NCBI GenBank assembly: GCA_900554705.1
Contig: USIH01000007.1
Coordinates: forward strand, 1-34,100
Origin: an uncultured Eubacteriales bacterium
GTDB taxonomy: Bacteria; Bacillota; Clostridia; Oscillospirales; Oscillospiraceae
Length of the DNA: 34,100 bases
Direction of reading: 5' to 3'
The position numbers and the translations under genes are program-made. Position 1 is the stretch's first letter. The number at the start of each line of letters is the position of its first letter. The notes beneath the pieces were generated by a model. It ran no database searches. It was given only the letters and a program-made list of their open reading frames with translations, and had not been told where the DNA came from. Positions 1-34,100 of this stretch are shown piece after piece.

Positions 1-23
1 TTCCGAACCTTTTTGCAGTCTGC

Positions 24-55
24 CAGCGTGTCGAAAAGGGTTTTTCGACACGCTG
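24..55. repeat. 14-bp stem hairpin at left edge
   Basis: A perfect inverted repeat: CAGCGTGTCGAAAA at 24-37 and TTTTCGACACGCTG at 42-55, with loop GGGT. There is no U-tract directly after it. It lies just before a stronger terminator and probably belongs to the 3' end of a gene outside the window. Confidence 0.6.
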
Positions 56-56
56 A

Positions 57-88
57 ACCGGTGGCGTCTTCGGACGCCACCGGTTTTT
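57..88 (+). terminator. Rho-independent terminator of an upstream gene
   Basis: A 12-bp perfect stem (ACCGGTGGCGTC at 57-68 with GACGCCACCGGT at 73-84) is closed by a TTCG tetraloop and followed by a T run (84-88). It ends transcription coming from the left and insulates the transporter operon. Confidence 0.85.
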
Positions 89-165
89 ATTCCGTCAAAC
101 TGCACAGTTTGAGAAAAGACAAATTCACATTTTTCACGAAAACGCGAACGGAAGGGAAAACACCC

Positions 166-195
166 TTGACAAAAGAAACCCGTGTGCGCTATCAT
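166..195 (+). promoter_or_regulatory. Sigma-A promoter of the nucleoside operon
   Basis: TTGACA at 166-171 and TATCAT at 190-195 are separated by 18 bp, about 50 bp before the first start codon. It is the only good match upstream of the ATPase gene. Confidence 0.65.
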
Positions 196-203
196 GCACT
201 TAG

Positions 204-217
204 GACGTATAGACGTC
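204..217. promoter_or_regulatory. Candidate GntR-type operator
   Basis: GACGTAT/AGACGTC is a 14-bp near-palindrome with one mismatch, placed at the expected transcription start of the operon. Downstream copies of TTGACGAC (219-226, 227-234) extend the patterned stretch. HutC-class GntR proteins bind short palindromes, and a GntR gene ends this gene cluster, so self-regulation is plausible but inferred. Confidence 0.4.
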
Positions 218-254
218 TTGACGACTTGACGACTAAATGGGGGTGCGCGAACCT

Positions 255-1772
255 ATGGAACCGATCGTAGAGCTTCGGGGCATCGTAAAGCGGTTTCCCG
301 GCGTGCTTGCAAACGACCACATTGATCTTGCGCTGTATCCCGGCGAGGTGCACGCCTTGGTCGGAGAAAACGGCGCGGGCAAGAGCACGCTGATGAAGAT
401 CCTTTACGGACAGTATGCGCCGGACGAGGGAGAAATTTTGATCGACGGCAAGCCCTGCCGGTATGACGTGACCGGCGCGCGCCGCCATAAGATCGGTATG
501 GTCTATCAAAACTTCATGCAAATTCCGGAAATGAGCATTCTGGAAAACATCATTCTCGGCAACGCGCCGATGAAGCACGGCACGATCGACTATGCCGCCG
601 CAGAAAAGAAGGTCAACGCCTATCTCAAGCGCTTCCATATGCGCGCGACGGCGAACGCGCTGCTCAAGACGCTTTCCGTCGGCGAGCGGCAGCGGATCGA
701 GATCATCAAGACGCTGTATTTTGACGCACGTATCCTGATCTTGGACGAGCCGACGGCGGTGCTCACGCCGCAGGAATCGGAGGAGCTTTTCCAGATCATC
801 GAAACGCTCAAGCAGGAGGGACGCTCCATCGTCTTCATCTCCCACAAGCTGCGCGAGGTCGTGACGGTCGGCGACCGTATCACGGTCATGCGAAAGGGGC
901 GCGTGGTGCAGAGCAACTGGCTGCGCGGCGAAGTCGGCGAGACGGAGATCGCCCGCGCGATGATCGGCAAACAGGACGTGCAGCTCATTCAGAACAAGCG
1001 CGAGCCGGTCAAGGGCAGCCCCGTCTTGGAGGCGAAGCACCTCTGGTATTTTGACGAAATGGGTCTGCCGAAGCTGCGCGACCTCTCTCTGGTGGTGCAC
1101 AGCGGTGAGATCCTTGGCATCGGCGGCGTGGAAGGAAACGGACAGACGGAGCTGATCCACGCGCTGATCGGCCTGTGCAGACCCGCGCACGGAAAGATCA
1201 TCGTGCAGGGCGAAGACCTGACGGCGGCCAACGTGGCGCAGCGACGCAAGTCCGGCATCGGCTTTGTCTCCGACGACCGAATGACCGTCGGGCTGGTGCT
1301 GGACGGGACGATGGAGGACAATGTCATCGCCGGTGCGGAACAGCAGTTTTCCAGCGGCCCGATCCTACAGCGCGGAAAGATCGCGGACTACTGCCGGACG
1401 CTGATCGACCGCTACGACATCAAGGGCATCACCCCCGGCAAACAGGTGAAGATGCTCTCCGGCGGCAATATGCAGAAGATCATTTTGGCGCGCGAGATCG
1501 AGCGCAACCCCAAGGTGCTCATCGCGGCGCAGCCGACGCGCGGTTTGGACATCGGCGCGATCAACGCGGTGCGCCAGCTCCTGCTTAAGGAGCGCGAGGC
1601 GGGCACGGCGGTCATCTTAGTCTCCGCCGATCTGGAAGAACTGATGTCGCTGAGTGATCGGCTGCTGATCCTTTATGACGGCGCGGTTGCGGGCGAGGTG
1701 ACGGACGTCGCCAACGTGACCGAGGAAACAATCGGTCTGATGATGGGAGGTGCGGGAGAGAATGCTGGCTAA
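255..1772 (+). CDS. BMP-type nucleoside ABC transporter, duplicated ATPase subunit
   Basis: Cytoplasmic ATPase of a nucleoside importer of the RbsA/YufO layout, with two fused ABC modules in about 505 residues. The first module shows Walker A GENGAGKST, signature LSVGERQRIEI and Walker B ILILDEP. The second has the degenerate Walker A-like GGVEGNGQTE and signature LSGGNMQK, as is usual for this family. ATG at 255 follows GGGGGTG at 239-245 and matches where family members begin. ATG at 237 is in frame but has no ribosome binding site. The 3' end overlaps the next permease gene. The neighbouring permeases and BMP lipoprotein indicate a nucleoside substrate; the exact nucleoside is unknown. Confidence 0.9.
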   Translation: MEPIVELRGIVKRFPGVLANDHIDLALYPGEVHALVGENGAGKSTLMKILYGQYAPDEGEILIDGKPCRYDVTGARRHKIGMVYQNFMQIPEMSILENIILGNAPMKHGTIDYAAAEKKVNAYLKRFHMRATANALLKTLSVGERQRIEIIKTLYFDARILILDEPTAVLTPQESEELFQIIETLKQEGRSIVFISHKLREVVTVGDRITVMRKGRVVQSNWLRGEVGETEIARAMIGKQDVQLIQNKREPVKGSPVLEAKHLWYFDEMGLPKLRDLSLVVHSGEILGIGGVEGNGQTELIHALIGLCRPAHGKIIVQGEDLTAANVAQRRKSGIGFVSDDRMTVGLVLDGTMEDNVIAGAEQQFSSGPILQRGKIADYCRTLIDRYDIKGITPGKQVKMLSGGNMQKIILAREIERNPKVLIAAQPTRGLDIGAINAVRQLLLKEREAGTAVILVSADLEELMSLSDRLLILYDGAVAGEVTDVANVTEETIGLMMGGAGENAG

Positions 1773-2799
1773 ACTGAAACGATCGGGCAGCCTCCGCGAG
1801 CGGGGCGCAAAGGTCGCAAATCCCGTTCTTGCGATTCTGATCGCCTTTGCCATGGGCGGCCTGCTCGTTATGATCTCCGGCGAAAGCCCCTTTGCAACGT
1901 ATCAGGCGCTTCTGGAAGGCTCCTTCGGGAGCTGGACGGCGATCAAGAACACCGTGCGCTACGCCATTCCGATCCTGCTGCTGGCCTACTCCTTTTCCCT
2001 GTGTGATCGCTGCGGCTATTTTAACATCAGCCATGAGAGCCAGATCTACAGCGCGGTGCTCACCATGTCGGTGATCTCCGAGACGATGAAGGGTGCGCCG
2101 AGCTGGCTGCGGCTGTTGCTGATGATGGTCGGCGCGTGCCTTGCCGGTGCGGTCGCCTGTATCATTCCGGCGCTGGCGCGCTTCAAGCTGGGGATCAGTG
2201 AGGTTGTCGTGGGGGTTATGCTCAACTACCTGATGGCGTTTTTCGCAAAGCATATGATCGCCTTCACGTTCATCGCGGAAACGCAGTCCTCTTCCATCAT
2301 GTCGCTCCCCATCCCCGAGACCATCGGCGCGCTGACGATCCTGATCGGTGCGATCGTGGTCGTGGTGCTTTATCAGTTCGTGCTAAAAAAGACCATCCCG
2401 GGCTACCGGCTGACCGTGGTCGGCAAGAACCCGAAGTTTGCCGAGGCAAGCGGCCTGCCGTCCATGCGGATCCTGCTTAGCGCGGCGGCCATCGGCGGCA
2501 TCCTGACCGGTCTGTGCGCCATCGGCGAGATGCTGGGCTATTACCACATCATCTACGCGGATTTCGCTTCCAACATGGGCTTTAACGGTATGACGGCGGC
2601 TCTGATCGGCGGCGGCGGCGCGCTCGGTATGCTGTTAGGTGCGCTCCTGCTGGGCGCGCTGCGCAGCGGCTCGGTCCTGCTGACGGTGACGACCAACGTG
2701 CCGTCGGAGCTGGTGGACTGCGTGCAGGGCTTCGTTATGTTCTTTGCGACGATCAACCTGATCCGTCCGGAGCGCTGGAAGAGAAAAAAGGAGGGCTGA
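1762..2799 (+). CDS. BMP-type nucleoside ABC transporter permease (YufP-like)
   Basis: Integral membrane permease of about 345 residues with multiple hydrophobic segments, of the BPD_transp_2 family that includes ribose and nucleoside permeases. The family-typical stretch GYRLTVVGKNPKFAEASG lies in the middle loop, and a glycine-rich run (GFNGMTAALIGGGGALG) follows it. ATG at 1762 is preceded by GGGAGG at 1745-1750; a GTG at 1750 is a second choice. It overlaps the end of the ATPase gene, indicating translational coupling, and is followed after 2 bp by the second permease. Confidence 0.88.
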   Translation: MLAKLKRSGSLRERGAKVANPVLAILIAFAMGGLLVMISGESPFATYQALLEGSFGSWTAIKNTVRYAIPILLLAYSFSLCDRCGYFNISHESQIYSAVLTMSVISETMKGAPSWLRLLLMMVGACLAGAVACIIPALARFKLGISEVVVGVMLNYLMAFFAKHMIAFTFIAETQSSSIMSLPIPETIGALTILIGAIVVVVLYQFVLKKTIPGYRLTVVGKNPKFAEASGLPSMRILLSAAAIGGILTGLCAIGEMLGYYHIIYADFASNMGFNGMTAALIGGGGALGMLLGALLLGALRSGSVLLTVTTNVPSELVDCVQGFVMFFATINLIRPERWKRKKEG

Positions 2800-2801
2800 A
2801 A

Positions 2802-3743
2802 ATGGACATAGTTTCTGTTCTTGCGGTGGCGGTGCGCCACGCAGGCCCCATCCTGCTCGTTGCCATGGGCGGCCTGCTGGCAATGAAGGCAAACGTGTTT
2901 AACCTTGCCTTGGAGGGCTTTATGCTGATCGGCTGCTTTGCCTCCGTGGTCGGCACCTATTTCTTCCAAAACGTCTGGCTCGGCGTGCTCTGCGGCGTGC
3001 TTGCGAGCACCGCGTTCATCGCGATCTATGCCGCGTTTATCATTGAGCTGAAGGTGCAGCCGGTCATCTGCGCCATCTCGATCATCACGCTGGCAAGCGG
3101 ACTGACGCGCTATCTGCTCAACCCGATCTTCGGCGTCAGCGGGCGCTACGTTCTGCCGTCCGCTCTCGCGCTGCCGACCATCCGGCTGGCATGGCTGGAA
3201 AAGATCCCAGTGCTCGGGCCGATCCTCAACGGTCATTCGCTGCTGGTGTATCTGTCGCTGCTGCTTCCGTTTCTCATGTACTTCGTCCTGTATCACACGC
3301 GCTTCGGCCTGAATCTGCGCGCGGTGGGACTGAACGAGGACGCAGCGATCGCGGCGGGCGTCCATGCCACGAAGATCAAGTACACGGCGCTTCTGGTCAA
3401 CGGCGTGCTCTGCGGTCTGGGCGGAGCGACGCTCGCGCTCTCGGTGTATATGTTCAATGTAGGCATGACAAACGGACGCGGCTATACGGCGCTCGCGGCG
3501 ATCGTCCTTGCAGGAAACCATCCGCTCTGGACGCTTGCGACGTGCCTGCTGTTCGGCTTTGCCGAGTCGCTCGTCATCTCGCTTTCCACCTCCGGCATCT
3601 CCGCCTATCTGCTCGGAATGCTGCCCTACCTGCTTGCGCTCATCGCCGCGCTGCTGCCGCAGATCGTCCACCTGACGAGCCACACGCTGCGCCGCAGAAA
3701 GGCAGAGCGCCAGTTTATCGCGCAGCACACCGACCTTCCCTGA
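2802..3743 (+). CDS. BMP-type nucleoside ABC transporter permease (YufQ-like)
   Basis: Second, 313-residue permease of the importer, a paralogue of the gene before it. It is hydrophobic throughout, with the family loop GLNLRAVGLNEDAAIAAG and then GRGYTALAAIVLAGNHP. AAGGAGGG just before the ATG serves as ribosome binding site. The two permeases form the transmembrane channel of the transporter. A hairpin follows immediately and separates this gene from the lipoprotein gene. Confidence 0.88.
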   Translation: MDIVSVLAVAVRHAGPILLVAMGGLLAMKANVFNLALEGFMLIGCFASVVGTYFFQNVWLGVLCGVLASTAFIAIYAAFIIELKVQPVICAISIITLASGLTRYLLNPIFGVSGRYVLPSALALPTIRLAWLEKIPVLGPILNGHSLLVYLSLLLPFLMYFVLYHTRFGLNLRAVGLNEDAAIAAGVHATKIKYTALLVNGVLCGLGGATLALSVYMFNVGMTNGRGYTALAAIVLAGNHPLWTLATCLLFGFAESLVISLSTSGISAYLLGMLPYLLALIAALLPQIVHLTSHTLRRRKAERQFIAQHTDLP

Positions 3744-3766
3744 TTTTACCGGCATTGCCGATAAAA
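3744..3766 (+). promoter_or_regulatory. Intercistronic hairpin upstream of the lipoprotein gene
   Basis: TTTTA-C-CGGC (3744-3753) pairs with GCCG-A-TAAAA (3757-3766) around an ATT loop. There is one C/A mismatch and no proper T run. It more likely acts as a processing or partial attenuation structure than as a full terminator. Confidence 0.45.
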
Positions 3767-3792
3767 TAATAAATTTGAAAAGGAGCAACACC

Positions 3793-4800
3793 ATGAAAAT
3801 GAAAAAGATCGTATGCCTTCTGTTGGCTATCCTCCTGATCGCCAGTCTGGCGGCTTGCGGAAAAGACAAGAAAACCACCACCAAGACGACCCGCATTGCT
3901 TTTGTTTCCTATCAGGCGCTGGACTCCTCCGAATGGCTGCAAAATCTGGTCACCGGCCTGAAGGACTATGAAGCAAAGCATGATAACGTTGAGATCAAGT
4001 GCATCGAGGCGCTCAACGTTGACGAGTATGAACCGAAGGTTCGCGCCTGCTGCGAAGGCGGCTACAATATCGTTATCACGACCTATTCCGACATGACGCC
4101 GGCGCTGATCAAAGTCGCAAAGGACTTCCCCGATGTGAAGTTCGGCTCTCTGCAGGGCGAGATCGACAACATCGAGCAGTATAAGAACATTCAGGACTTC
4201 CGTTTGAACCGGACGCAGACGGCGTTCCTACAGGGCTGCGTCGCCGCTCTGATGACCAAGACCGGAAAGGTCGGCTTCATCGGCGGCGCTGTCGACGGCG
4301 GCATCAACGAGATCCTTGCCGGTTATCAGCAGGGCATCGCCTATGTGAACAACGGCACGCAGGACGTCGTCGCATATTGCAACTCCTTCACCGACCCGAC
4401 AATCGGCAAGGACTACGCGCTGCAGATGATCGCCGACGGCTGCGACATCGTTTTCGGTGCGGCAGGTGGCTCCAGCACGGGCTGCGCGCAGGCAGCGGAA
4501 GAAAAGGGAGTCATGTATGCCGCCTGTGACGTCCACTATCCGGATGCGGCGCCAAACGCGGAGCTGGGCAGCGCGATCAATCATTTTGAAGTCATGGTCA
4601 TCGCCTTCATCGACGACGCACTCAATGGCAACTACAAACCCGGCACCAGCAGAGAATACGGCATTGCCGAAGGCGCTGCCGACTATGAGTTCGCCTCCAA
4701 CGGCATTGTTCCGCAGGAAGTGAAGGATCAGGTCAACGCGATCGCCGAGAAGGTAAAGTCCGGCGAGATCGAGATCTCCACCACCCCGCTGCACTTCTGA
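3793..4800 (+). CDS. BMP family nucleoside-binding lipoprotein
   Basis: Extracellular substrate-binding lipoprotein of the Bmp/Med family, about 335 residues. The signal peptide ends in a lipobox LAAC with Cys22, followed by a Lys/Thr-rich linker. Family features include SYQALDSSEW near the start and GKVGFIGG, DGCDIVFGAAGG and GIAEGAADYEF further on. ATG at 3793 follows AAAAGGAGC at 3778-3786; the in-frame ATG at 3775 has no ribosome binding site. Unusually, it lies downstream of its ATPase and permeases and is flanked by hairpins on both sides, which may allow higher expression of the binding protein. Confidence 0.9.
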   Translation: MKMKKIVCLLLAILLIASLAACGKDKKTTTKTTRIAFVSYQALDSSEWLQNLVTGLKDYEAKHDNVEIKCIEALNVDEYEPKVRACCEGGYNIVITTYSDMTPALIKVAKDFPDVKFGSLQGEIDNIEQYKNIQDFRLNRTQTAFLQGCVAALMTKTGKVGFIGGAVDGGINEILAGYQQGIAYVNNGTQDVVAYCNSFTDPTIGKDYALQMIADGCDIVFGAAGGSSTGCAQAAEEKGVMYAACDVHYPDAAPNAELGSAINHFEVMVIAFIDDALNGNYKPGTSREYGIAEGAADYEFASNGIVPQEVKDQVNAIAEKVKSGEIEISTTPLHF

Positions 4801-4809
4801 TCACCGCTG

Positions 4810-4841
4810 CGCCGCCGCGGGTGCCCGCACCCGCGGCGGCG
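4810..4841 (+). promoter_or_regulatory. 14-bp GC hairpin after the lipoprotein gene
   Basis: CGCCGCCGCGGGTG (4810-4823) pairs perfectly with 4828-4841 around a CCCG loop. It is followed by AAAAGAAAGG, not by a T run. It sits between stop codon and next ribosome binding site, as expected for an mRNA 3'-end stabiliser or a leaky terminator. Confidence 0.55.
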
Positions 4842-4862
4842 GGAAAAGAAAGGAGAAATACC

Positions 4863-5906
4863 ATGTACAGTCTACACGATCGAATTTTAGGAAGCCTTGT
4901 CACCGCCGGCATGGGCGACGCGCTCGGCGTCCCCAGCGAAGCATACAGCCGCGCGGAGATCCTTCAGGAGTACGGTGGGCCGATTGACCATTTTATCGGC
5001 CCCGGCGCGAACGTCTACGGCGCGGGCAACCTGCCTGCCGAGGTGACGGACGACTCCTCGCAGATGTATGAGATGGCAAAGGCCGTGATCGCCACGCGCG
5101 GCGAACTGACCGTGCAGGCGGCAGCCGACGCTTTGATCAACTGGACGAAATCCTATCCCAAGTACTACCCGCGCAACGCAGGCCCCACGATGTCCCTCTG
5201 GGCGAAGGACTATCTGGCAGGCGGCGACCCGCTGGAGCTGGCGAAGGTCGGCAAGGCGTACGGCCGCGGTTTCTCCAACGGCTGTGCGATGCGCATTGCG
5301 CCCGCCGCGCTCTGCAATCCCGGCGATCTGGACGGCGCGATCCGCACCGCGATTACGATGACGAGCGTTTCGCACGGCACACAGCACGCCTACTCCGGCG
5401 CCTGCGCCATTGCCTGTGCCATCGCCGAGGCGCTGCGCGAGGATTCTCAGATCTCCTCCGTCCTCAAGGCCGCGGTTTACGGCGCGAAGGAGGGCGAGCG
5501 GATCGGAAACCGCGAGGCACGCCAGAGCTACGGTCCCCGCGTGCTTCCGCGCCTGATGCAGGCCATTGACTGCGTCTACCGCGCCGACAACGCCGAGCAG
5601 GCCTCCATCCTCCTGGAAGAGACGGTCGGATGCAGCGGCGACATTCAGCCCACTGTGGGGATTGCCGTCGGCCTCTTCGCCGCCAACGACGGCGATCCGC
5701 TTGCAACGATCAAGGCAGCGGCCAACATCGGCGGCGACACGGATACGTTCGCCTGCATCGCCGGCATGATCGCCGGTGCATATCGAGGCTTCCATGTGCT
5801 GCCCGCCGACTGGTACGCGCAGTTTAAGGAAGCCAACCCGATGCTCGACTTTGAGTGGGCGGCAAAAGAATTGGCGGAGATCGCGCAGGCACGCGCAAAG
5901 AAATAA
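4863..5906 (+). CDS. ADP-ribosylglycohydrolase (DraG/ARH) family protein
   Basis: A 347-residue all-alpha hydrolase of the ADP-ribosylglycohydrolase fold. The metal-binding signatures are visible: GMGDALGVPSE near the N-terminus, TDDSSQM about 45 residues later, and GGDTDT near the C-terminus. ATG at 4863 follows AAAGGAGA. Family members cleave N- or O-glycosidic bonds to ribose. In this operon, between a nucleoside importer and a PfkB kinase, a role in cleaving an imported nucleoside or ribosylated compound fits better than protein de-ADP-ribosylation; this is inferred from context only. Confidence 0.85.
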   Translation: MYSLHDRILGSLVTAGMGDALGVPSEAYSRAEILQEYGGPIDHFIGPGANVYGAGNLPAEVTDDSSQMYEMAKAVIATRGELTVQAAADALINWTKSYPKYYPRNAGPTMSLWAKDYLAGGDPLELAKVGKAYGRGFSNGCAMRIAPAALCNPGDLDGAIRTAITMTSVSHGTQHAYSGACAIACAIAEALREDSQISSVLKAAVYGAKEGERIGNREARQSYGPRVLPRLMQAIDCVYRADNAEQASILLEETVGCSGDIQPTVGIAVGLFAANDGDPLATIKAAANIGGDTDTFACIAGMIAGAYRGFHVLPADWYAQFKEANPMLDFEWAAKELAEIAQARAKK

Positions 5907-5908
5907 AC

Positions 5909-6931
5909 ATGAAAACACATGACATTTTGCTTCTTTATCCGTCCACCGTGGACGTAATCCTCGAAATGGAGGGCACGTTCCCCATCTTGGGCGGTACCTC
6001 ACGGCAGGTGATCGACTTGCAAATGGAGCCGGGCGGTGAGGGCAACATCCTCCTTGCCTTCAACCGCATGGGCGGGAACATCCTGCCCACCGGCCCCATT
6101 GGCGAGGATCATTACGCGGCCTTCCTGCGCGGTGTTATGAAAAAGGAACAGGTCGACCTGAGCGCGATGCGCGTTGTTTCCGGCTTCCAGCCGCCCATCG
6201 CGCACTGTATCATTGACGCCGAGGGCACGCACAGCTTCGTCAGCTCCTTGGCCTCCGCCGACTACGCGCAGGAGGAGGAAGTGATCGCACAGCTTGAGCA
6301 GTGCCGCGGTATGTGCCTGAGCGGCTACTACCTGACCGATCCGGAGGAGCCGTTTTACGGTCTGTCTCTCCGCCTCGCCGCACACGCGGCGGAGCTTGGA
6401 ATGCCGGTCTTCTTCGACCCCGGTCCGCTTGCCGACAAGATATTGCCGGAGGCGATGCAGCAGGTCTATCGGGACTGCGCCGTCCTCTGCATGAACGACA
6501 CCGAGGCGCGCATTTTAAGCGGCGCGGAGGAACCGGAGCGGGCGGCGGAGCGGCTTTGCAGCCGGACGCAGGCGCTTGTGATCGTCAAGGCCGGTGGGCG
6601 CGGCTGCTATGTACGGCGGGGAACGAACGCCGGAAAATGGTACGGCGGTTTCCGCGTGCGTGCTGTCGATAGCATGGGCGCAGGCGACTCCTTCTTGGGC
6701 GCGCTGATGTTCGCATGGATCAGCGGCGGCGATCAGGACACCTGCATCACGCTTGCCAACGCAGCCGGAGCGGTAAAGGTCTCCAAATACGGAACCGGCA
6801 CCAAAGTGCCTACTTTTGGTGAAATGGTTGCAATTTTGGAAGAAAACGGTTATAATGTTCCAGCAGAATGTAAGAATGACAGATCGTTTGCAAAATTCAG
6901 AGTGAAGAAGGCAAGCGCGTCAAAGGAGTGA
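5909..6931 (+). CDS. PfkB family sugar/nucleoside kinase
   Basis: A 340-residue ribokinase-like kinase. The C-terminal catalytic motif DSMGAGDSFLGAL carries the GAGD with the base Asp, and an N-terminal GGEGNILLAFNRMGG matches the substrate lid region. ATG at 5909 lies 2 bp after the previous stop, so translation is probably coupled. It likely phosphorylates the nucleoside or the ribose released by the upstream hydrolase; which one cannot be told from sequence. The gene ends 6 bp before the GntR regulator. Confidence 0.85.
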   Translation: MKTHDILLLYPSTVDVILEMEGTFPILGGTSRQVIDLQMEPGGEGNILLAFNRMGGNILPTGPIGEDHYAAFLRGVMKKEQVDLSAMRVVSGFQPPIAHCIIDAEGTHSFVSSLASADYAQEEEVIAQLEQCRGMCLSGYYLTDPEEPFYGLSLRLAAHAAELGMPVFFDPGPLADKILPEAMQQVYRDCAVLCMNDTEARILSGAEEPERAAERLCSRTQALVIVKAGGRGCYVRRGTNAGKWYGGFRVRAVDSMGAGDSFLGALMFAWISGGDQDTCITLANAAGAVKVSKYGTGTKVPTFGEMVAILEENGYNVPAECKNDRSFAKFRVKKASASKE

Positions 6932-6937
6932 AGCGGT

Positions 6938-7684
6938 ATGGTGAGCAGGAACCCCGGGGGAATGGCGTTGTATCTTCAAATCGCCGAAGAATTGAAGCTG
7001 GATCTTGCAAAGCTGAAATACGGTGAGCAGATTCCGACGGAGACGGAACTGATGGAGCGTTACCACGTCAGCCGAGGGACTGTGCGTCAGGCGATCAACG
7101 GCCTTGTCGGCAGCGGCTACCTTTATAAGGTGCAGGGCAAGGGGACGTTCCGTGGCGGCGGTCTGCCGAGTCAGCATGGCTACAACCGCCTGCCGTCTTT
7201 TTCACGCAGCGTCCTTCTGGCCGGCCAGACGCCGTCGATCTCCGACGTTTGCTTGGAGACGGTGTGTGCCGATGCAGTTGTTGCGAGCTTTCTCTGTGTG
7301 CCGATCGGCGAGGAGGTATGGAAGCTGTCGCGCAACCGCGGCGTGCAGGGCGGGGAGGTTATCTGCTATGCCGAGGCCTACATTCCCAAGGATGTCCTGC
7401 CTGATCTGAAGGCGGAGGATCTGGAACTTTCCATCATCCATATGATCATTCAGAAATTTCATCTGAGAGTATCTTCCACGACCAACCAGCTTCGCGCGGA
7501 GATCATCGGCGATACATACGGCAAGCGTTTCCACATTGATCCGCACGCCGCTGCGCTCATATCCAACTACGTGATGCACAACGAGGTGGGACGTCCCATT
7601 GTCTACGACTGGTCGATCAACTGGGACGGCGAGTTTAACTACACGCTTGAGTGCATCTACCCACCGGAGAATTATACGAAATAA
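6938..7684 (+). CDS. GntR family regulator with UTRA ligand domain
   Basis: A 248-residue regulator of the HutC subfamily. Residues about 5-70 form the winged helix (YGEQIPTETELMERYHVS, then SRGTVRQAINGL). The rest fits the UTRA small-molecule-binding domain, ending in VYDWSINWDGEFNYTLE. AAAGGAG at 6922-6928 precedes the ATG. As last gene of the transport/catabolism cluster it probably senses a pathway intermediate and controls the operon, perhaps at 204-217. Confidence 0.87.
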   Translation: MVSRNPGGMALYLQIAEELKLDLAKLKYGEQIPTETELMERYHVSRGTVRQAINGLVGSGYLYKVQGKGTFRGGGLPSQHGYNRLPSFSRSVLLAGQTPSISDVCLETVCADAVVASFLCVPIGEEVWKLSRNRGVQGGEVICYAEAYIPKDVLPDLKAEDLELSIIHMIIQKFHLRVSSTTNQLRAEIIGDTYGKRFHIDPHAAALISNYVMHNEVGRPIVYDWSINWDGEFNYTLECIYPPENYTK

Positions 7685-7689
7685 AAACA

Positions 7690-7733
7690 CTCCCTTTGCG
7701 TGGCGCTGCCGTCTGCAAGGGGAGCGTTTTTTT
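7690..7733 (+). terminator. Terminator after the GntR gene
   Basis: CTCCCTTTGC (7690-7699) pairs with GCAAGGGGAG (7715-7724) with one G-T pair, followed by a run of T at 7726-7733. It closes the nucleoside operon before the convergent spoVT gene. Confidence 0.75.
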
Positions 7734-7771
7734 GCCTGTGTGCCCATGGGCGGTGGACGCGGTGAAACGGC

Positions 7772-8314
7772 TCAGCTTTCCATCTGTCGCCCGAGGAAAC
7801 CGGCGACGGTCTGCGCCAGCTTCTGCTCCGACTCGGTGGGCGCGGCGTCGTCCTCCGCCATCAGCAGCATGACGCAGCCCATCAGGTCGCCCTCCGAAAT
7901 GATGGGGGCGGCCACGCCGAGGTGGTAACGTTCGACCGTCTCCGCCGGACGCAGGCGCGCCTCACCCGTGCGATAGCGGTAGCTCTTGCGCTGCTCCATG
8001 AGCTGCTCCAGCTCGACGGAGTTGTGCTTCTCCAGAAGCTCGCGCTTCGGCGCGCCTGCGACGGCGATGATCGCGTCCCGATCCGCTACGGCGGCAATGT
8101 GGCCGGTGTTCTTGCCGATCGACTCGCAGATCTGCGCGGCAAAATCCTGCAAGTCTCCCATAGGCGAATACTTTTTGAAGATTACTTCGCCATCCTTCTC
8201 CGTATAGATCTCCAGCGGGTCGCCCTCGCGGATGCGCAGTGTGCGGCGGATCTCTTTGGGAATGACGACCCGACCGAGGTCGTCGATCCTCCGGACAATT
8301 CCAGTTGCTTTCAT
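7772..8314 (-). CDS. spoVT: Stage V sporulation protein T
   Basis: 180-residue DNA-binding regulator of late forespore gene expression. Residues 1-52 form an AbrB-like swapped-hairpin domain (MKATGIVRRIDDLGRVVIPK, then EIRRTLRIREGDPLEIY), and the remainder fits the GAF-like C-terminal domain (ISEGDLMGCVMLLMAEDD). Length and layout match SpoVT of spore formers. AGAGGGAGA precedes the ATG at 8314. Its presence argues for a sporulating or recently sporulating lineage. It is convergent with the nucleoside operon. Confidence 0.93.
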   Translation of the reverse strand: MKATGIVRRIDDLGRVVIPKEIRRTLRIREGDPLEIYTEKDGEVIFKKYSPMGDLQDFAAQICESIGKNTGHIAAVADRDAIIAVAGAPKRELLEKHNSVELEQLMEQRKSYRYRTGEARLRPAETVERYHLGVAAPIISEGDLMGCVMLLMAEDDAAPTESEQKLAQTVAGFLGRQMES

Positions 8315-8450
8315 AAAATCTCCCTCTTCTTACAAAGTGTACGGGGCTATTGTTTGCCGAATTTGGGAGAATATGCGCGTGTGCGCTGCCGTGACGGCAA
8401 TTTGGCACACGAGCGCGGCGGCTGCCGAAAAACGTGCGGCAAGATTTTTG

Positions 8451-8479
8451 TTGCATTCGCGTGTATGTCCCGTTATAAT
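8451..8479 (+). promoter_or_regulatory. Promoter of the TetR-type gene
   Basis: TTGCAT at 8451-8456 and TATAAT at 8474-8479 are 17 bp apart, directly before a palindrome and the GTG start at 8514. Confidence 0.8.
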
Positions 8480-8481
8480 AC

Positions 8482-8495
8482 TGGTGTATACACCA
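8482..8495. promoter_or_regulatory. Candidate TetR operator
   Basis: TGGTGTATACACCA is a perfect 14-bp palindrome lying 3 bp downstream of the -10 box, over the expected transcription start. Its position suggests autorepression by the TetR-type protein encoded immediately downstream. Confidence 0.65.
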
Positions 8496-8513
8496 ACGAA
8501 GGAGGAGATCGCC

Positions 8514-9233
8514 GTGGCACTGACGAGCGCAAGCCTGCCCGCGAAGAAGCGGATCCTGACCGTCTGTGTGAAGCTGTTTTTGGAAAAGGGCTATAAGAAA
8601 ACGACACTGGCGGAGATCATCGAAAAGGCGGAGGTCTCCTATAGCTCATTTCAGAATATTTTTCGTGCCAAGGACGGCGTGCTGACGGAACTGACGAAGT
8701 TTATGTTTTCCAACCAGTTCACCGCCGCGCGCGGCACGGCAGGACAGGAACTGCCGCCCATCTTCGTCTATGCGGTCGAAACGGCGATCCAGATGACGCT
8801 GACGGAGCTGAACGAAAACCTGCGGGAAATTTACATCGAGGCCTACACGCAGAAGGAATCGTCCGAATATATCTTTCGTGAGACGGCAAACGAGCTGTAT
8901 CAGATCTTTGGTCAATATCAGCCGGAGCTGAGCCGGCGTGATTTTTACGAGATGGAGATCGGCTCTGCCAGCATTATGCGCGGCTACATGGCACACCCGT
9001 GTGACGAAGACCTGACGCTGGAGAAGAAGCTGCGGCTGTTTCTCACCATGAGCCTGCGTGCCTACCATGTTCCGGAGGACACGCTGCAAGAGACGATCCG
9101 CTTTGTCGAGCGCCTTGACATCCGCTCGATCTCCGAACGGGTGATGCACAAGCTGTTTGAAGCGCTGGCGATGCACTTTGCGTTTTCCCTGCAAGGGATA
9201 GACGGAAAAGACGACGGGGCGGAACAAGGCTGA
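8514..9233 (+). CDS. TetR/AcrR family transcriptional regulator
   Basis: 239-residue regulator with a GTG start preceded by AAGGAGGAG at 8499-8507. Residues about 10-55 form the TetR helix-turn-helix (KRILTVCVKLFLEKGYKKTT, then EIIEKAEVSYSSFQNIFRAKD); the rest is an alpha-helical ligand or dimer domain without recognisable specificity. The gene stands alone between spoVT and a terminator, with its own promoter and palindromic operator. No transporter or enzyme target is adjacent, so the regulon is unknown. Confidence 0.85.
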   Translation: MALTSASLPAKKRILTVCVKLFLEKGYKKTTLAEIIEKAEVSYSSFQNIFRAKDGVLTELTKFMFSNQFTAARGTAGQELPPIFVYAVETAIQMTLTELNENLREIYIEAYTQKESSEYIFRETANELYQIFGQYQPELSRRDFYEMEIGSASIMRGYMAHPCDEDLTLEKKLRLFLTMSLRAYHVPEDTLQETIRFVERLDIRSISERVMHKLFEALAMHFAFSLQGIDGKDDGAEQG

Positions 9234-9309
9234 CTTGCTCCGCTGCTGCCGAGGCGGCCGGACTTCGGACGCGAAAGTGCAGCTCCCACAGGAATGGAAT
9301 AACCAAAAA

Positions 9310-9355
9310 CCCCGATGCATTCAGAGCTTTCTCTGAATGCATCGGGGGCTGTCTT
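9310..9355 (+). terminator. Terminator after the TetR-type gene
   Basis: A perfect 17-bp stem (9310-9326 with 9331-9347, loop CTTT) is followed by GCTGTCTTTT. It separates the TetR-type gene from the recombinase gene. Confidence 0.8.
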
Positions 9356-9366
9356 TTATTCTGCGT

Positions 9367-9394
9367 TTAAGACATAATATAGATACTTGGAGGA
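9367..9394 (+). repeat. Third, degenerate recombinase site upstream of the recombinase gene
   Basis: ACATAATATAGAT at 9372-9384 is identical to the left arm and core of the inverted site at 10511-10538 and in the same orientation, while the right arm is not conserved. It ends in the ribosome binding site (GGAGGA, 9389-9394) of the recombinase gene, so recombinase binding here could repress its own synthesis. Confidence 0.55.
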
Positions 9395-9402
9395 AGATCA
9401 AA

Positions 9403-10245
9403 ATGAAGGGACGATTGGTCACGGCAAAGGTGATCGCCGCATTCAGGGAGCACCTCATCTTGGAGGAGCGCAGCGCGGCGACGGTCGAAAAATATGTCCG
9501 CGACGTGCGGGCGTTTGCCGCTTACGCGCGGGACGGCTCCATTACAAAAGAGGTCGTGATCGCATATAAAAAGTATTTGCAGGAGAATTACAGCACGCGA
9601 AGCGTCAATTCAATGCTTGCGAGTATCAACAGCCTCTTTTCGCGCCTTGGATGGGACGATCTGAAGGTGAAGCAGCTGAAGCTCCAGCAGCAGGTTTTCC
9701 GTCCCGAAGAAAAGGAGCTGACGAAGGCGGAATACACACGGCTCTGTCGAGCGGCGGAGCACAAGCGCAACATGCGCCTCAGCCTTATCCTGCAAACGAT
9801 CTGCGGCACGGGCATCCGCATAAGTGAGCTGCAATATATCACCGTGGAAGCGGTGAAGCGCGGCGAAGCGGTCGTGCATTGCAAGGCAAAGACACGGCCG
9901 GTGTTTATCGTCCGAGAACTGAAACAAAAACTGCTCTGCTATGCGGCGGAGCAAGGCATAAAAAGCGGAGTGATCTTTGTCACGCGCACGGGAAAGCCGG
10001 TCAGTCGGGTCAATGTCTGGCGCGAGATGAAAGCGCTGTGCGCCGAGGCCGATGTCGACCCGCAAAAGGTGTTCCCGCACAATCTGCGGCATTTGTTTGC
10101 AAGCGTGTTTTACGGCATCGAAAAGGATATTGCCAAGCTTGCCGATATTCTCGGTCACAGCAGCATCAACACAACGAGAATCTATATCATTTCCACCGGA
10201 AGCGAACATCGCCGCCATATGGAAAATATGCGGCTGATCCTATAA
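9403..10245 (+). CDS. Tyrosine recombinase, likely a site-specific DNA invertase
   Basis: 280-residue Xer/phage-integrase family recombinase. Residues about 10-85 form the SAM-like core-binding domain. The catalytic domain holds Arg139 (GTGIRISEL), a beta-hairpin Lys near 161-163, His226 and Arg229 (HNLRH), His252 (LGHSS) and the nucleophile Tyr261, so it looks active. ATG at 9403 follows TTGGAGGA; an in-frame ATG at 9337 lies inside the preceding terminator. No excisionase or element cargo is adjacent. Instead two inverted sites follow within 20-295 bp, as in promoter-inversion switches. Confidence 0.9.
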   Translation: MKGRLVTAKVIAAFREHLILEERSAATVEKYVRDVRAFAAYARDGSITKEVVIAYKKYLQENYSTRSVNSMLASINSLFSRLGWDDLKVKQLKLQQQVFRPEEKELTKAEYTRLCRAAEHKRNMRLSLILQTICGTGIRISELQYITVEAVKRGEAVVHCKAKTRPVFIVRELKQKLLCYAAEQGIKSGVIFVTRTGKPVSRVNVWREMKALCAEADVDPQKVFPHNLRHLFASVFYGIEKDIAKLADILGHSSINTTRIYIISTGSEHRRHMENMRLIL

Positions 10246-10264
10246 AAAAACGCCGAAACCGACG

Positions 10265-10292
10265 GAGAAACATAATCTATATTATGTTGCAA
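10265..10292 (-). repeat. Recombination site 1 (inverted copy)
   Basis: Arms GAGAAACATAAT and ATTATGTTGCAA flank a CTAT core. Bases 10269-10292 (24 nt) are the exact reverse complement of 10511-10534. It lies 20 bp after the recombinase stop codon. The asymmetric core sets the orientation opposite to site 2. Confidence 0.8.
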
Positions 10293-10510
10293 AAAGCGCG
10301 GACAAAAACGTGCGCAACCATACCTACACGAAAAATGGTAACACAAGACACACTGTTTGTAAAGCCTTTTTACGTCCAAAATGTGAAATTGTTCCTATTT
10401 CAGCATGAGAATTTAAGTTTAATCGTTCATTTCGTTGAAAGCAAGCGCAAGGCTTGCTATTTTTCGCTTTTCTATGAGGCGATTTGTTGTACTCCTGTGT
10501 CCCTTTCCAT
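10293..10510. other. Putative invertible promoter segment
   Basis: 218 bp between two inverted recombinase sites, AT-richer than its neighbours and without a convincing gene. It contains a leftward promoter candidate (10335-10363) and, facing right, a hairpin GCAAGC-GCAAG-GCTTGC (10440-10456) followed by TATTTTTCGCTTTT that resembles a terminator. In this assembly the promoter points away from the genes on the right, which I read as the OFF state. Inversion would turn it towards 10583-13006. Confidence 0.65.
10335..10363 (-). promoter_or_regulatory. Leftward promoter inside the invertible segment
   Basis: On the minus strand TTTACA (10363-10358) and TACCAT (10340-10335) are separated by 17 bp. 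A second weaker match on the same strand reads TTGTCC with TATAGA formed by site 1 itself. Both point toward the recombinase in the present orientation. Confidence 0.5.
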
Positions 10511-10538
10511 TTGCAACATAATATAGATTATGTTGCAA
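10511..10538 (+). repeat. Recombination site 2
   Basis: A 28-bp site with perfect 12-bp arms, TTGCAACATAAT (10511-10522) and ATTATGTTGCAA (10527-10538), and core ATAG. It is inverted relative to site 1 and directly upstream of a ribosome binding site and short ORF. Confidence 0.8.
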
Positions 10539-10582
10539 AGCCGTATCAAAGCATCCAATCACCTGTTTAGGAGGAAGTCGGT

Positions 10583-10684
10583 ATGACAGTCGAGGAGAGA
10601 ACAAAAGTCAAGCGTTCAAAGGCCAAAGGAGTCTTAATGTCGGCAGTGGCCATCCTGATGCGCCCTCTCATGCCGCCTGCGTGA
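10583..10684 (+). CDS. Small ORF downstream of the switch (33 aa)
   Basis: ATG at 10583 is preceded by TTTAGGAGGA, a strong ribosome binding site. The product is Lys/Arg-rich at the N-terminus (MTVEERTKVKRSKAKG) and hydrophobic after it, then stops. It could be a leader peptide, a real small protein or the 5' stub of a broken gene. I do not recognise it. Its value is that it is the first translated sequence after the invertible segment. Confidence 0.4.
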   Translation: MTVEERTKVKRSKAKGVLMSAVAILMRPLMPPA

Positions 10685-10791
10685 CCTCTGCAATGCGCGG
10701 GCACGCGTCTGACAAAATGCCTGCGGCATAGAACAATAAAAAATGATCGAATTTGCACGGAAGATTTATGAAATAGAAAGTGAGGCACAAA

Positions 10792-11142
10792 ATGGCTAAT
10801 TTTTTCAAGGGACTTCTGAGAGCGAACACGACGATCTACGGTGATCTCGAGGGAGCGATGACGAAACTCAAGAACGGGAGACTCGCGATCGCGATCGAAA
10901 AGGACAAGAGCAAAGAAGAAAAGTGCATCGCGTGGATCGTTGGACAGAAGGACATCGAACTGTCCAAGGGCAACGTGAAGAAGGTCGAATTTGTTGATCA
11001 TGCCGTTGTGAATAATATTTCAAGTGACGCCGGAAAGTCGGCTGACGTTTCCATTTACAGAATTGAAATGACAGACGGCACGACGGGCACGCTTCGCCTG
11101 AAAACTTCTTTGGAAGAACGGGTTTTGCGGCTGATCCGGTAA
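10792..11142 (+). CDS. Hypothetical protein (116 aa)
   Basis: A soluble, charged protein without signal peptide or membrane segment. It begins MANFFKGLLRANTTIYGDLE and ends in a likely beta-rich part (IYRIEMTDGTTGTLRLK). ATG at 10792 with GTGAGG at 10780-10785 is the best start. I do not recognise the family. A 52-bp gap separates it from the zinc-ribbon gene in the same direction, so the two are likely co-transcribed and, with the next gene, may be under control of the upstream invertible segment. Confidence 0.65.
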   Translation: MANFFKGLLRANTTIYGDLEGAMTKLKNGRLAIAIEKDKSKEEKCIAWIVGQKDIELSKGNVKKVEFVDHAVVNNISSDAGKSADVSIYRIEMTDGTTGTLRLKTSLEERVLRLIR

Positions 11143-11194
11143 AATTGCAGAGGCCGTGCAAATTCGATCATGATCATAAGACAAGGAGGGCACT

Positions 11195-12505
11195 ATGGCA
11201 ATTGATATAAAGACCGTTATCTGCCCGCAATGCGGTTCGACCGATGTCGATATGACTTCCGATACGCAGGGCGTTTGCAATTCGTGCGGTGCCAAGTTTA
11301 CCGTACAGCAGAGAATTGAAACGCAAAATGTGTACAATGAGGTCCACGTTCATACGGAGGCCGAGCCGGTGGCGGAAGAGGAAGAACCGTATAATAAGGC
11401 GATCATTACGCCCGAGTATTCGCCCGATTATTTTGTAAGGAAGGCATGGATCAAGTTAGCCGAGGAAGACGTCCCGTTTGAAGTATTTGATCAGGATTTT
11501 GGCGAGGTTTCTCAAACGGAGCACGAGGTGCTGGTTGACAGAAAGTCGGCGGACATGAGATATTGGGCAAGCATCGGTTATGATCGGCAGGAACCTTATA
11601 TCGACTATGAGGATTACTACGAGGACGAGCCTTATATCGCCTATGAAACACAGCGCAATTCGGTCACAAACCAGTACGAGGAAAGACAGGTAACAAAGTA
11701 CCGGAAGGTAAAAAAGCAGCGGCAGGTCACAAAATACCGGACGGTCACAGATTGGAGCAGTCAAAACGGCAGACATAGCGCCGAATCGTTCGCTTTTGTT
11801 GAAAATCTGCCGGGGCAGCATCTCGACGAAGCCGCATTTATGAAAAGCTTTCAGTATGTGGGGAAGAGCGCCTTTGCCCAGCCGTCTGCCGAAAAGGCGG
11901 CGCAGATGCGGGTGACGGATGAAGCGTATCAGACGGCCATGGCCGAGCACGAGCGTAATTTTTCCAATGCGCTGTGCCGCGCGCTTCCCGGGGATCATTA
12001 CAAGGATCTGGACTATGAGTACACGATCACAAAATCTGTGACGGCACTGTGCGCGTGCCAGGAGTATGAGGCGACGCTGTCCTATAATGGAAAGACCTAT
12101 TGCAAGCGCGCCTTCCCGTTTGGCGGGTTGGAGATCAGGGGAGACCGGATCATAAATGAGGAAAGCCTTACCAGCATTACAAAGCGGAAGGAAGATTCCG
12201 TTTTTGACATGGCGTGGGATAAGACGAAGCGGCTCTCTTTTATCACGATCGGCGCCTTGGCACTTTCCATCATCGTATCCTTGGCGATCCGTGTAACGGC
12301 GCTCGTGATCATCACATTCGTTATCGCAGCGGGGCTGTTCGTTTTCAATACGCTTACCGAGAAGAAGACGACGGAAGCGATCTACGCAAGGGTAAAGGCC
12401 GAGATCAACGATTACACCAATAATTACAAAACCAAACAGCGCGAGCTGCTCGACCGCAAGCTCACGTCGCTGGGGTACGAGCCTGCGAGAGCGGACGAAT
12501 TATAA
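11195..12505 (+). CDS. Zinc-ribbon membrane protein of unknown function
   Basis: 436 residues. Cys10, Cys13, Cys28 and Cys31 (CPQC and CNSC) form an N-terminal zinc ribbon, followed by an acidic linker. A central tyrosine-rich stretch contains two copies of QVTKYR (ERQVTKYRKV and QRQVTKYRTV), and two hydrophobic helices lie at about 345-390. The C-terminus is a charged helix. AAGGAGGG precedes the ATG. The layout suggests a membrane-anchored protein with both ends in the cytoplasm; no known family is recognised. It is the largest gene downstream of the putative invertible promoter. Confidence 0.72.
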   Translation: MAIDIKTVICPQCGSTDVDMTSDTQGVCNSCGAKFTVQQRIETQNVYNEVHVHTEAEPVAEEEEPYNKAIITPEYSPDYFVRKAWIKLAEEDVPFEVFDQDFGEVSQTEHEVLVDRKSADMRYWASIGYDRQEPYIDYEDYYEDEPYIAYETQRNSVTNQYEERQVTKYRKVKKQRQVTKYRTVTDWSSQNGRHSAESFAFVENLPGQHLDEAAFMKSFQYVGKSAFAQPSAEKAAQMRVTDEAYQTAMAEHERNFSNALCRALPGDHYKDLDYEYTITKSVTALCACQEYEATLSYNGKTYCKRAFPFGGLEIRGDRIINEESLTSITKRKEDSVFDMAWDKTKRLSFITIGALALSIIVSLAIRVTALVIITFVIAAGLFVFNTLTEKKTTEAIYARVKAEINDYTNNYKTKQRELLDRKLTSLGYEPARADEL

Positions 12506-12520
12506 GGGGAGGCGAAGAAA

Positions 12521-13006
12521 GTGGAGAGCATCGAACGTGTAAAGAAAATTCGCATCATCCTTTTGGTGATCGCCTGTATCGCCTGCTTTGTGGGGGCATC
12601 CAAGTCCCGAGCGGCCGAAAAAAAGGCCGCAACGGATGTTTCCAAAATCAAGGTGCAGATCGTCGATAAAGAATGCTACCATAAGGCAGCCGAATCGGAG
12701 TATCGCAGCGGGTACTATTACGTTGATCTCACCTATAAGATCACCAACCGCACCAAGGCCACTTGGAGCTATCTGAATATCACGACATATGTGTACGACA
12801 AGGACGGAAAATCGCTGGGAACCATCACATCCGAATTTGGCTCAACGTATGGAACGTCCGATTTGAAACTCAAGGCGGGCGGTACGGTGACGAAGTCCTC
12901 CAGCTTTAAGTCAAATCAGCCGGACGATTTCTTCGCGACAATGTATGTATCCGATCTGTCCGATTTGGTATTTGAGTCGGAGGTCACATACGGCAGGCAT
13001 AAGTGA
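12521..13006 (+). CDS. Membrane-anchored extracytoplasmic protein, FxLYD-like
   Basis: 161 residues from a GTG at 12521 preceded by AAGGGGAGG. One hydrophobic segment (about residues 9-26) acts as signal anchor. The rest has the beta-sandwich pattern of FxLYD-type domains (TWSYLNITTYVYDKDGKSLG, then DLKLKAGGTVTKSSSF). Such domains occur on surface proteins of Bacillota. It follows the zinc-ribbon gene by 15 bp and is followed by a terminator, so it is the last gene of that unit. The fold assignment is moderately sure; the function is unknown. Confidence 0.68.
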   Translation: MESIERVKKIRIILLVIACIACFVGASKSRAAEKKAATDVSKIKVQIVDKECYHKAAESEYRSGYYYVDLTYKITNRTKATWSYLNITTYVYDKDGKSLGTITSEFGSTYGTSDLKLKAGGTVTKSSSFKSNQPDDFFATMYVSDLSDLVFESEVTYGRHK

Positions 13007-13081
13007 TCGCTGCTTGCAGCGCAGCCGATACATGGTTTTCCAGAGAAGGGAAAAGACAGCGCGGACAAAACCAAAATAGAG

Positions 13082-13140
13082 AAAGCAGCGGAGCGTGGCG
13101 ATGGGGCAGTTTGCCTCAACGCCGCGCTCCGCTGCTTTTT
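13082..13140 (+). terminator. Terminator closing the zinc-ribbon gene unit
   Basis: AAAGCAGCGGAGCG (13082-13095) pairs with CGCTCCGCTGCTTT (13125-13138), with a further paired region inside, followed by a T run. It separates the unknown trio from the CRISPR-cas promoter. Confidence 0.85.
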
Positions 13141-13198
13141 TTGAACGAGAAAATGCAATCCTTCAATGTAAAATCATTCAAGAGATAAGAATAAATGT

Positions 13199-13227
13199 TT
13201 GACAATTTTGTGTGAACAAGATACAAT
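13199..13227 (+). promoter_or_regulatory. cas operon promoter
   Basis: Consensus TTGACA at 13199-13204 and TACAAT at 13222-13227 with a 17-bp spacer. The predicted transcript starts near 13234, giving a leader of roughly 120 nt before cas3. Confidence 0.85.
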
Positions 13228-13270
13228 ACAAATGGTGAAAAAATGACAAAATTTGCGATAAAGATGAAAA

Positions 13271-13299
13271 TGTGTCACTCGCAGAAGACGAGTGACACA
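13271..13299. promoter_or_regulatory. Inverted repeat in the cas3 leader
   Basis: TGTGTCACTCG (13271-13281) and CGAGTGACACA (13289-13299) are perfect 11-bp arms around CAGAAGA. It lies about 40 nt into the predicted mRNA leader and about 60 nt before the chosen cas3 start. It could be an operator for a repressor or an RNA hairpin; there is no T run. Confidence 0.6.
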
Positions 13300-13356
13300 C
13301 GGTTCACACAACGGGGGAACGGCGGGATGAAACAAACACGCAGCATGGAGGAAGCG

Positions 13357-15558
13357 ATGGAATACTTTGCAAAATCTGAAAATTCACAGGGGCACCAAGA
13401 AACCGTAAAGGAGCACTTGCAGCAGGTGGCGGCGCTTGCCTTGACATATGGGGAACCTATGGGGATGAGAGATGAGGCAGAGCTGGTAGGGCAGATGCAT
13501 GACTTTGGAAAGTACTCCGAGGCATTTCGGGGAGTGCTTGCCGGAAAGTGCGTGCGAAGAGACCATGCTTTGGGCGGTGCGTGCTTTTTAGAGTGCTGCT
13601 ATAGAGGAAGTATGGCCAGCCGCCCTGTCGTGGAGGCGGTCAACGGGCATCACGATGGCCTTGTGGCATACGACATGATAAGGGGCGAGCTGCACGCCAT
13701 TGCGGATGAGAAAAAGGTTGCGCACGGAAACGACGGCAAAACGCCGACGATCGAAAACTTCGCGCAGCTACAAGAGGCAATCGCCGCATTTCGAAGGGAT
13801 TTTCCTGATTTCAGACCGCCCAGGCTTTCCGCCCCGCCGAGCGGTGAATTGGAATCTATGCTGTACACCCGAATGCTGTTTTCCGCTTTGGTGGACGCGG
13901 ACTACACAGCCTCCGCGCTGAATGATGACGGTACATATCTGGAGCGCTCGGAGGATCATCATTTTGATCCGAGTTTGCTTCTGGAAAAGCTATATGCTTA
14001 TCGTGACGAGATCAAGCACAATTCCACTGCGGATCGAACGCTGAATGCGTATCGGGATCAGGTTTTCGTGCAGTGCGGGAAAATGGGGGATGAACCCGAG
14101 GGGCTTTATACGTTAACGGCACCCACCGGCACAGGAAAAACTTTGGCGCTGCTGCACTTTGCCCTGCGGCATTGCCTGAAGCACGGGAAAAGTCGGATCA
14201 TTATTGTGCTTCCGTTCCTGACACTGGCCGAGCAAAGCGCCGACACTTATGCAAAAATCATCCCCAATGTGCTCGTCGACCACAGTCAAAGCGACCTGCC
14301 GGAGGAAGCCCGCGAGCTGGCCGCCAGATGGAGCGCGCCGGTCATTATCACCACTTCGGTCCGCTTTTTTGAGGCGCTGTTTTCGGATCGTCCTACAGTC
14401 TGCCGGAAGCTCCACAACATCGCGGACAGCGTTGTGATATTCGACGAGGCGCAGAGCCTGCCCGCCGCGCTGACTTCCGCGACGCTTCGCGCGGTGAATG
14501 AACTGTGCGGCCGGTATCACACCACCATGGTGTTCTCCACGGCGACACAGCCGGACTTTGCCGCGCGAAAGGATCTCAACTGGGCACCGCGAGAGATCCT
14601 GCCGGAGCACAAAAAGATGTTTGAGACCCTGCGGCGGGTGGACGTACAATGGCGCCTTGGGAGGGAAACGCCGCTGGAGACCATTGCGGAGGAAATGACT
14701 CAATATGATAGCGTCTGCGTCATTGTCAATCTGCGCCGCCATGCGCGGCAGATCGCCAATGCCCTATTGCAGCGCTGCCCGGCGGAGACGGTGTACTTCC
14801 TTACCACGGACTTATGTCCGGCGCACCGAAGAGAGCAGATCGCGACCATTTGCCGGAGACTGAAACAGGGACTGCCCTGTCGTGTGGTGGCGACACAGTG
14901 TATTGAGGCCGGAGTAGATTTGGACTTTGGGGTGATGTACCGCGTCTTGGCACCGCTGGATGCAATCATTCAGGCCGCCGGACGCTGCAACCGAAACGGC
15001 CGCGGCATGGGGCAAGTGATCGTCTTCCGTCCAGAGGACAGTCGAATGCCCTATCCGGACAGTTGGTACAACAATGCGGCTGTCACCGTGCAGGAGATGC
15101 GGCCGCCTTTTTCCATTCACAATCCGGAGAAGATCCGAGAATACTACCGGAGGTTGTTTGACGGAACTACGGACAAGCCGGAGCTGAGAAAAGCGATCGA
15201 GGCAAGGTCGTTTGAACAAACGGCGGAGCAGTACCAGCTGATTGCCAACACCGGCGCGCAGGTCATTGTGCCATATGCCAAAGAAAAAGAGCTGTATGAA
15301 CGGGTCACAGGAGAACTCCGAAAACAGGGGATCACCGGCGCGCTACGGAAGGAGGCAGCGCCCATCACCGTGACCTGTTTTGCAAAGAACTTGGAAGTGT
15401 ATGCGGAAGAGCTCCCTTTTGCCCGTCGGGGCAGGGAACGCTCTGCGGATCAGGCGCACAGCAATGTTTACTTGCTTCGCCCACAGCATCAGGAGCAGTA
15501 CTGCGCGCTGTTGGGGCTGTATCTGCCCCAAGAGGAGCGGTTCGATTTCATATTCTGA
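13357..15558 (+). CDS. cas3: CRISPR-associated helicase/nuclease Cas3 (type I-C)
   Basis: 733-residue Cas3 that unwinds and degrades DNA marked by Cascade. The N-terminal HD nuclease shows His48-Asp49 (MHDFGKY), then RRDHALGG and NGHHDG. The SF2 helicase follows: Walker A APTGTGKT at about 255-262, DEAQ near 363, STATQP after it and the late motif QAAGRCNRNG. ATG at 13357 has GGAGGA directly upstream and gives the usual N-terminus (MEYFAKSENSQGH); an in-frame ATG at 13327 lacks a good ribosome binding site. It is the first gene of the operon and appears intact. Confidence 0.93.
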   Translation: MEYFAKSENSQGHQETVKEHLQQVAALALTYGEPMGMRDEAELVGQMHDFGKYSEAFRGVLAGKCVRRDHALGGACFLECCYRGSMASRPVVEAVNGHHDGLVAYDMIRGELHAIADEKKVAHGNDGKTPTIENFAQLQEAIAAFRRDFPDFRPPRLSAPPSGELESMLYTRMLFSALVDADYTASALNDDGTYLERSEDHHFDPSLLLEKLYAYRDEIKHNSTADRTLNAYRDQVFVQCGKMGDEPEGLYTLTAPTGTGKTLALLHFALRHCLKHGKSRIIIVLPFLTLAEQSADTYAKIIPNVLVDHSQSDLPEEARELAARWSAPVIITTSVRFFEALFSDRPTVCRKLHNIADSVVIFDEAQSLPAALTSATLRAVNELCGRYHTTMVFSTATQPDFAARKDLNWAPREILPEHKKMFETLRRVDVQWRLGRETPLETIAEEMTQYDSVCVIVNLRRHARQIANALLQRCPAETVYFLTTDLCPAHRREQIATICRRLKQGLPCRVVATQCIEAGVDLDFGVMYRVLAPLDAIIQAAGRCNRNGRGMGQVIVFRPEDSRMPYPDSWYNNAAVTVQEMRPPFSIHNPEKIREYYRRLFDGTTDKPELRKAIEARSFEQTAEQYQLIANTGAQVIVPYAKEKELYERVTGELRKQGITGALRKEAAPITVTCFAKNLEVYAEELPFARRGRERSADQAHSNVYLLRPQHQEQYCALLGLYLPQEERFDFIF

Positions 15559-15616
15559 GTACATAGCCGCCGTCAGGCAAGCTGTGCGCGATTTCGCCTT
15601 TGAAGCAAAAAATGAT

Positions 15617-15647
15617 TTGACAAGCAGCAACTGTATAACAATATAAC
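15617..15647 (+). promoter_or_regulatory. Weak promoter candidate in the cas3-cas5c gap
   Basis: TTGACA at 15617-15622 and TATAAC at 15642-15647, with a long 19-bp spacer. A transcript from here would begin at about 15654, right at the hairpin preceding the repeat-like handle. Confidence 0.35.
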
Positions 15648-15650
15648 TGA

Positions 15651-15750
15651 CAGCTGATTTTCAACAAACGCTCGACTTGCGGTTGGCAGACAATCGGCTG
15701 ATGAGTAGAAACAGTTAATATTTGGAGGGCTCTGCTTCTAAGGAAGACAG
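15651..15750 (+). ncRNA. Candidate crRNA-like RNA element in the cas operon
   Basis: CAGCTGATT (15651-15659) pairs with AATCGGCTG (15692-15700, one G-T) and inner bases also pair (CGC with GCG). One base later comes TGAGTAGAAAC (15702-15712), which matches 10 of the last 11 bases of the CRISPR repeat (TGAGTAGAAAT), the part that forms the 5' handle of a type I-C crRNA. A 30-40-nt spacer-like tail could follow, up to the ribosome binding site of cas5c. The element fills an otherwise empty 220-bp gap. Alternatives are a decayed repeat or chance. Confidence 0.45.
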
Positions 15751-15778
15751 GGCAGCAAATTATGGAGGTGAACATTAT

Positions 15779-16429
15779 TTGAAAGAAATCGCAATCGAAG
15801 TCTGGGGTGATTTTGCCTGCTTCTCCATGCCTTACGCAAAGGTGGAGCGGCTGACCTATCCCTTTCCCACGCCATCCGCTGCAAGGGGTATCCTGTCGGC
15901 CATCTATCTCAAGCCGAAGGAGTTCTATTGGCGTGTCAATCGCATTGAGGTGCTCAATCCCATTCGTTACATCAGCTTCAAACGCAATGAGGTCAAGTGC
16001 ACCGTCGGGACAGAGCCGATTTTTGCGGAGGAGGAGCGAACGCAGCGACAGACGGTAGCGTTGCAGGATGTCCGCTACCGGATCGTGGCATCCATCATTC
16101 CGCGCCCCGCCTTTGCGGGGAAAGAGCCGCAACTGTATGAGCAGGCGCTGCGGCGCATTCGCGGGGGAAAATGCTATTACCAATGTTCCTTAGGGCTAAA
16201 AGAGTTTGTATGTTATTTTGAGGAAAGCAACGGAGTCCGACAGCCGATCCGTCAATCCATGGACGCGGGTCTGATGCTCTATGACCTGTTTACACCGGAG
16301 GATGTAGAGGTTACGAAAAAGGTAAAGGTTCATATGGCCCTGTTCCATGCGGTGATGGAGGACGGCGTTATTTTAGTTCCTCCTTACGACAGTCCGGAGG
16401 TTCTGAAAGGGGGCGACGGCACGTGCTGA
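15779..16429 (+). CDS. cas5c: Cas5c (Cas5d), pre-crRNA processing subunit
   Basis: 216-residue RAMP protein. In type I-C it replaces Cas6: it cuts the repeat hairpin and stays bound to the 5' handle. The family start KEIAIEVWGDFACFSMPYAK and the glycine-rich region PFPTPSAARGILSAIYLKP are clear. The only reasonable start is TTG at 15779, with GGAGG at 15764-15768; an in-frame ATG at 15722 lies far upstream. It overlaps cas8c by 7 bp. It was assigned by these motifs and by its position between cas3 and cas8c; no cas6 is present in the operon. Confidence 0.9.
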   Translation: MKEIAIEVWGDFACFSMPYAKVERLTYPFPTPSAARGILSAIYLKPKEFYWRVNRIEVLNPIRYISFKRNEVKCTVGTEPIFAEEERTQRQTVALQDVRYRIVASIIPRPAFAGKEPQLYEQALRRIRGGKCYYQCSLGLKEFVCYFEESNGVRQPIRQSMDAGLMLYDLFTPEDVEVTKKVKVHMALFHAVMEDGVILVPPYDSPEVLKGGDGTC

Positions 16430-18168
16430 GTGCCCTATATGACTATGGCGTGCGCCGTCAGCTGGCGCTGCCTGCCGGTTTCGTAGGAAAAACCGTCAGG
16501 GCGTATATTTCTCTCTCCGAAGAAGACGACCATGTCGGCGTTTATCTGGGCGACGAGGAACCCGTGCCCTGTCCGGATATTGGCAGCTTGGCCAATGGCA
16601 AAGACAAGAGTAACGTCCTTGCAGAAAAACGACTTGTCGTGATTCCCGAGAGTTTCGGGGCAAAGAGCAATTTTTTCTTGCAGGCGCTTCGCTCTGCCGC
16701 CGAGGTCGAGCCGATGCTGAAAGTTTGCGTCCGTGCGCTGGAGACGCCCGAGATCCTTGCAGCCATTCGCGCCGAACTGGATCGGGCGAAGATCAAGCCG
16801 TCGGACAGAGTGTCTTTTCGGGTAAACGGCCGATCAGTACTGCAATCGGAAAGGGTTTGCGCATGGTGGCAGTCCTACCGTAAGCAATTCATCAAAAGTG
16901 AGGGAACGCCCTCCGCGCTATGCCTGATCACCGGAGAACCTACCGTTCCCATGACGACCACCACCCCCATACAGGGCTTGCGGGTCGTTGGAGGTCACGC
17001 GAGCGGGGACGCACTGATCTGCTTTGACAAAGCCGCTTTTTGCTCCTACAACCAGAAAAAGGCGGCCAATGCACCGGTTTCGGAAGCGGCTTTCAGCGTG
17101 GTAAAGGCGGCACTGGACGATCTGTTGAAGGATGCGCCCATCCTTGCCGGTATGAAGTTTGTCCACTGGTTTGACCGCGAAATCCCACAGGAGGAGGATC
17201 CGCTGTTTGCCATTGACTTTGGCTACGAGATACCGGAAGAGGAAAACGGATCGGCGGTCAATGAGCAAACCAAACGGACGCAGGCCGATCAAGTTCCCGA
17301 AAGCATCTATTCCGGTCGAGCCGTCCCCGATCTGGAGCAGGCGTCCTATTACATTCTGCTGCTGTCGGGCGCCAATAGCCGTGTTATGATCCGCAAGTAT
17401 GAACGCGGCAACTATGCTGACCTCCGCCGCAGCTTAGATCGGTGGTATGCCGATCTGGCGCTGACCAATCAGAACGGCACGGGGAATATCGCGCCGGTGA
17501 AACTGACTGCGCGGCTTTTGCGCCTTTTGAAATTCCAGAAAACCGATAGCCGACCCTTTGACCGCCTGTCAAAGGAGCTGGCGGGGATCACGCCGGCAGT
17601 GATTCAGGCGATCCTGTCGGGCGGCGTTCTGCCGGATGCCGTTGCGGCAAAGGCGCTGGCCTATATTCGCTCTGAACTGCTAAGCAGCGAAGACAGCCAA
17701 AGCGCTCTGCCAAATGGCTTGGCCTGCCAATGGCTAAAGGTTTGGTTGCTGCGAAAGAATCGAATGAATCATCAGGAGGAAGAAATTTTGGAAGAATACA
17801 ATCGGAACCTTGCAAACGCCGCCTATCACTGCGGTGGATTAATGGCAATTTACGCGGCAATTCAAAAAACGGCCATGCCCAATGTCAACACCGACATTGT
17901 GGAGCGGTATTATGCCTCCGCAATTCAGATGCCTGCGCTGGTCATCGGTCAGCTCAGCAGCCGTTCGAATCACCATCTGGAAAAGATAGAGAATAAGCAG
18001 GTTGCTGAAAAATACAGGGAAAGGCTGCAAGAGATCGCTGTTGCACTTGGAACGTCCATTCCTGTCACCCTAAATCTGGAACAGCAGTCCTATTTCGCCT
18101 TGGGCTACTATCAGATGGGAGCAAAGCTGAATCAGGAAAAAACCGACAAGAAAAAAACAGGGGAATAA
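16423..18168 (+). CDS. cas8c: Cas8c (Csd1), large Cascade subunit
   Basis: 581-residue large subunit of the type I-C effector, which recognises the PAM and recruits Cas3. GTG at 16423 overlaps the cas5c stop. Family features include the N-terminal LSALYDYGVRRQ and the central LICFDKAAFCSYNQKKAANA. The C-terminal third is helical and also encodes the small subunit from an internal start. Length is normal for Csd1 and no frameshift is seen. cas7c follows by 14 bp with its own ribosome binding site. Confidence 0.92.
   Translation: MLSALYDYGVRRQLALPAGFVGKTVRAYISLSEEDDHVGVYLGDEEPVPCPDIGSLANGKDKSNVLAEKRLVVIPESFGAKSNFFLQALRSAAEVEPMLKVCVRALETPEILAAIRAELDRAKIKPSDRVSFRVNGRSVLQSERVCAWWQSYRKQFIKSEGTPSALCLITGEPTVPMTTTTPIQGLRVVGGHASGDALICFDKAAFCSYNQKKAANAPVSEAAFSVVKAALDDLLKDAPILAGMKFVHWFDREIPQEEDPLFAIDFGYEIPEEENGSAVNEQTKRTQADQVPESIYSGRAVPDLEQASYYILLLSGANSRVMIRKYERGNYADLRRSLDRWYADLALTNQNGTGNIAPVKLTARLLRLLKFQKTDSRPFDRLSKELAGITPAVIQAILSGGVLPDAVAAKALAYIRSELLSSEDSQSALPNGLACQWLKVWLLRKNRMNHQEEEILEEYNRNLANAAYHCGGLMAIYAAIQKTAMPNVNTDIVERYYASAIQMPALVIGQLSSRSNHHLEKIENKQVAEKYRERLQEIAVALGTSIPVTLNLEQQSYFALGYYQMGAKLNQEKTDKKKTGE
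17788..18168 (+). CDS. cas11c: Cas11c small subunit from an internal start within cas8c
   Basis: Type I-C systems make a small Cascade subunit by internal translation of the cas8c 3' end. Here AGGAGGA at 17774-17780, an excellent ribosome binding site inside the gene, is followed after 7 bases by an in-frame TTG at 17788. The product is 126 residues, alpha-helical (EEYNRNLANAAYHCGG at the start), the expected Cas11c size. An in-frame ATG at 17764 is possible but has no such site. Confidence 0.7.
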   Translation: MEEYNRNLANAAYHCGGLMAIYAAIQKTAMPNVNTDIVERYYASAIQMPALVIGQLSSRSNHHLEKIENKQVAEKYRERLQEIAVALGTSIPVTLNLEQQSYFALGYYQMGAKLNQEKTDKKKTGE

Positions 18169-18182
18169 GAGGAGGATATACG

Positions 18183-19181
18183 ATGGCTATCAAGAACAGA
18201 TACGAGTTTATGTACTACGTTGCGTGCACCAATTCCAATCCGAATGGCGATCCGGACATGGGCAATATGCCGCGGATCGACCCGCAGACCATGCAGGGCT
18301 TTATCACCGACGCCGCCACCAAGCGCAGGATCCGGAACTACGTCGAGCTGGCGCATGGGGGAGAGCCGGGCATGAACATCATTATTCAGCAGGCGACGAA
18401 TATCAATCGCCACATTGCCGAGGCCAGACGGGCTGCCGGTGTTGAGGACTGCGCGAAGTCAAAGGAAGCCGTTTATGCGGGCAGAAGGAAAGCCTGTGAG
18501 CTGTTCTATGATGTGCGTACGTTTGGCGCGGTCATGTCCACAGGGCCGAACGCGGGGCAGGTGCGCGGCCCCGTGCAGATCACCTACGGAAAGAGCTTGG
18601 ACGCGGTTCTTCCGATGGATATTTCCATCACCCGCATGGCAGTTGCGGACAAAGTGAAGGAAGAGGCAACTGTGGAAGATTACATGGCATGGGAGAAGGA
18701 GCAGGCTGAGGACAAGCTTCGCACGATGGGGCGAAAGCAGATCATACCGTTTGGCTTGTATGAGGTGCGCGGCTTTATCAGCGCTAACCTTGCCGAGGAG
18801 ACCGGATTTAATGAAGAGGATCTTAACGTCCTGTTTGAAGCGATCCTGAATATGTATGAGCACGACCATTCTGCCAGTAAGGGCGAGATGGCGGTGGTTT
18901 CCCCGCTGATCATTTTCAAACATATTGGAACGGATACCGATGCCACGCAGAGGGCACGTCAGGCCAAACTGGGCTGCGCTCCTGCGCACAAGCTCTTCGA
19001 TTTGGTCAAGGTTACGAAAAAAGAGACGGTTGCATATCCCAGAAACTATCGGGACTATGATGCATTGGTCTATCTGGACAAAGTACCCAAGGGAGTACAG
19101 ATCGGCTTTCAGACAAGTGCATCCGAACCCGTGACATGGGATGACCTTCCCGCAGACGAAGACTGGTTCTGCCGTGGATGA
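18183..19181 (+). CDS. cas7c: Cas7c (Csd2), crRNA-binding backbone subunit
   Basis: 332-residue RAMP protein that forms the helical Cascade backbone along the crRNA spacer. The start YEFMYYVACTNSNPNGDPDM is the typical Csd2 N-terminus, and RTFGAVMS and GPVQITYGKSLD follow. It is somewhat longer than many Csd2 proteins. AGAGGAGG at 18168-18175 precedes the ATG. The stop overlaps the GTG start of cas4. Confidence 0.93.
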   Translation: MAIKNRYEFMYYVACTNSNPNGDPDMGNMPRIDPQTMQGFITDAATKRRIRNYVELAHGGEPGMNIIIQQATNINRHIAEARRAAGVEDCAKSKEAVYAGRRKACELFYDVRTFGAVMSTGPNAGQVRGPVQITYGKSLDAVLPMDISITRMAVADKVKEEATVEDYMAWEKEQAEDKLRTMGRKQIIPFGLYEVRGFISANLAEETGFNEEDLNVLFEAILNMYEHDHSASKGEMAVVSPLIIFKHIGTDTDATQRARQAKLGCAPAHKLFDLVKVTKKETVAYPRNYRDYDALVYLDKVPKGVQIGFQTSASEPVTWDDLPADEDWFCRG

Positions 19182-19830
19182 TTGGGATCCGATCCCGCTT
19201 TCTCGTCTGTCCCATGCTGGCTTTTGCCTGCGGCGTGCTGCGCTCCTGACCAATGAACAGATTTGGGCAGAAAGCGCGGATACGGCCAAAGGGCGTGCCG
19301 AACATGAACGCGTTCATACGCAGCGCATAGAGCGCAGAGGAGACTCCGCGAAGCTGTATGAGTTTCCGGTATTTTCCGAAATACTGGGAGTTGCGGGAAA
19401 ATGTGATTGTATTGAGGCGGAGGCGGCTCCCGACGGCTGCCGCATTCCGGCGCTGTGCTTTCCGGCCAGACTATACCCGATCGAGTATAAGCACGGGAAG
19501 CTCCGCGCGGAACGGGAGTATGCAATTCAGCTGTGTGCGCAGGCCATGTGCTTGGAAGAAATGTTTCAAACCGAGATTCCGGAAGGAGCCATTTATTATA
19601 TCACGTCACATCGCCGCTACGTAGTTCCGTTTACAGCGGAATTGCGCGCACTGGTCAGAGAAACGATCCGGAAGATCGACGCATTTCGCCGCAGTTTTTC
19701 GGTTCCACCGGCAGAGCTCGGTGCAAAGTGCAAGGCGTGCTCCCTTCGGGAGCATTGCCTGCCCGACGTGCAGCGATCCGCCGCCGATTATTGTATGCAG
19801 CTGCGTAAGGAGGCGATGGAAGAACGATGA
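19174..19830 (+). CDS. cas4: Cas4 exonuclease, adaptation factor
   Basis: 218-residue RecB-like iron-sulfur nuclease that trims and PAM-selects new spacers together with Cas1-Cas2. It has an N-terminal Cys18 (FCLRR), RecB motif PIEYKHGK, then EYAIQLCAQAMCLEE, and the C-terminal cysteine set CKACSLREHC that completes the Fe-S site. GTG at 19174 overlaps the cas7c stop and gives the normal N-terminus; an in-frame ATG at 19141 lies inside cas7c. The stop overlaps the cas1 ATG (ATGA). Confidence 0.9.
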   Translation: MDDWDPIPLSRLSHAGFCLRRAALLTNEQIWAESADTAKGRAEHERVHTQRIERRGDSAKLYEFPVFSEILGVAGKCDCIEAEAAPDGCRIPALCFPARLYPIEYKHGKLRAEREYAIQLCAQAMCLEEMFQTEIPEGAIYYITSHRRYVVPFTAELRALVRETIRKIDAFRRSFSVPPAELGAKCKACSLREHCLPDVQRSAADYCMQLRKEAMEER

Positions 19831-20852
19831 AGAAACTGTTGGAAACTTTGTACATCACAACGGCGGAAAGCTATTTATTTGAGCGAAACGGAAATATCTG
19901 CGTTTCCATCGGAGGCGCGGAAAAAGCCTCCGTGCCGATCTCACAGATCAGTTCCATTGTTCTGTTCGGGAAGAACACTTGTTCGACTGCGCTGCTGTCA
20001 TTCTGTTCTCAAAATGACGTAACCATTACTTTTCTCACTGAGAACGGATTTTTCCTTGGAAGAGTGTGTGGTCCCGTCAGCGGCAATGTGCTGCTGAGAA
20101 AGCGCCAGTATGAGAGCCTGTCAGATGCGGACTTTGTGCGTCGTTTTGTTGGAGATTTGTTGCTTTGCAAGCTCCGAAACAGCAAGTCCGTTCTGACACG
20201 CCATGCCCGCACCGCCACGGACGAGGCGGTACGGCGCGCGCTTTCTGACGCAACTGACGACCTGACGGAGATCGCAAAGCGGTTGGATAGCTGTGACGAT
20301 GTCGACTCTATGCGGGGCATGGAAGGGGCTGCAGCGTCCGTCTACTTTTCCCAGTTCGACCGCCTCCTTTCCAGCCCCAAGGGGTATCGTTTCGAAGTAA
20401 GAAGTCGGCGCCCTCCACGGAACGAAGTCAATGCGGTGCTGTCATTCGTTTACACCTTGTTGGCGCATGATGTACGCTCTGCCATGGAGACGGTGGGACT
20501 GGATCCTGCTGCGGGCTATTTGCACACGCTTCGCCCCGGCCGACTGTCGTTCGCGCTGGACATTATGGAGGAACTGCGTTCTCCTTTGTGCGATCGACTG
20601 GTCATTTCCATGTTCAACAAGGATCAGTTTCAGGCACAGGACTTTACCACAGATTTTGGCGCGGTCTACCTCAGTGAAAAAGGACGACGGAAGGTCATTG
20701 AACAATGGCGTTCCAGAAAGCGTGAGCCGATCCAACACCCGTTTTTGAAGGAGAAGATCTCCATTGGGGTGATCCCCTATGCACAGTCGATGCTGTTTGC
20801 TCGTGTGCTGCGCGGAGACTTGGATCGTTATCCGCCGTTTGTTTGGAGGTAG
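19827..20852 (+). CDS. cas1: Cas1 spacer integrase
   Basis: 341-residue integrase of the adaptation complex. Metal ligands fit the family: Glu166 (RGMEGAAASVYF), His233 (GYLHTLRPGR) and the acidic pair of LSFALDIMEELR near 245-249. The length is typical for the I-C subtype. ATGA overlap with cas4 indicates coupling. Nothing suggests inactivation, so the locus should be able to add spacers. Confidence 0.95.
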   Translation: MKKLLETLYITTAESYLFERNGNICVSIGGAEKASVPISQISSIVLFGKNTCSTALLSFCSQNDVTITFLTENGFFLGRVCGPVSGNVLLRKRQYESLSDADFVRRFVGDLLLCKLRNSKSVLTRHARTATDEAVRRALSDATDDLTEIAKRLDSCDDVDSMRGMEGAAASVYFSQFDRLLSSPKGYRFEVRSRRPPRNEVNAVLSFVYTLLAHDVRSAMETVGLDPAAGYLHTLRPGRLSFALDIMEELRSPLCDRLVISMFNKDQFQAQDFTTDFGAVYLSEKGRRKVIEQWRSRKREPIQHPFLKEKISIGVIPYAQSMLFARVLRGDLDRYPPFVWR

Positions 20853-20857
20853 TGCGT

Positions 20858-21148
20858 ATGATGCTGGTCGTGACCTATGACGTGGACACATCGGATGCAG
20901 CCGGACAAAAGCGCTTGCGAAAGGTTGCAAGGATTTGTGAACGTCACGGAATGCGTGTGCAGAATTCGGTGTTTGAAGTGCTTCTCGATGCCGCGCAGCT
21001 GGTGACCCTGAAACACGAATTGAAAAAAGTCATAGACATGGAACAGGACTCGGTTCGCTTTTACCGATTGGGAAACGCTTATGAAAACCGGATCGAGACG
21101 ATGGGAAAGAAGCCCCTCGTGGAGGCGGGGAGTGCGTTGATTTTTTAG
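20858..21148 (+). CDS. cas2: Cas2, spacer acquisition scaffold
   Basis: 96-residue ferredoxin-like protein that bridges the Cas1 dimers. It starts MMLVVTYDVDTSD, with the conserved Asp after the first beta strand. HGMRVQNSVFEV and a C-terminal beta strand follow. TTTGGAGG at the cas1 3' end is its ribosome binding site. It is the last cas gene and lies 169 bp before the first repeat. Confidence 0.95.
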   Translation: MMLVVTYDVDTSDAAGQKRLRKVARICERHGMRVQNSVFEVLLDAAQLVTLKHELKKVIDMEQDSVRFYRLGNAYENRIETMGKKPLVEAGSALIF

Positions 21149-21317
21149 CGCCGATCCTTCCTAAACAGAATTTTGCGGGAGGTTGGCGCAGACGATTCCA
21201 ATGATTTGCACAGCTTTTTGAGGATTTACGCATGAATTCGAGAAATCCGGATCAAAGACTATGTGCGTTTTTGGCAATTTGAAGCCAGAACCAATGCCAG
21301 TTTTGTGCAGAATTGCA
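21149..21317 (+). promoter_or_regulatory. CRISPR leader
   Basis: 169 bp between cas2 and the first repeat with no gene. In I-C loci this region holds the array promoter and the integration signals used by Cas1-Cas2, so new spacers are expected to enter at 21318. I see no strong promoter consensus; the T-rich piece at 21258-21275 is the best AT-rich patch. Confidence 0.6.
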
Positions 21318-22949
21318 GTCGCCCCTCTCGCAGGGGCGTGAGTAGAAATATTTTGAAGGGGTTAAGATACCTACGGGTGAGCAGTCGCCCCTCTCGCAGG
21401 GGCGTGAGTAGAAATTCTACTTCAACCGCTACCAGAAGGTTGATTTCAGTCGCCCCTCTCGCAGGGGCGTGAGTAGAAATCCGAATAAATCCGGATATAT
21501 CAAGAAACTGATTCGCGTCGCCCCTCTCGCAGGGGCGTGAGTAGAAATGTTCCGGCTATGGATCGAAAGCGGCTGCAGAAATGTCGCCCCTCTCGCAGGG
21601 GCGTGAGTAGAAATCTTTGAAGTGGCGTAAATCTTGCCCTTCGGGACGCTGGGTCGCCCCTCCCGCAGGGGCGTGAGTAGAAATCCCAGAGGCAAACGAA
21701 AGAAGGGCAATACCTCCCGTCGCCCCTCCCGCAGGGGCGTGAGTAGAAATGGAGCTCTCGTAGGCGATTGCTCTCGACGGGACGCGTCGCCCCTCCCGCA
21801 GGGGCGTGAGTAGAAATGTATGTCCGATGATCCAGTCGGAGACGGTCGGATTGGTCGCCCCTCCCGCAGGGGCGTGAGTAGAAATCGCATAGCCGAGCAT
21901 TGTCCATCGGTTGAGCGCGGTCGCCCCTCCCGCAGGGGCGTGAGTAGAAATACTCAGGTAACTACTACCATTGTTGCAAGTCCTTTGTCGCCCCTCCCGC
22001 AGGGGCGTGAGTAGAAATCAGTAGTACAGCACGGATTCGTACTGCGATTGCCAGTCGCCCCTCCCGCAGGGGCGTGAGTAGAAATATCCACCACTGCATA
22101 GTAGCCATTGCGCCCTACCGTCGCCCCTCCCGCAGGGGCGTGAGTAGAAATGCGCGTCAAGCGCCCCATGAGCACGATGTGATTAGTCGCCCCTCCCGCA
22201 GGGGCGTGAGTAGAAATCTGGTACAGTCCCCCCGATTTTGAGGAGGCAGGCGGTCGCCCCTCCCGCAGGGGCGTGAGTAGAAATCCGTAGATACGCCGAT
22301 CAATATCAGCATCACAGGTCGCCCCTCCCGCAGGGGCGTGAGTAGAAATCTTATACTTTTTCTCTTTTGGTATCTCTTTATGGTCGCCCCTCCCGCAGGG
22401 GCGTGAGTAGAAATTTGAAAAATTGCGCTAAATTTTGAAAAATCGCCTCCGGTCGCCCCTCCCGCAGGGGCGTGAGTAGAAATCGATTTGGAAATCGTGT
22501 TGTGCTGCTGCCGGAGATGTCGCCCCTCCCGCAGGGGCGTGAGTAGAAATGATTCCACGCAGCTCAATTTGTTGGAAAATAGGATAGTCGCCCCTCTCGC
22601 AGGGGCGTGAGTAGAAATCGAGATGTACCCGTCCCGATCCTCATACTGCCGGTCGCCCCTCTCGCAGGGGCGTGAGTAGAAATTGTGATCTGCTTGTAAA
22701 ATTTCATTCCTGCGCCTCGTCGCCCCTCTCGCAGGGGCGTGAGTAGAAATTCGTGGCCGTTCTCGTCGTAGCCGCCGTCGATCGTCGCCCCTCTCGCAGG
22801 GGCGTGAGTAGAAATCTGCATCCGCGCTGTTCTCGATAAATGTGCGCTGGTCGCCCCTCTCGCAGGGGCGTGAGTAGAAATCTCTGCCGCGTCCTTGCGG
22901 GCATCGCGGTGCTTCCGGTCGCCCCTCTCGCAGGGGCGTGAGTAGAAAT
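21318..22949 (+). CRISPR. Type I-C CRISPR array, 25 repeats and 24 spacers
   Basis: The 32-bp repeat starts GTCGCCCCTC and ends GGGGCGTGAGTAGAAAT. A 7-bp stem CGCCCCT/AGGGGCG encloses a 5-nt loop and is followed by the 11-nt handle TGAGTAGAAAT. Repeats begin about every 65-70 bp; spacers are 33-38 bp and all differ. Position 11 of the repeat (loop) varies in blocks: T in repeats 1-5, C in 6-19, T in 20-25. All other positions appear invariant, and the last repeat is not degenerate. Several spacers read as phage-like coding sequence on the minus strand. For example, 22684-22718 carries an overlapping stop/start (EAQE stop, MKFYKQIT). Confidence 0.98.
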
Positions 22950-23003
22950 TTGCTGATCTTCCGTCAGCCCCATGCCTTTCAGCATTTTTCTGGTAATGCT
23001 CAT
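22950..23003 (-). pseudogene. 5' end of a phage scaffold/GP20-like gene cut off by the CRISPR array
   Basis: ATG at 23003 is preceded by CAAAGGAGAGG and encodes 18 codons, MSITRKMLKGMGLTEDQQ, resembling the start of phage minor structural GP20/scaffold proteins. The next base belongs to the last CRISPR repeat, so the rest of the gene is absent. The coding match begins exactly at the repeat edge, where a spacer would begin. Confidence 0.6.
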
Positions 23004-23087
23004 GTATTCCTCTCCTTTGCTTCGGGGGCATTGCCTCGCCCTTTGAGTTATAAAAACCGCAGTGCTTCGCGGGTTTTACCAACAAAA

Positions 23088-23128
23088 AAAGAGCCGGTCG
23101 GTTACATATGGTAATCAACTGGCTCTTT
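23088..23128 (-). terminator. Terminator in the phage remnant
   Basis: AAAGAGCCGGT (23088-23098) pairs with ACTGGCTCTTT (23118-23128, one G-T), with further pairing inside (GGTTAC/GTAATC). On the minus strand it is followed by a long T run, so it ends transcription from the gp10-like gene. Confidence 0.75.
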
Positions 23129-23194
23129 GCCTTATTTCGTTTTTACTTTGCTTATTGTTTGCTTATCTTTGCTTAATTAACGCGCGCCGTGCGA

Positions 23195-23599
23195 TTATTC
23201 TCCCTTCAGCGCTGCTTCGATGATCGCGCGGTATTTGTCTGCATGATCCGCAACGGCAGGCTTTAGGTATGGTTTTGCCCGATTGCCGTGCGTCCAGTGC
23301 CATTTCCCGCTTGCATCCTGATATGCCCACGGCGTCGGACGGCCACCGCCGCCCTCGGCATAAATGCCCGTGCCAAGCTCAACATACGGCGCATACTCGC
23401 TGTTTGTGCCGATGATCGCGGCTGGTTCTTGCTCGTCAACCGTGTGGCTTATACTGTTGCGCAGGTTGCCGGTAACAACAGGGCATAACTTTTTCGCGTA
23501 CCCCTCCGCGACCAGCCCGCACGTCTCCAGCCCTTTCCGCAGCGCGGCGTCAAAGGCTTCCTTTACCTCGTCGGAACGGTCGATCAGCTTAAAGTCCAT
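23195..23599 (-). CDS. HK97 gp10 family phage protein
   Basis: 134-residue head-tail joining/neck protein. The family core GLVAEGYAKKLCPVVTGNLRN, then EYAPYVELGTG and a C-terminal RAKPYLKPAVADH are recognisable (segments quoted in part). Such proteins normally lie in the structural cluster of siphoviruses. It overlaps the small membrane protein gene by 11 bp. The gene itself looks intact although the prophage around it is truncated on both sides. Confidence 0.85.
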   Translation of the reverse strand: MDFKLIDRSDEVKEAFDAALRKGLETCGLVAEGYAKKLCPVVTGNLRNSISHTVDEQEPAAIIGTNSEYAPYVELGTGIYAEGGGGRPTPWAYQDASGKWHWTHGNRAKPYLKPAVADHADKYRAIIEAALKGE

Positions 23600-23789
23600 C
23601 TTTTACGGCCTTAACCCCGACGACCGCAGCACAAAGCAGAACAAACGCCATGTGCAAAAGCAGCGGACTGAGCAGTGCATACCACGGCCAGCTTATCACA
23701 TCAGCTGCCCGAAGCGCAATAAAGGTGATCGTCGTCCATCGTATCAGCCAGCTTGTAAAAGCCGAAAGTTTCGGTTTCGTATTGTCCAT
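23589..23789 (-). CDS. Small phage membrane protein (66 aa)
   Basis: Begins MDNTKPKLSAFTSW at 23789 after ACGGAGG. Two hydrophobic segments lie at about 16-35 and 39-60. It could be holin-like or an unclassified membrane protein; I do not recognise a family. It overlaps the start of the gp10-like gene, and the immunity-unit terminator lies upstream of it. Confidence 0.6.
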   Translation of the reverse strand: MDNTKPKLSAFTSWLIRWTTITFIALRAADVISWPWYALLSPLLLHMAFVLLCAAVVGVKAVKDGL

Positions 23790-23813
23790 TTTTTCCTCCG
23801 TTTCTTCTAATGG

Positions 23814-23850
23814 AAAAGCACTGTGCAAATCGCACAGTGCTTTTCATTTT
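23814..23850. terminator. Terminator after the immunity-like gene
   Basis: AAAAGCACTGTGC (23814-23826) and GCACAGTGCTTTT (23832-23844) form a perfect 13-bp stem around AAATC. It overlaps the stop codon of the minus-strand immunity-like gene and isolates the head/toxin-immunity unit from the downstream phage genes. Confidence 0.85.
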
Positions 23851-24161
23851 CTATTTTGTTGTCCCACGCCGATACTCTTCAAGTAGTTCTCGTATTCATA
23901 CGGGATGCCGATGTCGTAGTTCTTGTAGTAGTGCAGGAATTCGTAAGGGAAAACAAAATCTCCATCCCAAAAAACTCCCGCATGGAGTTTCTCGCCTGTA
24001 AAGAAATCATATGATGGAAGCGTCGTAAGACCTTCTTCGAGAGATTCAATATGGGAGATAACCGCCGACTTGGGGATGCTGTTTTTCAATTTTCGGTAAT
24101 CATCAAAATTATCATTGCTCCCTTCATAAGGAAGCCCCTTAAAATATCCAAATTCTATCAC
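23844..24161 (-). CDS. Immunity-like protein next to the toxin domain
   Basis: 105-residue acidic, aromatic-rich cytoplasmic protein. GTG at 24161 overlaps the head-protein stop (GTGA) and has AAAGGAGGCGG upstream. The C-terminal pattern DGDFVFPYEFLHYYKNYDIG, then IPYEYENYLK resembles small immunity proteins found next to polymorphic toxins; this rests on recall of the pattern, not a search. Tight coupling to a gene with a toxin-like C-terminus and its own terminator support an immunity role. It is intact. Confidence 0.6.
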   Translation of the reverse strand: MIEFGYFKGLPYEGSNDNFDDYRKLKNSIPKSAVISHIESLEEGLTTLPSYDFFTGEKLHAGVFWDGDFVFPYEFLHYYKNYDIGIPYEYENYLKSIGVGQQNRK

Positions 24162-25435
24162 TTTTTCCGCCTCCTTTGATTGGGCATAAAGGATACAAAC
24201 TTCCCGGCTCCCTGATTCCCTACGTGCATCCGCCCGCTCTTGTAGATATACAACGTATCGTTTGGCGCTTTGACCTCAACGCCGAGCGCGTTGGCCAGTT
24301 CTTCGGCAAAACAATACTCGTCTCCGCTTTGCTTTCCCGTACTGCAAGAAAGCAGCCGGATTTTCTGCCCGTTCCAACCGTCGCTATGGCGGATGACCGA
24401 TGCCAAAAGCCGCGGCGACATATTCGTTTCCTCCGTGCCAAACCCGACCGCCGTAGGAGACCCGTGCATCGCAACGTCAAAGTATGTTTTCAGCGGCGTT
24501 ACCTTTTGGATATACTCGCCTAAAACATCGTTATCAGGGAAACAAGCAAAGCCGTTTTCCAACTTCATTGTACGCCTTTTTACAATGGATTGCAAGTCGT
24601 CTCTTGCATCAGCGCCCAAAAACTTTAATGTGGCCGCATCATCATTTGCGTAACCGGCAACCGCTTCACTCGCTTTCCAGTCTTGCCACTCCTGATACGT
24701 CATGTTTTTGATGAGGACGTTCCCGCCGGTTTCTGGGTCTCTTGCCCGCCGCATCGCATCAGAGGTGTCTACACCGTCAACCGCCGCCACCAACGTACAG
24801 CGGCAGTTATACACAAGATAGCCGGGCGCGCTTCGATCGCCAGGAAACATGATCTTGTAGCCGTCGACCTCAAACGGCTTGTCGATATCGGCCTTCTGCC
24901 CGTCGAGCATCGCGTGCGCATGGCGCGTTCGGTTGTCTAACGTCGCTACCCATTCTCTTTTGAGGCTGATTCCCCTTTCCGCAGCGGCGGCATAGGAATC
25001 CATCCGCCCGGCGTTTTGCGCGCCGGTCACGGCGGTTCTTGCCGTCCGGATCGCGCTGTCGCGGCTCATCGTCAGAATGTATCGCTGTAGATCGTCGGAT
25101 ATGCCCTTGATGCTCTTGCCTTGTAAAATAGAGCTGGTAACGCACTTCGTGATCTGCTTCTTGCCGTACTCCAAGTCAATGCCGCGCCGGAGCGCTGCCT
25201 TTTTGGGATAATACGGCATGAGGTTGGGACGCTCTGTGATCAATCGCCGTACCGTTTGCGCATCCCAAAGGGTAAAATCTACATTTACAGTTACGCGCTC
25301 GATGGTATACGCCGCATAGTTGCGATTTAGGCTGTAAATGCTCGGCGTTGCATCGTTCACGTAAGTAAGCGCTACGCGCCGTGAGGCGTGGGTGCAATGG
25401 AACGCGCGCACGGGAAATACTAAATTATATAGCAA
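24158..25435 (-). pseudogene. 5'-truncated phage minor head protein with C-terminal caspase-like toxin domain
   Basis: Residues about 25-220 match the SPP1 gp7/Mu F-type minor head protein: SRDSAIRTARTAVTGAQNAG, WVATLDNRTRHAHAMLDGQK and the zinc-like YNCRCT. About 100 N-terminal residues normal for the family are missing; the ORF instead starts in unrelated sequence at 25435. Residues about 285-425 form a separate domain with FDVAMHGSP (His324) and IRLLSCSTG (Cys364), then CFAEELANALGVEVKAPND. The His-Gly...Cys pattern is that of clan CD/CPD-like cysteine peptidase folds seen in polymorphic toxins (inference). An immunity-like gene overlaps the stop. The truncated gene may still be translated. 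Confidence 0.7.
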
Positions 25436-25625
25436 CCCGCACGGGGGCGCAATCTATACGAGTGCATGCGTGAGGGGCGACGGCTGGCGGCGTGATTGCT
25501 GGCGCGCAAAGCTCCGGCTTGATTTATGGCGCTGCGTTTTTGTGAAACAATTATGTTTTGTTAAATTGAAAAATTAATATATAAATAAATATATAACAAA
25601 ATATTACCGTTATAAAGGGAAGAAG
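25436..25625. other. Junction and AT-rich stretch
   Basis: No gene is supported. 25436-25550 is GC-rich and unrelated to the phage gene on its left, so it marks the deletion junction. 25550-25615 is very AT-rich (repeated ATATAAATAAATATA) and may hold the promoter for the small ORFs to the right. Confidence 0.4.
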
Positions 25626-25751
25626 TTAGACAAACGGCAAAAAAAGAAAAGCAGCAAGCAAGAACGAGCCACTCAACTCATCATCTTACTTACTGCAATT
25701 CTCAATCTTGTTCTTTCGGTCGTCAACCTGATTGACAAACTGATTGAATAG
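25626..25751 (+). pseudogene. Small hydrophobic ORF lacking a standard start codon (about 41 aa)
   Basis: Frame 25626-25751 encodes a lysine-rich start (DKRQKKKSSKQE) and one membrane helix (QLIILLTAILNLVLSVVNLI), ending DKLIE; this is the layout of small membrane peptides of mobile elements. No ATG, GTG or TTG lies in frame. TTA at 25626 stands where a TTG would give a good start. A hairpin GGGCGG-GAAA-CCGCCC follows the stop. It may be decayed or use an unusual start. Confidence 0.4.
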
Positions 25752-25832
25752 GGGAAGGGCGGGAAACCGCCCGACCTCTTGCCACCATGTTACCCTATCC
25801 CGTGGAAAAAGTCAATATAGGAGGGCAAAAAA

Positions 25833-25940
25833 ATAAAAATTTTTGCGATTATCTCGAATGTTGTTTCTATCGTCTTGAATTGCGCCGTGCTTTACTTGCT
25901 TTTGCGTCGGCGCGCTGACGAACGGAGGGAGGCCAAATGA
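25833..25940 (+). CDS. Small membrane protein with ATA at the start position (35 aa)
   Basis: A perfect ribosome binding site AGGAGGG (25819-25825) is followed after 7 bases by ATA, then KIFAIISNVVSIVLN, a hydrophobic helix, and a charged tail RRRADERREAK. The stop TGA overlaps the ATG of the next ORF (ATGA). No other start codon lies near. Either ATA is used or an ATG was lost by one G-to-A change. Function unknown; it is likely part of the mobile-element remnant. Confidence 0.45.
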   Translation: MKIFAIISNVVSIVLNCAVLYLLLRRRADERREAK

Positions 25941-26191
25941 GCCTTGCAAGCAACGCCGCAAAAAAACGCTATGCAGATAAAACCTATGGCCGGTACGCAC
26001 CTCAGCTTTGCAAAGTCGAAGACGCGGAACTGATCGCAAGGATCGAAGCACTGAAGGCTGCCGACCTGTCTGCAACCAAAAAACTAATTGAGACAGCGGA
26101 GGACAAAATGAAGACAATCATCAAACTGACACAAAACGCCTATGCTGCCGGAGGTTTCCGGCGACTGGCCACAGAGGACGGGAAAACCTAA
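25937..26191 (+). CDS. Hypothetical protein, possibly ribbon-helix-helix-like (84 aa)
   Basis: Translation is coupled to the preceding small ORF by ATGA, with ACGGAGGGAGG upstream. The N-terminal half (NAAKKRYADKTYGRYAPQL, then DAELIARIEALKAADLS) faintly resembles short Arc/CopG-type proteins of phages and plasmids, and the rest is helical. The resemblance is weak. It lies between phage remnants on the opposite strand and may be a mobile-element regulator. Confidence 0.5.
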   Translation: MSLASNAAKKRYADKTYGRYAPQLCKVEDAELIARIEALKAADLSATKKLIETAEDKMKTIIKLTQNAYAAGGFRRLATEDGKT

Positions 26192-26200
26192 ATTTACGTT

Positions 26201-26680
26201 CTAACCGGCGACTGATACGAGGGGGTAGTTCACGACACCGGCCTCGAACAGCTTGTCTCGCAGCTCTGCACGATCCTCGCTGCTGATATACCCCTGCTGC
26301 AAGAGGCGGTTTGCCGTGCGCTCGATCAGATCGTTCGCGGTCTGCCGCATTCCCGATACGCCGCGTCTTTGTAGCCATCCTTGTTTGCCGCCTCCGAGGC
26401 TGAAGAGAAAGCGGCGCTGTCTGCATCGAAGTCATACAACTCCGTTGCAGCAACGCCGCTCTGCTCAGATGCACTTTGGAGGCTTTTTACAGCTCTTCGG
26501 GGAGAGACTTGATCGGTTTGCCCGTTCCGTCCGTCTGTGTTTTGATTATTTTCGTATACGGGAACCTCTTCCGCCGCCCCTCGATCCATTCGGTCGCTGT
26601 TTGTGGGAATGCCTCCATTGCCTTCATTATATCCCGCATCTTTGGCGTTGTCAATATTTATTCGTTCTTCATTTGCGACA
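26201..26680 (-). pseudogene. Broken minus-strand coding region, probably phage-derived
   Basis: Three adjacent frames each look protein-like, but none spans the region. One from 26350 to 26201 is MRQTANDLIERTANRLLQQG and continues to end in NYPLVSVAG. One upstream contains ATELYDFDADSAAFSSASEA. One from 26639 to 26487 ends in TGKPIKSLPEEL. The simplest view is one or two genes broken by frameshifts. I do not recognise the families; location and strand match the phage remnant to the left. Confidence 0.35.
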
Positions 26681-26759
26681 CTTCTTCAGGGACGTGCATA
26701 GAAATACAGCCTTTGAGCTTCGGAAGGTCGCTTGTTCCGCAATATGAGCTTGCGCATAG

Positions 26760-26795
26760 AAAAACCACCGCCAGCTTTGACGGTGGTTTTTGTCG
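26760..26795. terminator. Bidirectional terminator
   Basis: AAAAACCACCG (26760-26770) pairs with CGGTGGTTTTT (26781-26791) around a 10-nt loop. It could end the nuclease transcript on the minus strand and anything coming from the left on the plus strand. Confidence 0.8.
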
Positions 26796-26892
26796 GATAA
26801 GAGGGCAGGAGTTCTATTGCCGTGATCCGTAGGCATTGGCGCTTTAACAGGAGCGCTGTTCTCTTGCATTTTTCACGGAATCAGTCGGAGGA

Positions 26893-27756
26893 TTACGGCT
26901 CACACTGTTTACACGGTGCGTAACCCTGCGCGAGCAGGGCGTCTCGGCTGCCGGTGAAGTCCTGCCGGTTCTTCTCGGAGATCTGTGAGACCGAAGGGCA
27001 GGAGGGAAGATGGAATTTCTTTGAGCCGGTGTTGAGGACGTAGGTGATCTCACCGGACTGCGCGGGCGATGTCTGCGCGCTGTCGCCGGTTGCATAGTCA
27101 ATCACGATGTCCGGCTGGACATTGTAGCAAAAGACATTAAAGCAAATGCCGTCGCCGTCGTCCTCCACCGAATAGCCCTCGAGCAGGACGCCGTTTGCCA
27201 CAAGATCGTCGCCCGCAAAGATCGGCGTTGCCCGATAGAGAACGTGGTTGCCGGTCTCCTTCACATAGTCGGCGACCATGTTTTCAAACGGCAGCATTCC
27301 CTGCACGTTCATGTAGCGCGTTCCGGTGATGAGGTTTCGCTCGTTTGCGTTTTCCCCCGTCAGCTGATAGCCGATCAGGTGGCAGCGATTGTAGAGATAT
27401 TTCCCGTCCACGTTGTCATACTTTGCCGTCTGCCAGCCGGTCGGTTTAACGCTGTCGATGGAGCCGCGCGGCTCGGTCGGCATGAGATCCGTTCCGATGG
27501 AAGCCATGCAGACGCCGCACCGCCCCAGCCGGTCAAGCTCGCTATAGGACTCGTAGGACTGCGTCGTGTAGTCGTCCTCGGAAAAATAGGGGACGTTGTC
27601 ATTGATCGCTACATAGGGACTGCCGGAGTAGGCGGGGACGGCAGAGAGGGAAAAGGGCGCAGTATGCTTCGCCGCAGGGGAAGGGAAGCACCCCGCGAGC
27701 AGGATACATAGCGTCAGGAGAAGAGAAAGAAGCGCGTATTTTGTCTTTCGATTCAC
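26893..27756 (-). CDS. Secreted DNA/RNA non-specific endonuclease lipoprotein
   Basis: 287 residues from a GTG at 27756 that overlaps the stop of the gene before it (GTGA). A lipoprotein signal with lipobox LLAGC (Cys23) is followed by a DNA-entry-nuclease-type domain with YNRCHLIGYQL (His126) and NERNLITGTRYMN. The C-terminus (about 235-287) adds a Cys/His module, KKFHLPSCPSV and APCKQCEP, that occurs as a tail in other Bacillota nucleases and may bind metal. It is probably anchored outside the membrane and degrades extracellular nucleic acid for nutrition or uptake. Confidence 0.85.
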   Translation of the reverse strand: MNRKTKYALLSLLLTLCILLAGCFPSPAAKHTAPFSLSAVPAYSGSPYVAINDNVPYFSEDDYTTQSYESYSELDRLGRCGVCMASIGTDLMPTEPRGSIDSVKPTGWQTAKYDNVDGKYLYNRCHLIGYQLTGENANERNLITGTRYMNVQGMLPFENMVADYVKETGNHVLYRATPIFAGDDLVANGVLLEGYSVEDDGDGICFNVFCYNVQPDIVIDYATGDSAQTSPAQSGEITYVLNTGSKKFHLPSCPSVSQISEKNRQDFTGSRDALLAQGYAPCKQCEP

Positions 27757-28151
27757 CGGATGTAGACCTCCTTCGTGATCTTATCATGGGACGTTCCGGA
27801 AAACTCAGCAGTGCTTTCCAGCCGGTATTTGCGCAGATCAAGGTCGAGGAAGACGTCTGCGGGGTAGTCCCTGTTCCATCGGTAGACGATGACCCTTTCA
27901 ATCCGGTCGCCGCAGTCCGCGAGCGGATCGTTTTCGATAAAGCAGGAGTCGCCGCGATCGGCCGCAGCAAGCGGCGCTTCACAAACCGTGACTGCGGCGG
28001 CAGGGAACAGCGCCTCGGAACATGGGCAGATCAGCAGCTTGCCGCTGCCGACCGTGGCGCAAATGTCCGCTATGACTGCGGCGTCTCTGCTCTGACGCCG
28101 GTGGTTAAAGCGCATCCCGTTTGCGTTGTCCAAGCATACGATGACTGTCAT
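27753..28151 (-). CDS. Conserved hypothetical protein coupled to the nuclease
   Basis: 132-residue cytoplasmic protein starting MTVIVCLDNANGMRFNHRRQ, with ATG at 28151 and GGGGGAGG about 11 bp upstream; an ATG at 28160 is too close to that site. Proteins with this start are common in Clostridia and sometimes carry misleading names. I assign no function. No signal peptide is seen. Its stop overlaps the nuclease start, so the two are made together. Confidence 0.7.
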   Translation of the reverse strand: MTVIVCLDNANGMRFNHRRQSRDAAVIADICATVGSGKLLICPCSEALFPAAAVTVCEAPLAAADRGDSCFIENDPLADCGDRIERVIVYRWNRDYPADVFLDLDLRKYRLESTAEFSGTSHDKITKEVYIR

Positions 28152-28276
28152 GGTGTGCATCGCCTCCCCCGAAAATTCACTGCGTCCATTATAGCAGATT
28201 TTGAGAGAAAAGCCCATAGCAAGACGAGATTTTCCAAATTTGCGCCGAAAAATGCGCCGTTCGCGGCGTGCAGGAT

Positions 28277-28305
28277 TTGCGTTTTTTCGAAAAATAGCGT
28301 ACAAT
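28277..28305 (+). promoter_or_regulatory. Promoter of the SWIM gene
   Basis: TTGCGT at 28277-28282 and TACAAT at 28300-28305 are 17 bp apart. The spacer contains TTTTTTCGAAAAA, a near-palindrome also present before metY. Confidence 0.6.
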
Positions 28306-28379
28306 GGAACAAACGGATAAAGAATACCGCGCCTTACACGCTGCCAAACAGCGAACGGAACGACAAAAGAGGGACATTT

Positions 28380-30038
28380 ATGGAAGAATGGGAATTTGAA
28401 CACCTTTTTGCCCCGCAGATCCTGCGCCGCGGCGCCGATTATGCGCGCGAAGGGAGAGTGCGCATACTGGGGCACAGCGAGGAAGTCTGCCATGCAGCGG
28501 TAGAGGGAAGCGCAATGTACGATGTTTCGATTGCCTTTTCGGAAGACATGGAAATGTTTTGCAACTGCCCTTACGCGCAAGCGGGAGAAAACTGCAAGCA
28601 TATGGCCGCCGTCCTCTACACGCTCGCGCGTGAGCCGGAGAGCGCCCCGCGACCTGCGGCAGCGGAGGAGCCGCCGCTTGCGCAGATGACCGAGGCGCTC
28701 GACACACAGGAGGTTCGCGCGCTGCTTTTGTCCTGTGCGGAGGAGGACGCGGCGCTACAGAGCAAGATCTTGCGGCTGTACCGAAAAATCACCCCTACCG
28801 AAGGGGAAAATTCGGACGCGTGGGCGACAGATTTGGATGAATTGGTTCGCGAATATGCGGATAAGGACGGGTTCATCGACTACGACAATGCATATTGCTT
28901 CTTTGAGGCTCTGGGAGAGTACATGGAGGACGGGCTGGACAGCCTGCTGGAGGACGGAAGGATCGACAACGCGTTTGAGCTGGCCTGTCTGGTGTATATG
29001 ACCGGCATTACGCAGGAAGCCGACGACTCCGACGGCGGCTTGACCGAGCTGATCGCGCAATGCGCCGGATGCTGGGACGAGATATACGACTGCGCCGACG
29101 CGGCGCTGCGGGAACATATGTACGACTGGTTCTGCGACGCGATCACGAAGAAGCGGTGCGATATAATCGGCTACCTGCAAGCGTTTGTCTTAGAAAAGTT
29201 TTCCGAAACGGGATTTGTCCGCCGTTCCATGGCGATGCTGGATGCCGAAATGGAAACGGCATCGGAGTGGGAGTGGGGAGAACTGATGCAGCAGCGCCTT
29301 GACATCACACCGGAGGAGGAGCTGCCGGCGCTGCTGGAACGATACGGCGATCGACCCGCCGTCCGTCGCTGGAAGATCAAGCGCGCAACCGCGCAGGGGG
29401 CGCTTGAGACGGCGGTGGAGCTGTTGCAGGAGAGCATGACGCTCGATGCAAAAGAGGCCGGAGCGGTGTGCCGCTATCGGGAGCAACTGATCGACCTGTA
29501 TGACAAGCTGTCGCGCCGAGAGAAATATTATGAGACACTGAAGGACTATGTCCTGAACCAATGGCAGCGCGATATGGGCTATATCCAACGCCTGAAGGAG
29601 GCGACTCCGCCGGAGCAATGGCCTGCCCTTCGGGCGCAACTTGCCGCGTCTAATAGCCTGAGCAACGTCCGCGTGGAGTTCCTCGCGGCGGAAGCGCAGT
29701 GGGATGCGCTGCTGGCGCTGGCGCAGAAGGGGTGGAGCAATGAATTGCAGCGGTACGAGCCGGAGCTGAAGCGGCGCTATCCCGAGCAAATGCGGCAGGT
29801 ATGGCAAAATGAAGCGCGTTGGCGCATGGAGCGCGCGAATGATCGACGCGGCTACCGCAGCGCGATCGCTGCGCTTAAGCAACTGCGGCGTTGTGCGGAG
29901 GGGCGTAAAGCGGCACAGCAGTTGGCTGCGCAGTGGCGCGCGGCCTATCCACGACGCATGGCACTGCACGATGAGCTGGACAGAGCCGGATTTGAAAAGG
30001 AGGAGCCGGATACTGCGCCGGACGGCTCCGAAACGTGA
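28380..30038 (+). CDS. SWIM zinc-finger protein
   Basis: 552-residue protein with a SWIM zinc finger: Cys61-x-Cys63 and Cys72-x-His74 (CNCPYAQAGENCKHM). SWIM domains bind nucleic acid or protein. The large C-terminal part is helical and tetratricopeptide-like, rich in Trp/Arg/Ala (LIDLYDKLSRREKYYETLKD), as in the stand-alone SWIM proteins of Clostridia, whose role is unknown. ATG at 28380 follows AGAGGGA; the open frame extends upstream but has no other good start. It has its own promoter and terminator. Confidence 0.82.
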   Translation: MEEWEFEHLFAPQILRRGADYAREGRVRILGHSEEVCHAAVEGSAMYDVSIAFSEDMEMFCNCPYAQAGENCKHMAAVLYTLAREPESAPRPAAAEEPPLAQMTEALDTQEVRALLLSCAEEDAALQSKILRLYRKITPTEGENSDAWATDLDELVREYADKDGFIDYDNAYCFFEALGEYMEDGLDSLLEDGRIDNAFELACLVYMTGITQEADDSDGGLTELIAQCAGCWDEIYDCADAALREHMYDWFCDAITKKRCDIIGYLQAFVLEKFSETGFVRRSMAMLDAEMETASEWEWGELMQQRLDITPEEELPALLERYGDRPAVRRWKIKRATAQGALETAVELLQESMTLDAKEAGAVCRYREQLIDLYDKLSRREKYYETLKDYVLNQWQRDMGYIQRLKEATPPEQWPALRAQLAASNSLSNVRVEFLAAEAQWDALLALAQKGWSNELQRYEPELKRRYPEQMRQVWQNEARWRMERANDRRGYRSAIAALKQLRRCAEGRKAAQQLAAQWRAAYPRRMALHDELDRAGFEKEEPDTAPDGSET

Positions 30039-30057
30039 GAACGAAGAGGTAAAATAG

Positions 30058-30108
30058 CCAGCCGCGCTGATGAACCGATAAGGTCATCAGCGCGGCTGGG
30101 TTTGTTTC
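30058..30108. terminator. Bidirectional terminator between SWIM and GNAT genes
   Basis: A perfect 16-bp stem (30058-30073 with 30084-30099) is followed by GTTTGTTT on the plus strand. The convergent GNAT gene ends at 30107, so it serves both genes. Confidence 0.85.
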
Positions 30109-30601
30109 AGTCCGACTGCGTGTCGTTGGGGGAGTGCCAGAGGCGCATGGTCAGGGCGGAGACGGGCATCAGGCAGTCAACATGGTGGTCGTCGGGGCAC
30201 GGACGGAAGCCGAAGTGCTCGTAGAAGCGGATCGCGTTGGGATCCTTCTCCGGCGCCCACAGCGTAATGGGATCGAAAGCCGAAAGACGCTCCAGAATCT
30301 CCTCCATCAACCGGCGCGCGACGCCCTGCCCGCGATATTCCGGCAGCACGCCGATGGAGAAAATTTCGCCGTGGTAGAGGTCGAAATCGCAGAAGCCGAC
30401 GATCCTGTCGTCCTTCTTCGCGATCCACTGCGACCACGGGTAGAGACGCGCGCCCTCCTGGCAGCGCGCCAAGGTCATTTGTTCGACCGTTTCCGGATCA
30501 GCGAGCTTGTCGTAGACCTCGTGCCAAATTGTCCAGTACACGCGGCCTTTTTCAGCAATGCTCTCGTCAAAGAGAATGGAAGAAACATAAACGCCGCTCA
30601 T
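30107..30601 (-). CDS. GNAT family N-acetyltransferase
   Basis: 164 residues; the acetyl-CoA pyrophosphate loop YRGQGVARRLM follows the beta strand FSIGVLPE, and the C-terminal strand motif is IRFYEHFGFRP. ATG at 30601 has GGAGGTCTCCCT upstream; an in-frame ATG at 30676 lacks such a site. The substrate cannot be predicted. It appears to be a single-gene unit. Confidence 0.88.
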   Translation of the reverse strand: MSGVYVSSILFDESIAEKGRVYWTIWHEVYDKLADPETVEQMTLARCQEGARLYPWSQWIAKKDDRIVGFCDFDLYHGEIFSIGVLPEYRGQGVARRLMEEILERLSAFDPITLWAPEKDPNAIRFYEHFGFRPCPDDHHVDCLMPVSALTMRLWHSPNDTQSD

Positions 30602-30840
30602 AGGGAGACCTCCGTCAAAACAGTCTGATATTTGCAGATACGTGCCGAAATGTAAGCGACAACGGGCACTATGCATCCGGCACGCTTAACAAATATAGAA
30701 TGAGTATAATCAGAGCGACACTAAAAATCAAGAATATCCGGCAAACGCGCGAAAATTTCAATGTTTTACACAATTTAAGCCGATAGAAAATGTAAAAAGT
30801 GACGGAGCGCAATGCAAAAAATTGCGCTTCGCAGCGGGGA
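30602..30840. other. Intergenic region left of the second phage remnant
   Basis: No gene is supported. A minus-strand frame ending at 30669 has a hydrophobic tail (SVALIILILYLLSVPDA) but no ribosome binding site, so I do not call it. Confidence 0.3.
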
Positions 30841-31065
30841 AGCCACCGCGTGCCTATCAAGAAACAGATCACGAAGTGCGTTACCAGCTCTATTTTGCAA
30901 GGCAAGAGCATCTTGATCAAAAACATGACGTATCAAGAGTGGCAAGACTGGAAAGCGGGTGAAGCGGCTGCCGGTTATGAAAATGATGATGCGTCCACAT
31001 TGAAGTTGGAAAACGGCTTTGCTTGCTTCCCTGATAACGATGTTTTAGGCGAGTTTTATGACATC
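30841..31065 (+). pseudogene. Internally deleted copy of the phage minor head gene
   Basis: The frame encodes KKQITKCVTSSILQGKSI fused to LIKNMTYQEWQDWKAGEA and then LENGFACFPDNDVLGE. These equal residues 92-109, 241-258 (and on to 271) and 292-307 of the minor head/toxin protein at 24158-25435, in order, on the opposite strand. Two internal blocks (131 and about 20 codons) are missing without loss of frame. Nucleotide identity is very high over each block. The toxin domain is absent apart from a doubtful trace (FYDIA). Confidence 0.8.
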
Positions 31066-31359
31066 GCCTTGGTGCAAAGGCCTTTGCAGCACAGTTCTGC
31101 CGCAGTTACACAGGCGCTATATTGGCATTGGATCGCAGAGAATTGAAACCGCCGATTGTAAGTCATGCAAATTTGTTGCAGGAAGCAACTGAATGAGGCG
31201 GGGTGGAAAGCGCGTGTGATCTGGGTCGGATGACATAAATCGTTTTCCAGAGCGGGAAAAGCAACGGGAGCAGATACAAACTGCTCCTGTTGCGAAGGTC
31301 TGTTGTCCATTTGTTGCCCAAGACAAAAACGCCCGGCACAAAACAGGCTGAAAAGTATA
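31066..31359. other. Gene-free region beside tRNA-Ala
   Basis: No coding region, RNA or mobile element is recognised. GGGAGCAG/CTGCTCC at 31267-31290 forms a weak hairpin. It lies between the phage remnant and the 3' end of tRNA-Ala, where an attachment site would be expected, but I find no copy of the tRNA end. Confidence 0.3.
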
Positions 31360-31396
31360 GAAAAACACTCGATTTCAAATGAAATCGAGTGCTTTT
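31360..31396 (-). terminator. Terminator of tRNA-Ala
   Basis: CACTCGATTTC (31366-31376) and GAAATCGAGTG (31381-31391) form an 11-bp stem around AAAT. On the minus strand it is followed by TTTTT and starts right after the tRNA CCA end. Confidence 0.9.
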
Positions 31397-31472
<76 letters not shown>

Positions 31473-31503
31473 ATATGTGCTGCGCTCTCTCAAGCGCAGT
31501 GGT

Positions 31504-31532
31504 ATTATAACAAAGGTTTTTTCAAAAAGCAA
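31504..31532 (-). promoter_or_regulatory. Promoter of tRNA-Ala
   Basis: On the minus strand TTGCTT (31532-31527) and TATAAT (31509-31504) are 17 bp apart, about 30 bp before the tRNA. Confidence 0.75.
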
Positions 31533-31542
31533 GCCCTTTTTT

Positions 31543-31560
31543 CATTTTTTCGAAAAAATG
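31543..31560. repeat. 18-bp perfect palindrome between tRNA-Ala and metY
   Basis: CATTTTTTCGAAAAAATG is perfectly palindromic, ends 15 bp before the metY -35 box and lies just upstream of the tRNA promoter. It could be an operator; the core TTTTTTCGAAAAA also lies within the SWIM-gene promoter. Confidence 0.45.
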
Positions 31561-31575
31561 CGCACGGGCGCCGTC

Positions 31576-31604
31576 TTGACTTTCTTCGGGCAACTCCGTA
31601 TAAT
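31576..31604 (+). promoter_or_regulatory. Promoter of the metY-metA operon
   Basis: TTGACT at 31576-31581 and TATAAT at 31599-31604 are 17 bp apart. The leader to the ATG is only about 27 nt, leaving no room for an S-box or T-box. Confidence 0.85.
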
Positions 31605-31637
31605 GTGGGAAATACCAATGCAACGAGGTGTATTTTT

Positions 31638-32921
31638 ATGAAGCTCCATGCGCAAACGCAGTGCATTCAAGCCGGTTACAGCCCGAAGAACGGCGAGCCG
31701 CGCCAGATCCCCATCGTGCAGAGCACGACGTTCCGCTATGAAAACGCGGAGGAAATGGCCAAGCTCTTCGATTTGGAGGCGAGCGGCTATTTCTACTCCC
31801 GCCTGCAAAATCCCACCTGCGACGCCGTTGCGGCGAAGATCGCCGCGCTGGAGGGCGGAACGGCGGCGATGCTGACCGGTTCCGGCCAGGCGGCGGTCTT
31901 CTTTTCCGTCTTTAACATCGTCGGTGCGGGCGACCACATCGTAAGCTCCGCTTCCATCTACGGCGGCAGCTTCAACCTGTTCTCCGTGACGATGAAGCGC
32001 ATGGGGGTGGAGTGCACGTTCGTCGATCCGGACTGCTCGGAGGAAGAGCTGAACGCCGCCTTCCGGCCGAACACCAAGGTCGTTTATGGCGAGACGATCG
32101 CAAATCCCGCGCTGACGGTGCTGGACATTGAGAAGTTTGCAAAGGCGGCGCACGCGCACGGCGTTCCGCTGATCGTGGACAACACGTTTGCCACGCCGAT
32201 CAACTGCCAGCCCTTCCGCTGGGGCGCCGACATCGCCGTGCATTCCACGACGAAGTATATGGACGGCCATGCCGCCGCGCTGGGCGGCTGCATCGTCGAT
32301 AGCGGAAACTTCGACTGGTCGCGTTACCCCGAGAAATTCCCCTGCCTTTGTACGCCAGACGAGAGCTACCACGGCATTGTTTACACCGAACGCTTCGGGC
32401 AGGCGGGCGCTTATATCACCAAGGCCACAGTGCAGCTGATGCGCGACCTCGGTGCGGTGCAGTCGCCGCAGAACGCGTTTTATACCAATTTGGGATTAGA
32501 GAGCCTGCCGCTCCGCATACGGCAGCACTGTGAGACGGCGGAGAGGATCGCGCGCTTCCTACAGGCGCACGAGCGGGTATCTTGGGTAAAATACCCCGGG
32601 CTGACCGGCGACCGGTATTATGAACGCGCGAAGAAGTATATGCCGGACGGCACCTGCGGCGTGATCGCGTTCGGTGTGAAGGGAGGGCGTCAGGCGGCCG
32701 CGCAGTTTATGGCGCAGCTGAAGCTCGCGGCGATCGAAACGCACGTGGCCGACGCGCGCACCTGCTGCCTGCATCCGGCGGGCACGACGCACAGGCAGAT
32801 GAACGACGAAGAGCTGCTCGCGGCCGGCGTTTCTCCGGATATGATCCGGCTGAGCTGCGGACTTGAGAACGCGGAGGATCTGATCGCGGACATTTCTCAG
32901 GCGCTCGACACGCTGGGCTAA
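31638..32921 (+). CDS. metY: O-acetylhomoserine sulfhydrylase / aminocarboxypropyltransferase
   Basis: 427-residue PLP enzyme of the Cys/Met metabolism family; it converts O-acetylhomoserine and sulfide to homocysteine. The start [33 protein letters not shown], and the PLP-binding Lys206 in [16 protein letters not shown] fit this class, as does the length (simple gamma-lyases are nearer 400). ATG at 31638 follows GAGGTG. metA lies 13 bp downstream and supplies the activated homoserine. Confidence 0.9.
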
Positions 32922-32934
32922 GGGGAGAACGGGT

Positions 32935-33852
32935 ATGCCAATCAAGATCCCAAACGACCTTCCGGCAACTGCGACGCTGCAAAACGAGAATATTTTTGTC
33001 ATGACGGAGACCCGCGCGCTGACGCAGGACATCCGCCCGCTTGAGATTTTGATCCTCAACCTCATGCCGACAAAGATCGAGACGGAAACGCAGTTTTCGC
33101 GCCTTTTGGGCAATTCGCCCCTACAGGTGCATCTGGAGTTTCTGCACACGCAGTCGCACAAGGCCAAGCATACGTCCGCGGAGCACCTGTTTACCTTCTA
33201 CCACACGTTTGACCAGATCCGAGAGCGGCGCTTTGACGGCATGATCATCACCGGTGCGCCGGTGGAGCAGATGCCCTTTGAACAGGTGGAGTACTGGCAG
33301 GAGCTTTGCACGATCATGGAGTGGAGCAAGACGCACGTGCACAGCACGCTGCACGTCTGCTGGGGCGCGCAGGCGGGACTGTACTACCACTATGGGATCG
33401 AGAAGCGGCCGCTGCCGGAAAAGCTCTTCGGCGTTTTTTCGCATCGCGTGCAGTATAAGCACCCGATCCTGCTGCGCGGCTTTGACGACGTGTTCATGGC
33501 GCCGCATTCGCGCCACACGACGGTGCTGCGTGAGGACATCGAGCGCGTGCCTGCGCTGCGCATTGCCGCTGCTTCGGAAGAGGCGGGCGTCTACGCGATC
33601 TTCACGGCGGGCGGACGGCAGGTGTTTATCACGGGGCATCCGGAGTATGATCCGGATACGCTCCGGCGCGAGTACGAGCGGGACAAGGCGCTGGGTTTGC
33701 CGATCGCGGTTCCGAAGAACTATTTTCCCAATGATGACGATCGGCTGCCTCCGCTGGTGACGTGGCGCGCGCACGCGCACTTGCTGCTTTGCAACTGGCT
33801 CAATTACTTCGTCTACCAGACTACGCCCTACGATACGGAGGACATTCACTGA
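32935..33852 (+). CDS. metA: Homoserine O-acetyltransferase of the MetA type
   Basis: 305-residue MetA-fold acyltransferase that activates homoserine for methionine synthesis. Catalytic Cys142 (HVCWGAQ), His235 and Glu237 (TGHPEYD) are in place. Residue 111 is Glu (GAPVEQMPF). In this family Glu111 is associated with acetyl-CoA use, Gly111 with succinyl-CoA as in E. coli, so the product is probably O-acetylhomoserine, which matches the MetY partner upstream. GGGGAGAACGGGT precedes the ATG. Confidence 0.93.
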
Positions 33853-33879
33853 CCGAAAAGCTGCTTAACAAGCAGACCC

Positions 33880-33912
33880 CCGCGATGCGACAGACGGCAT
33901 CGCGGAGGGTCT
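33880..33912 (+). terminator. Hairpin after metA
   Basis: CCGCGATGC (33880-33888) pairs with GCATCGCGG (33897-33905). It is followed by AGGGTCTT, a poor T run, so termination may be partial. Confidence 0.5.
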
Positions 33913-33981
33913 TGCGCCCCTTGCCTGCGCGGAGCGCGGCGGAATTTGTCGTCCGAGACGCAAAAAAAGAAAAAATAATGG

Positions 33982-34010
33982 TTGACACGGGCGCATTTCC
34001 TTGCTATAAT
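33982..34010 (+). promoter_or_regulatory. Consensus promoter of the tRNA-Thr unit
   Basis: Perfect TTGACA (33982-33987) and TATAAT (34005-34010) with a 17-bp spacer, 18 bp before the tRNA. This is one of the strongest promoters in the window and may drive a tRNA cluster beyond the edge. Confidence 0.92.
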
Positions 34011-34028
34011 GTCAAAGCTGTCTGAAAT

Positions 34029-34100
<72 letters not shown>

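Follow-up and report, generated by a model that had tools for sequence, protein, structure and literature searches.

Inversion of a short DNA segment upstream of an operon by an Xer-type recombinase has been described for the RecV switches of C. difficile (cwpV and flagellar), in which the segment is 150-200 bp long (PMC2784873; PMC5386303), and one recombinase of this organism serves several dissimilar repeats (PMC5386303). In the fim system of E. coli, as outlined in PMC2784873, an invertible promoter lies beside the genes of two recombinases, and termination near a recombinase gene is orientation-dependent, that of fimE being Rho-dependent. XerC/XerD and the single-recombinase Xer systems act on a palindrome of 28 nt built around a central hexanucleotide, dif being present once per chromosome (PMC2731167; PMC9765430). 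In a defined gut community, inverton group 139 has been linked to tyrosine recombinase (invertase) group 35; 32 of the 33 invertons of this group are found in Clostridia, and shifts in the orientation of its members were followed in reads (PMC11892184; Microbiome 2025).

In the window, that is, the whole stretch of 34,100 nt analysed here, inverted recombination sites flank a short segment and adjoin a recombinase gene, which is one of the features by which an inverton is recognized. A tyrosine recombinase near an inverton, in Clostridia, is also what characterizes group 139, and, judging from this description, the family of the window probably corresponds to inverton group 139 with invertase group 35. 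The novelty therefore lies in the anatomy of the cassette and in its cargo: the site anatomy, the terminator at which the promoter would be parked and the cargo are new here, and the terminator, the matching of cores and the zinc-ribbon cargo appear to go beyond the description of group 139 given in PMC11892184. A literature search, with supplements and most subscription journals outside its range, found no printed description of these sites besides the group 139 work. With the RecV switches the locus shares a tyrosine recombinase, inverted repeats and a segment 5' of an operon. However, the RecV site, AAGTT(A/G)CTAT(A/T)TTACAAAAAA in the flagellar repeat (PMC5386303, compared by eye), is unlike ACATAATNNNNATTATGT here, which sets the two apart, and cwpV, as presented in PMC2784873, is under terminator control with its promoter outside the segment, unlike what is predicted for the present cassette. 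The fim switch employs two recombinases and ends fimE transcription through Rho; the present cassette has a single recombinase, and the terminator predicted for it is intrinsic and encoded on the opposite strand. The half-site TTATGTT is common to the family site and E. coli dif (by eye, PMC2731167), whereas the window has two inverted symmetric sites, with cores that vary in the family, and a recombinase that scores below the cut-offs of the XerC, XerD and XerA models.

Recombinase, sites and putative target unit of the window

The locus, whose features are collected in Table 1, probably works as a switch in which the recombinase flips a 228-bp segment and a predicted promoter in the segment drives the unit at 10583-13006 in one orientation and points away from it in the other, the copy in the window being predicted OFF. 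An earlier reading made from the letters of the window (the sequence-only reading) had likewise proposed a recombinase-controlled invertible promoter, and this remains the best account in view of matched cores, inverted segments in relatives and promoter-like sites that recur at much the same distance from the sites they face.

Table 1. Positions of the features of the proposed switch in the window
Feature	Position	Strand	Basis
Terminator-like hairpin 5' of the recombinase gene	9310..9347	predicted on both strands	17-bp perfect stem
Tyrosine recombinase, XerA-like, 280 aa	9403..10245	+	PF00589, 85.6 bits
Predicted minus-strand terminator	10244..10264	-	hairpin of -5.7 kcal/mol, then seven T
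Site 1, core CTAT, inverted partner of site 2	10269..10293	+	25-nt arm, 100% complementary
Predicted invertible segment, 228 nt between the dyads	10288..10515		sites; homologous segments inverted in relatives
Predicted promoter TTTACA-17-TACCAT, pointing left (OFF)	10335..10363	-	family profile 7.2 vs 1.2
Predicted terminator inside the segment	10440..10458	+	-11.2 kcal/mol, z -3.2
Site 2, core ATAG, perfect 13-nt dyad arms	10510..10539	+	sequence, inverted-repeat search
Small ORF, 33 aa, first of the putative target unit	10583..10684	+	behind GGAGGA
116-aa ORF, no family	10792..11142	+	domain-model searches
436-aa zinc-ribbon protein, two long C-terminal helices, hydrophobic stretch	11195..12505	+	zinc-ribbon matches below cut-off
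161-aa protein, N-terminal hydrophobic stretch, weak FxLYD match	12521..13006	+	NF038353, 19.8 bits (cut-off 23)
Inverted repeat then T run, terminator-like by eye, past the target unit	13082..13138	+	27-nt arms, 89% complementary

The recombinase contains an N-terminal SAM-like domain beside the PF00589 domain. Its best NCBIfam model is XerA (NF040815), with 132.1 bits under a cut-off of 220, and the XerC and XerD equivalog models give 108.5 and 104.6 bits against cut-offs of ~330 and ~335. By sequence, the closest relative with a solved structure is 4a8e, which was deposited as XerC-like. R139, K163, H226, R229, H252 and Y261, presumably the catalytic residues, are each invariant in 49/49 family members, which together with the PF00589 match upholds the earlier description of the recombinase as intact. 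Among the matches listed, 14 homologues are at least 95% identical (95-98%), all of them full length. A 13-nt half-site with the core of site 2, ACATAATATAGAT (9372-9384), lies 5' of the recombinase start, near the likely promoter. Autoregulation of the recombinase through this half-site was considered and rejected, the half-site being present solely in the window (1/60 loci).

The dyad of site 1 reads ACATAAT-CTAT-ATTATGT (10270-10287) and that of site 2 ACATAAT-ATAG-ATTATGT (10516-10533), the latter within the full site TTTGCAACATAAT-ATAG-ATTATGTTGCAAA; the core of site 1 is inverted and its outer arm is imperfect. The two inverted sites and their opposite cores had been pointed out before, and both are seen in the sequence, with small corrections of length: the exact inverted repeat extends over 25 nt per arm instead of 24 (the arm of site 2 being 10510-10534, and the arms 216 nt apart), and the perfect arms of site 2 over 13 nt instead of 12. 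Site 1 follows the stop codon of the recombinase gene by 24 nt, and inverted site 2 comes another 246 nt on. The 18-mer, with up to three mismatches, occurs at two places in 34.1 kb, which are the two sites, with 0.01 expected by chance. As had been noted, the enclosed DNA lacks a convincing gene, the sole frame in 10288-10515 (TTG start, 9879-10526) also crossing the recombinase gene.

The putative target unit keeps the extent assigned to it by the sequence-only reading, with four ORFs rather than two. In the 436-aa protein, the ribbon CPQCG...CxxCG is conserved, and strands of 49 and 43 residues form a very long hairpin in its structural model (pLDDT 90). A fold search with this model found nothing in the PDB at an E value of 0.001 or below; the TM-score does not exceed 0.13 in any of the 50 matches listed, which include long-hairpin proteins of pores and tails. 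A PDB sequence search with the same protein gave no match, nor did a search of 8800-13300 against Rfam. This protein has 154 homologues, all named hypothetical protein among the 120 listed, and matches to it, some of them weak, are found in 6/300 family genomes; in one of the genomes (G212), matches to the recombinase and to the 436-aa protein are both present, on different contigs. Searches by tblastn with the 116-, 436- and 161-aa proteins and the TetR protein of the window gave no match in 65 loci. The operon may have a role in the membrane or envelope, a guess prompted by the zinc ribbon, the hydrophobic stretches and the FxLYD match. Within the putative target unit, the 116-aa ORF is bracketed by an 18-nt perfect inverted repeat (10743-10760/11154-11171), and the enclosed piece may have been inserted or may be another invertible segment.

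Sites, cores and orientation in related loci

Searching species genomes for the recombinase yielded 41 loci, some of them partial, and in an even sample of 300 genomes from the family to which the closest match belongs, 43 contained a recombinase match at 1e-70 or better. With the window added and one viral locus (L057) dropped, 87 distinct recombinase matches, distant ones included, were compared. At least two sites, with one mismatch at most allowed across the 14 positions of the arms, are found at 49/87 of them. Sites of this kind are indeed present in related genomes, where the sequence-only reading had suggested looking for them. A degenerate site pattern searched in genomes of family loci gave 19/19, 4/6, 8/9 and 3/4, and a control pattern 0 in each. 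In five more distant loci (L018, L021, L022, L026 and L031), both arms are altered jointly to CCATAAT...ATTATGC, which suggests that enzyme and site change together.

Throughout the family the arms are constant and the 4-nt core is locus-specific, with 36 distinct first cores, none of which is palindromic. The first core of a locus is the reverse complement of its last one in 47/47 testable loci, compared with a mean of 1.8 and a maximum of 9 in 10,000 shuffles of partners; L013 and L149, in which the only two copies are direct ones and lie at contig ends, were left out of this count. When all later sites are compared with the first one, there is one mismatch overall, the middle site of L134 with another core, and one extra direct copy of the site is present in L014 and L098. 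Strand exchange by a tyrosine recombinase over a spacer that must match would leave matching cores. Here, recombinase monomers would bind the ATTATGT-type half-sites, and strands would be exchanged across the 6-nt spacer TNNNNA, necessarily identical in both sites. Eleven genomes have at least two exact site pairs, and in 10 of them the cores differ among all pairs, a distinction that is not significant because possible cores are so many. An address code, in which each switch within a genome has a core of its own, was rejected as a strict rule, since both pairs of G218 are AGAC/GTCT. Single sites with the core of a pair occur in G007, G014 and G242; in G242 this core is TGTC, and one such site adjoins a recombinase of its own.

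The orientation of the segment can be compared in five pairs of homologous switches with matching downstream DNA, a count that excludes segment matches for which the downstream DNA does not match or was not loaded, and it is opposite in three of the five. The recombinases of L034 (Clostridium clostridioforme) and L035 (Enterocloster bolteae) are 95% identical and the flanks colinear, and the 342-nt segment aligns with 90% identity only when reversed. The recombinases of L128 and L137 are 72 and 70% identical to that of the window and 86% to each other; their 242-nt segment aligns (77%) only in reverse, with the direction changing at the sites and the downstream DNA ~95% identical, and both cores have changed together (CAGT/ACTG vs CTAT/ATAG). 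The third inverted pair is L032/L082, with a shorter segment match (59 nt), while the orientation is the same within L127/L131 and within L133/L134. A fixed orientation of the segment, which had been named as evidence that would speak against an invertible promoter, is not what the three inverted pairs show.

Predicted promoter, terminators and state of the window copy

Sigma-70-like sites with a -10 element ending 28-56 nt from the faced site were searched for in 47 segments. The best hexamer score lies on the leftward strand in 31 and on the rightward strand in 15, and the window is tied with a score of 10 on both strands. The two strands differ by at least two points in 39/47 segments, 30 of them pointing towards the recombinase (left) and nine towards the cargo (right). 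The combined shuffle test for promoter-like sites gives 3e-39, a value to be read with the distance range having been set after the data were seen and the shuffles preserving base composition only. In L016 and L017, the best promoter-like sites lie nearer to the repeat, beyond the chosen range. A family profile built from 20 clade segments labels 20/20 correctly when each is left out, a test that is partly circular because the training segments received their labels from the hexamer score. The two scoring rules conflict in L160 (hexamers plus, profile minus), and the profile is below zero on both strands in L006.

Between the recombinase stop codon and site 1, a single rule finds a minus-strand terminator in 23/33 loci with room for one, 10/33 failing, and the same rule on the plus strand finds none; the shuffle expectation is 3.3. 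There is no room for it in 14 loci, including that of L001, the closest relative. While the switch is OFF, transcription from the leftward promoter would meet this terminator before the recombinase gene and yield an RNA of ~80 nt; we infer that the role of the terminator is to halt this transcript ahead of an antisense run through the recombinase gene. In the window, the hairpin within the segment points in the opposite direction, so that transcripts reading out of the recombinase gene should likewise end there as the segment now lies, and would be kept from entering the operon. In the flipped segment, transcription would start ~110 nt ahead of the first ORF.

Which of the two orientations the window represents depends on two promoter candidates, each with TG before the -10: the leftward one of Table 1 and a rightward one on the plus strand, TTGAAA-17-TATTTT (10435-10463). 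It might be that the segment inverts as proposed but that the window copy is ON, with the rightward candidate driving the operon now, and the tied hexamer scores and the TG on both strands agree with this. The family profile, however, gives 7.2 on the minus strand at a distance of 47 nt, the common one (shuffle p 0.003), against 1.2 (p 0.024) for the plus-strand candidate, which lies 52 nt from its site, the common distance being 46-49, and overlaps the predicted hairpin with its T run. Alignment of the whole segment does not decide on the orientation (572 vs 590). The leader past the leftward -10 resembles by eye that of L001, which scores ON with hexamers (TGTAGGTATG in the window vs TGTATAGGTATG). 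Because the profile favours the minus strand, the plus candidate overlaps a terminator and the leader resembles that of L001, the window copy is likely OFF, with its promoter pointing left, and an ON copy is unlikely. The OFF state, which the sequence-only reading had also named, is in accord with the profile but stands less firmly than the switch itself in view of the tied hexamers.

Two further readings would deny the window a working switch of this kind. In one, a switch that once worked is now locked in one orientation in the lineage of the window; the imperfect outer arm of site 1 and the -10 TACCAT, which is weak and weaker than in most clade relatives, would fit such a relic. Yet the recombinase is intact with all invariant residues kept, its close homologues among the matches listed are full length, the cores match exactly, and the outer flanks of L128 and L137 are also unequal although their orientations differ, so that a relic is quite improbable. 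Still less probable is an Xer/dif-type module for dimer resolution, integration of mobile DNA or use by the host XerC/XerD, to which the promoter would be incidental. The sites do resemble dif with its 6-nt centre, and the exact 18-mer is present in 24 viral contig stretches, once each, one of these viral contigs having a distant recombinase next to it (L057). None of the 24 carries a site pair, however, and what is seen in the family is inverted pairs 170-420 nt apart beside a dedicated recombinase that scores below the XerC/XerD cut-offs, several pairs per genome, and a predicted promoter at constant geometry. An invertible promoter thus remains the preferred reading.

Cargo of the family and neighbouring DNA

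The downstream units vary by locus, as judged from Pfam matches. Collagen, SLH, cohesin or dockerin proteins are found in L003, L155, L157 and L017, and a Wzz protein in L015. Flagellar-like units are found by reading behind the switches of L034 (switch at 8001-9805) and L035 (switch at 8001-9803), where a basal-body-rod match lies just below cut-off. Other loci carry an Eco57I-type methylase with a T5orf172/ResIII protein (L001), a metallophosphatase with an SMC-like ATPase (L156), a histidine kinase with a response regulator (L167), a diguanylate cyclase (L171), a TIR-domain protein (L165), or an SPFH protein with a zinc ribbon (L158). Zinc-ribbon proteins are also found in L161, L163 and L145; the target genes of the window had been described before as not known to be switched, but a zinc-ribbon protein as target is less isolated than this suggests, as such genes recur as cargo of the same family.

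A wider proposal, to which we give about even chances, is that the recombinase gene and ~300 bp, made up of an insulating terminator, the paired sites and the promoter, form a portable switch of gut Clostridia, placed before unrelated operons (zinc-ribbon/SPFH, TIR, restriction-modification and signalling, beyond surface antigens). In such a switch, the OFF promoter would be parked at the shielding terminator, and the cores would drift jointly through recombining. Such cargo would widen the range of functions under supposed bet-hedging to restriction-modification, TIR, diguanylate cyclase, two-component and zinc-ribbon proteins, the last being represented in the window. The signature ACATAATNNNNATTATGT, occurring twice in inverse orientation, should make such switches and their predicted state findable by sequence in uncultured gut bacteria, and the compactness of a cassette of site, recombinase and promoter would make the specificity for site and core testable in E. 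coli.

Upstream of the switch, 237-7684 encodes an ABC transporter ATPase, a Bmp-type lipoprotein, an ADP-ribosylglycohydrolase, a PfkB kinase and a GntR/UTRA regulator, and looks like an operon for nucleoside uptake and salvage. Directly past the target unit begins an operon of cas genes (13243-21148; Cas3-like, Cas7 and Cas1 by Pfam), which is followed at ~21430-23100 by repetitive minus-strand frames resembling a CRISPR array. A DNA/RNA non-specific endonuclease with a lipoprotein-like start is encoded on the minus strand at 26893-27756.
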